Assembly (NCBI RefSeq): GCF_027923385.1
Contig: NZ_BSEC01000006.1
Span: 82,932 to 146,931, forward strand
Direction: 5' to 3'
Source: Methylocystis echinoides
GTDB lineage: Bacteria > Pseudomonadota > Alphaproteobacteria > Rhizobiales > Beijerinckiaceae
Length of the DNA stretch: 64,000 nt
The notes beneath the pieces are model-generated. The model was not told the DNA's origin. It searched no databases and saw nothing but the letters and a program-made list of their open reading frames with translations. Positions 1 through 64,000 of the stretch are shown here, piece by piece (the first letter of the stretch is position 1; every line of letters begins with the position of its first letter). A program made the translations under genes and the position numbers.

Positions 1-1
1 T

Positions 2-1465
2 GGGCTGATGCAGATCGGCAAGTCCAGAGCAAAAATCTATGTCGAGAAGGACACCGGCGTCACCTTCGAGGACGTCGCCGGCGTCGATGAGGCCAAAGAT
101 GAACTCAAGGAGATCATCGACTTCCTAAGAGATCCCCGCGGGTACGGCCGGCTTGGCGGACGCATGCCGAAGGGCGTGCTGCTCGTCGGTCCGCCTGGAA
201 CGGGTAAAACGCTGCTCGCTAAGGCGGTGGCCGGCGAGGCCGGCGTGCCCTTCTTCTCCATCTCAGGTTCTGAGTTCGTCGAGATGTTCGTCGGCGTAGG
301 CGCAGCGCGGGTTCGCGATCTGTTCGAGCAGGCGCGTGCCAAGGCGCCTGCGATCATCTTTATCGATGAACTCGACGCGCTCGGCCGCGCGCGGGGCCTC
401 GGACCTCTTGTGGGTGGCCACGACGAGAAAGAACAGACGCTTAACCAGTTGCTGGTCGAGCTCGACGGTTTCGACTCCTCGACTGGTCTCGTTCTTTTAG
501 CAGCGACGAACCGCCCGGAAATCCTTGACCCAGCCCTGCTGCGCGCCGGCCGCTTCGACCGTCAGGTCTTGGTCGACCGGCCCGACAAATCCGGCCGTAT
601 CCAGATCCTGAACGTGCACCTGAAGAAAGCCAAGCTCGCGTCCGACGTTGACGCGGATAAGATCGCCGCACTCTCGCCCGGTTTCACCGGAGCCGATCTG
701 GCCAACCTCGTAAATGAGGCGACGCTGCTGGCAACCCGGCGCAAAGCCGATGCAGTGAGCATGGAAGACTTCAACAACGCCGTCGAACGCATTGTTGCAG
801 GGTTGGAGAAGCGCAACCGGCTGCTCAACCCGAGAGAACGCGAGATCGTCGCCTATCATGAGACAGGCCACGCGCTGGTCGCCATGGCGCTGCCTGGGGT
901 CGATCCGGTGCACAAGGTCTCAATAATCCCACGTGGGGTGGGCGCCCTTGGGTACACGATACAGCGCCCGACCGAGGATCGCTTCTTGATGACCCGCGAA
1001 GAGTTGGAGAACAAGATGGCGGTACTGCTTGGCGGAAGGGCTGCCGAGCACATCATCTACGGCCACCTTTCAACGGGCGCCGCCGACGATCTAGCTAAGG
1101 TCACTGAGATCGCGCGCGCCATCGTCACGCGATATGGCATGACCGAAAGGCTCGGCCACGTGGCCCTTGAAAGGGACCGCCGTTCATTTATTGGAACCGA
1201 TCAGCCCTACTACGGACCGGAGGAACGCTCCTACTCTGAAAAGACGGCCGCCGAAATTGACGAAGAGGTGAAGCGCATCGTGGAAGAAGCCTTCGCAAGG
1301 ACCGTCAGCCTGTTGCAGCAGCGACGCGAGTCATTGGACCGGGTGGCCCGGACGCTGCTCGAAAAAGAGACTCTCGAAGAAAGCGAACTCACCGAGCTAG
1401 CGGGACAGACGTCCCCTAGAGAAGGCACTCAAGTACGCACAGTTGGAAGCGTACGCGAAAAGTGA
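2..1465 (+). CDS. ftsH: ATP-dependent zinc metalloprotease FtsH, 5' end outside window
   Basis: Membrane-anchored AAA+ protease that unfolds and degrades misfolded or regulatory proteins. The frame is open to the window edge and the first visible Met (base 8) lies where FtsH leaves its second membrane helix, so the N-terminal membrane part is missing here. Counting from base 8, Walker A GPPGTGKT is at residues 61-68, Walker B IIFIDELD near 118, the second region of homology with RAGRFDR near 180, and the M41 zinc site HETGH at 284-288. The C-terminus is complete. Its 3' end overlaps the convergent response-regulator remnant by 37 bases. A second, mobile-type FtsH copy is common in stress-tolerance islands; that role is inferred. 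Confidence 0.95.
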
Positions 1466-1886
1466 GAAGGACCGCGCAGCAAGGACGGCAAGATCATGCG
1501 TGACGGAGGTTGCGTCATAGGGTCGGTTCGGTATCGGTCTATTAAATGGAGGACTTTGTCGATGACCTCAGGCCTCCATGGCTTCTCAATGGCGCCCAAG
1601 GCGCACGCAAAATCCCCCGGGATGGCCTCCGGATTAGCGGTCACAAAAACCACAGGCTTTTTCGTCTCCCTAACAACCGCCGATGAGATACTCGCCCCCC
1701 AAGGCCCGTCACGAAGATTGACATCAACGAACGCCAAGTCGGGCGAAGTTTGCAGCGCCGCTACGAGTGCCTCGGTTGCGTCTGCGCCGTTCCTACGACC
1801 TCGTGCCCGCGTCGCTCGAGCACGCTCTTCAGATCCAACGCGAGAAGCCAGTCGTCTTCTACAACCAGGATGCGCAACGGTTTCAT
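1429..1886 (-). pseudogene. Response regulator receiver domain, frameshifted
   Basis: Single-domain CheY-like receiver. Translation from the ATG at 1886 gives MKPLRILVVEDDWLLALDL (acidic pocket ED-D) and runs into a stop after about 42 codons. The other reading frame continues with LAFVDVNLRDG (phospho-acceptor Asp), VFVTANPE (conserved Thr) and EKPW (conserved Lys). One base is missing near 1784-1790 (coding strand GGAACGGCGCAGAC), so the gene is a frameshift mutant unless this is a sequencing error. No output domain follows. It faces away from kaiB and the histidine kinase at 2521 and could have been that kinase's partner (inference). Confidence 0.75.
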
Positions 1887-2135
1887 TGCACGTCCTCCAC
1901 TCGGCACTGTCATGGGTCTAAATCACCGACATAGTGGTCCTTGCCATTCCGGCTATTTAACGGCCATCATTTCTACTTGGTTCCCCCCGCCGAAGAGACG
2001 CGGACGCTTTCGCGATGCGTCGACGCCCGCCCGCAGGGGGCAAGGTGGGTCGCAAGGGACACCTGACGAGGCAAGCCACGGCGTGAGCACCTATGCGAGC
2101 GATTGCGACGCTTCATGCGCGGAGAGCGATTTCTG

Positions 2136-2447
2136 ATGGCTGGTCACCCGGGAGATGGTCCCACGCCACGTGTTCTTCGGTTGTTCATAGCCGACGGAAC
2201 CCCGGGTGGGCGAAGGGCGCAGATCAGTCGAAATCGCCTCGCAGCTGCGCTCGACGAGCACAAGTGCCGCATCGAAGTCATCGACGTTCTAACGAGCCCA
2301 GAAACGGCGGAGAGTGCTGGGGTTCTCGCAACCCCGACGCTTTCGGATGACTCAGCAACACCGCCTCGTCGAATTATTGGTGACTTCAATAACGTCGACC
2401 AGATCATCGCGTTCTTTGGGTGCCCAAGAAAGGAAAAACACCGATGA
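2136..2447 (+). CDS. kaiB: KaiB-family protein
   Basis: Small thioredoxin-like-fold protein of about 103 residues. The KaiB hallmarks are visible: VLRLFIADGTPGGRRA at the N-terminus, IEVIDVLTSPETAE in the middle, then VLATPTL and RRIIGDF. I chose ATG 2136 because GGAGAG lies 9 bases upstream; a TTG at 2103 is also open. In cyanobacteria KaiB binds KaiC in the circadian clock. In Rhizobiales, KaiB-like proteins sit beside PAS histidine kinases and are linked to stress responses. No kaiC is present in this window. The stop overlaps the start of a 26-codon reading frame that leads into the kinase gene. Confidence 0.85.
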   Translation: MAGHPGDGPTPRVLRLFIADGTPGGRRAQISRNRLAAALDEHKCRIEVIDVLTSPETAESAGVLATPTLSDDSATPPRRIIGDFNNVDQIIAFFGCPRKEKHR

Positions 2448-2524
2448 CATCCCGCTCGCGTGAGGGAGAGACCTTCGGCGACGCCGCGGGTGGCGTGTTC
2501 GATCACGCTGCTCATTCAATATGA
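2444..2524 (+). CDS. 26-codon reading frame linking kaiB to the kinase
   Basis: An ATG at 2444 overlaps the kaiB stop as ATGA. The frame runs 26 codons and its TGA (2522-2524) overlaps the kinase ATG at 2521. This chain of stop/start overlaps suggests translational coupling between kaiB and the kinase, which has no clear ribosome-binding site of its own. The peptide resembles nothing I know. It could be a coupling device or chance. Confidence 0.3.
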   Translation: MTSRSREGETFGDAAGGVFDHAAHSI

Positions 2525-3639
2525 CGAACAATCTCACGCGCACCGGATCGGCAGGCGAACGCCTGGAGATCGATGACGGCGACAGCCACTTTGGCCTCGC
2601 GCCCTCCTCGATTCGTCTGCTCGTGGAGAACACGGCTGACGGAATACTGCTCGTCGATCCCGACGGAGCCGTGCTCTATGCCAATGCGGCAGCGGCCAGG
2701 ATTTTCGGCCGACGCAGGCGCGATCTTCTTGACGTGTCGCTCGGCCGTCCCATCGTTGAAGGAGAAGCGACCGAGATCACAGTTAGGCGCCCCAACCTGA
2801 GTCCGGCTGCGGTGGAGCTCAGAGTTGTGGAGGTGGAATGGAATGGCGAGCATGCCCTGCTCGCCAATCTGAGGGACGTGTCCTTGCAACGCGCCAATGA
2901 ACAAAGACTGCGCGAACTTCAAAAACTGGAGGCTCTCGGTAAACTTGCGGCTAGCATAGCTCACGACTTCAGGAACCTGATCATGGTCGTCCAGGCTGGA
3001 CTTCGGCTGATCGGCTCAAAGATACGAGAGGGCGGCCCACCTGAAGATGTGGCGATACTCATTCAAGAGATTATGCAGCGCACGCACAACGCCGAGGCGC
3101 TCACCGGGCAGCTGCTGACGTTCTCGCGAAAGCAAGTCCTCTCACCAAAGCTCGTCGACATCAACGAGCGAATCTTGTCGATGGCATCCATCCTCGGACC
3201 AACCCTCGGCAGGGGGATATCAATTCGGACGGAGCTGGACGACAATGTCGGAACCCTAGAAATTGACTCGGACCAGCTCGACGTCGCCTTGCTTAATCTT
3301 GCTGTCAACGCGCGAGATGCGATGGACGGGCGCGGCACGCTCTCGATTGCAACTGGCGTTGTGGCCGGTGGAGCCGCCAGCAGTTCACATCTGATCCGCA
3401 TCACCGTCACGGATACAGGCGTTGGCATGGACGCCCAAACTAAGGCGAGGGCCTTCGAGCCGTTCTTTACAACGAAGGGCGACGGAAAAGGCACGGGGCT
3501 CGGACTCAGCCAAGTGTACGGGTTTGTCGCGCAATCCGGCGGGCAGGTCCGCATTGACAGTGAGCCCGGGGCTGGCACCCGCGTCAATTTGCTCCTGCCG
3601 AGGAACCCGCCAGACCCTGACCCACCTGCGGGCGAGTGA
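2521..3639 (+). CDS. PAS-domain sensor histidine kinase
   Basis: Cytoplasmic two-component kinase of 372 residues with no membrane segment. A PAS domain occupies about residues 30-130 (LLVENTADGILLVDPDGAVL), followed by an H-box with phospho-acceptor His148 (SIAHDFRN). The HATPase domain has the N-box NLAVNARDAM, G1 DTGVGM, F-box FEPFFTTK and G2 GTGLGLSQVYGF. No receiver domain is attached. It lies directly downstream of kaiB, apparently co-transcribed, and divergent from a broken receiver gene at 1429-1886, so its present phosphate acceptor is unknown. The signal sensed by the PAS domain cannot be read from sequence. Confidence 0.9.
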   Translation: MTNNLTRTGSAGERLEIDDGDSHFGLAPSSIRLLVENTADGILLVDPDGAVLYANAAAARIFGRRRRDLLDVSLGRPIVEGEATEITVRRPNLSPAAVELRVVEVEWNGEHALLANLRDVSLQRANEQRLRELQKLEALGKLAASIAHDFRNLIMVVQAGLRLIGSKIREGGPPEDVAILIQEIMQRTHNAEALTGQLLTFSRKQVLSPKLVDINERILSMASILGPTLGRGISIRTELDDNVGTLEIDSDQLDVALLNLAVNARDAMDGRGTLSIATGVVAGGAASSSHLIRITVTDTGVGMDAQTKARAFEPFFTTKGDGKGTGLGLSQVYGFVAQSGGQVRIDSEPGAGTRVNLLLPRNPPDPDPPAGE

Positions 3640-3728
3640 GAGGGAATGGTTGATGGCGCCGGCACCCGCCAAATATCGTGACTCACGAGGGCTGAGATCA
3701 ATGCGGAAGCCGCGAGCGGGCGATAACG

Positions 3729-3771
3729 CTGTCGATCGTCAGTGCAAGTCTCGTGCGAGAATGCTTATCTT
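3729..3771 (+). promoter_or_regulatory. Weak FNR-type box with -10 before the antiporter gene
   Basis: CTGTCGATCGTCAG (3729-3742) resembles the CTGAC-N4-RTCAN boxes found elsewhere in this island, with one core change (A to T). A -10-like TATCTT starts at 3766, 30.5 bases from the box centre; the others have 28.5-29.5. The box centre is 66 bases before the ATG. It is the weakest member of the set. Confidence 0.35.
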
Positions 3772-3801
3772 TTTCGTTGCCAACCGACCCCGACCGGAAC
3801 C

Positions 3802-5616
3802 ATGCCGCAGCACCAAACAGAACTTATCACAATGCTGGCGCTCGGAGTCGTGCTTGCCTTCGGCTTCGGACTGGCCGCGCGATTCTTGCGCCTGCCGGCT
3901 CTGATCGGCTATTTGCTTGCCGGAATCGCGATTGGTCCGAATACACCCGGCATTGTGGGCAATGTCGAGTTGGCGCGCCAGATGTCGGAACTGGGCGTCA
4001 TCCTGCTGATGTTCGGCGTGGGGCTGCATTTCTCCCTGAACGATCTTCTCGTCGTGCGTCGGATCGCTGTGCCAGGCGCGATGATCCAGATCTTGACCGC
4101 AACTCTCATTGGAACCCTCGTATCGAGGGCATGGGGCTGGAATTGGAGTGCGGGCCTGGTGTTTGGCCTTGCCCTTTCAGTGGCAAGCACGGTGGTTCTG
4201 CTACGTGCGCTGGATGAAGTAAGTCTGCTGGACTCCCCCAATGGCAGGATCGCCGTCGGTTGGCTGGTCGTCGAGGACATCGCCATGGTGTTGGCCTTGG
4301 TAGTGCTCCCCTCGTTCGCGGCACCGGTCGGCGCGGACGCCCCGGCGGCGCCTATCGGCGCCGGGACGGCAGGTGTTGGGCTCGCGCTTGGACTCACGCT
4401 GATCAAGGTCAGCGCCTTCGTTGCGGTCGTGTTGGTCTTCGGGCGGCGTGCCGTGCCGTGGCTGCTCAGGCAGGCAGCGCGCTCAGGATCGAGGGAACTC
4501 TTTACGCTGGCGGTGCTGGCGATAGCACTGGGCATCGCTTACGGGTCGGCGGCGCTGTTCGGCGTCTCCTTTGCACTTGGCGCATTCTTTGCGGGGGTGG
4601 TGCTCAGCGAGTCCGAGCTCAGTCACCGGGCCGCTACCGAGTCGCTGCCGCTTCAGGATGCGTTCGCGGTGCTATTCTTTGTTTCGGTCGGGATGCTCTT
4701 TGACCCCTCAATCCTTGTGAATGATACGCTGTCGGTGATCGCAGTCGTCCTAGTGATTGTGCTCGGCAAGGCTCTTACCGCTACGGGGATCGTGCTCGCA
4801 CTCGGCTATCCAATGTCGACCGCTTTGGTCGTATCCGCGGCGTTAGCCCAGATTGGGGAATTTTCTTTTATTCTCGCCGATTTCGGGGTGTCCCTGGGGC
4901 TTATGCCGATGGAGGGCCGTGATCTGATCCTCGCCGGAGCGTTGCTCTCGATCACTCTCAATCCATTTGCGTTTGCGGCTGCTAAGCTCATGGCGCCTTT
5001 GCTAACCGCATCCACGCCGGGAGGTGGCGAGGGTCGTCACTTCGATCCCTTGTTGGGTCTGCATGTGGAAGATCGTCCCACGGCGCAGGCGGACCACGTT
5101 ATTGTCGTGGGGGCCGGCCGAGTCGGACGCACGATCGTCGCGGCGCTGCGCAAGGCAGGAACTCCGTATGTTATAATTGAGCGAGATCGGCGACGTGCCG
5201 AAAAGGCTCGTGAGGAGGGCGCAGCGGTGAAGCACGGCGATGCTGCGGCCCCGGGCGTCCTTGAGGATGCGGGTGCGGAGCGTGCGCGACTTATCGTCAT
5301 TGCCGTTCCAGATGGCTACGAAGCGCGGCGCGTGCTCGAGCGCGCTCGTGAGATAGATGCGCTCGCCGAAGTTCTCGTGCGCGCTCACGGCGATGCTGAC
5401 CGCACGTATCTTCAAGAACGCGGTGCGACCCGGGCAATCTCAGCCGAATACAACGTAGGCCCGGCAATGGCAGAGGCAACCCTCAGCGGCTTGGGCGTCG
5501 CTCCGGCGGCAACCTCAACTACCGTCGACCAACTACAGGAGGCGGAAAGCTCAAATGTTGAAGACTCCGGTACGGATATGCACGGCGCCCCTGAGCTGCG
5601 TCCTCATCCAGAATAG
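3802..5616 (+). CDS. KefB/YbaL-type cation:proton antiporter (CPA2) with RCK domain
   Basis: Inner-membrane monovalent cation/H+ antiporter of about 604 residues. The N-terminal two thirds contain many hydrophobic helices in CPA2 order, with the LPALIGYLLAGIAIGP and LGVILLMFGVGLHFS signatures. The C-terminal RCK/TrkA-N domain starts at HVIVVGAGRVGRTIV, a nucleotide-binding GxGxxG site. Overall it looks most like E. coli YbaL. ATG 3802 was chosen because MPQHQTELITMLALG matches the family start; an upstream in-frame start at 3742 would overlap a possible promoter. A KefB-type antiporter is part of the tLST stress island, where it would help keep pH and potassium balance. Confidence 0.88.
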   Translation: MPQHQTELITMLALGVVLAFGFGLAARFLRLPALIGYLLAGIAIGPNTPGIVGNVELARQMSELGVILLMFGVGLHFSLNDLLVVRRIAVPGAMIQILTATLIGTLVSRAWGWNWSAGLVFGLALSVASTVVLLRALDEVSLLDSPNGRIAVGWLVVEDIAMVLALVVLPSFAAPVGADAPAAPIGAGTAGVGLALGLTLIKVSAFVAVVLVFGRRAVPWLLRQAARSGSRELFTLAVLAIALGIAYGSAALFGVSFALGAFFAGVVLSESELSHRAATESLPLQDAFAVLFFVSVGMLFDPSILVNDTLSVIAVVLVIVLGKALTATGIVLALGYPMSTALVVSAALAQIGEFSFILADFGVSLGLMPMEGRDLILAGALLSITLNPFAFAAAKLMAPLLTASTPGGGEGRHFDPLLGLHVEDRPTAQADHVIVVGAGRVGRTIVAALRKAGTPYVIIERDRRRAEKAREEGAAVKHGDAAAPGVLEDAGAERARLIVIAVPDGYEARRVLERAREIDALAEVLVRAHGDADRTYLQERGATRAISAEYNVGPAMAEATLSGLGVAPAATSTTVDQLQEAESSNVEDSGTDMHGAPELRPHPE

Positions 5617-5644
5617 AGAAGAGAGGTCCTGTGCTTGAGACTCC

Positions 5645-6289
5645 CTAAGGCCGAATGATCGTGACGTTTCGGGGACCTTCCAGAGAAATTGCGCCGCGCT
5701 CGCGGAGATCCGTAAACGCTCGACAGACTGTCTCGGTCGAGAGCCCGAGCAGATCGGCGATGTCGTAGCGTGTAATGGGCAGAGCTAGATCGCTTTCGCC
5801 AGATCGGCCGATCCTATCTCTAAAATGGACCAGGAAAGCTCGCACCCGTTCCGGAGCCGACATTGTGCTCACTACGAAAATTTGCTGCTCCAGCCTTTCA
5901 ATTGCCGCGAAGGTTCCCAGTCGGATGAGCTTGGCAGTCGCCGGATCAGAGTCCGCGAGAGCCTCAATTGCCGCTCGGGGATAACAGGCAACTATTGTTC
6001 CCTCCACAATTGCTTGCACCGAGGACGCGTGCGCGTCGGATGATGAGAATCCAAAGAAGTCACCTGGGAGGTTAATGTCCGCAATTTGCCGTCGTCCATC
6101 ACTGCGGATACGATATTTGCGTGTCGCTCCGGAAACGATGCGATACCACCAGTCACAACGATGGTAATGTTCGAAGATGTCCTGATCACGCTGGAACGTC
6201 CTGAGGATGGCGATAGAGTTTAGGTCTTTCGGACTCTTGTTGATCCGTGGCTCGCAGTCCGAGCCGTCAAACCGCGATGAACGTTCCAT
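5645..6289 (-). CDS. Crp/Fnr-family transcription regulator, FixK-like
   Basis: Regulator of 214 residues with an N-terminal cyclic-nucleotide-binding-type beta barrel (IVSGATRKYRIRSDGRRQIADI, LPGDFFG) and a C-terminal winged helix (ITRYDIADLLGLSTETVCRAF). The cysteine cluster that binds the FNR iron-sulfur centre is absent, so it is FixK-like rather than an oxygen sensor. The recognition helix reads STETVCRAF; FNR has Glu-x-x-Ser-Arg there, so Ser is replaced by Cys. ATG 6289 was preferred over TTG 6322 because GAAGGGG precedes it. It is the best candidate in the window to bind the CTGAC-N4-RTCAN boxes before several stress genes (inference). Confidence 0.88.
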   Translation of the reverse strand: MERSSRFDGSDCEPRINKSPKDLNSIAILRTFQRDQDIFEHYHRCDWWYRIVSGATRKYRIRSDGRRQIADINLPGDFFGFSSSDAHASSVQAIVEGTIVACYPRAAIEALADSDPATAKLIRLGTFAAIERLEQQIFVVSTMSAPERVRAFLVHFRDRIGRSGESDLALPITRYDIADLLGLSTETVCRAFTDLRERGAISLEGPRNVTIIRP

Positions 6290-6515
6290 CGACGCCCCTT
6301 CAGAACGGAACCGTCCAAGCAATTGGACGACCGTGGTGACGATAGAAAAACGTGCGGGTAAGGAGCTATTTGTGGATTCACCTTATGGGAATTCTCGTAA
6401 AGGGAAATGGCCCGCTCAGAGAGTGGACGAGGTGGCGCGTCGTTACTGGGCGGGAGTCACATCTTGCCTTGCACGACCCGTTTGTCAGCACTTAGAGGTG
6501 GATCATCACTTGGCA

Positions 6516-7607
6516 CTACTCCTTTAAGCCAGCAAGAACCGCGAGCTTAATCGCCTCCGCGACGGTTTTCACTCCTAGCCGCCGCAACATGCGGGAACGA
6601 TGAACTTCAACGGTTCGGACACTTATGCCGAGTTCGTGGGCAATCTCCTTGTGTGCCTGACCGTCCGCGAGCCGGACGAGCACCTGCCGCTCACGCTCGC
6701 TTAGCGTTTGCACACGAGCTGCCGCCTCGTCGCGCTCGTCGGTGACCTCAGAGGATCCTCCCTCCTTTGAATCGGTCAACGTCTTTGACGTTCTCGCAAC
6801 CTCCTTCCCGACGACGCCAATCGCGACCGGTCCAGCCGGAGGAAGATCGAGGCGATAGAAATCGAACAGGAAAGGTCGGGTATCCTTCGACTTGGTATGG
6901 AGCAGCCGTAGCACTCCAGTCCAACGCCCGTCGGAGAGAATCCGATGCCAAACGCCATAACGCAGCTGATCGCGGTCTCCGAGCGCCAGAAAATCGGCAA
7001 TATGAAGTTCGGACGCCTCACGCAAATCAGCCAAGCCGACGTGTTCAAGGCCAGCGTGGTTCACGAAGAGCGGCCGGCCCTGAAGATTCACGATGCCGAT
7101 GAAGTCGGACGAAGCGGCGATGAGCCTTGCGAGATATGCGTTCGGAGCAGTTTCTTCGCGCCGTCGCAATTCCAACATGGCTTGGCTTGCCGCCATGCGC
7201 TGAAGGAGTGTTTCCACCTCAGTTGGGAAATCGGGCCGGTCCGACGCAACTATCACGGTCGCCTCGCCGTGATTGCCGATTGGCGTCGCGTGAACAGTCA
7301 CCTTGTTGCCGCTGACTGGGCTGACGATCTTTCCCCCGTCCGTGATGGCTGCCAACAGGGAGTTGCGGACAGTCGGAACGAATGGCGGCGGAAGACGTCC
7401 GTTGGGCCCATACACGAGCTCAACCACGACTTGCAGCGTCGCTATCGACATATATACAAAGTCGGCGTTGAGGGTCTTCACAAGGACCGAGGCCAGGCTT
7501 TCGACGACTGCGTCCTCCTCTAAGTCCTTCCAGTCCGCTTGCAGAGCGGATAGGCGAAAGAGGTCGTCGAGCGCGCGGACCAGCTTTTGATTTTCCTCCA
7601 CAGGCAT
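6516..7607 (-). CDS. GAF/PAS-domain LuxR-type response regulator
   Basis: Protein of 363 residues. The first 150 residues look GAF-like (LNADFVYMSIATLQVVVELVYG). Residues about 165-275 form a PAS domain (LIAASSDFIGIVNLQGRPLF). The C-terminal 60 residues are a LuxR/FixJ helix-turn-helix (LSERERQVLVRLADGQAHKE, then ISVRTVEVHRSRMLRRLGV). No receiver domain is visible, so it probably senses a ligand directly. It lies in the same direction as the FixK-like gene, about 225 bases upstream of it on the minus strand. Target genes are unknown. Confidence 0.85.
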   Translation of the reverse strand: MPVEENQKLVRALDDLFRLSALQADWKDLEEDAVVESLASVLVKTLNADFVYMSIATLQVVVELVYGPNGRLPPPFVPTVRNSLLAAITDGGKIVSPVSGNKVTVHATPIGNHGEATVIVASDRPDFPTEVETLLQRMAASQAMLELRRREETAPNAYLARLIAASSDFIGIVNLQGRPLFVNHAGLEHVGLADLREASELHIADFLALGDRDQLRYGVWHRILSDGRWTGVLRLLHTKSKDTRPFLFDFYRLDLPPAGPVAIGVVGKEVARTSKTLTDSKEGGSSEVTDERDEAAARVQTLSERERQVLVRLADGQAHKEIAHELGISVRTVEVHRSRMLRRLGVKTVAEAIKLAVLAGLKE

Positions 7608-7832
7608 TCGCGTCTCCGCCGATCAGGGGTCTGACAGATCCTGCGGATCGGCTCTTGCCTGCTACAATCAGGATCGGTTTTCGGCTACAGTTGGGTTCGT
7701 GTCAGCCGAGTGCAACTAGCCATATCAGATGCAGCAGGCAGTTGTCAGGCTCGCTCCACGGACTAAATTTGCAGCGGCGGCTAGGGCCTGTCCAGACGGA
7801 GCGGCGAGAAGTGTGAACCCGAAAGTGAGACC

Positions 7833-8156
7833 ATGAGGTTGGACACAAACGTGACTGCGAAGAAGCGACCCAGATATACCCTCCTCGATGATCCCGGGTC
7901 AGCTGCCGGGAACGAGATCATCGTCACTATTTTTGACTGGCAAGGGAAGGCCCCCATCCGGGCCACCCTCGGATGGATGGCGCATTCACGAGAAGGCGCG
8001 CACGTTGGCCCGGACGAGAGCGAGGAGGTCGATGTAGGCCTTGCACTCGCTCAGGCGCAGCGCCTGCTTCAGCGTTACGGTTTCCGTAGGATCGTGATCG
8101 TGCTTGAGCACGAAGACCTATGGGATCCCGCGTGGGGCGATCTTGTCCGCCGCTAA
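7833..8156 (+). CDS. Hypothetical protein, 107 aa
   Basis: Unrecognised soluble protein. It has regular amphipathic segments (NEIIVTIFDWQGKAPIRATLGW, VDVGLALAQAQRLLQRYGFRRIVIVLE), acidic composition and no signal peptide or membrane helix. The ribosome-binding site is weak. It sits between the regulator genes and the Hsp20 cluster. Composition and codon use look like a real gene, but no function can be given. Confidence 0.55.
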   Translation: MRLDTNVTAKKRPRYTLLDDPGSAAGNEIIVTIFDWQGKAPIRATLGWMAHSREGAHVGPDESEEVDVGLALAQAQRLLQRYGFRRIVIVLEHEDLWDPAWGDLVRR

Positions 8157-8333
8157 CGCCGGGCTAGCGACAATTGGGGCCGGACCGGGAACCTCGAGAG
8201 TCAAGCACCGGCGCGGCCCTGTTTGCACCCTGGGACAATTACCCCTTTCGGTCAAACCTTGAGCGGCAACCCCGTCTAGGCCGATGGGCGGTCCCCTTTG
8301 GTAATGCCCCGGCGCAGCCAAATCGCGAAATAA

Positions 8334-8375
8334 CTGACGGTCATCAGTGCCAATCTGGCGGAGAGTCGCCACGAT
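8334..8375 (+). promoter_or_regulatory. FNR-type box and -10 of the Hsp20 operon
   Basis: CTGACGGTCATCAG (8334-8347) is a CTGAC-N4-RTCAN palindrome. The hexamer CACGAT starts at 8370, 29.5 bases from the box centre, and the first Hsp20 ATG is 65 bases from the centre. The arrangement fits class II FNR-type activation, with the box at about -41.5. No heat-shock sigma-32 promoter was convincing here. Confidence 0.6.
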
Positions 8376-8405
8376 CCCTTCAACGTCAGTAAAGGGAGTT
8401 GGCAA

Positions 8406-8846
8406 ATGCTCGCCTATCCAGGAAATGCGGGGCGCACGTTCGATCCATTCCGGCAGATGCGACTCATGCAACAAGATGTGAATCGCGTGATGAACAACCT
8501 GCGAGCCCCCACAACGTCTGAATTTCCCCCGATCAACATTTGGACCGGCCCCGACGGCGCCGTGATCACTGCGGAGATTCCTGGCGTCGCTGCCGATGAC
8601 CTCGACATCGCAGTCCATCAGAACACAGTAACCCTTCGTGGCAAACGAGCCTCCGACCCGGTCACCGAAGGCGCCGTTGTTCATCGCCAAGAGCGCGTTG
8701 CGGGTTCCTTTGCCCGCAGCCTTGTCCTTCCGTTCCGCGTAGATGGGGAGAAGGCCGCCGCAGCGTTCCGGAACGGGCTGCTTCGGCTCGAGCTCCCTCG
8801 CCCCGACGCTGATCGGCCTCGCAAAATCGCAATAAGCCGGACTTGA
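8406..8846 (+). CDS. Hsp20/alpha-crystallin small heat-shock protein (first of three)
   Basis: ATP-independent holdase chaperone of 146 residues. A variable N-terminus with FDPFRQMRLMQQDVNRVM precedes the alpha-crystallin domain, which starts near NIWTGPDGAVITAEIPGV and contains the family GxL-type signature FRNGLLRLELP near residue 125. GGGAG precedes the ATG at a normal spacing. It is followed closely by two more Hsp20 genes in the same direction (12- and 7-base gaps), so the three form an operon. The three proteins differ strongly from each other, so this is not a recent triplication. Confidence 0.93.
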   Translation: MLAYPGNAGRTFDPFRQMRLMQQDVNRVMNNLRAPTTSEFPPINIWTGPDGAVITAEIPGVAADDLDIAVHQNTVTLRGKRASDPVTEGAVVHRQERVAGSFARSLVLPFRVDGEKAAAAFRNGLLRLELPRPDADRPRKIAISRT

Positions 8847-8858
8847 AGGAGACCCGTC

Positions 8859-9242
8859 ATGGCCGCTCAGGACACCAGTGTAGGCGAGGCCGCCGAATCC
8901 ACACGAGATGCGCCGGTCTTCGTCCCTCCAGCAGATATAATCGAGGATCAGTCCAGCCTGTTGATGGTTTTGGACCTCCCCGGCGCCGATCCCGAAAGCC
9001 TCGATGTGACGCTCGACAAGCGGCTCTTGCGGATCGCGGCGCGCTCGGTGCCGAGCCGCCCCGAAGGCTACACACTGCAGCACGCCGAGTATTGGGATGG
9101 CAATTACGAGCGGAGTTTTGTCATCTCAGAGCCAGTCGACGTGGCGAAAATCGAAGCGATTTTCAAAGACGGCGTTCTGCGGCTGACGCTGCCAAAGGCG
9201 ACGCCGGCGCCGGCTGCCAAGATTTCCGTCAAGGCGGCGTGA
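8859..9242 (+). CDS. Hsp20/alpha-crystallin small heat-shock protein (second)
   Basis: Small chaperone of 127 residues with a short N-terminus. The alpha-crystallin core begins near ADIIEDQSSLLMVLDLPGAD and ends with FKDGVLRLTLPKA, the family signature. The loop carries an unusual insertion, EGYTLQHAEYWDGNYERSF. No C-terminal IxI oligomerisation motif is obvious. GGAGA lies 8 bases before the ATG. It is the middle gene of a three-gene Hsp20 operon. Confidence 0.9.
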   Translation: MAAQDTSVGEAAESTRDAPVFVPPADIIEDQSSLLMVLDLPGADPESLDVTLDKRLLRIAARSVPSRPEGYTLQHAEYWDGNYERSFVISEPVDVAKIEAIFKDGVLRLTLPKATPAPAAKISVKAA

Positions 9243-9249
9243 GGCGACG

Positions 9250-9750
9250 ATGAAAATCACCGACCTCATTCCTTGGAGCGGCTCCGGGCGGCACGTGGGT
9301 CCGCAAACGGGACCGGTGGACCCGCTTCGTGCGCTGCGGCAGGACATTGACCGCGCATTTGAGCAATTCTGGAGGATGCTTCCATCCCCATTTCCGGAGT
9401 TCGCACCCTCCGCACCTGATTCCGTCCGGCTGGATGTCAGCGATAGCGACAAGGCGATAACGGTCACCGCCGAATTGCCTGGCCTCTCTGAGGATGACAT
9501 CGAGCTTTCGATCAGTGAGGGCTCTCTGACGATCCGCGGCGAAAGGAGTACCGACCGAAAAACTGAAGACGGAGGGCTCATCGTTCGCGAGCGAGCATAC
9601 GGCTCCTTCCAACGCACCCTGCAGCTTCCAGACGGTGTCGATGCCGATGCGGCAAGCGCGACATTCAAGAACGGGATATTGACCATCGAGGTCCCGAAAA
9701 CGGTTGAGTCAATCCCCAGTATTCAACGCATCCCTGTGCAGGCGGGTTAA
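9250..9750 (+). CDS. Hsp20/alpha-crystallin small heat-shock protein (third)
   Basis: Small chaperone of 166 residues, the longest of the three. The N-terminal part contains PLRALRQDIDRAFEQFW, typical of bacterial class A-like sHsps. The alpha-crystallin core spans about residues 56-150, with AELPGLSEDDIELSISEG, RERAYGSFQRTLQLPDGVD and FKNGILTIEVPK. It most resembles the Hsp20 at the right end of the window. It closes the operon and is followed by a GC-rich hairpin. Confidence 0.93.
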   Translation: MKITDLIPWSGSGRHVGPQTGPVDPLRALRQDIDRAFEQFWRMLPSPFPEFAPSAPDSVRLDVSDSDKAITVTAELPGLSEDDIELSISEGSLTIRGERSTDRKTEDGGLIVRERAYGSFQRTLQLPDGVDADAASATFKNGILTIEVPKTVESIPSIQRIPVQAG

Positions 9751-9782
9751 TATTGCCGCTCCAAGCCCCACCCGCCTTGCCT

Positions 9783-9811
9783 GCCCGCCATCCTCCCCCG
9801 GGGTGGCGGGC
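9783..9811 (+). terminator. GC-rich hairpin after the Hsp20 operon
   Basis: Arms GCCCGCCA (9783-9790) and TGGCGGGC (9804-9811) can pair around a 13-base loop 33 bases after the last Hsp20 stop. The T-tract is poor (AACTTTG), so efficiency as an intrinsic terminator is uncertain. Confidence 0.4.
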
Positions 9812-10328
9812 AACTTTGTGACCGCACCAGCTCATCATTGGCCGGCGGCGATCCCGGTGAAATTCCGGATTCCGCTCCTGCCTGGTTTGCAGGATGAAGA
9901 TCGACATCGACGACATTGGAAATGACCGGCCGGATCGTGCCGCCCATAGCGGAGGCGTCATGCCAATATGTGCCATTGGCACCGATAACGACGGAACCGT
10001 TACCTCCGCCACCGAGCGACCAGCGGGGCGGCGCATCGTCGAGTGATGAAGGCGAAATGCTCATGGGTCACGAGCCGTAATTTAAGCTGAGACATTATCT
10101 CGGTCTGCTGCGGATTGATCGCCAAGACGCTATCCAGCCGGTGTCGGAAAAGGCAGACTTGGTTTGGTAAGCCCAAGTCCTTTCGGTAACGAAAGCTCTG
10201 GTCTTTGGCCTCGTGTCGGAGATCCCCACGACGAGCATGGGACGCTCCCGGGCGTCCCGATTGTTCGTCCGTGAGGTCGCTCATTCGAGGAACGCTCCGG
10301 TCGAACGTGATCGACACAGGAGCGTTTC
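9812..10328. other. Intergenic stretch without a convincing gene
   Basis: About 500 bases between the Hsp20 operon and the monooxygenase gene. Short open frames exist on both strands (for example minus 10000-10317) but none has a good start signal or recognisable domain. It may hold decayed sequence. No CTGAC-type box was found in front of the monooxygenase. Confidence 0.5.
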
Positions 10329-11885
10329 ATGCCCAATTCCCAACCCATCTACGAAGTCGTAATCGCCGGCGGCGGCCCGGTCGGGCTCTTCCTTGCCTGC
10401 GAGTTGCGTCTCGCAGGCGTCTCCGTCCTTGTCCTGGAGCAGGCTGCCGATCCGCTGTCTCCTTTGAAGGCATTGCCGTTCGGAATGCGCGGTCTGTCCG
10501 CGCCGACCCTTGAGGTCCTCGATCGCCGCGGCCTGCTCGACGACGTCAGGGAGGCGAGCCAAGCGAACAATGCCTCGGGCGCCACCAAGGCCTTCGCGCA
10601 TTGGATGCAGCAACAGCAGCAGCGCCGGCCTGCCGGCCATTTCGCCGGCATCCAGTTCTTTAACGAGGACATCGACGTCTCGCGGTGGCCGTACCGGCTG
10701 CCGAGTCTGGCCGGGGTCAATCTAGCCGTGGACATGCAGTCCCTGGAAACCGTCCTCGCTGCCCGGGCGACCGCAATGGGGGCGGAGATCCAGCGTGGCG
10801 TCGGAGTCGAAGCTTTCGAGCAGACCGACAACACCGTGATCGTCCGCGCTGGCGGCCAGACCTTCCACTCGCGATGGCTAGTGGCCTGCGATGGCGGGCG
10901 CAGCGCCGTGCGCAAGGCTGGCGGCTTCGAATTCGCCGGCACCGATCCCGAATTCACCGGCTACTCGGTCGAGGTGGAACTGGCAAACCCGGAGACGCTC
11001 CGCGTCGGACGCACCTATACCCGGACGGGCATGTACACCTACGCGCAGCCCGGCACGATCGCGATGGTCGACTTCGATCGCGGCGCCTTCCACCGCACAC
11101 AGCCGATCACGATGGACCACGTGCAGGTTGTTTTGCGCCGGATCTCCGGCGCCGACGTCACCTTGACCGCCCTCCGGCTCGCGACCACATGGACGGACCG
11201 AGCCCGCCAGGCGACGGCCTACCGCAACGGACGGGTGATGCTTGCCGGCGACGCCGCGCACACGCATTCGCCGCTGGGCGGTCAGGGTCTCAATCTAGGC
11301 CTCGGCGACGCAACAAACCTGGGCTGGAAGCTGGCGGCCACCATCCATGGGCGCGCCCCGGCCGGATTGCTCGATAGCTATTTCGCTGAACGCCATCCCG
11401 AGGGCGCGCGGATTCTCGACTGGTCCCGCGCTCAGGTCGCGCTTATGCGCCCTACGCCGAGCACCCGAGCGCTCGAATCTATCATCCGCGATCTCATCGG
11501 AACGCGTGACGGCGCGACCTACTTCGCCGAAAAGGTATGGGGCCTGTCGCTGCGCTATGATCTCGGCGGCGGTCACCCTTTGGTGGGCCGGAGCGCTCCC
11601 GATTTTACGCTGATCGATGGAACGAGGGTGGGGAAACTCCTGCAGGACGGCCGTGGCCTGCTGCTGGATTTTGCTCCAGGCGCGCCGCTACGGCTGCTGG
11701 CCGGCCGCTGGCAGGGGCGGTTCAACTACATTTCGGGGGACGCCGAGAACCGGCTCGGATTACGCGCCATCCTCATCCGTCCCGATGGTATGGTTGCCTC
11801 AGCGATTGAGAGCGCCGCAGACGATCAAGGCGTTCGCCAGGCGGCCGAGCGCTGGTTCGGTGAGCCTGACGGGCCGCCTAGCTAA
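10329..11885 (+). CDS. FAD-dependent aromatic-ring monooxygenase
   Basis: Flavoprotein hydroxylase of the PHBH/RdmE type, 518 residues. The ADP-binding motif GGGPVG is near residue 14, the DG motif CDGGRSAVRKAGG near 190, and the GD motif LAGDAAHTHSPLGGQGLN near 305. A thioredoxin-like C-terminal domain of about 110 residues follows, as in polyketide and phenol hydroxylases. It uses NAD(P)H and O2 to hydroxylate an aromatic substrate, which cannot be named from sequence. Its stop overlaps the convergent aldo/keto reductase gene by 4 bases. Confidence 0.88.
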   Translation: MPNSQPIYEVVIAGGGPVGLFLACELRLAGVSVLVLEQAADPLSPLKALPFGMRGLSAPTLEVLDRRGLLDDVREASQANNASGATKAFAHWMQQQQQRRPAGHFAGIQFFNEDIDVSRWPYRLPSLAGVNLAVDMQSLETVLAARATAMGAEIQRGVGVEAFEQTDNTVIVRAGGQTFHSRWLVACDGGRSAVRKAGGFEFAGTDPEFTGYSVEVELANPETLRVGRTYTRTGMYTYAQPGTIAMVDFDRGAFHRTQPITMDHVQVVLRRISGADVTLTALRLATTWTDRARQATAYRNGRVMLAGDAAHTHSPLGGQGLNLGLGDATNLGWKLAATIHGRAPAGLLDSYFAERHPEGARILDWSRAQVALMRPTPSTRALESIIRDLIGTRDGATYFAEKVWGLSLRYDLGGGHPLVGRSAPDFTLIDGTRVGKLLQDGRGLLLDFAPGAPLRLLAGRWQGRFNYISGDAENRLGLRAILIRPDGMVASAIESAADDQGVRQAAERWFGEPDGPPS

Positions 11886-12709
11886 GTCGTGCTGCGCGGC
11901 ATGGCGAAGATGCGAACGAGTTCAACCAGATCTGCCGGGGCAAGTCGCAGATCGAGCGCGTCGCGGTTCTCCCTCACATGCCGTACGTTTCCTGCTTTCG
12001 GAATCGCGACAATTCCGTCCTGTCTCAAGACCCAGGCGAGGGCCAGCTGGGCGCGGCTACAGCCGTACCGCTCTGCCGCGCGGGCAAGCCGCCCGTCCCT
12101 AGCGAGATGACCTCCGCAGATGGGAGAATGTGCCATGATCGGAACACCCCGCTCCCTGCACCATGGAAGAAGGTCGCACTCGATGTCTCGCCGGCACAGA
12201 TTGTAGGCGATCTGATTTACCTGCACCAATTTTCCCACGGGAATGGCCGCGAGGTCCTTCAAATCGCGGATGAGGAAATTTCCGACACCCCAATAGCGTA
12301 TTTTCCCGGCGCTTCTGAGCGCCTCAAAGCCGTCGATCGTTTCGGCGAGAGGGACGTTGCCTCGCCAATGCAGCAGAAAAAGATCAATTCGGTCCGTACG
12401 AAGTCTTCTCAGGCTGCGTTCGCAAGACGTAACGACACCGAGGCGGGAAGCGTGATGCGGATGAACCTTGCTCACAAGGAACACCTTCTCGCGCTGCCCG
12501 TCGATCGCCTCCGCCACCACCTGCTCTGCTCCACCGTCTGCGTAAGACTCCGCGGTGTCGATTAGAGTCATCCCGAGATCGATGCCCGTCTTCAACGCGG
12601 CGATCTCGTCGCGAGATGAACCGCTGTGCTCCCCCATTCCAGCTGTGCCTTGTCCGAGCACCGGTATAGCCTCGCCCGCCGGCAAGGTGGTCTTCCTGCT
12701 CGCTGACAT
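11882..12709 (-). CDS. Aldo/keto reductase
   Basis: NADPH-dependent oxidoreductase of the AKR superfamily, 275 residues. The catalytic tetrad is visible: Asp in LIDTAESY, Tyr in the same segment, Lys in FLVSKVHP and His in FLLHWRG. The C-terminal cofactor loop IPKAGNVRHVREN is intact. ATG 12709 was chosen (AGGA just upstream); an upstream in-frame start at 12748 would cover the -10-like hexamer. The likely role is carbonyl or aldehyde detoxification. A CTGAC-type box lies 78 bases upstream. Confidence 0.92.
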   Translation of the reverse strand: MSASRKTTLPAGEAIPVLGQGTAGMGEHSGSSRDEIAALKTGIDLGMTLIDTAESYADGGAEQVVAEAIDGQREKVFLVSKVHPHHASRLGVVTSCERSLRRLRTDRIDLFLLHWRGNVPLAETIDGFEALRSAGKIRYWGVGNFLIRDLKDLAAIPVGKLVQVNQIAYNLCRRDIECDLLPWCRERGVPIMAHSPICGGHLARDGRLARAAERYGCSRAQLALAWVLRQDGIVAIPKAGNVRHVRENRDALDLRLAPADLVELVRIFAMPRSTT

Positions 12710-12752
12710 GGGGTTTCCTAACTGGCACGGTGGCAAGAGCGCGCACAAATTG

Positions 12753-12794
12753 AGGCTAACTGATCTCGCAGGGCTGGGAACTGACCACCGTCAC
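12753..12794 (-). promoter_or_regulatory. FNR-type box and -10 of the aldo/keto reductase gene
   Basis: Plus-strand CTGACCACCGTCAC (12781-12794) is the palindrome. On the minus strand TAGCCT starts at 12758, exactly 29.5 bases from the box centre. The rest of the 356-base gap up to 13065 shows no gene. Confidence 0.6.
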
Positions 12795-13065
12795 GCTGGG
12801 TTGGAGACGGCGCCCGCGTGTGTGCGATTTTTTGAGGACTGACTGCGCCTACGACCCTCGCCCCGACATGTGGGATTCCCTTATCGTAAGAACCCCTAAT
12901 GGCAGGTCTCGGCAGATGACGGAGGCAGGATCGGAGTAATAGTCTACGAGCGAACGCTCCGAGCCGGCAGATCACGCGCACTGTTCGGAGGTCGAAGGCC
13001 CGGTACTCACCAAATAGTTTCGATGCCCTGGACCGATGGGGAATTCGACGCAACGATCCCATGCC

Positions 13066-14106
13066 TTAGACTGCCTCTATGATCACCTTTAGCGCTCGTG
13101 TGTCCGCAGCCTTCGAGAAAGTGTCATATGCATCAAGGATATCGTCGAGCTTAAAACGATGGGTAATCAACTGCTTAGGATCGATCTTTCCTGATCGTAC
13201 CGTCTTGAGCAACATAGGCGTGCTGACCGTGTCCACTAAACGGGTAGTGATGGCGATATTATGAGACCAGAGCTTCTCGAGATGCAGGTCGGCCTTGAAG
13301 CCATGAACCCCAACATTAGCGATAACGCCCCCGGCCGCGACGATCTCCTGGCACAGCTCGAACGTCGGTGCGATACCCACTGCCTCTATGACCGTATCAA
13401 CGCCTTTGTTTTCCGTCAGCTCGAAGACCCTCTGCTTCGCCTCTTCTCCAGTGGCTCTTATCGTGTTTGTCGCGCCGAAGCGCTTTGCAGCCTGCAGCCG
13501 ATTCTCATCAAGATCGATGACGATGAGTTCCGCCGGTGAATAGAACTGCGCAGTGAGTAACGCAGCTAATCCGACCGGCCCGGCGCCGACGATGGCGACG
13601 GACCCGCCAGGTTGCACTTTGCCGTTGAGAACACCGCATTCGAAGCCAGTCGGCAAGATGTCGCTCAACATGACGAGGGCGTCTTCGTCGGCCCCGTCCG
13701 GGATCGGATAAAGGCTGGTGTCGGCGTGAGGAATACGAACGTACTCGGCCTGAGTCCCGTCGATCGTATTGCCAAGGATCCAGCCTCCTGTGGTGCAGTG
13801 AGAATACATTCCACGCCGGCAGTACTCGCACTTCCCGCAGGACGAGATGCAGGAAATCAACACGGAGTCGCCCTTCTTGAACTGGGTTACACCCGCGCCA
13901 ACCTGCTCTATGACTCCTACGCCCTCATGGCCAAGGATACGTCCAGGAGTGCACGACGGCACGTCTCCTTTGAGGATATGGAGATCGGTGCCACAGATTG
14001 TGGTCTTCGTCATCCTTACAATTGCGTCGGTCGCGCTGTCGATCACCGGGATGTTGCGGTCCTTCAACGTCTTTCGGCCCGGTCCCTCAAAGATTAGAGC
14101 TTTCAC
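13066..14106 (-). CDS. Zinc-dependent alcohol dehydrogenase (MDR family)
   Basis: NAD(P)-dependent medium-chain dehydrogenase, 346 residues. Catalytic zinc ligands Cys38, His60 and Glu61 are present (TICGTDLH, GHEGVG), as are the structural zinc ligands Cys90, Cys93, Cys96 and Cys104 (SSCGKCEYCRRGMYSHC). The Rossmann motif is VAIVGAGPVGLAAL near residue 170. It oxidises or reduces alcohol/aldehyde pairs; the substrate is unknown. A CTGAC-type box with a perfect-spaced TATCCT lies upstream. The 394 bases up to the universal stress gene contain two divergent promoters and no other gene. Confidence 0.93.
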   Translation of the reverse strand: MKALIFEGPGRKTLKDRNIPVIDSATDAIVRMTKTTICGTDLHILKGDVPSCTPGRILGHEGVGVIEQVGAGVTQFKKGDSVLISCISSCGKCEYCRRGMYSHCTTGGWILGNTIDGTQAEYVRIPHADTSLYPIPDGADEDALVMLSDILPTGFECGVLNGKVQPGGSVAIVGAGPVGLAALLTAQFYSPAELIVIDLDENRLQAAKRFGATNTIRATGEEAKQRVFELTENKGVDTVIEAVGIAPTFELCQEIVAAGGVIANVGVHGFKADLHLEKLWSHNIAITTRLVDTVSTPMLLKTVRSGKIDPKQLITHRFKLDDILDAYDTFSKAADTRALKVIIEAV

Positions 14107-14145
14107 AGCGGTCTCCGCGTCTGACTATCTTCAAGTGCGGTGGCC

Positions 14146-14187
14146 AGGATAGGTGAGGCTCGACCACCACGCACTGACGTTGATCAT
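14146..14187 (-). promoter_or_regulatory. FNR-type box and -10 of the alcohol dehydrogenase gene
   Basis: Plus-strand CTGACGTTGATCAT (14174-14187) is the box. On the minus strand TATCCT runs from 14151 to 14146, 29.5 bases from the box centre, the same spacing as at dnaK and the aldo/keto reductase. The box centre is 74 bases before the ATG. Confidence 0.65.
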
Positions 14188-14405
14188 TTTTCCAAAGCAA
14201 GTCCCAAGACCCACGGTCGGGGTCTCGCTCTGGTGATCGGAAAAGCTACGGCAATGGAGATTGGCTCGCTGAACAGAACCAGCCTGAGTCATCGCAGGTG
14301 TCCCTCCGAGTGCAAGTCCTAATCAAACAGCGGCGTCAGATTGTGAGGGGCCATGGTCGGGCTTCCGCGGTTTAAGGCGCGCTCATGGGCAAAAGGGCGG
14401 CGAAG

Positions 14406-14447
14406 CTGACGAGCGTCAATGTGTTCGCACGGTCGAGGTCTCATCCT
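14406..14447 (+). promoter_or_regulatory. FNR-type box and -10 of the universal stress gene
   Basis: CTGACGAGCGTCAA (14406-14419) with CATCCT starting at 14442, 29.5 bases from the box centre. The ATG is 88 bases from the centre. Confidence 0.6.
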
Positions 14448-14500
14448 ACTGGGCCGACCGTCGACATAGGTCAAACCGTTGCCACAGCTTGGAGGCGAGA

Positions 14501-15337
14501 ATGATAAAGGTCTTGGTTGTCAGAGTTGACGGAACCAGTGGCGACGAATTCCGCCTCGCAGCCGCAGAAAGTTTGGCGAAACTCTTCGAAACGCATGTTG
14601 TTGGCCTGATAATCAATGTTCTGCCCGAACCGATCATCGTAGAGACCATGACCAGCGTAACCGACTGGTCAGAGAGTCTTGAACACGCACGCGCACAAGG
14701 ACGGCAATTCGAGGAGCGGACGAAGGAGCGGCTGAAGAGTCTCGCTCCTTCGTCGGAGGTGCGTCGTATCGATGCATATTCCCATGAGCGGGCGTTCCTC
14801 ACCGCCCGGGAATGTCGGAGCGCAGACGTGCTCGTCGGTCTTCGACTGAGCGACGATGATGATACAATTGAGCTGCATGACGTGATCGAGGAGACGCTAT
14901 TCGAGGCGGGCCGACACATCTTTCTCGTGGCCGACCAGAAGACCTTCGATGGAGGCTTTGAGCATTCAGTTGTCGCTTGGAACGGGAGCCGCGAGGCAAC
15001 GCGTGCAGTGGCGGAGGCCTTGCCGTATCTGAAAAAATCAAAAGCGGTAACTGTTCTGCGCATAGGCGCCGAAACAGATTCAATCCTCTCGGCTGTGCAG
15101 GATGACAGGCTGGTCGCATACCTCCGGAGACATGGCATTATCGCTTCGCTGGAGCGAGTTCCGCACAAGGGGTTCCAGGACATTGCGACAGTGCTCATCC
15201 ATGAAGTGGTCGCTCGTAAGGGCGATCTGCTCGTGATGGGTGGTTACGGTCATTCGCGCCTGCGCGAATGGTTGCTCGGAGGCACTACATACAGGTTACT
15301 TCGTAAGTGCCCGATCTCGCTTGTGATGGCGCACTGA
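14501..15337 (+). CDS. Universal stress protein, two-domain
   Basis: UspA-family protein of 278 residues with two tandem folds. The second half carries SVVAWNGSREATRAVAEALP and the nucleotide-binding signature GGYGHSRLREWLLGGTT. The first half is more diverged (IKVLVVRVDGTSGDEFRLAA). ATG 14501 was chosen because GGAGG sits 7 bases upstream. Family members bind ATP or act in survival under starvation, anoxia and heat; the exact role here is unknown. Confidence 0.9.
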   Translation: MIKVLVVRVDGTSGDEFRLAAAESLAKLFETHVVGLIINVLPEPIIVETMTSVTDWSESLEHARAQGRQFEERTKERLKSLAPSSEVRRIDAYSHERAFLTARECRSADVLVGLRLSDDDDTIELHDVIEETLFEAGRHIFLVADQKTFDGGFEHSVVAWNGSREATRAVAEALPYLKKSKAVTVLRIGAETDSILSAVQDDRLVAYLRRHGIIASLERVPHKGFQDIATVLIHEVVARKGDLLVMGGYGHSRLREWLLGGTTYRLLRKCPISLVMAH

Positions 15338-15578
15338 AGACGGCCTTGTACACTACCGACCGCGTTGAAGAATGTTTCGAACGCTATGCGCGGCGTCGCT
15401 GCGTCCGTGAACAAGCAAAGTAGTTCACGCATCCCTTTACTCATAGGATGTGCTGTCGCGTCTTTGCATTGGTAGCAATAGCGGGCGTCGGGAGTACCTC
15501 CCTGCGGCGTCGTGGGTTCAGGCCGGAGGGTTGCATCAATGAAATGCAGGTCTGCCATAAGGGTTGAGGCGCGGTGAG

Positions 15579-16226
15579 ATGACCACTGTTGATGACGAAG
15601 AAATTCTCGAGACCCGAAGGGTGCGCGAGGTTGCGGGTGTGTTTCACAAATCGGATGTCCTTGAGGACACGATTGAATCCCTTTTGCTCGCGGGCTTCGA
15701 CCGGTCAGACGTGGATATCATGGGTGAAGTTGAAGCCGTCAGACGCCGTCTCGGCCAGCTGTATATTCCACCAGAGGAGCTTGCCGATGTGCCGGGAACA
15801 CCGCGCCGTGCATTCGTCGCGCGAGATGACCTCGCATTGGCGACCGCAGGTGTCGCTGGAATTCTTTTCTATGTCGGCGCGGCGGCCACAGTAATGTCTA
15901 TCGTCGCTTCCGGAGGAAGCCTCGCGGTTATAGCAGCGGCTGCGATGGCCGCCGGGACGGTTGGAGCGGGTGTCGGCGCGGCAGCGGTGCGGCTGCTCGG
16001 AAAAAGGCAGGCGGAGGAACTCGATCTCCAGCTGATGTCAGGGGGAATTGTGCTCTGGGTGCGCGTGCGAACGGCCGAAAAGGAAGCGGAAGCGCAGGAA
16101 ATCCTAGCAAAGTTTGGCGCTGAAGCGATTCGTGTCCATGAGATAGATATCGCGAAGCGCCTCGAGGACGTTCCGCTTGCGAATGTCCACCCGGACCCCT
16201 GGCTCGAAAAGGACGTGCGGAGTTAG
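15579..16226 (+). CDS. Hypothetical stress-related membrane protein
   Basis: Protein of 215 residues. The N-terminal 70 residues (VAGVFHKSDVLEDTIESLLLAGFDRSDVDI) resemble the small stress domain of YflT/17M-type proteins. The middle (residues about 90-145) is a glycine- and alanine-rich hydrophobic stretch that could form one or two membrane helices or a glycine zipper. The C-terminal part ends in a short alpha/beta segment. GAGG precedes ATG 15579. Position between a universal stress gene and dnaK supports a stress role. Confidence 0.65.
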   Translation: MTTVDDEEILETRRVREVAGVFHKSDVLEDTIESLLLAGFDRSDVDIMGEVEAVRRRLGQLYIPPEELADVPGTPRRAFVARDDLALATAGVAGILFYVGAAATVMSIVASGGSLAVIAAAAMAAGTVGAGVGAAAVRLLGKRQAEELDLQLMSGGIVLWVRVRTAEKEAEAQEILAKFGAEAIRVHEIDIAKRLEDVPLANVHPDPWLEKDVRS

Positions 16227-16448
16227 GAGACCGGGCTCCCGAAGCGCCAAAGTGCGAACCTGTTCATAGGGCAGAAGACACATCCGCCAGACAGGGCCGA
16301 TGCGTTCCCACCGAATAGGAGAGGCAGCAATCGGCCGGTTGCCAGCTGTCAGTTCCCGCGGTGCGAGCGCATTTTGCCGTCGGCCCGCGAAAGCACGCCG
16401 TCGCCGTCGACCTGACTATTGTCCCTGCATGGCGAGAGTGCCGCAAGA

Positions 16449-16490
16449 CTGACGTCCGTCAACGTCGATGGTCTCGGGTAAGATCATAAT
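16449..16490 (+). promoter_or_regulatory. FNR-type box and -10 of dnaK
   Basis: CTGACGTCCGTCAA (16449-16462) with CATAAT at 16485-16490, 29.5 bases from the box centre. The ATG of dnaK is 81 bases from the centre. No sigma-32 consensus was recognised in the 310-base gap before dnaK, which is otherwise empty. Confidence 0.65.
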
Positions 16491-16506
16491 TCTCAGCACG
16501 GATTAG

Positions 16507-18438
<1,932 letters not shown>

Positions 18439-18512
18439 CAGTTGCGGGCCGCGCCGGATCGCGGCGTGCAAGCGGTCCTACAAAGCGCAGCCTGTATCGC
18501 CGCATCCGTTGA

Positions 18513-19046
18513 TCACTTGCCGCCTGTGACATCGAGAAATGTGCCGGTGCTGAAGGAGGCCTCGGCGCTTGCTAGCCAAGGATCGCTCGCGCAACCTCTT
18601 CGGACTGCCCGCCCCTGCCCATGGGGGATCGATCTTTGTCTCGATCCTAGTCCCGGCTCTCCCCCGCTGGCATGCATCCCAGTGTAGACGGGCCCCGGTC
18701 CGATGCAGTTGACGCGTATCCCGTCCCGAGCGACCTCCTTGGCAAGGCCGGTTGTGAACCTCTCGAAGGGCAGCCTTCGAGGCGGCGTAGTCCACATATT
18801 CGTTCGGACTTCGAGCCGGGGCGAGGCCGACGAGATGTTGATGAGCGCCCCGACCACTTTGGCGATGCGCTGGCACGGCTTGGTCGTTACCGTGCCGACC
18901 ATCCGGATGTCGAAATGGCGGTCACGACGATTTCGTGCGTCGTTGAGGAATTGCGAGGTGGCGTCGATGTATCGATCCGACGGGGCGTCGTTAGGGAGGA
19001 TGGGTGGCGCCAACATCGCGTCGTGCCGGTGCTGGATGATGTCGAC
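18513..19046 (-). pseudogene. Short-chain dehydrogenase (SDR) remnant, multiply frameshifted
   Basis: Pieces of an SDR appear in different frames: INISSAS (catalytic Ser strand), then SPNEYVDYAASKAAL (the YxxxK catalytic motif) in another frame, then GLAKEVARDGIRVNCIGPGPVYTGMHASGGEPG and the C-terminal FSTGTFLDVTGGK in the first frame. At least two frameshifts separate them and the N-terminal Rossmann motif is not recognisable. It abuts a LysR remnant of opposite strand, consistent with a decayed regulator/SDR pair. Confidence 0.65.
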
Positions 19047-19054
19047 ACGCTGGT

Positions 19055-19442
19055 CATGAGCCCGCGCTGTTCGCGAAGCGGCCGATCCTGAAGCCCGCCG
19101 ATATCGAGCGGCATACTCTGCTCGCAAGCGAAACCCGCCCCGGCGATTGGGCGAACAGGCTCGATGCCGGCGCTCCCGCATCTTGTCCGACGCCCGCGCC
19201 AGATATTTGACCGATCCACGCGCCAGGCAGTGGAAGACGGGCTCGGCATCGGGGTCGGCCCGCTACCGACGCTGGCGATCGACATCGCCAGTCGACGGCT
19301 GACGACGCCGCTGCCGGATATCCTCTTTCCGAGGACCGGTTATGTCTCAATCATCCCGCAGCAGGCCGAAAGCGGGAAGCATGCTGCCAGCTTCGTCGAC
19401 TGGCTTGTCGGGGAGCCTCAGGGAGCGGTCGGCGATACTTGA
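19055..19442 (+). pseudogene. LysR-family regulator C-terminal remnant, frameshifted
   Basis: The segment HEPALFAKRPILKPADIERH followed by TLLASETRPGDW matches the effector domain of GcvA-type LysR regulators but stops at PAPDI. The next frame continues with ARQ-like VEDGLGIGVGPLPTLAIDIA and ends FVDWLVGEP. The frameshift is near 19165-19195. The N-terminal DNA-binding half is absent. Confidence 0.6.
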
Positions 19443-19473
19443 CAAGCCCAGTCACCCCGCCGGCGCCCGCGAT

Positions 19474-20109
19474 TCAGAATAGTGCCGCTTCTTCGCGTCC
19501 AGACGTAGATGCCCCCGATGACTTTCGCAGCTTCACTCCGAGCGTGATGAGGACGACCCCGAGGATCGAGGCATAGATGCCGAGCAGCCAGCCCAGTGCG
19601 AGGAAGGTCTCAAACGGCCGCGTCACCAGAAGCCAAATGACGAGTATGCTGAGCGCGACGGAAAGAAGGCCGCTGATAAACAGCCAGACCTCGCCCTTAA
19701 TTTCGTTTCTCAAGCGAATGGCAGCAGCTATTTCAAAAACACCTGAGAACATCGACCAGAACGCAATGCTCACCCATAGAAACGTTGCAAGCACCAGCGT
19801 GGCAACAAAGGGCGATACCACCACGACAATGCCGGTCAAGACGCCAAGCGCGCCGCTGAAGGCAAGCCATCCCCATCGTTCCTCCTTACGGATCCGTCGA
19901 ATGGCGGAGACGAGTTCGAACGCGCCGTCGACGAAGGAGTACGCACCGAATACGAGCGTCAGCGCGAGCAGAGAGTCTGCCGGCATTACGAAAGCGATTA
20001 CGGCGATGATTAAAGCCAAAGCTCCGCGGAGTACAAAGACCCACCAGTTTTTCTGCAACGTGCAGATCAGAACTCCTGTTGCAGGCAGGGGAACGGTGTC
20101 TTGGTTCAT
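19474..20109 (-). CDS. hdeD: HdeD-family membrane protein
   Basis: Inner-membrane protein of 211 residues with six hydrophobic helices arranged as three repeated hairpins (WWVFVLRGALALIIAVIAF; LAFSGALGVLTGIVVVVSPF; VWLFISGLLSVALSILVIW). This is the HdeD (DUF308) pattern. E. coli HdeD is linked to acid resistance at high cell density, and a HdeD homologue is a standard gene of the tLST stress island. Transcription is leftwards, in the same direction as yfdX upstream. No CTGAC-type box was found before it. Confidence 0.88.
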   Translation of the reverse strand: MNQDTVPLPATGVLICTLQKNWWVFVLRGALALIIAVIAFVMPADSLLALTLVFGAYSFVDGAFELVSAIRRIRKEERWGWLAFSGALGVLTGIVVVVSPFVATLVLATFLWVSIAFWSMFSGVFEIAAAIRLRNEIKGEVWLFISGLLSVALSILVIWLLVTRPFETFLALGWLLGIYASILGVVLITLGVKLRKSSGASTSGREEAALF

Positions 20110-20448
20110 GTCGATTTCCTTTTTTGCATCGTCCTGACGTTTCCCCGGTTGGGTTTAGGCAAGACTCTGCGCGGGGCTGCCGCATCCGCGGGGAGTGGGA
20201 GTCGCTTGGCCGGCCGTATTATCGCTAGTTCCAGAGTACATCCCGCGGATGGGTCCGCTCGGTGCTTCCTTGGCATGCAGCTCTGCCACCTCCGCTTCGA
20301 GCAGTGTTTGCCGCTCGAAGCTATTTGGAGGTCTCGTTCCACGCGGAGCCAGAGTCCGAGCGAAGTGCTGCTTGAGCTACTGGCGGCCGAGCCATGTACG
20401 AATTTTAGGACGGGTGGAGGCGCCCCGGTCTGCCGAGCCGACGTTGCA
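20110..20448. other. Gap between hdeD and yfdX, no gene seen
   Basis: About 340 bases between two genes of the same strand. Open frames exist but are shadows of yfdX or compositional. No strong hairpin or regulatory site was recognised. Confidence 0.45.
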
Positions 20449-21366
20449 TCAAAACAGGTCTGAGACCTGCTTCTTGATCCTGTCGAACCAGCCCTTGCCG
20501 CTCTTCCCGCCACTTGACTTCTGTTCGATCTCTTTGATCTGCTCGAATATCGGCTCGAAGTCCGCCTTCTTGCCGTAACCCAAAGCCTCCGCCATTCTGA
20601 TCTGCTTCCGGGCTTCGTCGAGTTGCGCGGCGAGCGATTTGTTGCTCTCTTCCGAGCGCTTATCGTCTTCCGCGAGCTTTTCAGCATCTTTCAAAAGAAC
20701 TTGCGCGCGCAGTACGGGCAGTGGCACGGCCACCTCCGTAATGACCAGCGTGTTCAGCGCCGCCTGAAGGGTGTCTTTTGCTTCATCCACCTTGCTCTTG
20801 GCGATGAGACTGGCCGCGGACTTGATCGCCGTAGGATAGGCAGCGAGTGGCAAATTCGTGGTCTGGAACACCACCTCGCTGGCGAGGTTACTGACCAAGG
20901 GGCGTGCCTTTTGAACTTCTCCGTCGCCGAGCAGTCTCCGCGCCTCCTTGATCGCGTCTTTTACGGCATTGGGATCCGCGTATAGGTCGCGGATGACGAC
21001 CCCGGTATCCACCGGCGCTAGTGCGAGCTTGGGGTCGCGCGCCAGGATAAGTTCCAGCTTCCCGGTAGCGACTTCAAGCGCCCCGAGGGCCTCTTGTGTC
21101 TTCTTGTCGCCGAGCAGCGCCAATGCCTTCTTCGTTTGGTCGAGCGCTGTCTCGGCGTCGACGACGATCTTCTTGCGTTCTTCTTCTGACCGTTTGGCGA
21201 CGTCAGCATCCACTTCGGGTTGTGCTGACTTCGCCGTCGGCGATTGCTCCTGCGCCGGGTTCGCCTGAGACTGGGACTGTTCCTGCCCACGGGCTGGAAC
21301 CCCATGTGCGGCGACCAGGCTCAGCGCCGCCGCGGAAAGCAGTATACTTTTAAGATTGGTTGTCAT
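20449..21366 (-). CDS. yfdX: YfdX-family periplasmic protein
   Basis: Secreted protein of 305 residues. A signal peptide (KSILLSAAALSLVAAHGVPA) precedes a charged, Gln-rich linker, then the YfdX helical repeat region with LDQTKKALALLGDKKTQEAL, the DTGVVIRDLYADPNAVKDAI block and ATYPT-like LPLAAYPTAIKSAASLI. The C-terminal third is predicted coiled coil and is an extension beyond typical YfdX. YfdX proteins are chaperone-like periplasmic proteins found in tLST beside HdeD; the neighbourhood here is the same. Confidence 0.88.
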   Translation of the reverse strand: MTTNLKSILLSAAALSLVAAHGVPARGQEQSQSQANPAQEQSPTAKSAQPEVDADVAKRSEEERKKIVVDAETALDQTKKALALLGDKKTQEALGALEVATGKLELILARDPKLALAPVDTGVVIRDLYADPNAVKDAIKEARRLLGDGEVQKARPLVSNLASEVVFQTTNLPLAAYPTAIKSAASLIAKSKVDEAKDTLQAALNTLVITEVAVPLPVLRAQVLLKDAEKLAEDDKRSEESNKSLAAQLDEARKQIRMAEALGYGKKADFEPIFEQIKEIEQKSSGGKSGKGWFDRIKKQVSDLF

Positions 21367-21759
21367 TGATGATCTCCCTTGTTGCAGCGTGGTTGAATCA
21401 GCGCGGGCTCACGGTTGCACCGGCAATCGCTACGGATCTGCACATCGGCCTCAACCTGATGCGTCAGGTCCAGCTCACGGTCCCTTTCTCTTGGCGGGCA
21501 GGCGCCGCGGAGCTGTCGGCAGACAAAGAGCATTGATGGCAACTCCGCCTCCGACCGACACTGACAATCGACAGTTTTTCGCGAGATACGGCGCTCGAAG
21601 CGCGGACGGCTGTTTCCGAAGGCCCGCTCACGCGGCGTGACAGGGGGCGCTCCACGGATTGCAGCCTGCCTGCCCCTGAAGGTCGGACGTTTGTTTTCCT
21701 GCCAAGTGGCGGTTCGTCGCGAGAGCAGCTTCGTGCTGAATCTGCGTCCACATCGAAAA
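21367..21759. other. Gap upstream of yfdX, no gene seen
   Basis: Divergent spacer between yfdX (leftward) and the BON gene (rightward). A short CCTGATGCGTCAGG palindrome occurs near 21460 but its spacing does not fit the FNR-type boxes. No gene was found. Confidence 0.45.
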
Positions 21760-21800
21760 CTGACGCCTGTCAGCGCGCGCCATCATGCCCGGCGTAGCGT
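21760..21800 (+). promoter_or_regulatory. FNR-type box and -10 of the BON gene
   Basis: CTGACGCCTGTCAG (21760-21773) is a perfect palindrome of the family. TAGCGT starts at 21795, 28.5 bases from the centre, one base closer than in most of the other copies. The ATG is 113 bases from the box centre, so the leader would be longer. Confidence 0.5.
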
Positions 21801-21879
21801 GGTTACGCCGTAAGTTGCGGAGGACCGACCAGGGGCCTCGCAGCGCGGCCATGCTCAATTGGCAGAAGGAAATAGAACA

Positions 21880-22533
21880 ATGAGATCTGACAGTGACATC
21901 AAGCGCGACGTGGAATTCGAGCTGAAGTGGGACCCCGACATCGACGCCACCGACATCGGCGTTGCGGTCAAGTCCGGCGTCGTGACGCTCACGGGTTTCG
22001 TCCGCAGCTATCTGCAAAAGTACGAAGCAGAGCGGGCCGCAAAGCGTGTGTCCGGAGTTCTCGGGCTGGCGAACGACATCGAAGTGCGGCTTCCCACCGA
22101 GAGTCAGCGTACGGATCCAGAGCTGGCGCGCGACGCCGTTGCCGCGATCAAGACCGAGCTCCCCTACGCGCACGAAAATATCAAGGTGCTGGTGAAGACT
22201 GGCTGGGCAACGCTTGAGGGCACCGTCGAATGGGACTACCAGCGCACGCGCGCTGAACGTGCGGTCCGGGCACTGAAAGGCATAAAGGGTATCAGTAACC
22301 TGATCACGCTGAAGCCCCGCGTCGCGCCGTCCGAAATCAAGTCGAAGATCGAGGATGCGTTCAAGCGGAGCGCCGAGATTGACGCCAATCGGATCGTTGT
22401 GACCGCAAATGGCGGCGAAGTGACGCTCACGGGCGCGGTTCGCTCGTGGGCCGAACGCCAGGAGGCCGAGCGGGCCGCCTGGCGCGCACCTGGTGTGACG
22501 AAGGTGGACAACCGCATCACCATTGCTCCCTGA
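21880..22533 (+). CDS. Protein with three BON domains
   Basis: Protein of 217 residues made of three BON repeats. Each has the pattern I-(R/D)-(V/I)-x-V-x-x-G-x-V-T-L-x-G-x-V ([57 protein letters not shown]) followed by an A-E-R-A helix and a NDIEV/NLITL/NRITI strand. No signal peptide is present, unlike OsmY. BON proteins bind membranes or phospholipids and are induced by osmotic and envelope stress. AAGGAAA precedes ATG 21880. Confidence 0.9.
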
Positions 22534-22548
22534 CGCAATCCAATGAGT

Positions 22549-22586
22549 AAGCGGAGAGCGGCTATGCACCATCCCGCTCTCCGCTT
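22549..22586 (+). terminator. Strong hairpin after the BON gene
   Basis: Perfect 13-base arms AAGCGGAGAGCGG (22549-22561) and CCGCTCTCCGCTT (22574-22586) around a 12-base loop, 15 bases after the stop. There is no long T-tract, so it may be an RNA 3' end-stabilising stem or a weak terminator. Confidence 0.5.
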
Positions 22587-22928
22587 GTCGGAAACCTGAG
22601 TGCGACGAAAGTGTGACAAAGCGAAGGTTCCCGGGCGCCCTCGGTAGGCTCGGTAGCAATCGCAAGCCCAGAATCTTTCCATGCAGGTGATCGACCTTCG
22701 TGGATCCCAATCACCGTGGGACATCGAGCACGACGTCCAAGGCCGGCGCCGAGGTCCCTCTGGAAACGCCCGAAGATGGACATAGCCTCCTGTCGAAGGG
22801 GTCTGCGCGCAGCTCAAACCACGTTCTCTCGACGCGAGGTCGCACGCCTTACCGATTTGATCGGCTGAAACCGCCCTCTTGCGAGTTCCTCCATTCAGAA
22901 TGGATCGAGCTATCCCCAAGGGAGACGC
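22587..22928. other. Spacer before the luxR-type gene
   Basis: About 340 bases with no supported gene. It is the junction between the stress genes and the transfer genes. I found no tRNA fragment or integrase remnant marking an element end. Confidence 0.4.
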
Positions 22929-23678
22929 ATGAAAAAGGAGGAACGGAAGGTGCCCGACCGATTCAACCAAACAGTGGGCTTTATCGAAGCAGTCGAGAAA
23001 GCGCAGAGCGCGATAGAAGTCGAAGCGTGTCTACTCGCATTTGCTGCGACCTTTGGTTTCACATCTGTGTTTGGCGGCATCGTTCCGTTGCGGCCGGTCC
23101 CGCTAGACGAAATGCCAAAACGCATTTTGTTCCAGCGATTTCCGGAAGGTTGGGCGGAGCGATACAACGATAGCGGCTATGTACTACGTGACCCCATCGT
23201 CTCGCGGTTACTGTATGACCGGGCGCCGTTTGCATGGTCTGATGCCTACAGGACTGATAGAGAACGGGAGAACGTCAAACTGATAAGCGGAGAGGCGACA
23301 GAGTTCGGGCTCCGGGACGGCTACGTCGTTCCAATTCCAACGATCGAAGGTGACCTTGCCGCCGTTTCTTTCGGAGGTCCGGCGAACGCTATCGAGCCTA
23401 GCGAGGTTGCTGCGCTTAATTTCGCTGCAAGCTACGCGGTTGGGAGCTATCTCCATCACCGAATCGCACGCAGACGACTCTCCGCAGCTTTGACCCCCCG
23501 AGAGTCCGACTGTCTTTTATGGGCGGGGGAAGGAAAAACGGATTGGGAGATTTCGGTTATTCTAGGCATCTCCCGCGCAACGGTTTTGAAGCACGTTGCC
23601 GCCGCGCGCGAGAAGCTCGGAGCGGTAAATAAGGCGCACGCCATTGCGACGGCGATCCGAATCAAACTCCTCGCGTAA
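22929..23678 (+). CDS. LuxR-family acyl-homoserine-lactone receptor
   Basis: Quorum-sensing transcription factor of 249 residues. The autoinducer-binding domain keeps the conserved pocket residues: Trp and Tyr in EGWAERYND, Asp-Pro in LRDPIVSR, Trp in FAWSD and Gly in FGLRDGYVVP. The C-terminal helix-turn-helix is LTPRESDCLLWAGEGKTDWE followed by ILGISRATVLKHV. AGGGAG precedes the ATG. It stands convergent to virD4, and the likely partner synthase is at 44261-44884, on the far side of the transfer operon. TraR-type control of conjugation is the probable role. Confidence 0.9.
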   Translation: MKKEERKVPDRFNQTVGFIEAVEKAQSAIEVEACLLAFAATFGFTSVFGGIVPLRPVPLDEMPKRILFQRFPEGWAERYNDSGYVLRDPIVSRLLYDRAPFAWSDAYRTDRERENVKLISGEATEFGLRDGYVVPIPTIEGDLAAVSFGGPANAIEPSEVAALNFAASYAVGSYLHHRIARRRLSAALTPRESDCLLWAGEGKTDWEISVILGISRATVLKHVAAAREKLGAVNKAHAIATAIRIKLLA

Positions 23679-23824
23679 AACCATGGCAGCGTCTGAGAAT
23701 TGATAAGACGCACGACTCAGCGAAATGAATTAGCGACGTAAGGGAGCTTTTGAGTCTGTCGCTGCCCGGGCTCTTAGAAGCATCTAGCGTCCCTCGCGGC
23801 GCGCTCTGTAGCCGCCTCAAAGCC

Positions 23825-25695
23825 TCAGCGCTCTTCTTCTCCGAACGCACCATGTAGTTCTTTAAGGGTCTGCTCTGCCTGATGAAGCCTGGGTCCAGGT
23901 GCATCCACTACGATATTGATCATTGCCGCGAAATCGTCGTCCTGGTCGGCGGCCGCCGCCGCAAGGATCTCCCGCACATCGCAGGTCTCTCCCGGAGGAG
24001 CGGTGGGCCCGGCGCCGAGCGCGAGCGCCTTGCGGGGCTGCGGCCGCGCCGGCGCCCGCGCCGTGGTTAGAACAAGCGGCGCAGGGGCTTCCTTCGCGGC
24101 AGCTCGGGGCTTCTTTGCCTTCGGCGCGCTGGATTGAGCCGGGCGGCGGGACGAGGCTTTGCGGGATCGCGCCGCTGCGGCGGCAGCGGCCGCCTCCGTT
24201 GGCTCCGGATCTGACGTCTCGGGAGCGGGGTTGATCGCGCCCTGAAGGGACTCGTCCTGCCACACCCTCAATCTCGGCAGAAGCGGCGGGGCGCTCTTCG
24301 CGCGCTCGTAGTAACCGCGATATGGCTTGTCCAAATAGTGCCTGATCTTCGTCAGCTCGAACGACGGAGAATTTTTTACCATCAGGATGGACAGGCGCGC
24401 CGACATTTCCCGTAGCTCGAGCGGGCTGCGCAGCGGGCGCGGCGTGTAGTGCGGCGACCAGACTCGCGGCGCGAAAATGCCCTGGCTCGGCCGCTGGATC
24501 GGCGTCTTATAGACTTGCGTGGTCTCACCAAGCATTTCGGAAACGAAGTCCGAAGTCTCAAGATCGTTGATCTGGATGAACAGCTTGATCTGCGAGCCAG
24601 AGACTGTGGTGATGCGGGTGTTCTTGCCGTAAAGCTCGTCGAGCTGCGCGAGGTCCTGCATGACGATTGCCATCCGAAAGCCATATCCGGCGCTGATGGT
24701 GATCTTGGAAATCAGCGAATCCATTCGGCCGACGTGATAGAACTCGTCGAGCATCAGCAGAACCTGATGCGGCTCGTCGTCGCCGGGAATCTTGACCATC
24801 AGAAGGTCGTGGATTTGCTGGAACAAGATGCGAATGAGGGGCCGGAAGATTGAAAGCTCGGCGATCGTGCATCCGATGAAGATTGTCATCGGCGTGCGCC
24901 GCAGCTCCCGGATGTCGAAGTCCGAGGTTTCCGTCGCGGCCGAGATGAGACCGTTGTTCCAAAGGCTCATCGCCATGTTGACGTTGAAGACCGCGCTGTT
25001 GCGCGTCTCCGGCTCGAGCGCGATGTATTGATTGAAGCTGTCGACCACCCATGTCGGCAGATTTTGTCGCTCGGTGCGGACGATGGCCCGCAGCACCGTC
25101 GAGATGTCCTTCCCGGTGGTCGTCATACGGGCCACCGTGCGCATGTGCTGAGCGCCCTCGATCAGCGGCGAGGAAAGCACATAGCCGATCAGGGCGGAGA
25201 GCAAGAGCCGACCGGCGCCGGCCCAAGTGTCGTCGGCCTTTTCTGGAATGACGAAGGAGGCGACCACGAGACAGTCGGTAGCCATGCGCTCGTCGCGGCG
25301 CACGAAGTCGAGAGGATTGTAGCGGTGTGTGTCGTTCGATCCCGGCGAGAACATGAAAACCTTATTGCCCATCGCCGTGCGATGGTTGGCGAGGGCCTCG
25401 AAGTTCTCGCGCTTCGGGTCGAAGAAGACTGCCGAACCTTGCCACACATAACCATTGGGCAGGACGAAGCCCGTCCCTTTGCCGGACCGCGATGGTCCGA
25501 CCACGAGGATATGCGCAGGTTCGTCGGAACGGATGGTGACACCACTGAGCAATCCGAGGACGATTCCACGTTTGCTGGTCAAACCCCGCTTCGCCGCTTC
25601 CATCAGATTGCCGAAGCGAGCCGCTCCGTACGGCATCTGTCGACGGTTGATGTAGGCGAAGAGCGCGCCGGCCAGGCCAAGGGTATGGGGCGACA
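23825..25695 (-). pseudogene. virD4: VirD4/TraG coupling protein, 3' portion, separated from its 5' end by IS21
   Basis: Type IV coupling ATPase that brings the relaxase-DNA complex to the VirB channel. About 620 residues remain: the Walker A GPSRSGKG is near residue 70, Walker B LLMLDEFYHVG near 315, and a long Ala/Pro-rich C-terminal tail follows. The residues that should precede LGLAGALFAYINRRQ are on the other side of the insertion element (28343-28647). The piece begins at the element boundary with only a TTG codon available and lacks the N-terminal membrane anchor, so a working coupling protein is unlikely. Confidence 0.88.
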
Positions 25696-25822
25696 ATCAG
25701 GATGAGAACGGCGCGTCAATCTGGATGAGAAGCGGCAGCCGGATTTTTGAATGATTGTCGCTGGCGCGCTGCTTGGCAAGCGGTAATTGACGCGGAGCGA
25801 CAATCAGGATGGGCGGCGCGCG

Positions 25823-28215
<2,393 letters not shown>

Positions 28216-28245
28216 TCAACCGCCAGACGGCGCGTGAAGCGCGCC

Positions 28246-28306
28246 CGCCGATGGGGGTGGTCCTAAGGTCGGGCTCCGCCCTCCCTCAGGACCACCCCCA
28301 TCGGCG
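28246..28306. repeat. 19-bp inverted repeat upstream of istA
   Basis: Perfect arms CGCCGATGGGGGTGGTCCT (28246-28264) and its complement (28288-28306) around a 23-base loop that itself is partly self-complementary. It lies between the right end of the IS and the istA start, in the path of transcripts entering from virD4. Confidence 0.75.
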
Positions 28307-28342
28307 TTCTCATCGTGATTGACGCTGGATTCTCATCCTGAT

Positions 28343-28647
28343 CGCCGCGCCGCACCAAGGGCGACCACTGCGGCGGCGGCGTATCCGGCACGGATGAGTG
28401 CCTCGGCCCGCGTCGGCGGATACACCAGCCGCTCATAAAAATGGCGCCATGCCACCAGGAAAAAGTCGGCGGAGCGGTCGGCATTCTGCATCGCGAACAG
28501 CGCCCAGCGGCTGGCGCCCTCGCTCGGGAACCGGTGGGGCGCCCAGCGCAGCGCGACCACCACCTCATACGCCAGGCTCCACAACAAGCAGAACGCCAGA
28601 AGCACGAGAAGCCCGATGCCGATGCGGAATGCGATGATGCGGCTCAT
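28343..28647 (-). pseudogene. virD4: VirD4/TraG coupling protein, 5' portion
   Basis: The N-terminal membrane part of the coupling protein: a first helix FRIGIGLLVLLAFCLLWSL, a periplasmic loop (RWAPHRFPSEGASRWALFAM) and the start of a second helix (LIRAGYAAAAVVALGAARR). Translation then runs into the IS21 end and stops. The ATG overlaps the virB11 stop by 4 bases, so virD4 was the last gene of the virB operon before the insertion. Confidence 0.85.
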
Positions 28648-29681
28648 CGGTCATACCTCGCGGCGTGCTCGCGTCGCCAGTCGGACATGCGCGAGAAATA
28701 GATCTCGGATGTGCCGCGCCAGCCGCCAACCTTGGTTTGTTGAACCACGATCGGAAGAACGGACTTGATGTACGCGATGATCTCGTCACGCCGCAGACCA
28801 AGCCCGGCCTGCATCACCATCAGCGCCAGCTGTTCGAAGGCGCCGGCCGAACTGTCCGCATGGACCGTCGTGATGCTGCCGGGATGTCCCGTATTGATCG
28901 CGCGCAGAAACGAATAGGCTTCGGCGCCGCGGATCTCGCCGAGAAAAATGCGGTCCGGTCGCAGCCGCATGGAAGCTTGCAGGAGCATTTCGACCGTAAC
29001 TCGGGCTTCGCCCTGGTCCCCCTTCGAGGCCACCAAGGGAAGGTAGTTCTTCTGGATCGGATTGACCTCACGCGTGTCCTCAATCGTGATGATGCGCTCG
29101 TCGGCCGGCACTTCCTTGAGTATCGCGTTCAGGAACGTCGTCTTTCCGGAGCTTGTCCCTCCCGAAAGCAGGATCGAATATCGACTGACAACGGCCAGCT
29201 TGATAAAGTCCTCGATGCGGCCTGCGTCGAGATGCTCGCACAGGCGGCGATCGACGTCGGACAAGGCGCCCTCTTCGGCCATCGCGACCTTGTCGAACGA
29301 TCCCATGCGGCGATAATCGTCGAGCCGCATCTCCTTGATGACCTGCTTGCGGATGGCAAACGCACCGCCCGAGGTCGTCGCTGGGGGAATGACGCCTTGG
29401 AAGCGCTCCCCCGTTGGCAAGGCCGCGGACAGGAGCGGATGTTCTTCGTTGACGCTTTGCCCCGAATGACCCGCGACGCGCTCGGCCAAGTGGCGGATCG
29501 CGTGTTCGCTGAGCGCTGGCACCTCGTGCCTTTCCATCGCCGATTGTCCAAACCGTTCGACCCAGACTTCCCCAGGCCCATTGGCGCAGATCTCGACGAC
29601 TTGGTCGTCCTCGAGCCAAGGTCGGATCGGCTCCAGCGCGCGATCAATGAAGACCGTCAGGCTTCGCGCCACTACGCTCAC
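28644..29681 (-). CDS. virB11: VirB11 secretion ATPase
   Basis: Hexameric traffic ATPase of 345 residues at the cytoplasmic face of the type IV secretion channel. Walker A is SGGTSSGKTTFLN near residue 175, the Asp box IITIEDTREVN follows, Walker B RIFLGEIRGAEAY near 245, and the His box ITTVHADSS near 270. Its 5' end overlaps virB10 by 38 bases. Confidence 0.95.
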   Translation of the reverse strand: MSVVARSLTVFIDRALEPIRPWLEDDQVVEICANGPGEVWVERFGQSAMERHEVPALSEHAIRHLAERVAGHSGQSVNEEHPLLSAALPTGERFQGVIPPATTSGGAFAIRKQVIKEMRLDDYRRMGSFDKVAMAEEGALSDVDRRLCEHLDAGRIEDFIKLAVVSRYSILLSGGTSSGKTTFLNAILKEVPADERIITIEDTREVNPIQKNYLPLVASKGDQGEARVTVEMLLQASMRLRPDRIFLGEIRGAEAYSFLRAINTGHPGSITTVHADSSAGAFEQLALMVMQAGLGLRRDEIIAYIKSVLPIVVQQTKVGGWRGTSEIYFSRMSDWRREHAARYDR

Positions 29682-30990
29682 GCTTCAGCTCCCTGAGGGC
29701 TTCCTTGACCGGATCGGGATACAGTGCCGAGAAATCGAGATCGCGCCGCACGAACACGATAATCCGCGTTCCCTGGTCGAGGTAAATCGTCGGTGGAATG
29801 TTGATCGAGTTGCGCAGGGCCTCCTGAGCGATGTTGGTCAGAGTTTGGGAGATGTTCTGTGCGGCGATCTGACGGGCCTGCAGGGGAAGCTGGTTCTGGT
29901 TCACGCCGGTTTGGGTCTGCGTCACAACGCCGGTCACGGGGTCGGTGGTCGTGATGACCGTGCCGTTGCCATAGCCGTCGGTGTTCTGTCCGTATGCGCT
30001 GAGGAATTGTGCTCCCCCGCCGACCAGCGACAGCACTATCGCCGAGCCGAAGCGCTCGAGATAATGATTGTCGACGAAGCCAGCGTTGCCGGCACGGCCG
30101 AGCTCGTCGGCGCCGTTCGAACCGAGTTGCACCGACACGCCGTCGGACCGCAACATTCGGGTCCAGACGATAAAGACCCGGGTCTGGCCCTGGGCGATGC
30201 CGGACCGATACTCGCCGATCAGGCGGCTGCCCGATGGAATAAGCACGCGTCGGCCGTCGAACGACCAGACATTCTCGGTCACGACAGCCCGCACCATGCC
30301 GGGCAGATCGCTCTGTACGGCCGTTTCCAGCACGCCGCGGATCAGCGTGCCCTGCGCCACCAGCGCGTCGATGCGGTCGTTCTTTGATGCGCGGGCCACT
30401 TCGACCCCTGCGGCGGAGACCGATGCGAGGAAGCGCCTATTGGGATCGTCTTCGTTGCCTGCCGGACCACGAGGTCCGTCCTCGCCATTCGTAGCGGCGG
30501 CCGCCGAGGCGTTGTCAGCGATCACCTGTGGCGCGCGCAGCCGCTCCCAGCGCCGTCGCTCTTCCTCCTGGCGTTGCCGCTCGAGCTCCGCGAGCCGCCG
30601 CGCCTCGTCATCGTTGGGCGGTGCCGCGACAAGGGGCGGTTCCGGTGCCGGCGGCGGCGGCAGCGCCAGGGGCGGTGCGACCGGAGGAGCAGGCGGAGCG
30701 GGTTCGGGCGGCGCCGGCGGCACGACGATCGTGCCCTGATCGGTTTGCGGACGGGGCGTCGAAAGCGAAGGCGCCGGAAACTGGGTGGTCGTGAATTCTT
30801 CTTTGTCCGGCGTCGTCAACGTGGGAGTCCGGCGGGCCAGCGATCCGTAGATGAGCCAGGCGGCAATCGCCAGCGCCCCAAGCGGTATGGCGATCTTCAA
30901 GAAACCGCCGACAGCGGTTCGCCCCCGGGCGACAGAGCTGGCGGCGGCCGCCTCGAGCTCCAGTGAACGATAATCGTCGGCCGTCGGCAT
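29644..30990 (-). CDS. virB10: VirB10 channel scaffold protein
   Basis: Inner-to-outer-membrane spanning scaffold of 448 residues. A short cytoplasmic N-terminus, one membrane helix (LKIAIPLGALAIAAWLIYG), a Pro-rich periplasmic stalk (residues about 75-130) and the C-terminal TrbI-like core (LIRGVLETAVQSDLPGMVRA; RVLIPSGSRLIGEYRSG; FGSAIVLSLVGGGAQFL) are in the standard order. The core antenna helix region around 340 is present. Confidence 0.95.
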   Translation of the reverse strand: MPTADDYRSLELEAAAASSVARGRTAVGGFLKIAIPLGALAIAAWLIYGSLARRTPTLTTPDKEEFTTTQFPAPSLSTPRPQTDQGTIVVPPAPPEPAPPAPPVAPPLALPPPPAPEPPLVAAPPNDDEARRLAELERQRQEEERRRWERLRAPQVIADNASAAAATNGEDGPRGPAGNEDDPNRRFLASVSAAGVEVARASKNDRIDALVAQGTLIRGVLETAVQSDLPGMVRAVVTENVWSFDGRRVLIPSGSRLIGEYRSGIAQGQTRVFIVWTRMLRSDGVSVQLGSNGADELGRAGNAGFVDNHYLERFGSAIVLSLVGGGAQFLSAYGQNTDGYGNGTVITTTDPVTGVVTQTQTGVNQNQLPLQARQIAAQNISQTLTNIAQEALRNSINIPPTIYLDQGTRIIVFVRRDLDFSALYPDPVKEALRELKRERSGAKPDGLH

Positions 30991-30996
30991 GCGCGC

Positions 30997-31800
30997 TCAA
31001 CCTCCCGAGGCGGTGGCCGCGCCCACGCGCTGCGGCGCGTAAGGCTCAAGGCCTGTCGGCTCATGCACGTTGGTCAGACGGCGGTTGAAGATGCAGGTCG
31101 ATTCCTGGCCGTTGCGCAGGGTCCATTGCGCGGAGACCTTGTCGACGACGACATAGGGTCCCTCTGTCCGGAAATTGACGAGGCTCTCATTGCGATCCGC
31201 GTCGACGATGAAGATCGCCGGCGTCTCGCCCTCGAACCGAAACCAGGTCTTGGTGCCGTCGTCGAAGACGGCGACCGGCTTGTTGGTGGAAGACCCCTTG
31301 TAGCCGTAGTTGCTGTTGGCGTTCGCGATGTTGAGCGCTTTCAAGTTCGGATTGGCGGCGCGCTCCTTGGCTTCGGCAAGCAGCCGGGCGCTGGCTTCGT
31401 CATCCGGGAAGCGAAACCGCACGGCGTAGATCTGATTCGATGGCGGGCGCGTGTTCGAGCGCAGCAGGAACGAGTAGACTCGCTTGTCGGTCACGACGTT
31501 GAGATTGGATTGCGCGTTCTTCTCCACGGGTTTGATGAAGATGATGTCGCCTTTTCGGTTCGGCTCGACGCGCCAGGCAATGGAATCGCCGAGCGCCAAC
31601 GTCTCGATCTTTTCGTCAGGCTGCAGCTGGATCATCGTCGACGTGCCGTAGGTGGCGTCGATTGCGGTGACGTTGTCCCGGCTGTAGACGACGTCGCGCA
31701 CACGCGGGTCGAGGCGGCCGGGACGCGGCGTCGATTCGGCAAGCGCCGCGCCCGTCGACAGTAAGAGGGTAAGAAGCGCAAGAGCGGACGGCCGCATCAT
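30997..31800 (-). CDS. virB9: VirB9 outer-membrane core protein
   Basis: Periplasmic/outer-membrane protein of 267 residues with a signal peptide (ALALLTLLLSTGAALA). The CagX/VirB9 fold is indicated by DERI-like QLQPDEKIETLALGDSIAW, IFIKPVEKNAQSNLNVVTDK and RVYSFLL, and a C-terminal domain with VAVFDDGTKTWFRF and WTLRNGQESTCIFN. It overlaps virB8 by 4 bases. Confidence 0.94.
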   Translation of the reverse strand: MMRPSALALLTLLLSTGAALAESTPRPGRLDPRVRDVVYSRDNVTAIDATYGTSTMIQLQPDEKIETLALGDSIAWRVEPNRKGDIIFIKPVEKNAQSNLNVVTDKRVYSFLLRSNTRPPSNQIYAVRFRFPDDEASARLLAEAKERAANPNLKALNIANANSNYGYKGSSTNKPVAVFDDGTKTWFRFEGETPAIFIVDADRNESLVNFRTEGPYVVVDKVSAQWTLRNGQESTCIFNRRLTNVHEPTGLEPYAPQRVGAATASGG

Positions 31801-32510
31801 GGCTGCTGCCCCACGCTGCGCGGAGATGGCGCCGATTCCTGGTCACGCCGATATTCGAGCACCTGGAAGCCCAGCGGATTGTCGAAACGCCATTCGTTGC
31901 GCATGGGCGCGGACGTGTAACGGAAGCGCACCAGAGAAACCCAGTGCCGAGTCACGATGTTGGTGGCCGACTTTTCGTCGGTGGAGAAGCGGACCAGCGC
32001 GGTGCGGTTGTTCGGAAAGGTCACCGACTTGATGGTGACGCTGACCTCGGTGTTCGTCCCGTAGATCTTCACCGGGTTATTGGGATTGGCGGGCGAGTAA
32101 ATCTCGGTGAGCTCGCGCGCCGCGTCTCCGGCGGCGAGGAGTTGGGCGAGATCAAAATTATCCTTCAGCGCCTTCGGATCGTAGGTCTCGCGCGCTTTGA
32201 TGTAGCGCACGACATTGAACATCGTCACCGCCTCGTCCTGCGTCAGCGGTCCCTCCGCGGTCGGTCGCTTGACCTCGACGAACCCCGTCGTTTTGTCGAC
32301 GACGACCATATAAGGCTCGTAGGTCTTGAGTGGCACGAGGAGCGCCAGCACGGCGAGCGCGGTGACGGCAACCATGGTCATCACGGTGGCGACGATCCAG
32401 GCTAGCGCGCGCGAGTTGCGGTTGCGCCGGGCGATATCGTGCTCCCAAGTTGCGCCGTCGGCATAATAGCGCGGATCAACCCGGTCGGACTGGGTCGTGG
32501 TATCCGTCAC
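31797..32510 (-). CDS. virB8: VirB8 inner-membrane assembly protein
   Basis: Bitopic protein of 237 residues: a cytoplasmic N-terminus, one membrane helix (IVATVMTMVAVTALAVLALL) and the NTF2-like periplasmic VirB8 domain (YMVVVDKTTGFVEV; YIKARETYDPKALKDNFDLA; HWVSLVRFRYTS). It nucleates assembly of the channel. It overlaps virB6 and virB9 by 4 bases each. Confidence 0.94.
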   Translation of the reverse strand: MTDTTTQSDRVDPRYYADGATWEHDIARRNRNSRALAWIVATVMTMVAVTALAVLALLVPLKTYEPYMVVVDKTTGFVEVKRPTAEGPLTQDEAVTMFNVVRYIKARETYDPKALKDNFDLAQLLAAGDAARELTEIYSPANPNNPVKIYGTNTEVSVTIKSVTFPNNRTALVRFSTDEKSATNIVTRHWVSLVRFRYTSAPMRNEWRFDNPLGFQVLEYRRDQESAPSPRSVGQQP

Positions 32511-33637
32511 GGTCTTCCTCCCCCGCTCTGCGCCGGCGGTGCGCCGGAGTTGCGGAGTTGGTCGGCGAGCCGACGGAACTCTGCGGACTGCGTCCAGCTC
32601 GCGGCGCGGAGGCCGACGCGCGCTCTCTGCCGCGCGGCCAGCTCCTCCCGCCGCGACATCGAAGCGGGGTTGAACGGATTGCGGAAGGCGAGGCGCGCTC
32701 GGTTGGCGGCCGCCCCCATCCGGTAGCCGGAGGCCGTGGCCAGGACCGCGCCGAGCCGGGGCGCGAAGATCGGGACGCCACCTGCGATTGCGGCCGCCAT
32801 GTTATTGATCTGGCTCAGCAGGAGGATGCCGATGATGGCGAGCAGCACCACCGGTCCGATTGTTGCCCATGTGGCAGACTTGCTGTTGGCGACGCCGTTC
32901 AGCGTGTCGATCGATTGCTGGATCAGCGAGACATAGAAGGCGAGGAAGGCGTATACGAGCACCTGCACAAGGAAATACTGCGCGAGTGAGCTCATCCAGC
33001 CGCTGAAGAACCGCGACGTGACGCCGAACAGAAGCAGGATGATGAATAGCGGCGCCAGGGCAAGCAGAAGCCACATGAACATCTTCGACAACACGATCAG
33101 GAAGATGGCGAAACCGATCAGGATCGCCATGACAACGTAGAAAACGGCGGCGAAGATGTAGGGTCCCCAATTGGTAATGCCGGCATTCTGTAGAAACGCC
33201 TCGGTCGCGCTATTGGTCGTGTCCCACATGTTCTGCAAGGCCGACTGGACGGCGTTGACCGAGGTGAGATTGGCCGAGGTGCCGGAATTGTTGGCGGAAG
33301 TGACGGCGCTCAGCAGCGCGTTGCCGATGGCGGAAGGACCGTCATTCAGGATCGTATACACGAAGGTTTGGAATTCTCCCCAGCGGGTCGCCAGGACATA
33401 GATCATCATCGCGCGAAAGAGCCGGAAGGCATGATCCGTCGGGCCGCCGCTGGCCGTGCCCTGCCAGATCCCGACGCCCCAGAAGATTACGTAAAGCGTC
33501 AGGAGCAGACCGGCGACGCCGGTTGTCCCGCCCGATGCCGCCGCGTTCGCGAGGGCCTGATATGCCGTCGAAACGTAATTCTGGCCAAGCTGGTCGACGG
33601 ATTGCAGCAGCGAAGTGATATTGAAATTGTTGGCCAT
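32507..33637 (-). CDS. virB6: VirB6/TrbL-type polytopic membrane protein
   Basis: Protein of 376 residues with six to seven hydrophobic segments (GVAGLLLTLYVIFWGVGIWQ; YIFAAVFYVVMAILIGFAIF; WLLLALAPLFIILLLFGV; VVLLAIIGILLLSQI) and a positively charged C-terminal tail. The pattern and the position before virB8 identify VirB6, the inner-membrane channel component that contacts the DNA substrate. Confidence 0.92.
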   Translation of the reverse strand: MANNFNITSLLQSVDQLGQNYVSTAYQALANAAASGGTTGVAGLLLTLYVIFWGVGIWQGTASGGPTDHAFRLFRAMMIYVLATRWGEFQTFVYTILNDGPSAIGNALLSAVTSANNSGTSANLTSVNAVQSALQNMWDTTNSATEAFLQNAGITNWGPYIFAAVFYVVMAILIGFAIFLIVLSKMFMWLLLALAPLFIILLLFGVTSRFFSGWMSSLAQYFLVQVLVYAFLAFYVSLIQQSIDTLNGVANSKSATWATIGPVVLLAIIGILLLSQINNMAAAIAGGVPIFAPRLGAVLATASGYRMGAAANRARLAFRNPFNPASMSRREELAARQRARVGLRAASWTQSAEFRRLADQLRNSGAPPAQSGGGRP

Positions 33638-33645
33638 CGCGCTCC

Positions 33646-33843
33646 TCAGATCGGCCGCATCGGGCCGCAGGCGTCAACGGCCTCAACCGCGGCTCGAGCG
33701 GGCGGCGCGGGAGGGAGCTGCGCATAGGCCAGCGGCGCGCCGCCCTCGTCGGGTGAACACGGCGCTTTCAGCGGCTTATAGGCACAGCCGCCGAGCGCGA
33801 GCGTGAGTAGTACGCTGGCCATGAGGAGCGATACCGATCTCAC
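33646..33843 (-). CDS. Small lipoprotein in the virB7 position
   Basis: 65-residue protein with a signal peptide and lipobox ALGGC, giving a mature lipoprotein of about 45 residues with two further cysteines. Size, lipidation and position next to virB6/virB8/virB9 fit VirB7, the lipoprotein that stabilises VirB9, but sequence similarity at this size is weak. An entry-exclusion lipoprotein is the alternative. Its ATG overlaps the preceding 63-residue gene by 4 bases. Confidence 0.65.
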   Translation of the reverse strand: MRSVSLLMASVLLTLALGGCAYKPLKAPCSPDEGGAPLAYAQLPPAPPARAAVEAVDACGPMRPI

Positions 33844-34031
33844 TGCGGCGGCGCCTTGGGTTGCGTGAATGTCATGGCCCGCGAGGCGGATTCCGCGGCA
33901 TCGTTCCGGTTGGGGGACGTTTCAGCGGTGCTCGTCGCCGGCCATGAGGATGGACGGAGCGCGTAGCGTCCGACCGCGACGCCCACGGCGAGCGCAACCA
34001 CGGCTGTCGCGATGACAATGGCCTTCGACAT
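33840..34031 (-). CDS. Small membrane-anchored protein sharing the VirB5 tail motif
   Basis: 63 residues: one N-terminal membrane helix (AIVIATAVVALAVGVAVGRYA), then a polar segment ending ESASRAMTFTQPKAPPQ. The upstream virB5 gene ends ESAAARAMKFTQ, and the DNA is similar over about 40 bases, so the tail probably arose by partial duplication of the virB5 3' end. Function unknown; likely part of the secretion operon. Confidence 0.6.
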   Translation of the reverse strand: MSKAIVIATAVVALAVGVAVGRYALRPSSWPATSTAETSPNRNDAAESASRAMTFTQPKAPPQ

Positions 34032-34107
34032 GGGGTCCCCCAGATGTTGTGTTGCGCCGCCCCGCGCGGCGTGCGCGAAAGCTTTTCGCGGCTCGCCGCC
34101 CGCTCCG

Positions 34108-34818
34108 CTACTGAGTGAATTTCATGGCGCGCGCCGCGGCCGACTCCGCCGCGATGCGATCGAGATTGGCCTGGTTCGCCGCAGCGGCTGCATTGTTCGC
34201 AACCCCGTTCAGTTCATTGATCGTCAGGCCGGTCTGAACCTGCACCTGGGTATTCTGATCGATGCTGCCTTTCAGATCCTGCGCCTGGCCGATCTGCTGG
34301 CCGCCCTGCTTGAAAGCGCTCGATCGCTGCTGCACCGCGCTCTGTGTCGAGTTGATGAGCCCCGAGAGCGTAGCGGCGACGTTCACGGAACTCTTGTAAG
34401 CCGTGTCCACGGGGTGGCTCTGGCCGCTGGTGAGACCGGTGATCGTCTGTACGAGCTGCAGGCCATTGATCAGAGTCGACACGATGTTCTGCGAATTCGA
34501 GCCCATGCCGGCGAAAGACAGCGCCCCGCCCGAGATCACCGATCCGAGGGAGGGCGCCTGCGCCATGGAGAAGCCGCCGCCGAGGGCCATTTGTGCGAGC
34601 GTTCCTTGCGCCTGGGACGAGCGATCGCCCGTCACCGCTTGCAGCGTCTTCTGGGTGAACTGCATGATCTGCTGATCGGCGGTCAGGATCTTCTGGGTGC
34701 TGGTTGCGATCTCCTGGGCCTTTTGCAGGTTGGCGTTGTCGATGACCGGGACTTGCGCCAACGCTGGCGACAATTGGGCGGTCACGATGCCGGCGATGAG
34801 GGCAAGGATGGTGCGCAT
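34108..34818 (-). CDS. virB5: VirB5-like pilus-tip protein
   Basis: Secreted protein of 236 residues. A signal peptide (MRTILALIAGIVTAQLSPALA) is followed by long helical segments rich in Gln and Ala (QKAQEIATSTQKILTADQQI; INELNGVANNAAAAANQANL), the VirB5/TraC pattern. ATG 34818 was chosen because GGGAGG precedes it and the signal peptide starts there. VirB5 caps the pilus and mediates contact with recipient cells. The C-terminal RAMKFTQ recurs in the next gene. Confidence 0.85.
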   Translation of the reverse strand: MRTILALIAGIVTAQLSPALAQVPVIDNANLQKAQEIATSTQKILTADQQIMQFTQKTLQAVTGDRSSQAQGTLAQMALGGGFSMAQAPSLGSVISGGALSFAGMGSNSQNIVSTLINGLQLVQTITGLTSGQSHPVDTAYKSSVNVAATLSGLINSTQSAVQQRSSAFKQGGQQIGQAQDLKGSIDQNTQVQVQTGLTINELNGVANNAAAAANQANLDRIAAESAAARAMKFTQ

Positions 34819-34829
34819 GAAAATCCTCC

Positions 34830-35723
34830 CTAGCGCGTGTCGTTGTTGATCGCGGCCAGCGCTGCGGCGACGTCGGCCACGGTCAAGCCGGGCCCGGCCG
34901 AAGCGCTGTCGTTCGTCGGTGTGCCTTGCGCCTGTGCGAGGTAAAAGATGACGTTGCCGTCGGTGTCGACGTAGCGGGCGCTGACGCATCCAGGGTCGGG
35001 GTTCGTGCCCGGCAGTGTGGTCGAGCATCCCGTCGGCGTCCGGCAAGGGTCAGTCGGCGAGCCGGTCCCGATCATGCCCGCGGGACAGACCGGACCGGAG
35101 GCGGGCCGTCCCCCCGTCACCGTCGCCGCCCGCATGCCCCCGGCCGCCCGGCTCATGTCGCTCGTTCTGGCGAGGTTGAGCGCGTTCAGGGCGGTTACCC
35201 AAAGGTTCGTCGAATCAACGACGCCGTTCCAGGCAAGGTTGTTCTGCAGCCGCGCCGCGCTGTTCATGTCCATCGCCGCCATCACGGTCGAGCCGCTGCC
35301 GACCTGCTGGCCCGCGACCTGAAACCCTGACTGCGCGGCGCCAAGCGTCGAGCGACTGGCATCGAGACCGGCAACGACATTGCCGCTCGACTGAAACAAT
35401 GTCTGGCTGTTCAGCGCGCCGCCTTGCGCCCCAGGATCGGGAGCGGCGGGCATGTCCGGCGCATAGGAGCGAATGGCCTGGCTTCCGGCGCCCGCCTGCG
35501 GCTTAACGGTCGGATCGGTGACGTTGGCCTTCTTGCCCGTGGTCACCGCGCATTTGACGCCGCTATTGGCGTCCTTGCGCTGCGTCGTCACCGGTACGAG
35601 TTTGACCGTCGTGCTGGCTGTCAACGAATGTTGGCTGAGCTGTGCTGCGTCGTCGACCGGGATGGCCGCGTGCGCCGGGGTGGCCAAAGCCGCCGCCGCG
35701 ACAATGATCAGGATGGTCTTCAT
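34830..35723 (-). CDS. Secreted protein of the type IV secretion operon, unassigned
   Basis: 297 residues with a signal peptide (MKTILIIVAAAALATPAHA). The mature part has a helical core (AAQSGFQVAGQQVGSGSTVM; NNLAWNGVVDSTNLWVTALN) and a C-terminal Cys-rich loop (CPAGMIGTGSPTDPCRTPTGC) before a last segment. It lies between virB4 and virB5, overlapping virB4 by 4 bases. The helical core loosely recalls VirB5/TrbJ proteins, so it may be a second surface or pilus component. No firm family assignment. Confidence 0.7.
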   Translation of the reverse strand: MKTILIIVAAAALATPAHAAIPVDDAAQLSQHSLTASTTVKLVPVTTQRKDANSGVKCAVTTGKKANVTDPTVKPQAGAGSQAIRSYAPDMPAAPDPGAQGGALNSQTLFQSSGNVVAGLDASRSTLGAAQSGFQVAGQQVGSGSTVMAAMDMNSAARLQNNLAWNGVVDSTNLWVTALNALNLARTSDMSRAAGGMRAATVTGGRPASGPVCPAGMIGTGSPTDPCRTPTGCSTTLPGTNPDPGCVSARYVDTDGNVIFYLAQAQGTPTNDSASAGPGLTVADVAAALAAINNDTR

Positions 35724-38131
35724 GAAGGGTCTCTCCCCAGGAAGATCGGCAGCCACACCGCTGGATCGTCGCCAACGCGCGCGCGCAGCGCGTCGAGCTC
35801 GGCCACGGTCTCGGTCCGACCGGACAGCACCTTGATGAGGTCAGGCATGCTCGACAGGTTCAGCCGGGCCACGACGCTGTCCCGGCCGTGCTTGATCAGG
35901 AAGGACCGACTTTCGGGGACGGTGCTGCGAATCCAGTCGACCTCGCGGCCCGAAAGGCGGAAAGCCTGACGATAGCTCTCGTCGTCGGCTTTGGGATTCG
36001 GAAAGAAGATGTTGGTGCTGGTCTGCTCGATCAGCGTGTTGGACGCGCGTGAGCGGACGATATCGGCCGCAGATTGCGTGCCGAAGCCGATGATGCCGTT
36101 CTGCTTGCGGATCGTCTTCAGCTTATCACGTATGAAGAAGGCAAAGACCTCGTCGTCGAGCAGCCGCCAGCCTTCATCAAGAAAGATCATCACCGGATCG
36201 CCCGTGAGCAACTCCTCGGTGCGGTGGAAGATGTACATGAGCGCGGCGGTGCGGATGACGGGATCGTCGAGGACGCGCGTCATGTCGAAGCCGAAGATGC
36301 TCGAAATCGAGAACTGGTCCTCATCGTTGTTGAACAGCCAGCCCCGCTGATCCGGCCGCATCCAGCTTTCCAAGCGCGCGAGGAGATCCCCCTCCCCCGC
36401 CCGGATGCGACCGCGCAGCAAGGTCGAGAACGCCTTCAGCGTCCGCCCGTCCGGACCCGCTGAAAGCGCCGCTGCGATTGCGTTTCGGATCACCTGCTCT
36501 TCGGAAGCGCTGAGATCGCCGCCCTTGGCCGGACGCAGCATGAAGGCGAACAGCTGGTACAGAAACTCGCGGTTCGCTGCCGAGTCGGGCAGCGACAGCG
36601 GATTGAACCCGGTGGGCTCGCCGGGAATGAGCGCTTCATATTGACCGCCGAGAGCGCGAATAAAGATCTCAGCGCCACGATCCTTGTCGACGAAGACGAG
36701 TTTGGGGCGCGGCTGGATGCGCTGCGTCTGCGCCGCGATGAACGATAGAAACACGGTCTTGCCCGACCCGGTCGGCCCGACGACGGTGAAGTTGCCGATG
36801 TCACGAACGTGGTGATTGTAATAGTAGGCCGTCTGCGACGTTGTCTCGAAGACCGAGATTGCGGGGCCCCAGTGGTTGCCGTTGGGGCGCCCGCTCGGAT
36901 AGTTGTGCAGCGAGGCGAAGCCGGCGAAGTTTTTCGACGAGATCACAGCCTTGCGGGCGATATAGGCGAAATTGCCCGGCAGCTGCGACCAGAACGCCGG
37001 TTCGCAATTGAGGTCTTCGCGCACCCAGATCACCGACCGATCCGTCAGCGCGGCACCGGCCGCTGTCACGGCCGCGCCTACCTCGGCGAGATCGCGGCCG
37101 AGGCACATCACCGTCATGTGGTGCTCGCCATAGATCGCCTCGGAAGCCAGCAATTCGTCCCGGGCCTCGTCAAGATGCTCCGCGACGATCGAACCGGCCT
37201 CGTCGGACATATCGACTTGCCGCGACACGCGATCGATCTGCTTGGCGGCGACCGGCCGATCGACGATGGCGAAGGTCTGGGTGGCGATGAATTCGTGCGG
37301 CACCCGCAGGAGATTGTCGAACGAACCGGGACCACTTTGCGCCGGATATTCGCGGATCGAAATCATCGCGCCGAAGCGCGTGTCGTCGCGGCTGGCGCCG
37401 CGGATCTCGATGGCGTTGCGGCCGAAGAAGAGACGCTTCGTCGAGAGCGCGTCCGCAAGGTCCATGCGGGGCAGATGCATCGGCCGCGGTAGGCCGCCGT
37501 TCACGATCTGCACGAGGAATTCCAGCGGCTCGGAGAACCAGATGCCGTCGCGCCGGACCACGCCGAGTTGCCGCGCGCCATAGGCGGCCAGGTTCTCGCG
37601 AACCGCCGTCGCGGCATCGCGCAGCTCGTTGAGGGCGGTCTGAATGGCCACCGACTCGCCGGCCTCGTTCTTGCGGCCGAGAGCCTTCGTCATCAGGACG
37701 TCGAAGGTTCCGGCCTGGCCCTGGAGCGGACGGCGCACGATCGTGAGATAGATGTCGTTGACGAACATTCGACGCTTCGACAGGGAGGCGTCGTAGCGCT
37801 CGTCGATCTCGCGGCACAACGCGTTGTCGAAGGTCGACGCGATCCGTGGTTGCACCTCGCGCCGGACGATGTGCGCGGCGAGCGCGAAGCGCGAGTTGGC
37901 GAGTGTGCGGACGATGTCGTTGCGGCCGAGCAGACGGGCGTTGACCTCGCTCATGTCGGATGTCTCGAACGAGTAGCCGTCGAGCTTCAACACCGTGAGG
38001 AGCAGGCCGTCTCGCGTCTTGAGGATGTGATCGTCGACGTGGCGGGTATAGGGAATGTGCGACGCCACCGGTCGCTCACGGCGGGACACGGCGCCGAAGG
38101 TGAGCTCGTCGAGAAGGGCGCGGGCGACCAT
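35720..38131 (-). CDS. virB4: VirB4 secretion ATPase
   Basis: Largest ATPase of the channel, 803 residues. The CagE/TrbE/VirB4 N-terminal domain precedes Walker A VVGPTGSGKTVFLSFI near residue 445 and Walker B PVMIFLDEGWRLLDDEVF near 650. The motif QSAADIVRS typical of VirB4/TraC ATPases follows. It powers pilus assembly and substrate transfer. It sits directly after virB3. Confidence 0.96.
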   Translation of the reverse strand: MVARALLDELTFGAVSRRERPVASHIPYTRHVDDHILKTRDGLLLTVLKLDGYSFETSDMSEVNARLLGRNDIVRTLANSRFALAAHIVRREVQPRIASTFDNALCREIDERYDASLSKRRMFVNDIYLTIVRRPLQGQAGTFDVLMTKALGRKNEAGESVAIQTALNELRDAATAVRENLAAYGARQLGVVRRDGIWFSEPLEFLVQIVNGGLPRPMHLPRMDLADALSTKRLFFGRNAIEIRGASRDDTRFGAMISIREYPAQSGPGSFDNLLRVPHEFIATQTFAIVDRPVAAKQIDRVSRQVDMSDEAGSIVAEHLDEARDELLASEAIYGEHHMTVMCLGRDLAEVGAAVTAAGAALTDRSVIWVREDLNCEPAFWSQLPGNFAYIARKAVISSKNFAGFASLHNYPSGRPNGNHWGPAISVFETTSQTAYYYNHHVRDIGNFTVVGPTGSGKTVFLSFIAAQTQRIQPRPKLVFVDKDRGAEIFIRALGGQYEALIPGEPTGFNPLSLPDSAANREFLYQLFAFMLRPAKGGDLSASEEQVIRNAIAAALSAGPDGRTLKAFSTLLRGRIRAGEGDLLARLESWMRPDQRGWLFNNDEDQFSISSIFGFDMTRVLDDPVIRTAALMYIFHRTEELLTGDPVMIFLDEGWRLLDDEVFAFFIRDKLKTIRKQNGIIGFGTQSAADIVRSRASNTLIEQTSTNIFFPNPKADDESYRQAFRLSGREVDWIRSTVPESRSFLIKHGRDSVVARLNLSSMPDLIKVLSGRTETVAELDALRARVGDDPAVWLPIFLGRDPS

Positions 38132-38138
38132 GGCAGCC

Positions 38139-38435
38139 TCACGGGGCGTAGCTGTCGGCGCCCCAGAAGGAGCGCGAGCGGGGCGGACATCTTGTCGAGC
38201 GGACGTACAGGATCTCGAAGATACGGTCGTCGCGAAGAGTCATCACGTAGCCGAACAGATGGAGCGGAATCGCGACCAGCAGCATGAAGAGATTGTGGGT
38301 GACAAGGAAGCACACGCTCGAGACCACGCCGTTGAACATGAAGTACATATACGGCACGCCCATCAGCGTCGGCGCGCGAGTGAGGGCTTTGACCAGCGGG
38401 GTGATAAGCGGATCATCGAGCTCGGCTTCGGTCAT
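38139..38435 (-). CDS. virB3: VirB3 inner-membrane protein
   Basis: 98 residues with the family start LIKALTRAPTLMGVPY-like VKALTRAPTLMGVPYMYFMF and two adjacent membrane helices, then LRDDRIFEILYVRS. VirB3 works with VirB4 in pilus assembly. It overlaps virB2 by 4 bases and is separate from virB4 (no VirB3-VirB4 fusion). Confidence 0.92.
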   Translation of the reverse strand: MTEAELDDPLITPLVKALTRAPTLMGVPYMYFMFNGVVSSVCFLVTHNLFMLLVAIPLHLFGYVMTLRDDRIFEILYVRSTRCPPRSRSFWGADSYAP

Positions 38436-38734
38436 TGGCCGACCGCCGACTGGAAGAATTGGACGATTTGCGCCGAGCCGAACACCAGAACGATGCCGAA
38501 AATGACGCTACCGGCGATGCCCCACGTCAGGCGGCCGGACCAGGCGAACAGACCGCACGCGATGACGGCCAGTGTCGCCAGCGCGGTGGCGATCGGGCCT
38601 GTCAAAGCCTGAACCAACTGCGTGAGCGTGGATTGCACGGGTTGCAGCGTCCCGCCCGACTGTGCCGCGGCGTCGACGACGCTGAGCGCCACAAGGCTCA
38701 GAGCGAGGGGCGTGCGCGAAATCCATCGAGTCAT
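38432..38734 (-). CDS. virB2: VirB2 major pilin
   Basis: 100-residue prepilin with a signal peptide (LALSLVALSVVDAAA), then two hydrophobic helices (LVQALTGPIATALATLAVIA; WGIAGSVIFGIVLVFGSAQI) joined by a short polar loop FAWSGR. That is the usual VirB2/TrbC layout. The mature pilin would be about 75 residues. Confidence 0.92.
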   Translation of the reverse strand: MTRWISRTPLALSLVALSVVDAAAQSGGTLQPVQSTLTQLVQALTGPIATALATLAVIACGLFAWSGRLTWGIAGSVIFGIVLVFGSAQIVQFFQSAVGQ

Positions 38735-38747
38735 CTAGTCCTCCCTG

Positions 38748-39446
38748 TCAATCGACGTGCATGACGAAACCATCGTTCCAATGCCTTCCGGCTTGGGGAC
38801 GCGCCGCATCGGGCCGCGTGGCGAGTTCGACGACGTCAGGCTGGGCGGACGCGAGAGCGCCAGCGCCGCGAGGATCCGGCCAGCTGTAGAAATCGTTGAT
38901 GACTTGGGCGACGAACCGGACGGTCTCGGGATAGGGAGGAACACCACGGCTCTTGGCGACGGCTTCCTCGCCGGCGTTGTAGGCCGCGAGGATAAAGAAC
39001 GGGTTCTTGTATTTGTCTTGGAGGCTGCGCAGGAAGCGGATGCCGCCGCGCACGTTATCGGCGGGGCTGCAGAGGTCGACGTTGAAGCGCTGCGCGGTCT
39101 GCGGAAGCAGCTGCATCAGGCCGAACGCCCCCTTTCCGGAGAGCGCCATCGAGTTGTACTGGCTTTCGCTCTTCGCCACCGACTGAGCGAATTCGGGCGA
39201 GAACTTCTCCTCTGTGGCGATGCGTGCCACCAGCGCTCGCGCCTCGTCAGGCGCCATCGCCTTCGCGCCGCCGCACGGCCGCGCCGCTTCATTCGCGTCG
39301 AGGCGGAATCGCTGCGTGTCCAGTGGAACGACGCGGCCGGAGGCATCGACGGTCGCGAGGTGCGAAACGTTCGCTGCGTCCTGAGCGTTTGCGCCGGCGC
39401 AGGCCACCATCATCCCCAATCCGATCGCCGCGATTCGCTTTGACAT
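38748..39446 (-). CDS. virB1: VirB1-type lytic transglycosylase
   Basis: Secreted peptidoglycan-cleaving enzyme of 232 residues that opens the cell wall for the channel. After a signal peptide, the SLT fold shows the catalytic Glu in AQSVAKSESQYN, then GAFGLMQLLPQTAQ and NPFFILAAYNAGE. ATG 39446 was preferred to an upstream in-frame codon. It is the first gene of the virB operon; its promoter must lie in the 100-base divergent gap to 39547. Confidence 0.92.
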   Translation of the reverse strand: MSKRIAAIGLGMMVACAGANAQDAANVSHLATVDASGRVVPLDTQRFRLDANEAARPCGGAKAMAPDEARALVARIATEEKFSPEFAQSVAKSESQYNSMALSGKGAFGLMQLLPQTAQRFNVDLCSPADNVRGGIRFLRSLQDKYKNPFFILAAYNAGEEAVAKSRGVPPYPETVRFVAQVINDFYSWPDPRGAGALASAQPDVVELATRPDAARPQAGRHWNDGFVMHVD

Positions 39447-39477
39447 GCCCCTAGGCTCTCCACTTTTCAATAGACAA

Positions 39478-39492
39478 TATATTAGATGTTGT
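39478..39492. repeat. 15-base repeat, copy 1
   Basis: TATATTAGATGTTGT at 39478-39492 in the divergent gap between virB1 and the gene at 39547; an identical copy is at 42168-42182. The flanking bases TGTTG and CAACA (39488-39505) also form a short inverted repeat. AT-rich in otherwise GC-rich DNA, so a promoter or operator is likely. Confidence 0.5.
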
Positions 39493-39546
39493 TACCTTGG
39501 CAACAGGTTAGTGAATGACGTCCCCAGCTCGATCCGGAGGGATGGA

Positions 39547-40038
39547 ATGAAACGCTGCTCAGTCCTGCTGGCCGGCCTCAGCCTCGGCCTCGTGCAACCC
39601 GCCCCACCTGCGGCGGCGCAGGACGCTTCGTTCGGGTGCAAGGTCTTGCTGTGCGCGGCGGCCAGCAATCCGGGATGGTCCAGCATCCCCTACTGCGTGC
39701 CGGTCATGCAGGAATTGTTTCGCCGGCTCGCCCGCGGCGGCGGCTGGCCGACCTGTTCTGAAGGGCATGCCAGCGGCCCGGGCTATGAGCCTTACGAAGC
39801 CTGTCCGGTAGGCCTAACACCGGTCGCAGGCTTGCCGGGCGGAGAAACATCGCCATCCGCCAGCGGAGAGTTGTGCGCCGATCTGTCCAAGCCCGAGCGC
39901 GTGTGCTCAGGAAGCGATGGCGGTTGCACGACGACCTATCCGACGCCGCCGCGCCAGCGCCGCAGCGAGCCCTACTACGTCGACATCAGCTCGGCCAACG
40001 GCGTGCAGCGCTTCTATTTCTCGCTGCAGGGCTACTAG
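39547..40038 (+). CDS. Secreted Cys-rich protein of the transfer region
   Basis: 163 residues. A signal peptide (LLAGLSLGLVQPAPPAAAQ) precedes a mature protein with many cysteines (FGCKVLLCAAASNPGW, YCVP, PTCSEG, EACPVG, LCADLS, VCSGSDGGC). The segment CKVLLCLA(G)NPxGW-like is shared by secreted proteins next to virB operons in Rhizobiales. GGAGGG precedes ATG 39547. First gene of a rightward set of exported proteins. Function unknown. Confidence 0.75.
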   Translation: MKRCSVLLAGLSLGLVQPAPPAAAQDASFGCKVLLCAAASNPGWSSIPYCVPVMQELFRRLARGGGWPTCSEGHASGPGYEPYEACPVGLTPVAGLPGGETSPSASGELCADLSKPERVCSGSDGGCTTTYPTPPRQRRSEPYYVDISSANGVQRFYFSLQGY

Positions 40039-40039
40039 A

Positions 40040-40642
40040 ATGGGCCGGGCATGGCTGATGGCCGCGATTCTGGCCCTGCCACTCACCGCAACAATGGTGA
40101 CGGCGCAATCCGCGTCGCCCTGGTTTCCAGTTCCAGCGGACGCCATCTATCTGACAGGCGACAGCTGGTCGGCCGGCGACGTGACCTATCGTCTTTATGG
40201 CGTCCAGGCCTGCCTGCGTGACACGAGCTTCACCAACGGCCACGGCCTCAAGCGCGACTGCGGCGAGGCTTCGCTCGCCATGCTTGTCGCACTGGTTCGC
40301 GATCTCAGACCGCAGTGCTACGACGCGGCCGAATCGCCGCAGCTGCGAACCGTCTTCGTGTTCTGCCTGGCCAGCCCGAGCAAGGGCGCCGCGGCGGGCT
40401 CACGCATCGATCTCGGCACAGCTCTGATTTCAACCGGCTTCGCCTTCGCCGCGCTCAAACCGGACGGCCAGCCGGTTCACGCGCCGTACTTCGTGGCCCA
40501 GCTCGTAGCCCAGAGATCCAAGGCGGGATTGTGGGCGTTCGCCGACCTCCCCGATCCGAACGCGATCATTCTGCGCGCCCTGCGGCAGGCTTCGCCTGCT
40601 CCCGCGTCCGGGATGCCAGGAGCAAACCCAGCGACCCCATAG
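40040..40642 (+). CDS. Secreted nuclease-fold (SNase-like) protein, probably inactive
   Basis: 200 residues with a signal peptide (WLMAAILALPLTATMVTA). The mature part follows the staphylococcal-nuclease outline (VTYRLYGVQACLRD, a CGEASLAMLVALV helix, LISTGFAFAAL and a basic C-terminal helix). Compared with the related gene at 40994, the active-site Asp and Glu after RLYG are Gln and a non-Glu residue, so catalysis is doubtful. It may be a binding protein. ATG 40040 lies just after the previous stop. Confidence 0.65.
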   Translation: MGRAWLMAAILALPLTATMVTAQSASPWFPVPADAIYLTGDSWSAGDVTYRLYGVQACLRDTSFTNGHGLKRDCGEASLAMLVALVRDLRPQCYDAAESPQLRTVFVFCLASPSKGAAAGSRIDLGTALISTGFAFAALKPDGQPVHAPYFVAQLVAQRSKAGLWAFADLPDPNAIILRALRQASPAPASGMPGANPATP

Positions 40643-40668
40643 GATCAACGTCAGCACGAGGAGCGACC

Positions 40669-41007
40669 ATGCGAACCACAAATCTCTTCATCGTCCGTGG
40701 CTTTGTCGGGCAGGCGCCGAAGGCGTTTAACAAAGCCGCCAAGGTCCACATCGCGACCGACCGCGGGTGGACTGACGCCAAGGGCGAGCGGCACGAGGAG
40801 ACCGACTGGGTAACGGTCAGCATCCTCAATGAAAAAGCCGCGGCCTGGGTCATCGCCAATGTCGCGAAAGGCGATCCGGTCTATGCCGAATGCCGCATCG
40901 CCGACGGCTCCTACAAGAAGGACGGCGAGACGATCTACACGACCGACATCATCGCCAACGTCTTCCACAAGCTCGATCTCGGTGCGCACGACGATGCCGC
41001 GGCGTGA
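40669..41007 (+). CDS. Single-stranded DNA-binding protein, SSB-like
   Basis: 112 residues forming an OB fold: LFIVRGFVGQAPKAF, KVHIATDRGWTDAKGERHEE, TDWVTVSILNEKAA and VYAECRIADGSYKKDGETIY are the strands of SSB. It lacks the acidic C-terminal tail of housekeeping SSB and ends DAAA. GAGGAG precedes the ATG. It likely coats transferred single strands in the recipient. The 3' end overlaps the next gene by 14 bases. Confidence 0.85.
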   Translation: MRTTNLFIVRGFVGQAPKAFNKAAKVHIATDRGWTDAKGERHEETDWVTVSILNEKAAAWVIANVAKGDPVYAECRIADGSYKKDGETIYTTDIIANVFHKLDLGAHDDAAA

Positions 41008-41581
41008 CACCGTGTTTCTCGCCATCTCGCTCCTGGCGGCCGCGACGACAACCGAGGCTGGCGCGCAGCCGGCCGATCGGAACGAGGGCATTTACGCGCC
41101 GCAGCTGCCGCTTCAATCGCCGCCGCTGCGGGTCGAGGTCATCGATGGAGTGCGGTTCCGCGAAATCGAGACGGGCGCGGCCTACCGGCTCTACGGCATT
41201 GATACCTGCGCGCCGGAGCAGACCGCGCGCTTGGGCAGGCAGCCCTGGCCGTGCGGCACGATGGCGACATCGTGGCTCGTCACGGCGACCCTCAACGCCT
41301 GGCTCGCCTGCACGACATTGCGGGACGAGGCGTCAGAGCACCTGGTGCGGTGTGCCACGGCGGGCCATCCCGACATCGCTGCCGATATGTTGCGCGCCGG
41401 CATCGCCGTAGCGCTCCCCGGAACGGACAGGGACCCGGCGATCCGTGCCTACGTCAAAGCCGAGCAGGACGCGCGCAAAGCCTATCGGGGGCTCTGGTCG
41501 AGCACATTCCAGATGCCCTGGGAGTGGCGTGCCAAACGCCCGGCCGCGCCGCCGCTCGCCCGGTCCGAGGCAACGCCATGA
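40994..41581 (+). CDS. Secreted thermonuclease-like (SNase) protein
   Basis: 195 residues with a signal peptide (VFLAISLLAAATTTEAGA). The SNase core keeps Arg, Asp and Glu in YRLYGIDTCAPEQ and a second Arg in EHLVRCAT, in the order of the catalytic residues of staphylococcal nuclease. It could cleave nucleic acid in the periplasm or outside. It overlaps ssb at its start and the next lipoprotein gene at its stop. Confidence 0.75.
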   Translation: MPRRDTVFLAISLLAAATTTEAGAQPADRNEGIYAPQLPLQSPPLRVEVIDGVRFREIETGAAYRLYGIDTCAPEQTARLGRQPWPCGTMATSWLVTATLNAWLACTTLRDEASEHLVRCATAGHPDIAADMLRAGIAVALPGTDRDPAIRAYVKAEQDARKAYRGLWSSTFQMPWEWRAKRPAAPPLARSEATP

Positions 41582-42129
41582 GCCGTGCCGCCGTCGTTCT
41601 CTCTCTTCCCATCATGCTCGTGCTGTCAGCCTGCGCCGCGCCGCAGCCATGGCCGGTGACGGACTATGGGCCGCCCGCGCGCGAACCGATGTACACGCCC
41701 GCCGCCGTCAAGCCCGGCCGTCTGGAATATGCCCCCGATCGGTCGACGTTTGCCCCCATCCTTACCGAGCGTTTTCCCTATCCGACCCAGCCGGAGGCGA
41801 ACGCGGCCTATCGTCGGCTTCTCGCCGGCTCTGCCAGGGATGGCAACTTCCCCGCATCGGTGTGGCTGTTCGGGTGCAAGCCGGGCGCGCTGGACGAACA
41901 AACCGCCCGTGTGATCCGCTACCGCGGGCCCGTCGTCCATTGCGCGACGGATTTTCTGGACGGCAGCGGCCGTCGCGTTCGCCGCGAAGCGGTAAATTTC
42001 TATTACTACGGCGACGTCTGGAACATCCAGCCCGTCTACCCGCCGCGCAGCGCGGTGCCATGGCGCAATCGGGAGCGTTCGCCGAAGGATTTCTGGCGGT
42101 GGCTGCCCGGCCGCGACCGCTACGAATAG
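41578..42129 (+). CDS. Lipoprotein of the transfer region
   Basis: 183 residues. A signal peptide ends in the lipobox LVLSAC at about residue 19. The mature part has WLFGCKPGALDEQTARVIRY and NFYYYGDVWNIQPV segments, with two cysteines (FGC, VHC) that could pair. The ATG overlaps the nuclease stop as ATGA. Unknown function; expected in the outer or inner membrane leaflet facing the periplasm. Confidence 0.72.
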   Translation: MSRAAVVLSLPIMLVLSACAAPQPWPVTDYGPPAREPMYTPAAVKPGRLEYAPDRSTFAPILTERFPYPTQPEANAAYRRLLAGSARDGNFPASVWLFGCKPGALDEQTARVIRYRGPVVHCATDFLDGSGRRVRREAVNFYYYGDVWNIQPVYPPRSAVPWRNRERSPKDFWRWLPGRDRYE

Positions 42130-42140
42130 CAGGCGGCACA

Positions 42141-42797
42141 ATGCGCGCGGCAAGGCAGTTGAGTCATTATATTAGATGTTGTATTAAAGGTACATCGCCG
42201 GCCTTTCGCACCTCTGCCATTTTTGTCCTGGCGATGGAGATCGCAGGGATGATGAACACCCAAGCCCGCGCGCAAACGGTGACGCCCGATCCGGGGACCT
42301 GGCGACCGATGGCATATGCGGATCTTCAGCTGCCCTCTCGCGCGACCGCCACCTACACCGACATCTGGAAGGACGCGATCGAACGCAACAACCAAGGCTA
42401 TCGGCAGCGTGGGGATCATCGCTTCGCGGGCGGCAATGCGCCCGTCACCGAAGCCCATTTCGTCATCTGGAGCCGCGGTCGTTCCGTTGTCCTCAGTATC
42501 CTCAACACGGCGATTGGATGCACGATCAAGACCGCAGTGCCGCAGGCGCGTGCGACGGTGAAGCTCTGCCCCATGCGGATTGCGATTTACGAGGGGATCC
42601 AGGTGCGCACTCTCGAGGGCGGCCGCGCTTGCTTCCTTGAGCTTGAGCCAGGCGCATCGCCTGATCCGACGGTGTCCGCGGCCTATGCATCCTACGACGT
42701 TCCGAACCGGACGTTGAAGACGGGCATGATCGTCAACCATAAGGCTGTCGACGGCTGCTCGCTGGATGTGCCGCTGAACCGCCGCGACGCGGATTGA
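42141..42797 (+). CDS. Secreted protein, start uncertain
   Basis: Up to 218 residues. From ATG 42141 the N-terminus has a charged start and a hydrophobic stretch (RTSAIFVLAMEIAGMMNTQARA) that would be a signal peptide. The mature part contains FVIWSRGRSVVLSILNTAIG and ends in a Cys pair. The 15-base repeat (42168-42182) lies inside this N-terminal region; if it is an operator, translation would start later, for example at ATG 42249 with GGAG upstream, and the signal peptide would be lost. Function unknown. Confidence 0.6.
   Translation: MRAARQLSHYIRCCIKGTSPAFRTSAIFVLAMEIAGMMNTQARAQTVTPDPGTWRPMAYADLQLPSRATATYTDIWKDAIERNNQGYRQRGDHRFAGGNAPVTEAHFVIWSRGRSVVLSILNTAIGCTIKTAVPQARATVKLCPMRIAIYEGIQVRTLEGGRACFLELEPGASPDPTVSAAYASYDVPNRTLKTGMIVNHKAVDGCSLDVPLNRRDAD
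42168..42182. repeat. 15-base repeat, copy 2
   Basis: Exact second copy of TATATTAGATGTTGT (first at 39478-39492). It marks the beginning of the second half of the rightward exported-protein set. Whether it is coding or regulatory depends on the true start of the gene at 42141. Confidence 0.45.
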
Positions 42798-42812
42798 GGA
42801 GAACAATAGAAA

Positions 42813-43289
42813 ATGCACTCTCGGATGATCTGTCTGCTTGCTGCGACCGCCCTTGTCGGCGCGGTGCCAGCAGCCGCGGCCGACGCGGCTTTCAGATACA
42901 AGACCTCGTATCGCAACGTGACCCAGGACCCCGACAAGGTCTGGACGGGTGATGCGCTCGCGGCCGGCTCGTCCGGCACCGTGACCATTCACGAATATGA
43001 ATTGCGCACGCCGCGCGGCGACTTCTTGATCTCGCAGATTTGGAACGACGACTGCACATCCGGCACCTGCCCTACCCGCCTTGTGCGCGTCGCCCCCCAT
43101 CAGCAGCCGACCGTCCTGGTCGACGATATGATGCATCAGATCGTGCCTCCTGATGATCCGCGCTTCGCCGCGATGGCCGCCGACCAGGCGCAGGCGGCGT
43201 TCGCACAGCGTCCCTTCGCGTTGACCGACGACGGGAAGACGCTCGTCAACGGCGATTTCACCTTTGCGATTCCGGAGGGCAAGCCATGA
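42813..43289 (+). CDS. Periplasmic hypothetical protein
   Basis: 158 residues with a signal peptide (MICLLAATALVGAVPAAAA). The mature part has strand-rich segments (GTVTIHEYELRTPRGDFLIS) and a Cys pair in DDCTSGTCPTR. Its stop overlaps the next ATG by 4 bases. Member of the exported-protein operon; no family recognised. Confidence 0.7.
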   Translation: MHSRMICLLAATALVGAVPAAAADAAFRYKTSYRNVTQDPDKVWTGDALAAGSSGTVTIHEYELRTPRGDFLISQIWNDDCTSGTCPTRLVRVAPHQQPTVLVDDMMHQIVPPDDPRFAAMAADQAQAAFAQRPFALTDDGKTLVNGDFTFAIPEGKP

Positions 43290-43975
43290 CAGCGCGCGCC
43301 GTTCGCGGCATCCTGGCCGATGCGGGTCTCCTGCTGTGTCTGTCGGGGGCGGCAGCGTTCGCCGGAGAATCAGCCGCCAATCTTACCGCGGCGGGCATCC
43401 CGTCGAACTGTGCGGATTTCGCTGCGAAAGTGTCCAGCAGCGAAGGAAATTTCGGCACCACAAATCAGTTCGGCTGCCTCGGAGCATTCCAATTTTGCCC
43501 CGGCACGTTCGAACGCTATTACAGCGGCAGCGCGCAAAGCTTTCTCAACGATCCCTCCGCCCAGGTCGCCGCCTGGACCCGGTACGAACAGAATGAGTGG
43601 TCGAAGGCGCAGAGTAACGACATGACCTCGCTGATCGGACAGCAGGTATGTTACGGCGGCCGCTGCGCCACGATCGACCAATCTTCCATCCTCATGGCCT
43701 GCCAGTTCGGCTGCGGCCAGCGCGGGAAGCTCGCGAACTACGCTGCGAGCGGCGACTGCAATGCCCGCAACGTCAAGGATGGCAACGGGGTAAGCGTGTG
43801 CAGCTACCTCATCCGCGGCGCCGGATATGACGCCTCCTGCTTTACCGGAGGCCAGTCGGCGGTTTGCCAGCAGACGCCGACCGGGCCGGGCGATTTTCCG
43901 ACCTCGACCGGTATAGCCGCCAATCCGCCACCGCCATCGACAGCGTCGATCATCGTCAATCCGACAGACGTCTAG
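43286..43975 (+). CDS. Secreted lysozyme-fold protein
   Basis: 229 residues with a signal peptide. The segment FAAKVSSSEGNFGTTNQFGC followed by LGAFQFCPGTFERYY matches the lytic transglycosylase active-site region, with the Glu of SSEGN as the likely acid and GCLGAFQF in place of the GxMQ strand. Several cysteines and a Pro-rich tail are unlike VirB1. It is a second peptidoglycan-active protein of the transfer region (inference). Confidence 0.7.
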   Translation: MTARAVRGILADAGLLLCLSGAAAFAGESAANLTAAGIPSNCADFAAKVSSSEGNFGTTNQFGCLGAFQFCPGTFERYYSGSAQSFLNDPSAQVAAWTRYEQNEWSKAQSNDMTSLIGQQVCYGGRCATIDQSSILMACQFGCGQRGKLANYAASGDCNARNVKDGNGVSVCSYLIRGAGYDASCFTGGQSAVCQQTPTGPGDFPTSTGIAANPPPPSTASIIVNPTDV

Positions 43976-43987
43976 GTACCGCCCAGA

Positions 43988-44233
43988 TCAGTTTTTCTCG
44001 GAAGGGTCGCGGATGATCCAGGGAGCAAAATAATTGAGTTCCTCCTCGGTCGAGGAACAGAGATCTCCGCCACGATAATGAGCATGAACCAGGGCCCAAA
44101 ACACAACCTCGTCGGAGCGCCCGGCGAACAAAGCTTTTTGCAAGGTGCGACCGATCAGCGTCACCGCCCGCGAATGTTCATAGCGGGCGTGAAGTTCGTG
44201 AGCGATGATCTTAGTATCCGCAGTTCTTATCAT
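43988..44233 (-). CDS. Small protein downstream of the luxI-type gene
   Basis: 81 residues, soluble, with two predicted helices (TKIIAHELHARYEHSRAVTLIG; RSDEVVFWALVHAHY) and a Trp/Asp-rich end (NYFAPWIIRDPSEKN). GGAG lies 7 bases before the ATG. It is 27 bases downstream of the AHL synthase and should be co-transcribed. By position it could be a small modulator (for example an anti-activator) of the quorum-sensing switch; no sequence family supports this. Confidence 0.65.
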   Translation of the reverse strand: MIRTADTKIIAHELHARYEHSRAVTLIGRTLQKALFAGRSDEVVFWALVHAHYRGGDLCSSTEEELNYFAPWIIRDPSEKN

Positions 44234-44260
44234 AGAATAACTCCATGCTGATACGGACCA

Positions 44261-44884
44261 TCACGCAACTGACGGCCAGTTAGACATCGGCAGCACCGAC
44301 TCGTTGGAGCCTCGCGCGGCCCGGATTGTTTCAAGGGTTTCGCGGTTGAAGGACATGCGCAGGGCAACAACTTCGTCGCGGCCAATACGCTGGGGAAAAC
44401 CGAGTGATCGGACGAAGAACCGCAATTGCATCGCGATTAACATCAACCGCCAGTCGATCGCGACCGTGACTGTGTCAACCTGATGCTCAATGCCCCATTC
44501 GACGACGCCTTGGGCGAGTTCGAGAAAGGGACTGTCACCGCGCGGTCGGTGTTCGCGATAGCTACGCGCAACGCTGAAGCGTGTCCACTCGAACACATGT
44601 TCGCCGCGTGGCGGCGTGTGCCGGCACAGATCCGTCAACACATCGCTCAATAAATGCGGGCGAGTGGTTGGTAACAGTCGCTGATAGCCGACGATCTCCT
44701 CGTCGCGCAGACAGATGTGATGGATTGCATGCCGATCGTCGAATCGATCGCGCTCGCGACCGCCCGGCTGGCGCAGTTCCTCCCAGCCCTTTTCTTCGAC
44801 AAATATTGAATGCCGAAACCGAAAGGCGCGGTCCATCAATGTCTCGTATCGACCGACGTCCGAGCCTGGAATGACCATCAGCAT
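44261..44884 (-). CDS. luxI: Acyl-homoserine-lactone synthase, LuxI family
   Basis: About 207 residues. It makes the AHL signal from S-adenosylmethionine and an acyl carrier. The invariant LuxI residues are all seen: Arg and Phe in FRFRHSIF, Trp in EEKGWEEL, Asp and Asp in ERDRFDD, Arg in GYQRLLPT, Glu and Arg in FEWTRFSVA. ATG 44884 was chosen because GAGG is 9 bases upstream; GTG 44893 is also possible. It faces away from the gap to 45253. The receptor at 22929-23678 is the likely partner; the acyl chain cannot be predicted. Confidence 0.92.
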   Translation of the reverse strand: MLMVIPGSDVGRYETLMDRAFRFRHSIFVEEKGWEELRQPGGRERDRFDDRHAIHHICLRDEEIVGYQRLLPTTRPHLLSDVLTDLCRHTPPRGEHVFEWTRFSVARSYREHRPRGDSPFLELAQGVVEWGIEHQVDTVTVAIDWRLMLIAMQLRFFVRSLGFPQRIGRDEVVALRMSFNRETLETIRAARGSNESVLPMSNWPSVA

Positions 44885-45253
44885 GAAATGCACCTCGACC
44901 AGATGACAGAGCCGAGTTGGTCATGTCCATCGCCAGCGCGGTATGGGCACAAAGGTCCATTGCAATCAGACTAGCGCGCGCATTGTCCGTTCTTGGAGAT
45001 ATTTCAATAAATGAAAAAACGAAACGCCTATTAGTACGGCGACTCTTTCGCGGACTTAGCTCAGGTGCGATCGCGGCGACACTATCATCGCTATAAAGGT
45101 CGCCAGGTCATCTGCCTTTGTTCTTGATCCGCTTCTGGTCGTGCTAAGATTTCGACCATGAAACCCGCCGAATAAACACGGCGCTAGCCAATAACGCTAC
45201 GCCGGGGCATCGCAAAGCCAGATTTTGCACCACGGCCCGGTTCTTTGCGCCAA
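44885..45253. other. Upstream region of the luxI-type gene
   Basis: About 370 bases with no supported gene. AT-rich around 44990-45030, which is unusual here, so promoters or a transfer origin are possible. No convincing 18-20 base lux box was found. Confidence 0.35.
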
Positions 45254-45565
45254 TCAATTCTTTCGTCTTCGCGGAACCGCTCCACAAGACGTGTGAAGAG
45301 GAAGCGAGGTTTTTGCCCCTGACGGCATGTAGCCCAGTTCGTCGCAGCGTTCCCGAAAAGTCATCCGCCGCCGCTCCTTTTGCGCCTCGGCCAATTCGCA
45401 CTGGATGCCGTGCTCTTCGTCGGTGAGACCCTCGGGGCGGCAGACCGAGCAGGTGCCGAGGTGAAAAACCCGTTCCCACTCCACCAACGCCTGCACATAG
45501 GCGCGATGAGCCTCAATCGTGCGCGATTCAAGAGAAGTGCGCCCTCGCGCCTTGGCCCTGATCAC
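45254..45565 (-). CDS. Hypothetical protein with CxxC motif
   Basis: 103 residues from a GTG at 45565 with a strong GGAGG 5 bases upstream. A helical N-terminus (TIEAHRAYVQALVEWERVFH) leads to LGTCSVCRPEGL and two more cysteines (IQCELAEAQ, ERCDELG). The C-terminal 20 residues look disordered and may reflect a frameshift. Cysteine spacing suggests zinc binding. No family recognised. Confidence 0.55.
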   Translation of the reverse strand: MIRAKARGRTSLESRTIEAHRAYVQALVEWERVFHLGTCSVCRPEGLTDEEHGIQCELAEAQKERRRMTFRERCDELGYMPSGAKTSLPLHTSCGAVPRRRKN

Positions 45566-46308
45566 TCGATCCTCCGTGGGGAGGTGCCTGCGGTACGCCC
45601 CCGCAAACGAACCCTCTCTGACTCTTGGTGATCGGGGAGTTCGAAACCGTGCTAGACGGCCCTGTGGCCTTTAGTTCGGGTGAACCTGTTGCATACGCCA
45701 CAGGCTCCCCGACCATAAGGTCAAGGAGTGCGGTGCCGTGTCGGCCGGCACCAACCGCTAGCAGGGGTTTCGACGCCCCAGGGCAGCGCGTACTGCCCCA
45801 CTCGACTCATAACCGTTCGTTCGCTCGGCTTCTAGATCAATTTCGGTAAACCATCGATTGCCAGGCAAGGAGCGTTCGCGTCGTCCGATGAGTCTGAAAC
45901 TTGAATTCGTCGATTGTGTGTGATCTCCGTCGCCGCCGCTGGCGAGCGAGGGCGCATATAGGCCGCAAGACGGACCTACCGCGTTCGCCGACTTCGTCAC
46001 CACACCAGACGCCCGTTCGCTCGCCTCCACCCAAAAGGCCGCCGGGCTTCGCTGATCTCGGCTTCTCATTCCGCATGCCAATTCCGACCAGAGCGCAGGT
46101 TGCCGGCAAAGTACGTGGTGCCTGTTTTTTCGAATTGGTGATCGATGCCGCTGGCGCGTTGCTGGACGCAAGGGAGGCTTCGCCGCGGTCGAGATCTCGG
46201 GCCGCGACGGCTTGCCAGCGCGCCCTTGCATCCGGCACGCTTCGCGGCAGACGGGCGCCGTGCCCTCGGGATAAGGCGAGGCAGGTCAACCGAAGAAAGG
46301 ACCGGGGT
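45566..46308. other. 743-base stretch without a supported gene
   Basis: Open frames on both strands have no protein-like sequence. A short inverted repeat GAACCTGT/ACAGGCTC flanks 10 bases near 45680. As the largest non-coding stretch beside transfer genes, it is a candidate place for oriT or regulatory sites, without direct proof. Confidence 0.35.
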
Positions 46309-47259
46309 ATGTGCGATGCGCGCCCGGTGAAGGCGATGGAGAAAAGGGAAATCGAAGAACTGCGAAGCAAGGTCGGTTGCGCCGCGCTGCTTCAACAGGA
46401 CGGCTGGAAAATCGATCTAAAGGAGAGCACGCGGCGCGCCATGAAATTCCGCCGCGATGCCAATATCATTATCGTCATTCACAACGATCGCGGCTGGTTT
46501 GACCCGTTGTCGACCGCGAAAGGCGACGTGTTTGATCTCGCCGAGCATCTCGGTGCGCAGGGCTTTCCCGAAGCCTGCGCATGGGTCGCGTCCCTGGTCG
46601 GGTTCGTGCCCACCCCGCTCGCGTGGCAGCGCGAGGTCCGGTCCTCCCCGCTTAGCTCCATCGCCGACCGCTGGGCGCGTCGGAGTCTCCCGCGGTCGGG
46701 CTCGGCGACCTGGCGCTATCTCACCGAGACACGCGGGCTTCCCGATACGATCGTCGCCGTGGCGGTCGGCCAAGGCATGGTCCGCGAGGGGCCGCATGGC
46801 AGCATGTGGGCGGCTCATCGCAGCGAGAACGGCATCGTGGTCGGTTGGGAGGAGCGCGGCCCCCAATGGCGCGGATATGCGACCGGCGGGGCCAAAGAGC
46901 TGTTCCGGCTCGGCCCGTCGGCCGCCGCGCGCGTCTGCATCACTGAAGCGGCGATCGATGCCATGAGTCTCGCCGCGATCCAGGTCATGCGGCCCGATAC
47001 GCTCTACGTCAGCACCGGCGGCGGCTGGTCTCCTGCGAGCGAGGATGCGATCCGCCGCTTAGCGGCACGGCCGAACACGCATCTCGTCGCGGCGACCGAC
47101 AACAATCGCCAGGGTGATGTCTATGCCGAGCGCGTCCAGGCGATCGCGGCCCAGACGAGCGCGACCTATGCACGCGCGCGACCGCGCGCCGGCGATTGGA
47201 ACGAGGACCTGAACCTGCTGCTCGCCCGGCTCGCTGAGCCGCTTGCGGCCGCCGGCTGA
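46309..47259 (+). CDS. DUF3991/TOPRIM-domain protein
   Basis: 316 residues. The N-terminal zinc-finger-like region of primases is reduced; residues about 10-120 resemble DUF3991 (CAALLQQDGWKIDLKESTRR; RGWFDPLSTAKGDVFDLAEH). The C-terminal TOPRIM fold has the Glu in RVCITEAAIDAMSLA and the DxN-type end HLVAATDNNRQGDVYA. Such proteins are common on Rhizobiales plasmids and ICEs, often near relaxases, and may act in primer synthesis or DNA processing. ATG 46309 was chosen because AAAGGA precedes it. Confidence 0.8.
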   Translation: MCDARPVKAMEKREIEELRSKVGCAALLQQDGWKIDLKESTRRAMKFRRDANIIIVIHNDRGWFDPLSTAKGDVFDLAEHLGAQGFPEACAWVASLVGFVPTPLAWQREVRSSPLSSIADRWARRSLPRSGSATWRYLTETRGLPDTIVAVAVGQGMVREGPHGSMWAAHRSENGIVVGWEERGPQWRGYATGGAKELFRLGPSAAARVCITEAAIDAMSLAAIQVMRPDTLYVSTGGGWSPASEDAIRRLAARPNTHLVAATDNNRQGDVYAERVQAIAAQTSATYARARPRAGDWNEDLNLLLARLAEPLAAAG

Positions 47260-47340
47260 CCGACCCGCTCTCAACCCTACCGCTCGAAGGGTCGACGAAG
47301 CGGGCAAGAGGGTATCGGAGGAAAGAGGCAATGGCGTCGC

Positions 47341-47423
47341 TGCCGCATGCCCGGCCGGCGCGTCAAGGGGGGCTTCGCCCGCTTGGCCAGCGGCCCTTGA
47401 CCCGCCGGACCGGAGAGGCGGCC
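47341..47423. repeat. Intergenic repeat, copy 1 (83 bases)
   Basis: Begins TGCCGCATGCCCGGCCGGCG and contains a GTCAAGGG/CCCTTGAC inverted pair enclosing a GC-rich loop; ends GACCGGAGAGGCGGCC. A near-identical copy is at 48706-48786. Confidence 0.8.
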
Positions 47424-47466
47424 GCCCCGAGGGTGTCTTCAACACCCGAAGGGAAGGACGACTCCG

Positions 47467-47856
47467 ATGCCCATCTTCACGATCGAAACCACCTATCGCC
47501 TGCCGGTCTATCGGCAGCGCAATTACGAGGCGGAGAGCCTCGCCGAGGCCTGCCGGCTCGCCGTCGAGGACGACGACTGGGACAACGAGAAGCACGACTA
47601 CGAGACCGCCGGCGAGACCTATGTCACCGGCGTCTGGGAAGGCCGCGACAGCGCCTATAGGGGCCCGTCCGTGCTGGTCCCATCGCACTATCGCGAGACC
47701 GTGCAGCGCAAGGCCGATCACTTCGAGGTGCTGCTCGGCCTGGTGAAGGTGCTGAGCGGCGCCGAGGCGTCGGATCGCGCCTATTGGCAGGACCGCGCCG
47801 TGTCCGCGATCGCCAAGGCCGAAGCCATCCTCGCCGGCGCCCGCGATCCGGACTGA
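47467..47856 (+). CDS. Hypothetical protein, 129 aa
   Basis: Acidic soluble protein. Residues 1-60 form a compact domain (FTIETTYRLPVYRQRNYEAE; CRLAVEDDDWDNEKHDYETA), with a helical C-terminus. It resembles small proteins found next to DUF1419 and methylase-helicase genes in alphaproteobacterial mobile elements. No known function. Confidence 0.65.
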   Translation: MPIFTIETTYRLPVYRQRNYEAESLAEACRLAVEDDDWDNEKHDYETAGETYVTGVWEGRDSAYRGPSVLVPSHYRETVQRKADHFEVLLGLVKVLSGAEASDRAYWQDRAVSAIAKAEAILAGARDPD

Positions 47857-47889
47857 TCCGGCGCCGGCATCCACCATCCCCGCAATCAC

Positions 47890-47906
47890 GCCCGGCCCTG
47901 CCGGGC
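47890..47906 (+). terminator. GC hairpin with T-rich tail between small ORFs
   Basis: GCCCGGC (47890-47896), 3-base loop, GCCGGGC (47900-47906), then TTTGTCATTTTC. This is a credible intrinsic terminator, directly followed by the ribosome-binding site of the next gene, so it may instead be a leader stem. Confidence 0.5.
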
Positions 47907-47929
47907 TTTGTCATTTTCAGGAGGCCGAC

Positions 47930-48697
47930 ATGGCCAGCTACTTCGTGCCGACCGTCGTGCAGACGACGATTTCCAACCCCGACATGACGCCGCTCGAGCG
48001 GCTCGTGCTCTCGCATATCTTCGAGGCCGAGCCTGATGGCGACGGGCTCTATTTCTTCGCCGAGGAAAGCCCCGCCGAGTGCATCGAGGTCGACGCAGCC
48101 GAGCTGCGCGCCGCGCACCGGGATTCGGCCGGCGTCGACTGCGTTCTCGACTCCATCGCCGCAGAGCGCCTGGCGGAGACCGCCGATGCCGACACCCACA
48201 TCGAGCTCGACCTATCCATGACGTCATGGGCGACGATCTTCCAGGACATCGTGCGGCGATCGCCAACGCTCGGGGAAATTGTCGTGACGTCGGCGTTCAC
48301 CTGCTCGCGGATGCGTCCGGACGGATTCGGCGGCATGGCCACCCTCATCACCGCCGACGCGATCCGATCCTGCGCGACCGACGAGATGATCGCGCAATTC
48401 CGCGACGAAGCTGCCGCGGCGGCCGCGCCGCCCAGCCATGTGCTCCTGCGTTTCGACGAAGCCGAAGTGCGCACGATGATCGGCGAGGTCATCGCCTTTG
48501 ACGGTGCGCTGACGCGCCTGTCGCCGGATGCGGTGAGCGACGACGACATCCACGCCGCGAGCCTCGCCGCCGTGGCCGCCACGGATCTCGCGGAGGAACG
48601 AGGCTCGGCGCTCTTCAAGGCCGCGCTCGGCGCGATCGGCAATGCCGAGCGGCGTCTCGCGGAGGAGCAGAAAGAAGGGAGGAAAGAAGAGGAATGA
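47930..48697 (+). CDS. Hypothetical protein, 255 aa
   Basis: Soluble protein rich in Ala, Asp and Glu. The N-terminal half (PLERLVLSHIFEAEPDGDGL; SWATIFQDIVRRSPTLGEIV) looks globular; the C-terminus is a charged helix ending EEQKEGRKEEE. AGGAGG precedes the ATG. Found in a run of element-specific genes. No family recognised. Confidence 0.65.
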   Translation: MASYFVPTVVQTTISNPDMTPLERLVLSHIFEAEPDGDGLYFFAEESPAECIEVDAAELRAAHRDSAGVDCVLDSIAAERLAETADADTHIELDLSMTSWATIFQDIVRRSPTLGEIVVTSAFTCSRMRPDGFGGMATLITADAIRSCATDEMIAQFRDEAAAAAAPPSHVLLRFDEAEVRTMIGEVIAFDGALTRLSPDAVSDDDIHAASLAAVAATDLAEERGSALFKAALGAIGNAERRLAEEQKEGRKEEE

Positions 48698-48705
48698 AGG
48701 CGCGA

Positions 48706-48786
48706 TGCCGCATGCCCGGCCGGCGCGTCAAGGGAGGCTTCGCCCGCGTGCCGCGGCCCTTGACCCGCCGGACCGGAGAGGCGGCC
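48706..48786. repeat. Intergenic repeat, copy 2 (81 bases)
   Basis: Second copy of the 47341-47423 repeat, same orientation, just downstream of the 255-residue gene. It keeps the GTCAAGGG/CCCTTGAC stem while the loop differs, a pattern of selection for structure. Confidence 0.8.
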
Positions 48787-48871
48787 CGCGGAAAGGCGTG
48801 ATGAAGGGCTGAAATGATGAGGGATCAGGCGATCGCTCGCGCTTCCGCCCGCCAGGCTGAAAGGAGCCGCC

Positions 48872-49477
48872 ATGCACGTCGTCCCGACAATCCGCAACGT
48901 CTTCCAGGGCGTCGCCACGCGCCATGAGATGTACCGCATGTTCAATCGCCATCGCGGCGATCCGGCCTATGGTGCGGGCGATTGCGCGCAGCTCTTCGCC
49001 GGAGAGTGGTTCGAGATCGCCGAGGCCGAGCATGACTACATGCTCGAGATCCTGCCGCCCCTGTTCATGCGCGGCGATATGTTCGCGCTGCGCGAGTTCA
49101 TGACGGACAGCGTGACCAGCATCTTCTTCACGCTTGTCATCGACGGCCGCCAGCGCTGGTTCCACGGCTATTGCGACCTCTCCGACCGCTCTTCGCCGGA
49201 ACGGATGAAGGCCGCGATCATCGAGCGCGAGTCGCGGCCGGTCCGCGCCATGACACACGCCGAGCGGCTCGAGCACATCTGGTCGAGCACGCATGACGAC
49301 TATCGCGGTTATTCCGGCGAACGCTGGCCCGCTTCCATGCGCGGTCGCCGCACCGTGCTCGTCTATGCCGGCCGGCTCGGCACCGTGCTGAAGCTGCTCG
49401 ACGAGCTCACCGACGCCGAGATCGCGGCAAAGTTGCCGGTTCAGCTCCGGCATCTGCCCGAGGCGATCGCGGCTTAG
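48872..49477 (+). CDS. DUF1419-like protein
   Basis: 201 residues. The segment VFQGVATRHEMYRMFNRHRG followed by DPAYGAGDCAQLFAGEWFEI is what I associate with DUF1419 proteins of rhizobial plasmids and ICEs. The rest is globular with no signal peptide. Function unknown. It precedes the methylase-helicase gene. Confidence 0.65.
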   Translation: MHVVPTIRNVFQGVATRHEMYRMFNRHRGDPAYGAGDCAQLFAGEWFEIAEAEHDYMLEILPPLFMRGDMFALREFMTDSVTSIFFTLVIDGRQRWFHGYCDLSDRSSPERMKAAIIERESRPVRAMTHAERLEHIWSSTHDDYRGYSGERWPASMRGRRTVLVYAGRLGTVLKLLDELTDAEIAAKLPVQLRHLPEAIAA

Positions 49478-49506
49478 CCCCGCGCCGTCCTCCTCGACCT
49501 GCGACG

Positions 49507-49526
49507 GCCCGGCCCCTGCGCCGGGC
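49507..49526 (+). terminator. GC hairpin before the methylase-helicase gene
   Basis: GCCCGGC (49507-49513) and GCCGGGC (49520-49526) around CCCTGC, followed by TTCGTATTTCC. Same design as the stems at 47890 and 56689. Confidence 0.45.
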
Positions 49527-49647
49527 TTCGTATTTCCGCAGCCGGCTGATCGCTCCGGCCCCTCCCGTCAATCCCGCAACGCCGTGCCGACCGCCGCCTC
49601 CGCGGCGGGCCGCGCGGTCGCGCGCGCCCAGCAGAAGGACCTTCCCA

Positions 49648-52600
49648 ATGGCGCAGGACGACCCTTTCACCCTCGACCTCTTCGGAAACACGGCGCTGTC
49701 GTCGGGCCTCGGCCTCGGCGTCACCGCCTTCGTCGCCGACATAAGCGGCGATGACGATCCTGACGATGATCCGCCTCCGGCGTCGCCGCCGTCGGCGGCA
49801 TCGACGCGACCGGCCGGATCACGTTCATCCCGGCGCGGCGTCAATTTTCATCTCGCCGGCGACCGAGGCCTGGCCAACGGCTGGAAGCAGCGCGCCCGCG
49901 ACAGCATCGCGGCGGTACGGCTCGCCGCGGAGATCGAGGCCGATGAGCGCCCCGCAACCCGCGATGAGCAGGAGCGGCTGATTCGCTTCACCGGCTTCGG
50001 CGCCTCGGAATTGGCGAATGGCGTCTTCCGGCGCCCGGGCGAGACGGACTTCGCGAAGGGCTGGGACGAAATCGGCGCCGAGCTGCAGGATGCGGTCGAC
50101 GATGCCGACTACGCCTCCCTGGCGCGCTGCACGCAATACGCCCACTTCACACCCGAGTTCATCGTTCGCGCCATCTGGGCGGGCGTGCAGCGGCTCGGCT
50201 GGCGCGGCGGCCGCGTGCTCGAGCCGGGCATCGGCACAGGCCTGTTTCCGGCGCTCATGCCCGAGGACCTGCGCGACGTCAGCCACGTCATGGGCGTCGA
50301 GCTCGATCCCGTCACCGCCCGGATCGCCCGGCTCCTGCAGCCGCGCGCTCGGATCGTCACCGGGGACTTCGCGCGCACGGAGCTGCCGCCTCGCTTCGAT
50401 CTCGTCGTCGGCAATCCGCCATTCTCCGATCGCACCGTGCGCTCGGATCGCGCGCTGCGTTCGCTTGGTCTGCGCCTCCACGACTATTTCATCGTCAAGG
50501 CGATCCGGCTGCTGAAGCCCGGCGCGCTCGCAGCCTTCGTGACCTCGCACGGCACGATGGACAAGGCTGACAGCGGCGCGCGCGAGGAGATCGGGAAGCA
50601 CGCCGATCTTGTCGGCGCGATCCGGCTACCCGAGGGCAGCTTCCGCGCCGCCGCCGGCACCGACGTCGTGGTCGACATCCTCTTTTTCCGGAAGAGGAAG
50701 GTCGCGGAGCCCGAGGGCGATCTGTGCTGGCTCGACCTGGACGAGGTGCGGCCGGCGACCGACGACGAGGGCGCGATCCGCGTCAATCGCTGGTTCGCGC
50801 GCCATGCTGAGATGGTGCTTGGCGCCCACGCGCTGACCTCCGGCCCCTTCGGCGAGACCTACACCTGCCTCCCGGATCAGGGCGGCGATCTCGCGGCCGC
50901 GCTCGCCGCCGCGGTCTCGCGTCTTCCGGATGCTCTCTACGACGGCGAGCCCGAGCCGATCGACTTCGACATGGAGGACGAGGCGTCGCCCGCGCAGGCG
51001 ACCGGCGCCCGCAGCCTCGCGGCGCGGGAAGGAAGCTACCTTCTCGATACCCGCCACGGCCTGATGCAGGTCCTCGACGGCAGTCCCGTCGCCGTCACGG
51101 TCCGCAAGGGCCGCAGCGCCGAGGGGATTCCGGAGAAGCACGTCCGGATCATCCAGAAGCTGATCCCGATCCGGGAGGCCGTGCGCGAGGTGCTGAAGTG
51201 CCAGGAGCTCGACCGGCCGTGGAAGGACGCGCAGGTGCGGCTGCGCATCGCCTGGTCGAATTTCGTGCGCAGCTTCGGCCCGATCAACACGACCGTCGTC
51301 TCCACCAGCGAGGACCCGGAGACGGGCGAGGTTCGCGAGACCCATCGCCGTCCCAATCTGCAGCCGTTCCTCGACGACCCGGATTGCTGGCTCGTGGCGT
51401 CGATCGAGGATTACGACCTCGAATCCGACACGGCGCGGCCGGGCCCGATCTTCACGGAGCGCGTGATCGCCCCGCCGGCGCCGCCGGTCATCACCAGCGC
51501 GCTCGATGCGCTGGCCGTCGTGCTCAACGAGCGCGGCCATGTCGATCCCGATCACATCGCGGAGCTGCTGCATCGCGATGTCGACGACGTGATAGGCGAG
51601 CTCGGCAGCGCCATCTTCCGCGATCCCGCCGATGGCTCCTGGCAGAGCGCCGACGCCTATCTCTCCGGCGCCGTCCGCTCGAAGCTCGCGGCCGCGGAAG
51701 CGGCGGCCGCGCTCGACCCGGCCTATGAGCGCAATGTCGCGGCGCTGCGCGATGTGCAACCTGCCGATCTCAGACCGTCGGACATCACCGCGCGTCTCGG
51801 GGCGCCGTGGATTCCGGCCGACGACATCGTCGCCTTCGTGAAGGAGACGATGGGCACGGACATCAAGATCCACCACATGCCGGAGCTGGCGTCGTGGACC
51901 GTCGAGGCGCGTCAGCTCGGCTGGATGGCGGCAGGCACGTCGGAATGGGGAACCGAGCGACGGCATGCCGGACAGCTTTTGTCCGATGCGCTCAATTCAT
52001 CCGTGCCGCAGATCTTCGACACGATCAAGGACGGCGACAGCGAGCGCCGCGTCCTCAACGTCGTCGACACCGAGGCGGCGAAGGAAAAGCTGCAGAAGAT
52101 CAAGACGGCGTTCCAGAACTGGATCTGGACCGATCCGGATCGAACGGATCGGTTGGCGCGCGTCTACAATGATCGCTTCAACAACATCGTGCCGCGGGCC
52201 TTCGACGGCTCGCATCTGAAGCTGCCGGGCGCGTCGGGCGCCTTCGTCCTCTACGATCATCAGAAGCGCGGTATCTGGCGCATCATCGCCGCGGGCGCGA
52301 CCTATCTCGCCCATGCCGTAGGCGCCGGCAAGACCATGACGATGGCGGCTGCCATCATGGAGCAGCGCCGGCTCGGCCTGATCGCTAAGGCGATGCTCGT
52401 CGTTCCCGGCCATTGCCTGGCGCAGGCGGCGAGGGAGTTCCTCGCGCTCTATCCCGGCGCCCGCATCCTCGTCGCCGACGAGACCAATTTCACCAAGGAC
52501 AAGCGGCAGCGCTTCCTCTCGCGCGCGGCCACAGCGACCTGGGACGCGATCATCATCACGCACTCGGCCTTCCGCTTCATCGGCGTGCCCTCGGCGTTCG

Positions 52601-54738
52601 AGCAGCAGATGATCCAGGACGAGCTGGAGCTCTACGAGACGCTGCTGACCAAGGTCGAGAGCGACGATCGGGTCTCGCGCAAGCGTCTCGAGCGGCTGAA
52701 GGAGGGTTTGAAGGAGCGCCTGGAGTCGCTCGCCACCCGCAAGGACGATCTCCTGACCATTTCGGAGATCGGCGTCGATCAGATCATCGTCGATGAGGCG
52801 CAGGAGTTCCGCAAGCTGTCCTTCGCCACCAATATGTCGACGCTGAAAGGCGTCGATCCGAACGGCTCGCAGCGTGCCTGGGACCTCTACGTGAAGTCCC
52901 GCTTCATCGAGTCGAGAAATCCCGGCCGCGCGCTCGTGCTGGCGTCGGGCACGCCGATCACCAACACGATTTGCGAGATGTACTCGGTGCAGCGCTATCT
53001 CGGCTACGCCGCCCTGTCCGAGCGCGGCTTGCACGAGTTCGACGCCTGGGCGTCGACCTTCGGCGACGTCTCGACTGAGCTCGAGCTCCAGCCGTCCGGC
53101 AAATACAAGCCGGTGACGCGCTTCGCGACCTTCGTGAACGTACCCGAGCTCGTTGCCATGTTCCGGTCCTTCGCCGACGTGGTGATGCCCGAAGACCTGC
53201 GGCAGCACGTCAGGATACCGGCGGTCTCGACCGGCAAGCGTCAGATCATGACGGCGAAGCCGTCGGCGTCCTTCAAGCGCTACCAGCTCGTGCTCGATGC
53301 GCGAATCAAGGCCATCGAGATGCGCGACCGGCCGCCGGAGCCGGGCGACGACATCCTGCTCTCCGTCATCACCGACGGGCGCCATGCCGCGATCGACCTT
53401 CGCCTTGTCGATCCGGACAACGACGACGAGCCCGACAACAAGCTCAATCTCCTTATAGGCAACGCGCTGCGCATCTGGCGGGAAACCGCGGACAACGCCT
53501 ATGTGCGTACCGACGGCAAGCCCTATGAGCTGCCCGGCGCCGCCCAGATGATCTTCTCCGATCTCGGCACGATCAGCGTCGAGAAGTCCCGCGGCTTCTC
53601 GGCCTATCGCTGGATCAGGGACGAGCTCGTCCGCATGGGCGTGCCTGCGTCCGAAATCGCCTTCATGCAGGACTACAAGAAGTCGGAGGCGAAGCAGCGC
53701 CTGTTCGGCGACGTGCGCGCCGGCAAGGTCCGCTTCCTGATCGGCTCCTCCGACACGATGGGCACCGGCGTCAACGCCCAGCTCCGCCTGAAGGCGCTGC
53801 ATCACCTCGATGTGCCCTGGCTTCCCTCGCAGATCGCGCAGCGGGAAGGGCGGATCGAACGTCAGGGCAATCAGAACGACGTCATCGACATCTTCGCCTA
53901 TGCGACGGAGGGCAGCCTCGATGCCACGATGTGGCAGAACAATGAGCGCAAGGCCCGCTTCATCGCCGCGGCGCTGTCCGGCGACGCGTCGATCCGCCGC
54001 CTCGAGGATCTCGGCGAGGGCCAGGCCAACCAGTTCGCGATGGCGAAGGCGATCGCGTCGGGCGATCAGCGCCTCATGCTCAAGGCTGGGCTCGAAGCGG
54101 ACATCGCGCGGCTTGAGCGCCTGCGCGCCGCCCATATCGACGATCAGCATGCCGTGCGCCGCCAGCTTCGCGACGCCGAGCGCGACATCGAGTTCTCCAC
54201 CCGCCGCATCGCTGAGATCGGCGAGGATATGGAGCGTCTCGTGCCGACCACGGGCGAGGCCTTCGCCGCGACGATCGCCGGCAAGCGTTATGTCGAGCGC
54301 AAGGAGGCCGGCCGCGCGCTGATGAAGGAAGCCCTGACGCTCGTCCAGCTTCAGCAGGAGGGCGAAAGCATCATCGCTTCGATCGGCGGCTTCGATCTCG
54401 AATATTCCGGCGAGCGGTTCGGCCGCGACGGCTATCGCTACAGCACGATGCTGCTCCGCACCGCTTCGGAACACGAGATCGAATTGCCGATCACGGTGAC
54501 GCCGCTCGGCGCGATCGCCCGTCTCGAGCACGCGCTCGACGATTTCGCGGGCGAGCGCGAGCGCTATCGCCAGCGCCTGGCCGACGCCCGCCGCAGGCTC
54601 GCCTCGTACCAGTCGCGCGACGCTGGCGAATTCACCTTCGCCGGCGAGCTGGCGGAAAAGCGCCGCCAGTTGGCGGAGGTGGAGGATGCCCTGGCGAGGG
54701 ATGTCGAGGGAGGCGGCGAACAGGCCGCCGCAGCATGA
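49648..54738 (+). CDS. Fused N6-adenine DNA methylase and SNF2-type helicase
   Basis: 1,696 residues. Residues about 90-360 form a methyltransferase: FGASELANGVFR, the SAM motif VLEPGIGTGLFPAL near 195 and the catalytic motif VVGNPPFSD near 260. A helicase follows: motif I LAHAVGAGKTMTMAAAI near 895, motif II IIVDEAQEF near 1050, motif III-like ALVLASGTPITNT near 1095, and motifs V/VI GTGVNAQ and QREGRIERQGNQND near 1375-1410. The C-terminal 250 residues are coiled coil. Similar giant proteins of mobile elements include phage P1 DarB, which protects incoming DNA from restriction. Role here: probable antirestriction or modification of element DNA. Confidence 0.88.
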   Translation: MAQDDPFTLDLFGNTALSSGLGLGVTAFVADISGDDDPDDDPPPASPPSAASTRPAGSRSSRRGVNFHLAGDRGLANGWKQRARDSIAAVRLAAEIEADERPATRDEQERLIRFTGFGASELANGVFRRPGETDFAKGWDEIGAELQDAVDDADYASLARCTQYAHFTPEFIVRAIWAGVQRLGWRGGRVLEPGIGTGLFPALMPEDLRDVSHVMGVELDPVTARIARLLQPRARIVTGDFARTELPPRFDLVVGNPPFSDRTVRSDRALRSLGLRLHDYFIVKAIRLLKPGALAAFVTSHGTMDKADSGAREEIGKHADLVGAIRLPEGSFRAAAGTDVVVDILFFRKRKVAEPEGDLCWLDLDEVRPATDDEGAIRVNRWFARHAEMVLGAHALTSGPFGETYTCLPDQGGDLAAALAAAVSRLPDALYDGEPEPIDFDMEDEASPAQATGARSLAAREGSYLLDTRHGLMQVLDGSPVAVTVRKGRSAEGIPEKHVRIIQKLIPIREAVREVLKCQELDRPWKDAQVRLRIAWSNFVRSFGPINTTVVSTSEDPETGEVRETHRRPNLQPFLDDPDCWLVASIEDYDLESDTARPGPIFTERVIAPPAPPVITSALDALAVVLNERGHVDPDHIAELLHRDVDDVIGELGSAIFRDPADGSWQSADAYLSGAVRSKLAAAEAAAALDPAYERNVAALRDVQPADLRPSDITARLGAPWIPADDIVAFVKETMGTDIKIHHMPELASWTVEARQLGWMAAGTSEWGTERRHAGQLLSDALNSSVPQIFDTIKDGDSERRVLNVVDTEAAKEKLQKIKTAFQNWIWTDPDRTDRLARVYNDRFNNIVPRAFDGSHLKLPGASGAFVLYDHQKRGIWRIIAAGATYLAHAVGAGKTMTMAAAIMEQRRLGLIAKAMLVVPGHCLAQAAREFLALYPGARILVADETNFTKDKRQRFLSRAATATWDAIIITHSAFRFIGVPSAFEQQMIQDELELYETLLTKVESDDRVSRKRLERLKEGLKERLESLATRKDDLLTISEIGVDQIIVDEAQEFRKLSFATNMSTLKGVDPNGSQRAWDLYVKSRFIESRNPGRALVLASGTPITNTICEMYSVQRYLGYAALSERGLHEFDAWASTFGDVSTELELQPSGKYKPVTRFATFVNVPELVAMFRSFADVVMPEDLRQHVRIPAVSTGKRQIMTAKPSASFKRYQLVLDARIKAIEMRDRPPEPGDDILLSVITDGRHAAIDLRLVDPDNDDEPDNKLNLLIGNALRIWRETADNAYVRTDGKPYELPGAAQMIFSDLGTISVEKSRGFSAYRWIRDELVRMGVPASEIAFMQDYKKSEAKQRLFGDVRAGKVRFLIGSSDTMGTGVNAQLRLKALHHLDVPWLPSQIAQREGRIERQGNQNDVIDIFAYATEGSLDATMWQNNERKARFIAAALSGDASIRRLEDLGEGQANQFAMAKAIASGDQRLMLKAGLEADIARLERLRAAHIDDQHAVRRQLRDAERDIEFSTRRIAEIGEDMERLVPTTGEAFAATIAGKRYVERKEAGRALMKEALTLVQLQQEGESIIASIGGFDLEYSGERFGRDGYRYSTMLLRTASEHEIELPITVTPLGAIARLEHALDDFAGERERYRQRLADARRRLASYQSRDAGEFTFAGELAEKRRQLAEVEDALARDVEGGGEQAAAA

Positions 54739-54985
54739 GGGGAGAAAAGGGGGGAAAGGCCCGCTCGCAGATCGGCCAGGCCGGCAACGCTCGCGCTCAA
54801 TCGCCGCCTGCGCGAGCCCGGCCCGTCGTCCTTCGCAGGGCTGTGAGCCCTGCTCGTCCGGCCGGGCAGGGCTGCTCGGCCGCAATTGTGCCGGCCCAAC
54901 CGCTCCGCGGGCCGGGGGGTGTCTCCGGAAGGAGACGAGAAAGGACCGCAAGGCGCGGTCCGCGAACCCCGAAAAGGAGCATCCC

Positions 54986-56659
54986 ATGTATCTCATGAAG
55001 GTCGATCCGCGCGCGCTCGTGGAAAACCCCGACCATTCGCGCCAGACGAAGTCGACGCCGCAGGCCGACGCGCTCTTGCTGGCGTCCATCAAGGCCGTCG
55101 GCATCGTGCAGCCGCCCGTCGTGTCGCAGCAGACCGATGGCGGCAACGGCTTTGTCATCAACGCCGGCCGGCGCCGCGTGCGCCTCGCCGTCGCCGCAGG
55201 CCTCGAGGAGATCGACGTTCTCGTCGACGATCCGGCGAACGACAACGGCGCCATGCGGTCCTTTGTCGAGAATCTCGCGCGCGAGCCGCTGAACGCCGTC
55301 GATCAGTGGCGCGCCATCGAGCGTCTCGTCGCGCTCGGCTGGACGGAGGAGGCGATCGGCGTCGCCCTCACGCTGCCGGTCCGCCAGGTCCGGAAGCTCC
55401 GCCTGCTCGCGAATGTCCTGCCGGCGATGCTCGATCACATGGCCAAGGGCGACATGCCCGACGAGCGTCAGCTCCGCACGATCGCCTCGGCCTCGCCCGA
55501 CGAGCAGAAGGAGGTCTGGAAGAAGCACAAGCCGTCGAAGGCCGATCCGCAGGTCTCTTGGTGGAGCGTCGCGCAGGCGTTGACCAAGGCCCGCATGTAC
55601 GCACGTCATGCCAGCTTCGGCGACGATCTCGCCCAGGCCTACGGCATCCAGTGGGTCGAGGATCTGTTCGCGCCGGCCGACGAGGACAGCCGCTACACCA
55701 CGGATGTCGAGGCATTCCTCGGCGCACAGCAGGAATGGATGACGGCCAACCTGCCGAAGAAGGGCATCATCGCCGAAGTCACCAACTACGGCGAGGTGAA
55801 GCTGCCGCCGAAGGCGCAGCGCGTCTATGGCAAGGCGTCGAAGGGCGATTGCACCGCCATGTATCTCGACCGTGACGGCCGGGTGCAGAGCGTGCATTAC
55901 CGCATGCCCGCGGCGAAGAAGCCGAAGGGCAACGGCGCGACTGCCGGCGATGATGCTGCTGATGAGACCGGCGCGACCGCCAAGCCGCGTCCCGACGTGA
56001 CGCGCAAGGGCGTCGAGATGATCGGCGACTTCCGCACGGACGCGCTGCACGAGGCGCTCGCCCGGGCGCCGATCGAGGACAATGCGCTGATGGCGCTGCT
56101 GATCCTCGCCTTCGCCGGCCAGAACGTCTCCGTCGCTTCGGCCAACGGCGGGACCTATTACGGCACGCGCCGGATCGCGCGCCATGCCGTGAACCTGTTC
56201 GATCAGGACGGCCAGCTCCTGCTCGACAACGACACGCTCCGCATCGCCGCGCGGTCGGTCCTCGCCGAGGTGCTGTCGTGCCGGGAGAACCGCACCGACA
56301 GCGGCATCGTCGCCCGCGTCGCCGGCGATGTCGTCGGCGCCGACAACTTCCTGCCGAATATGGGCAGTGACGACTTCCTGTCGTGCCTGTCGCGCAGCGC
56401 GCTCGAAGGCTCGTGCAAGGACACGCCGGTTCTTCCGCGCCAGAAGGTGAAAGACACGCGCGCCGCTCTGGTCGAGCACTTCAAGGAGGGCCGCTTCGTC
56501 CATCCCGCCGCGCTGTTCGCGCCGGACAAGACGGCGATGTCGAGCTGGCTCGCCTCGAACGCCGTTGCCGAAGACGACGAGTCCGACGAGCTCGTCGAAG
56601 ACGGTGAGGATAGCGGCGAAACGCCGGACGACGAGGCATTCCGCGAAGCCGCGGAATAG
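54986..56659 (+). CDS. ParB/Srx-fold (ParB N-domain) protein
   Basis: 557 residues. The N-terminal ParB nuclease-like domain has NPDHSRQTKSTPQADALLLA, SIKAVGIVQPPVV, FVINAGRRRVRLAVAAGLEE and FVENLAREPLNAVDQWRAIE, followed by a KorB/ParB-like helix-turn-helix (GWTEEAIGVALTLPVRQVRK). The long C-terminal half is specific to this group. AAGGAG precedes ATG 54986. No parA is adjacent, so it is more likely an element-specific regulator or nuclease than a partition protein. Confidence 0.82.
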   Translation: MYLMKVDPRALVENPDHSRQTKSTPQADALLLASIKAVGIVQPPVVSQQTDGGNGFVINAGRRRVRLAVAAGLEEIDVLVDDPANDNGAMRSFVENLAREPLNAVDQWRAIERLVALGWTEEAIGVALTLPVRQVRKLRLLANVLPAMLDHMAKGDMPDERQLRTIASASPDEQKEVWKKHKPSKADPQVSWWSVAQALTKARMYARHASFGDDLAQAYGIQWVEDLFAPADEDSRYTTDVEAFLGAQQEWMTANLPKKGIIAEVTNYGEVKLPPKAQRVYGKASKGDCTAMYLDRDGRVQSVHYRMPAAKKPKGNGATAGDDAADETGATAKPRPDVTRKGVEMIGDFRTDALHEALARAPIEDNALMALLILAFAGQNVSVASANGGTYYGTRRIARHAVNLFDQDGQLLLDNDTLRIAARSVLAEVLSCRENRTDSGIVARVAGDVVGADNFLPNMGSDDFLSCLSRSALEGSCKDTPVLPRQKVKDTRAALVEHFKEGRFVHPAALFAPDKTAMSSWLASNAVAEDDESDELVEDGEDSGETPDDEAFREAAE

Positions 56660-56688
56660 AGCCGGCCTCCTCATCTCCCGAACGACAA

Positions 56689-56714
56689 CCGCCGCCGGTC
56701 CCTGCCGGCGGCGG
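56689..56714 (+). terminator. GC hairpin between the ParB-like gene and the next gene
   Basis: CCGCCGCCGG (56689-56698) pairs with CCGGCGGCGG (56705-56714) around TCCCTG, followed by CTTCATTTCC. Third stem of the same type in this module. Confidence 0.5.
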
Positions 56715-56746
56715 CTTCATTTCCACCATCCGCACAGGAGGACGTC

Positions 56747-57223
56747 ATGTCCGCACAGTCAATCTACGAGTTCGCGTTGCTCGGCTCGATCATTCGCTTC
56801 TCCGACGGCGCGCCGCGCCCGCCGGACCGCCATCGCCGCAAGCTCTCCGCCTGGGAGAACAACAACAGCGGCGGCCGCCTCATTCGCAAGCAGGCCGAGC
56901 GCCGCATCGGCAACACCGTCATCGGCGCGAGCATCACCCTGCATGCCGGCGACTATGGCAGTGGCGGCGTCGTCGTGCTGCGCGTCCACCGGACATTCTC
57001 GGTCGACAGCCGCCTGACGTTTGCCGTGACCGAACGGCCGAACGTCGGTTCGGTCCAAGTGCTCGACCGGCCGGGCGACGACGGCGAGCTGGTCTATCTC
57101 GCCAGCCATCGTGCAGACGCGGAGGAATGGCTCAAGCGACACGGCTATCCCAACGCCGTGCTGCGCGAGATCTCGGCCGACGAGGTCGCGGCCGCCGTCG
57201 TGGAAGGGAGGGCTGCCGCATGA
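56747..57223 (+). CDS. Hypothetical protein, 158 aa
   Basis: Soluble, strand-rich protein (IYEFALLGSIIRFSDGAPRP; VVVLRVHRTFSVDSRLTFAV) with a helical C-terminus containing HRADAEEWLKRHGYPNAVL. AGGAGG precedes the ATG. The stop overlaps the next ATG. Part of the element-specific gene run; no known function. Confidence 0.65.
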   Translation: MSAQSIYEFALLGSIIRFSDGAPRPPDRHRRKLSAWENNNSGGRLIRKQAERRIGNTVIGASITLHAGDYGSGGVVVLRVHRTFSVDSRLTFAVTERPNVGSVQVLDRPGDDGELVYLASHRADAEEWLKRHGYPNAVLREISADEVAAAVVEGRAAA

Positions 57224-58110
57224 GCATGCCCGCACCCTCCACCGGAATGATCGCGGAACCCGCGGGCGCATTTCCGCAGATCGAGTTCGGCCGCACAGCA
57301 GAGGGCATTCTCGTCGCCTGTGTCGCCGACACCTCCTTCGCCATGCTGCCGGCGCGCGATGGCCGGCACTATCTCGCCACCGGCTGGCGCATCGGCCGGC
57401 CGATGGCCGAATGGAAGCGATCCGACTTTTACGGTCATGCCGGCGAGCTCGCCGACGAGGCGGCGTTCCGCTGCAAGGTCGCGGAAAACGCGGAGCATCA
57501 GCGCGAGAAGCGCGCGCTCGGCCGCCGCGAGATCGGCTCCACGGCGAATACGCCGTGGGGCCGCTCGCAGGGCGCGACCCTCTATGCCGAGGGTGTCGTC
57601 TGCCATTCGACCGCCGGTCATGGCGGCTTCCACCTCTCGGCCGAGCGCAATCGCAAGGTCCATTCCGTGCTGCGGTCGCGCGGCGGCTGGTACGAGGAAG
57701 ATGCAGGCTGGGCGATCGTCGCGCTCACCTTCCCGCATCTCTTCACCAGCTATGAGCGGCGCTGCGCCGAGCGCACGATCAAGGATAGCTGGCCGGACGC
57801 CTGGGAAGCGATCTTCGGCACGATCCTTCAGCCCGGCGAGTCTCTGGAAAAGGATCGCCGCGCCTTCGAGCAGCGGCACGCCGACGACTGGATCGTCGTA
57901 TCGGCGATTACATCGGATCAGCAGCCGGGCTTTGTCGAAGTCGTCGCCACGCCCGGCGGCCGCCGCGGTGCGGGCACCGAGGAACGGCGCTTCCTCGTGC
58001 CGTCCGGCGAGTACCAGGTCGGACGCTTCGGCTTCGTCGTCGATGAGGCGCGTCATCCGGTCCATTCCGGCCCGTCGAGCTTCATCGGCTGGCAGGGGAG
58101 GGCGCGATGA
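57220..58110 (+). CDS. Hypothetical protein, 296 aa (DUF7007-like)
   Basis: ATG 57220 overlaps the previous stop. The central block TPWGRSQGATLYAEGVVCHS followed by TAGHGGFHLSAERN is strikingly conserved-looking and includes His residues that could bind metal. I associate this block with the uncharacterised DUF7007 group of alphaproteobacterial mobile elements, with moderate certainty. No signal peptide. Function unknown. Confidence 0.65.
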   Translation: MSMPAPSTGMIAEPAGAFPQIEFGRTAEGILVACVADTSFAMLPARDGRHYLATGWRIGRPMAEWKRSDFYGHAGELADEAAFRCKVAENAEHQREKRALGRREIGSTANTPWGRSQGATLYAEGVVCHSTAGHGGFHLSAERNRKVHSVLRSRGGWYEEDAGWAIVALTFPHLFTSYERRCAERTIKDSWPDAWEAIFGTILQPGESLEKDRRAFEQRHADDWIVVSAITSDQQPGFVEVVATPGGRRGAGTEERRFLVPSGEYQVGRFGFVVDEARHPVHSGPSSFIGWQGRAR

Positions 58111-58532
58111 CAGCTTCCCCGCAACGCATCGCGCAGCTCTCGCGCATGGAAGAGGCGCGCCGCCAGACGCAGCGCCAGCTCGACATGATCGACCGGCAGA
58201 TCATCTGTCGCATGACGGCGCTGATTCCACAGCTCGGTCGCAAGCGTGCCGCATATCGCCGCGGCAAGCCCGCCGATCCGAGCGCGTTCCTCGAGCGCTA
58301 CCGCTCGAACCTCGCCGCCATCACGGCCGAGCGCCAGCCCGAGATCGACGCCCTGTCGCGCAAGCTCGCCCGGCAGGATGCGGCGATCGAGGCATTGCGT
58401 GAACGCTGCGGCGCCGGGCCATGCGGGTCAAGGCCGGCACAGCCGGCAGAGGCCGCCGCTGTCGAGGATGGCAGGCGCGCTTGTCGGCCGGGAGAGCAGC
58501 GCGGCGGGCTGATCTACGCGCCGAACCTGTAA
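58107..58532 (+). CDS. Coiled-coil hypothetical protein, 141 aa
   Basis: Highly helical, Arg/Gln-rich protein (RMEEARRQTQRQLDMIDRQI; ALSRKLARQDAAIEALRERC). The start overlaps the previous stop as ATGA, so it is the last gene of the operon. The C-terminus is Gly/Pro-rich. It ends 79 bases before the tRNA-Gly fragment. Confidence 0.6.
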   Translation: MTASPQRIAQLSRMEEARRQTQRQLDMIDRQIICRMTALIPQLGRKRAAYRRGKPADPSAFLERYRSNLAAITAERQPEIDALSRKLARQDAAIEALRERCGAGPCGSRPAQPAEAAAVEDGRRACRPGEQRGGLIYAPNL

Positions 58533-58610
58533 CCCGATGGTGACCGCAGCTCTCGCGAGCCCTTCCGGCGCCTGCGATTTCAACTGCCCGAAAACGACAA
58601 TAAGGTCGAC

Positions 58611-58658
58611 TGGAGCGGGCGATGGGATTCGAACCCACGACCCCAACCTTGGCAAGGT
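58611..58658 (-). other. tRNA-Gly(GCC) 3' fragment, attachment site
   Basis: The minus strand reads ACCTTGCCAAGGTTGGGGTC, then a T-arm with GGTTCGAATCC and an acceptor end GCCCGCTCCA. This is the 3' 48 bases of tRNA-Gly, from the anticodon stem to CCA; the D-arm and 5' acceptor strand do not follow (58659 onwards is unrelated). Such 3' copies are left at the end of elements that integrate into tRNA genes. By geometry the element that used this site lies to the right, where the integrase gene begins 200 bases away. Confidence 0.85.
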
Positions 58659-58855
58659 GCCCGACGCGCTTGCGCCGCCATACCCGACTTCACGCTACGG
58701 CACGATTTAACTATATAACTCAAGATATTAATTGACATCAGTCCCGCCGAGCCTATCCGGGAGGTAGCCGCCGACTTGCTTCGAAATGCTTGGAATCGGC
58801 TTCGATAGAGGGTATGGTAGGGAAATTCTAAGCAAAAATTCGACAAGGTATTGAT

Positions 58856-60178
58856 ATGGCGACGGAAAAGATCACAAAGCGGATCGTGGACGCGCTCAAG
58901 GCTCCGAAACCTTCGAGAGATGGGGTCAAGGTTCGGGAGCATTTCGTGTGGGATCGCGAGCTGCGCGGGTTCGGCGTGCAGGTCATGCCGTCGGGTCTCA
59001 AGAGCTTCGTCATCCAGTATCGCACCCTGGAAGGGAGGAACCGGAGAGCCGTCATCGGGCGCTATGGGCTGATGACGGTCGAAGACGCTCGCAAGCTCGC
59101 CCATGAGAAGCTGGTGGCCGTCTCCAAGGGTGTCGATCCGGTCGCCGAGGAGGCCAAGGCGGCCGGCCTGCTCACCGTCGCCGAAGTCTGCGACTGGTAT
59201 CTGGCCGAAGCGGAGGCCGGGCGGATCCTCGGCCGCCGCCGGCGACCGATCAAGTCGTCCACGCTGGCGATGGACCGCAGCCGCATCGAGGCGCACATCA
59301 AGCCGCTCCTCGGCCGCCGCCAGGTCGCATCGCTCAAGCTCGGCGACGTCGAAGGCGCGCAGGCGGACATCGCGGCCGGCAAGACCTCGAAGCCTCGCGC
59401 GGGCAGCCGCGGCGGCGCCACCACCGGCGGGGAAGGCGTGGCCGCGCGGACCATGTCGACGCTGCATTCCATCCTTGAGCACGCGGTTCGCCTCGGGAAG
59501 ATCGAAGCCAATCCCGCGAAGGGCGTGCGCAGGCTCGCCAGCGCACCGCGTGAACGGCGGCTCAGCCGGAGCGAGATCGAACGGCTGGGCAAGACGCTGC
59601 GGGCGGCCGCGGAGGAGGGTGAGCATCCGACGGGGCTCGCGGCTATTCGCTTCCTCCTCCTGACCGGCTTCCGGCGCATGGAAGCGCTCGGGCTACAGGG
59701 CACCTGGCTCGATGAAGAGGAATGCGCCATTCGCTTTCCGGATACCAAGAGCGGCGCGCAGATTCGCGTGATCGGCCAAGCCGCTATCGATCTGCTTCTC
59801 GACCAGCCGAAAACCAAGTCCCCCTTCTTTTTTCCGGCCGATTGGGGTGAAGGGCATTTCATCGGCGTCGTGCGCGTTCTCGATCGCGTCTGTCAGAAGG
59901 CCGAGCTGGCGGACATCACTCCGCACACGTTGCGCCACACCTACGCGAGCCTTGCGGGCGATCTCGGCTTCTCCGAGCTGACGATCGCGGCGCTGCTCGG
60001 CCATTCCGCCAGGGGCGTCACGCAACGCTACGTTCATATCGACGAAGCGCTTAGGATGACGGCTGACCGGGTTGCCGACGAGATGGCCGACCTGCTCGAT
60101 GGGCGGGCGACGCCCACACGCTCTCGCTCCGCTCGCCGGGATCGGTCCGAGCGGAACCTGGAACCGACCAGGGTGTGA
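58856..60178 (+). CDS. int: Tyrosine recombinase integrase
   Basis: 440-residue phage/ICE-type integrase. An N-terminal DUF4102-like arm-binding domain (WDRELRGFGVQVMPSGLKSF; IGRYGLMTVEDARKLAHEKL) is followed by a core-binding domain and the catalytic domain, with Arg in LTGFRRMEALGL, Lys in DTKSGAQIRV, His-x-x-Arg in HTLRHTYASL, His in LGHSARGVTQ and the nucleophile Tyr in RYVHID. It should catalyse integration at the tRNA-Gly site at 58611. The gene ends directly at the first AbiE operator palindrome. Confidence 0.93.
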   Translation: MATEKITKRIVDALKAPKPSRDGVKVREHFVWDRELRGFGVQVMPSGLKSFVIQYRTLEGRNRRAVIGRYGLMTVEDARKLAHEKLVAVSKGVDPVAEEAKAAGLLTVAEVCDWYLAEAEAGRILGRRRRPIKSSTLAMDRSRIEAHIKPLLGRRQVASLKLGDVEGAQADIAAGKTSKPRAGSRGGATTGGEGVAARTMSTLHSILEHAVRLGKIEANPAKGVRRLASAPRERRLSRSEIERLGKTLRAAAEEGEHPTGLAAIRFLLLTGFRRMEALGLQGTWLDEEECAIRFPDTKSGAQIRVIGQAAIDLLLDQPKTKSPFFFPADWGEGHFIGVVRVLDRVCQKAELADITPHTLRHTYASLAGDLGFSELTIAALLGHSARGVTQRYVHIDEALRMTADRVADEMADLLDGRATPTRSRSARRDRSERNLEPTRV

Positions 60179-60299
60179 GTGTCCGAAGTTTGCGACAAAC
60201 TTCGGACACCAGGGTTCGCGCGCTTTGTCCGAAAAATGTAGTATTCTTCGGACACCAGCTTGCGTCATGTCCGAAAAATGTATCATATTTCGGACATGA
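60179..60299 (+). promoter_or_regulatory. Three AbiE operator palindromes
   Basis: Three sites have the same plan TGTCCGAA-N13-TTCGGACA: 60180-60208, 60226-60254 and 60268-60296. The first extends to a perfect 14-base inverted repeat (60179-60192 and 60196-60209). The third overlaps the abiEi start codon. Centre-to-centre distances are 46 and 42 bases, near four DNA turns. AbiEi antitoxins repress their own operon by binding inverted repeats, so these are likely its operators. Confidence 0.8.
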
Positions 60300-60964
60300 C
60301 GACCTTAGCGCATGAAACCGACCTTCGCTCCCGGCTGCTCGCCCGGATCGCCTCCAGCCCGAACGAGGTCTGGACGCCCGGCGATTTTGCCGACCTTGGC
60401 AGCCGCGCCGCCGTCGACAAGACCCTGCAGCGCCTCGCCACCGCAGGCGAGCTGCGCCGTATCGACCGCGGTCTCTACGACCAGCCCCGCAAGAATGATC
60501 TGACCAGCCGCCCCACCGTGCCCGACTATCGCGCCGTCATCCGCGCCGTCACCCGCCGCGACCAGGCGCGCGCCGTGGTGGACGGCATGACCGCTGCCAA
60601 CGATCTCGGCCTCACCACCGCCGTCCCGGCGCGCATCGAGGTGCTGGTCGACGCGCGTCTGAAACCAATCAAGCTCGGTAGCCAAGAGATCCACTTCAAG
60701 TTCGCCGCGCCTAGCCGCCTCTATTGGGCCGGCCGGCCAGCCATGCGCGTTGTCCAGGCGCTGCACTGGATGCAGGACATGCTTGCGCAGGACGATGAGC
60801 GCGCCCGCGTCCAGGCCGCGCTGCGCCGCCTTTTCGGCGACCCGCAGCACGGGCAGGCGATCCGTGACGATCTACGCGCCGGCCTATCCGCGCTTCCGAT
60901 CTGGATGCAGGAGTTCTTGCGAGGCCTGCTCAGCGCAACCGATGCGGACGAGGGCCAGTCATGA
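60296..60964 (+). CDS. abiEi: AbiEi-type antitoxin (DUF6088)
   Basis: 222 residues. An N-terminal winged helix (NEVWTPGDFADLGSRAAVDK, TLQRLATAGELRRIDRGLY) is followed by the AbiEi antitoxin fold (AVVDGMTAANDLGLTTAVPA; IHFKFAAPSRLYW). It neutralises AbiEii and represses the operon. ATG 60296 is the only good start after the repeats; it has no ribosome-binding site and lies about 10 bases after a TATCAT, so the mRNA may be leaderless. It overlaps abiEii by 4 bases. Confidence 0.88.
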   Translation: MTTLAHETDLRSRLLARIASSPNEVWTPGDFADLGSRAAVDKTLQRLATAGELRRIDRGLYDQPRKNDLTSRPTVPDYRAVIRAVTRRDQARAVVDGMTAANDLGLTTAVPARIEVLVDARLKPIKLGSQEIHFKFAAPSRLYWAGRPAMRVVQALHWMQDMLAQDDERARVQAALRRLFGDPQHGQAIRDDLRAGLSALPIWMQEFLRGLLSATDADEGQS

Positions 60965-62013
60965 CCAGCACCGCGTACAGGCAGGTCATCGCCGCGCCGC
61001 CGAGTGACCGGCTTGACCTGTTTCTCACCACCGCCAATCGGCTTGGCACGCCGATCGGCAATGTGGAGAAGGATTTCTGGGTCTGCTGGACGCTGAATGC
61101 GCTCTATCACGAGCGGCCTGATGGAGGACCGCGCCTCCTGTTCAAGGGCGGCACCTCGCTGTCGAAGGCCTATAACCTGATCGAGCGCTTTTCCGAGGAC
61201 ATCGACGTCACGGTCTTCCGTAACGACCTTGACGAGGCTGCTTCGGTCGAGGAACTGGAGGCTCTGTCGAACAAAAAGCGCCGTGCCAAGCTCGATGCGA
61301 TACGGGATGCGTGCTGTGCCTATATTACAGGCCCGCTCCACGAATTCCTAGGCGCACAGCTCGCCGACGTCACCAATGGGGCCGGACGTGTCGAGGTCGA
61401 CGAAGCCGATCCCGACGGACAGACACTGCTCGTCTGGTATCCCGAGGTCGAGCCACGCGACGGAGCCTATGTGCGGCCGGCCGTGCGGATCGAGTCCGGC
61501 GCGAAGTCAGCTCTTGACCCCAACCGTCCTGTTACGATTCGACCCTATGTCAGTGAGGAGGCCGGCGGGCTCGAACTGGCGATCGCTGACGTCACAACGA
61601 TCGAAGCCACCCGTACCTTCTGGGACAAGGTTGTGATCGCCCATGGCTTGCGGCTCTGGTACGAGCGACGCGGCGTGCTCCGGCAGGAAGGCCAGCGCGT
61701 GTCGCGGCACTATTACGACCTCCATTGCCTGCTCGGCTCGGAGGTCGGGCGAGTGGCGCTTGCGGACCCCAGCCTCGGCGCCGATTGCGTGCGACACGCG
61801 CGCATGTTCTTCGACCGCCCCGACTATGATCTGGCTTCCGCCGTTCCGGGCTCATTCGCCGTCGCGCCGACCGGTGCGATGATCGATGCGCTCAGCCGTG
61901 ACTACGCCAACACCACCGCGATGATCTTTGGCGTCGCCCCGGATTTTCAGGCGATCTTGAGGTCGGTTGGGGAAATCGAGCGGATTGCAAATGCGATAAC
62001 GCGGAATGCCTGA
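60961..62013 (+). CDS. abiEii: AbiEii-type nucleotidyltransferase toxin
   Basis: 350 residues. The nucleotidyltransferase motif is FKGGTSLSKAYNLIERFSED followed by IDVTVF, with GG/S, Lys and the Asp-x-Asp metal site, and a later conserved TFWDKVVIAHGL motif of the AbiEii/type IV toxins. Such enzymes stop growth by modifying RNA (in some members tRNA) and cause abortive phage infection or help keep the element. Full length. Confidence 0.9.
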   Translation: MTSTAYRQVIAAPPSDRLDLFLTTANRLGTPIGNVEKDFWVCWTLNALYHERPDGGPRLLFKGGTSLSKAYNLIERFSEDIDVTVFRNDLDEAASVEELEALSNKKRRAKLDAIRDACCAYITGPLHEFLGAQLADVTNGAGRVEVDEADPDGQTLLVWYPEVEPRDGAYVRPAVRIESGAKSALDPNRPVTIRPYVSEEAGGLELAIADVTTIEATRTFWDKVVIAHGLRLWYERRGVLRQEGQRVSRHYYDLHCLLGSEVGRVALADPSLGADCVRHARMFFDRPDYDLASAVPGSFAVAPTGAMIDALSRDYANTTAMIFGVAPDFQAILRSVGEIERIANAITRNA

Positions 62014-62023
62014 ATGGTCGCTT

Positions 62024-62079
62024 TCCCGAAAATTCCCGTAAGGCCGGCATTTTTCTTGTTACTCCCGATATTTCCCGTA
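62024..62079. repeat. Direct repeat pair after abiEii
   Basis: TCCCGAAAATTCCCGTA (62024-62040) and TCCCGATATTTCCCGTA (62063-62079) match at 15 of 17 positions, 39 bases apart. AT/CCCG-phased repeats like this occur at arm-binding sites near element ends. They lie just before the point where degP sequence begins. Confidence 0.5.
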
Positions 62080-62120
62080 TTTTCGCAATGGATATCATGT
62101 GCCGGCGGGGGAGCCAAATG

Positions 62121-63050
62121 AACACCTTCGGGATCGATCGCGAGCACGAGGACCCCCGGAGTGCCGTTTCGGGCGAGGGCCGCATCAACTTGCGGATCGA
62201 ATCGGATACCGAGCCTCGGGGGCGCGTAACGACCGCGGGCGATCAGCTGCGGCACGACCCGATTGACAGTGTCGACTGGCACCGCGAATCCGATACCGGC
62301 GCTGCCGCCAGACGGACTGAAAATGGCGGTGTTGACACCTAGCAGGCGGCCGGCGCTGTCGAGGAGAGGCCCCCCGGAATTGCCAGGGTTGATCGCCGCA
62401 TCCGTCTGAATCAGACCACGGATCGGCAGATCGCCGTCGCCTGGCAACTCGCGGTTGAGGGCCGAGACGATCCCCGTCGTCATCGTCCAGTCGAGACCGA
62501 ATGGGTTGCCAATGGCGAAGACGTTCTGCCCAACACGCAAATCCTTGATGGTCCCCACCGATATCGGCGCCGGGCGGCCCGCGCCGATGCCGATATGCAG
62601 TACCGCCAGATCGTGCTCCGGTGCACGTCCGACGAGGCGCGCGGGAAAGCCGCGACCATCCGCCAATCGCACGATCGCGCGGCTGGCACCGGCGATGACA
62701 TGGTTGTTCGTTACCGCATGGCCAAACCCATCCCAGACGAATCCCGATCCGCTTCCGCTCGGCACGTCGTAAACGCTTCGCGTCCAGGGATCGACCATGC
62801 GCTTTTCCGTCGTGATAAACACAACGCTGTCTCGCGCGTTCTCGAAAATCGCGATCGCACTTTCTTCAGACGCGGCGAGATCACCCCTCGGCGCAACGGT
62901 GCGTGGCTCGGCGAAGCGGCCGAGCAGGATCCCGCTCACGAGCGGGAAACTCTGCCACGCAGCCACGATGAGAAGCGCGGCCACGGTGACGGAAACCAGA
63001 CGGGTGAAGAACCAAAAGTTCAAGCGACGCCTCTCGAATGGAACAATCAC
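62121..63050 (-). pseudogene. degP: DegP/HtrA-type serine protease, truncated before the PDZ domain is complete
   Basis: Envelope trypsin-like protease. A membrane anchor (LVSVTVAALLIVAAWQSFPLV) precedes the catalytic triad: His in TNNHVIAG, Asp in PEHDLAVLHIG and Ser in GNSGGPLLDSAG. The PDZ region begins (PPRLGIRFDPQVDAALARNG) and family-like sequence stops after VLAIDPEG near 62120; the frame then runs on through foreign sequence to a stop at 61947. Substrate gating by PDZ is lost, although the protease domain looks intact. The ATG overlaps the psiE stop by 4 bases. DegP next to PsiE is the end of the tLST order. Confidence 0.85.
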
Positions 63051-63511
63051 GATTGATCGCGACGATCCTGATCGCGCACCAGCCAGTGGACAGCACCAAG
63101 GGCAAGGGCGGCTCCGGCGAGGGCCGCGATCTTGGCCGGACTCGTTTCGCCGAGATCCAGGATGATGAACTTGCGGGCGATCGCAAGCAACGCGATGAGG
63201 ACGATGGTTCGCACCTGCAGAATTCCGAACCTGCGCTCAGTCGCCACCAGTAGCGACCGTTTGAACTCCAGCGCGATCACCACGGTGAAAATCATGCCGA
63301 AGACGACTTGGAACGTGCTGTAATCGAGCGTATCGAGCGCGCCCAAAACCAGTCGGTTCAGCACCTCGCGCAGGAGCGCCCATACAGATGCCACCACGAC
63401 CACGGCGATGATGGCGCTGAGCAGGAAGATGACGACCTGCTCGAATTTCTCGTAGAGCGTCATTGCCGACCATTGTTCGCGGGTCAAACCGGGCGGTCTG
63501 TCGCGTTCCAT
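63047..63511 (-). CDS. psiE: PsiE-family membrane protein
   Basis: 154 residues with four membrane helices (VVIFLLSAIIAVVVVASVWA; FQVVFGMIFTVVIALEF; VRTIVLIALLAIARKFIILD; IAALAGAALALGAVHWLV), the phosphate-starvation-inducible PsiE fold. Its function is unknown; it is a regular tLST member between the Hsp20/KefB genes and degP. GAGGAG precedes the ATG. Confidence 0.88.
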   Translation of the reverse strand: MERDRPPGLTREQWSAMTLYEKFEQVVIFLLSAIIAVVVVASVWALLREVLNRLVLGALDTLDYSTFQVVFGMIFTVVIALEFKRSLLVATERRFGILQVRTIVLIALLAIARKFIILDLGETSPAKIAALAGAALALGAVHWLVRDQDRRDQS

Positions 63512-63532
63512 TGCGATCTCTCCTCAAACATG

Positions 63533-63561
63533 GCCCCCGGGGAACCGGGTTCCCCGGGGGC
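63533..63561 (-). terminator. Perfect 13-base hairpin between hsp20 and psiE
   Basis: GCCCCCGGGGAAC (63533-63545) pairs with GTTCCCCGGGGGC (63549-63561) around 3 bases. No T-tract follows on the minus strand, so it probably tunes or protects transcripts at the hsp20/psiE boundary rather than ending them. Confidence 0.5.
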
Positions 63562-63639
63562 TTCGGCATCTGTATCACACCTGAAATCACGTGGATCGAG
63601 GATGCATGTCAGGCGTCGGCGACTACTCGATCACGCGGA

Positions 63640-64000
63640 TCAGCCGTTCTTGACCTCGATGCGCTTGACCTTCGCCTGTGCCTCCGGTGTCTGGGGAAGC
63701 TTGATGGTCAGCACGCCGTTCTTGAAGGATGCCTGCGCCTTTTCGCCATCCACACCTGGGGGCAGCGGAATGGTCCGGTAAATCGCGCCGTAGCTGCGCT
63801 CGGAGAGATAGTATCCCTTTTTCTCCTCCTGGCGCTCGATCCTCTTTTCGCCTTTCACGGTCAGCATGTCGTCGTTGACCGTGACCTCGATGTCCTTCAT
63901 CTCCATGCCAGGCAACTCGATCGACACTTCGATCGCGTTGTCGGTCTCGACCATGTCGGATCTTGCTTCGCCGCTTCCCCATGGCCAGTCAAAATTCCCA
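63640..64000 (-). CDS. Hsp20/alpha-crystallin protein, 5' end outside window
   Basis: The C-terminal 119 residues of a small heat-shock protein. The alpha-crystallin core is complete: VETDNAIEVSIELPGMEMKD, MLTVKGEKRIERQEEKKGYY, LSERSYGAIYRTIPLPPGVD and FKNGVLTIKLP. The frame is open to the window edge (GNFDWPWGSGEARSD), so the start is to the right. It is the fourth Hsp20 of the window and heads the psiE-degP operon. Confidence 0.92.
   Translation of the reverse strand, partial: GNFDWPWGSGEARSDMVETDNAIEVSIELPGMEMKDIEVTVNDDMLTVKGEKRIERQEEKKGYYLSERSYGAIYRTIPLPPGVDGEKAQASFKNGVLTIKLPQTPEAQAKVKRIEVKNG

Follow-up and report, generated by a model that had tools for sequence, protein, structure and literature searches.

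FixK/FNR control of chaperone genes is already known from other bacteria, and the following comparisons hold as far as the available extracts of the cited papers go. The FixK2 regulon of Bradyrhizobium diazoefficiens is served by a CRP/FNR activator, as proposed here, with direct or putative targets that include hspC2 (an Hsp20 gene), groEL5, a universal stress protein (USP) gene and dnaJ; FixK2 recognizes TTGA/C-N6-T/GCAA and is redox-switched through C183 (PMC9104804). In Rhizobium leguminosarum, FnrN induces an Hsp20 gene microaerobically via an anaerobox; this system consists of one sHSP gene, a general oxygen regulator and the canonical TTGA-N6-TCAA (PMC11784457). The lxa locus of Burkholderia cenocepacia is a 50-gene low-oxygen cluster that contains USPs, a heat-shock protein and a phospholipid-binding protein and is tied to an Anr/FixK-like regulator; BCAM0049, proposed as that regulator, maps outside BCAM0275-0323, and the available extract describes no CTGAC box (PMC6127331). 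The tLST resembles the present locus in being mobile and in carrying Hsp20, FtsH, YfdX, DUF308, PsiE, a KefB-type antiporter and a redoxin, a list that comes in part from PMC8290217. The factors behind its expression are "not fully elucidated," according to that review (PMC8290217). Among the papers listed by searches of the open-access literature, none dealt with the pair of regulator and island described below.

The window, 64,000 nt of Methylocystis echinoides DNA, lies on a 147-kb contig (C6) that encodes ParA, a relaxase and conjugation genes. The boxes studied here sit in a protein-quality-control island of about 32 kb (31.8 kb) encoding DnaJ, GrpE, DnaK, five Hsp20, FtsH, a KefB-type antiporter, USP, YfdX and BON proteins, together with DUF308, PsiE and a redoxin. 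This mobile stress-gene block appears to encode its own FixK-type switch along with matching, regularly spaced sites in front of its principal stress genes. The tLST gene set of Hsp20, FtsH, YfdX, HdeD-type, KefB and PsiE occurs together in the island, with an HdeD model score of 22 bits, far under the cut-off of 189. In contrast to the tLST, the island contains DnaK-DnaJ-GrpE and a dedicated FixK-type regulator, and no ClpG/ClpK lies inside it. The sole ClpB_D2-small match on the contig was at C6:5986, about 68 kb away from the island; the protein is ClpK-like (1600 bits, cut-off 1900), and a separate ClpK-FtsH-sigma-DUF308-antiporter module occupies C6:1.5-13.2 kb. The statement that the element has no ClpG was rejected, as the contig does carry a ClpK-like gene beyond the island. 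An IS21-type element is present as two identical 2,671-bp copies, one on each side of the island and 39.7 kb apart. These copies are separate insertions, because their target repeats differ (AGCTCA and CCAAGGG) and the island as present in G877 continues uninterrupted through the right-hand site; the island as a composite transposon formed by the IS21-type copies was thus rejected. The features of the window were as follows.

2521..3639, + strand, PAS histidine kinase, a possible sensor
5645..6322, - strand, FixK-type CRP/FNR regulator, the proposed activator of the regulon
6516..7607, - strand, PAS-LuxR protein, a possible upstream regulator of the FixK-type gene
8334..8347, + strand, box CTGACGGTCATCAG of the Hsp20 operon, -10-like CACGAT at 8370-8375
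8406..9750, + strand, three Hsp20 genes (8406-8846, 8859-9242, 9250-9750)
11882..12748, - strand, aldo/keto reductase (AKR)
12781..12794, - strand, box GTGACGGTGGTCAG of the AKR gene, -10-like TAGCCT at 12758-12753
13066..14106, - strand, zinc alcohol dehydrogenase (ADH)
14174..14187, - strand, box ATGATCAACGTCAG of the ADH gene, -10-like TATCCT at 14151-14146
14406..14419, + strand, box CTGACGAGCGTCAA of the USP gene, -10-like CATCCT at 14442-14447
14489..15337, + strand, USP, longest frame
16449..16462, + strand, box CTGACGTCCGTCAA of dnaK, -10-like CATAAT at 16485-16490
16537..18438, + strand, second DnaK
19474..21366, - strand, DUF308 and YfdX genes of the island
21760..21773, + strand, box CTGACGCCTGTCAG of the BON gene, -10-like TAGCGT at 21795-21800 (offset 28.5)
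21859..22533, + strand, BON-domain protein

The regulator's best NCBIfam model was FixK, at 131.9 bits and under the cut-off of 300, and its best PDB match, the nearest solved structure, was FixK2 (4i2o; E 3e-30). Four more weak relatives are encoded in the host genome. The regulator has no FNR-type N-terminal cysteine cluster, a motif (C-x2-5-C-x4-6-C within the first 60 residues) found in 0 of 121 proteins. The position of FixK2 Cys183 is a Thr in the island regulator, with no cysteine, and was Ser, Thr or Ala across the 118 of 121 proteins that were parsed; this absence is not decisive on FixK kinship, because not all FixK proteins have C183. The island differs from the FixK2 system in its outer box base, C, in the missing cysteine and in encoding the regulator within the mobile island that it serves. 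In the window no box was found between 6322 and 6515, and autoregulation there was rejected on that ground; in Sinorhizobium fredii NGR234, G171, G270 and G301 a box lies upstream of the regulator gene.

The earlier note had proposed that six stress genes share an FNR-type box phased to a -10 hexamer. All six boxes (8334, 12781, 14174, 14406, 16449 and 21760) matched CTGACNNNNRTCA with no mismatches. In gene direction the box reads ATGATCAACGTCAG (TGAT-N4-GTCA) at ADH and GTGACGGTGGTCAG at AKR; use of the boxes in both gene directions was borne out. Five of the six hexamers (CACGAT, TAGCCT, TATCCT, CATCCT and CATAAT) start 29.5 bases from the box centre and TAGCGT (BON) at 28.5, as had been reported. 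A class II arrangement, in which about 29.5 bases separate the box centre (-41.5) from the start of the -10 hexamer, was found in the window and in held-out loci. Two other exact matches (4400 and 24343) fall within the antiporter and TraG reading frames. The weak copy that had been assigned to the antiporter gene (3729..3742, + strand) was dropped from the regulon: it has one mismatch (CTGTC), its TATCTT is at 30.5, and no comparable site lies upstream of the Propylenella antiporter gene. The suggestion that these promoters are not of the sigma-32 type held, since CTTGAAA-like -35 sequences had at best three to four mismatches at all six, none fewer than three, and sigma-32 control was rejected. 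The FNR/FixK type of the activator was likewise supported, although the box itself is non-canonical, with outer C rather than T; the island contained no TTGAT-N4-ATCAA and no TTGA-N6-TCAA. The proposal of a single regulon joining chaperones, redox enzymes and USP was supported, but this regulon is local to the mobile island, extends past the window to grpE (box C6:76109) and a DUF5335 gene (box C6:74040-74051), and leaves out the antiporter. A phased box of their own was not found in the window for the DUF308/YfdX genes, nor was the box present in the 4.9-kb locus of the chromosomal dnaK, whose product is 74% identical to the island DnaK.

Weak -10 hexamers could be picked up by chance near a common palindrome: the individual hexamers match TATAAT poorly, and the 5.32-Mb genome has 98 copies of TGAC-N4-GTCA, against 25 of the reversed pattern. 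This explanation is scarcely credible given box density, phase in held-out loci and conservation. Allowing up to one mismatch, the window contained 52 copies of the box and its shuffled versions 22.0 +/- 5.4 (0/100 shuffles reached the observed number). Seven of the 98 genomic palindromes were in the 31.8-kb island, where 0.55 were expected from the rest of the genome. The genome-wide search for which the earlier note had called, for the box with ANNNT phased at 29.5, yielded 17 matches versus one for the reversed pattern; six of the 17 were in the island (0.07 expected). The P values for island enrichment are optimistic because the island was delimited after the boxes were seen. Of the genome-wide phased matches, only 1/16 in G171 and 3/22 in G270 fell inside the regulator's locus. 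When the sequence downstream of the six boxes was rotated, the observed mean hexamer score was never reached (0/5000), under an E. coli -10 weight matrix. Half of the 30 gene-facing boxes in the deep held-out loci (15) had a -10-like hexamer at 28.5-30.5 (null 3.6 +/- 1.7; 0/5000 rotations). Across 49 gene-facing boxes in eight loci the offset peaked at 29.5 (15 boxes), followed by 30.5 (7) and 28.5 (5), with 0-5 at other offsets. Gene-facing boxes with no hexamer made up 5/12 in C6 and 15/30 in the deep set. In Propylenella alone the exactly-29.5 phase was not unusual (660/5000), yet 5/7 were at 28.5-30.5. Oriented held-out boxes facing no listed gene also peaked at 29.5 (10/61), in part because the gene list omitted genes absent from C6.

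Boxes of equal phase recur upstream of orthologous genes in islands that the earlier note had not covered. The Hsp20 box is kept in Propylenella, with CATCAT at 30.5. Box, phase and hexamer of the USP gene are all retained in Propylenella and Prosthecomicrobium; dnaK has a phased CATACT in the former and GATACT in the latter, and BON has TAGCCT at 28.5 in both. The Propylenella AKR orthologue lacks the box, and the NGR234 AKR orthologue has a phased one (TAGGAT at 29.5). At seven promoters with orthologous boxes in C6 and Propylenella, the four pattern-free central bases were identical at 24/28 positions, compared with 46% in the spacer. The docking sites are real and common to distant bacteria, and binding to them is predicted.

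Loci of the regulator clade (n = 8) contained 36 TGAC-N4-GTCA palindromes in 212 kb, and those of other FixK-like regulators (n = 9) contained none in 302 kb. This count leaves out Prosthecomicrobium, AzoA39, G877 and L039Brady, near duplicates of counted loci, and G1150. G1150 encodes a Cys-type regulator with no palindrome in the adjoining 20.8 kb, and is uninformative because the regulator is at a contig end. Leu195 of FixK2 contacts the first thymine of the FixK2 box (PMC9104804), and the presumed equivalent position varies in the clade together with the box. A T/A/P..C recognition helix was associated with CTGAC and a V..S helix with TTGAC: the outer base was C in 36 and T in 13 half-sites of the five T/A/P..C loci, and C in 3 and T in 17 of the three V..S loci (Fisher 1e-5). 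AzoA39, G877, L039Brady and G301 (which has no palindrome) are outside this count, as are 13 half-sites with outer A or G (nine and four); both locus counts used only the island part of C6 and Propylenella, and the other loci uncropped. Canonical TTGA-N6-TCAA type boxes numbered two to five per V..S locus and zero in the C6 island. The helix-box association is a single split in the tree. A mixed helix type, V..C, was seen in 24 of the 118 parsed proteins. Box matches, phase, conservation, co-occurrence and this association are computed observations.

CRP/FNR proteins are able to cross-bind. A host chromosomal FNR/FixK-family protein might therefore bind the boxes, with the island regulator minor or directed to other targets, and the host's own genome encodes the four further weak relatives. 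This is improbable: the boxes accompany the island regulator from host to host, none lies around the nine other FixK-like regulators, the outer base tracks the island regulator's helix, and canonical TTGA-N6-TCAA is absent from the island. Use of the boxes by another island regulator, the PAS-LuxR protein or a sigma factor, is more improbable still. PAS-LuxR relatives are close to the regulator in most compared islands, whereas TGA half-sites, class II spacing and the helix-box association suit a CRP/FNR protein, and the phased hexamers are -10-like.

Very probably, then, the boxes are operators of a co-mobile FixK-type class II activator with a DNA specificity shifted from canonical FNR/FixK boxes. 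A dimer of the island protein would bind CTGACG-N2-CGTCAG centred near -41.5 and would activate sigma-70-type polymerase at promoters that lack a -35 element, namely those of Hsp20, dnaK, grpE, USP, ADH, AKR, BON and DUF5335; binding, activation and transcription starts at boxed promoters are predicted from sequence. Island, regulator and operators would be transferred as one. This branch combines T/A/P where FixK2 has Leu195 with Cys at 199 and outer base C, as opposed to the V..S branch with TTGAC; because helix and outer base both differ from that branch, the island operators would be unlike canonical FNR/FixK boxes. Low oxygen, redox state or energy may be the type of inducing signal, and the island PAS kinase and PAS-LuxR protein might relay it. 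A broader and tentative reading is of a mobile proteostasis island with its own circuit, in which helix (Leu/Val195 to Thr/Ala/Pro, Ser199 to Cys) and operators (outer T to C) may have changed together. The circuit would be insulated from the FNR/FixK network of whichever host the island enters, and the new recognition-helix cysteine may replace FixK2 Cys183 as a thiol switch.

Mobile stress islands confer new tolerance on their hosts, but little is known of how their expression is turned on once they reach another host. Here an activator and operators to match it seem to come with the island, so that island expression would be portable. The model predicts chaperone induction without sigma-32, and the pair of helix and box offers a compact, testable case of a CRP/FNR regulator shifting its DNA specificity.

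The six palindromic boxes (CTGAC-N4-RTCAN) that the earlier note placed upstream of stress genes were all present in the window at 0 mismatches, and the −10-like hexamers start at the distances claimed: 29.5 bases from the box centre at five boxes and 28.5 at the BON box. A weak seventh copy proposed upstream of the antiporter did not hold up: its box is mismatched, its TATCTT lies at 30.5, and the Propylenella orthologue carries no similar site. In total, 52 boxes with at most one mismatch occurred in the window against 22.0 expected (0/100 shuffles reached this count). Across the Methylocystis echinoides genome (5.32 Mb, 10 contigs; 146,931 bases in contig NZ_BSEC01000006.1, hereafter C6, of which the window covers 82932-146931), TGAC-N4-GTCA occurred 98 times vs 25 for the reversed control. 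A genome-wide search for box plus ANNNT at 29.5 returned 17 matches vs one for its reversed control. The island at C6:73901-105700 held seven of the 98 (0.55 expected from the rest of the genome) and six of the 17 (0.07 expected); its limits were drawn after the boxes were known, so held-out loci carry more weight.

The island gene list, which begins at C6:73.4 kb and ends with BON, small frames having been scanned in part, comprised DUF5335, a DnaJ-type protein, a MerR_2 protein taken for CbpM, PsiE, GrpE, a redoxin, and two Hsp20; an NDUS4-type protein, an omega-like (Rpb6) protein, FtsH, a PAS kinase, and a KefB-type antiporter; the FixK-type regulator, PAS-LuxR, three Hsp20, an FAD monooxygenase, an aldo/keto reductase, and a zinc alcohol dehydrogenase; and finally USP, DnaK, a short-chain dehydrogenase-like frame, DUF308, YfdX, and BON. 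The longest grpE frame would enclose its box; an in-frame ATG lies at C6:76218, ~110 bases past the box. The Propylenella PsiE homologue (L062:3491-3836) is apparently split into two frames. Features of C6 were as follows:

Window 5645-6322, minus strand: FixK-type CRP/FNR regulator.
Window 6322-6515 and 7607-7836: long stretches conserved with Propylenella upstream of the FixK-type and PAS-LuxR genes, respectively; both lack the CTGAC box and are possibly sites of another regulator.
Window 22929-23678: LuxR protein that carries an autoinducer-binding domain; its neighbours are BON on one side and TraG on the other.
Window 23825-25696: TraG frame, its start broken by an IS21-type copy.
Window 25684-28354 and C6:66221-68891: identical IS21-type copies (2,671 bp, same orientation) flanking the island; a separate 6-7-base target repeat borders each of them, and the island of genome G877 lacks the right copy.
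C6:70903-71619 (L046:10903-11619): protein of 238 aa that weakly matches sigma-70 region 4; in the A. brasilense island, too, DUF5335 adjoins a ‘sigma factor’.
C6:81285-81593 (L047:3285-3593): plasmid-borne RNA-polymerase-omega-like protein (Rpb6 Pfam) adjoining the NDUS4-type protein and Hsp20 genes; retained in Propylenella and Prosthecomicrobium.
C6:1530-13227 (L043, outside the window): second proteostasis module, ClpK-type, made up of FtsH, a ClpK-like disaggregase (1600 bits, below the cut-off of 1900), an ECF-like sigma factor, DUF308, a ClpP-like SDH-type protease, and a Na/H exchanger; no box faces clpK or ftsH.
C6:13269: single phased box, right after the Na/H exchanger.

C6 also encodes ParA, a relaxase, TraG, and a VirB11-type ATPase. 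Near-identical island DNA in G877 (98.5-98.6% identity, 31.5 kb aligned), metagenome scaffold L038 (99.8%, 20.7 kb), and Bradyrhizobium campsiandrae (97.5%, 16.2 kb) indicates that the island moves between hosts. The island DnaK shares 74% identity with its chromosomal counterpart, whose 4.9-kb locus contains no box.

Relatives of the regulator were 97-100% identical in L038, Bradyrhizobium, and Pleomorphomonas (5.9-kb contig), 78-79% in Propylenella and Prosthecomicrobium, 56% in Sinorhizobium fredii NGR234, 55-56% in genomes G772 and G1150, 44-47% on Azospirillum plasmids, and 40-44% in genomes G171, G270, and G301. The regulator was rare. At E 1e-40 it matched in 4/385 genomes of the class (M. 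echinoides included), at 1e-38 in 5/397 of the order of G022, and at 1e-36 in 7/346 of the family of G772; among the last seven, five were only 39-46% identical and served as controls. Phased genome-wide matches lay near the regulator in 6/17 cases in M. echinoides, 6/23, 4/36, 3/11, and 4/6 in G021-G024, and 4/7 in G772, but only 3/22 in G270 and 1/16 in G171; 0/10 were on the regulator's contig in G1150.

Hexamers at 28.5-30.5 were scored against 5000 rotations of each downstream stretch. The six original boxes scored 6/6 (null 0.83; 0/5000 rotations), gene-facing C6 boxes 7/12 (null 1.5; 0/5000), and the deep held-out loci (NGR234, G772, the Azospirillum locus AzoB, G171, G270, G301) 15/30 (null 3.6; 0/5000). 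Propylenella gave 5/7 (null 0.67; 1/5000), its mean score at exactly 29.5 being ordinary (660/5000). Offsets of 49 gene-facing boxes from eight loci peaked at 29.5 (15), followed by 30.5 (7) and 28.5 (5), with 0-5 elsewhere. Some phase also appeared in held-out boxes facing no listed gene (10/61 at 29.5), the gene list being homologues of C6 genes only. A 40-kb A. brasilense stretch contained 16 oriented boxes, seven annotated genes facing one with a hexamer at 28.5-30.5: USP, BON, and redoxin (CATAAT), DUF5335 (CATACT), DnaJ (TATGGT), TMEM175 (TACAGT), and TrxC (CATCAT). On this plasmid (L111), one intergenic palindrome (28677-28688) has a phased −10 on either side between divergent TrxC/TMEM175, and two overlapping boxes (24292-24318) lie between divergent DnaJ/DUF5335.

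At seven promoters shared by C6 and Propylenella, the 12-base box was identical at 79/84 positions, vs 40% identity upstream, 46% in the spacer, 52% in the −10 window, and 42% downstream. Propylenella boxes were chosen by pattern, so the fair comparison is limited to the four free central bases, identical at 24/28 (our count from the paired sequences). The consensus of 20 phased boxes in Cys-helix loci was CTGACG-N2-CGTCA(G/A).

The nearest solved relative of the regulator was FixK2. The recognition-helix Glu and Arg were kept in 12/12 aligned regulators, which carried T/A/P-ETVCR (C6, Propylenella, Prosthecomicrobium, NGR234, G772) or V-ETVSR (Azospirillum, G171, G270, G301). Outer bases of strict palindromes were C 36/T 13 in five T/A/P..C loci vs C 3/T 17 in three V..S loci (Fisher 1e-5, descent ignored), and those of phased gene-facing boxes C 26/T 10 vs C 1/T 12. 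The V..S loci taken alone were phased at 7/15 boxes (null 2.2; 11/5000 rotations). TGAC-N4-GTCA occurred 36 times in 212 kb across eight clade loci, G301 contributing none, and 0 times in 302 kb across nine loci of other FixK-like regulators, some carrying fixLJ or cbb3 oxidase genes. TTGA-N6-TCAA was absent from the C6, Propylenella, NGR234, and G772 loci, occurred once in Prosthecomicrobium and 2-5 times per V..S locus, and was present in 5/9 control loci. The helix-box association is striking, if short of proof, the helix split being one branch of the tree. A role for the Ser/Cys position is presumed by analogy with E. coli FNR Ser212; a search of open-access papers for this role gave no match. 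In FixK2, Leu195 touches thymine 8, adjacent to ‘neighbor nucleotides’ 6 and 7 (PMC9104804), which in our own reading would make thymine 8 the first box base.

Chaperone control by FixK/FNR and tLST-like islands are each already known; the open-access literature searched yielded no proteostasis island that is mobile and combines a FixK-type activator of its own with matched, shifted operators. Most likely, a regulator dimer would sit at about −41.5 and would then recruit polymerase to the weak −10s. The regulator and its relatives lack the FNR-type cysteine cluster (0/121 proteins), and none of the relatives parsed (118/121) has a cysteine at the FixK2 C183 position. Low oxygen would be the favoured signal, by analogy with published systems: FixK2 targets including hspC2, groEL5, and a USP (PMC9104804), an sHSP gene controlled by FnrN (PMC11784457), the lxa locus (PMC6127331), and Hsp20 and UspA in alphaproteobacterial FNR/FixK lists (PMC2908626).
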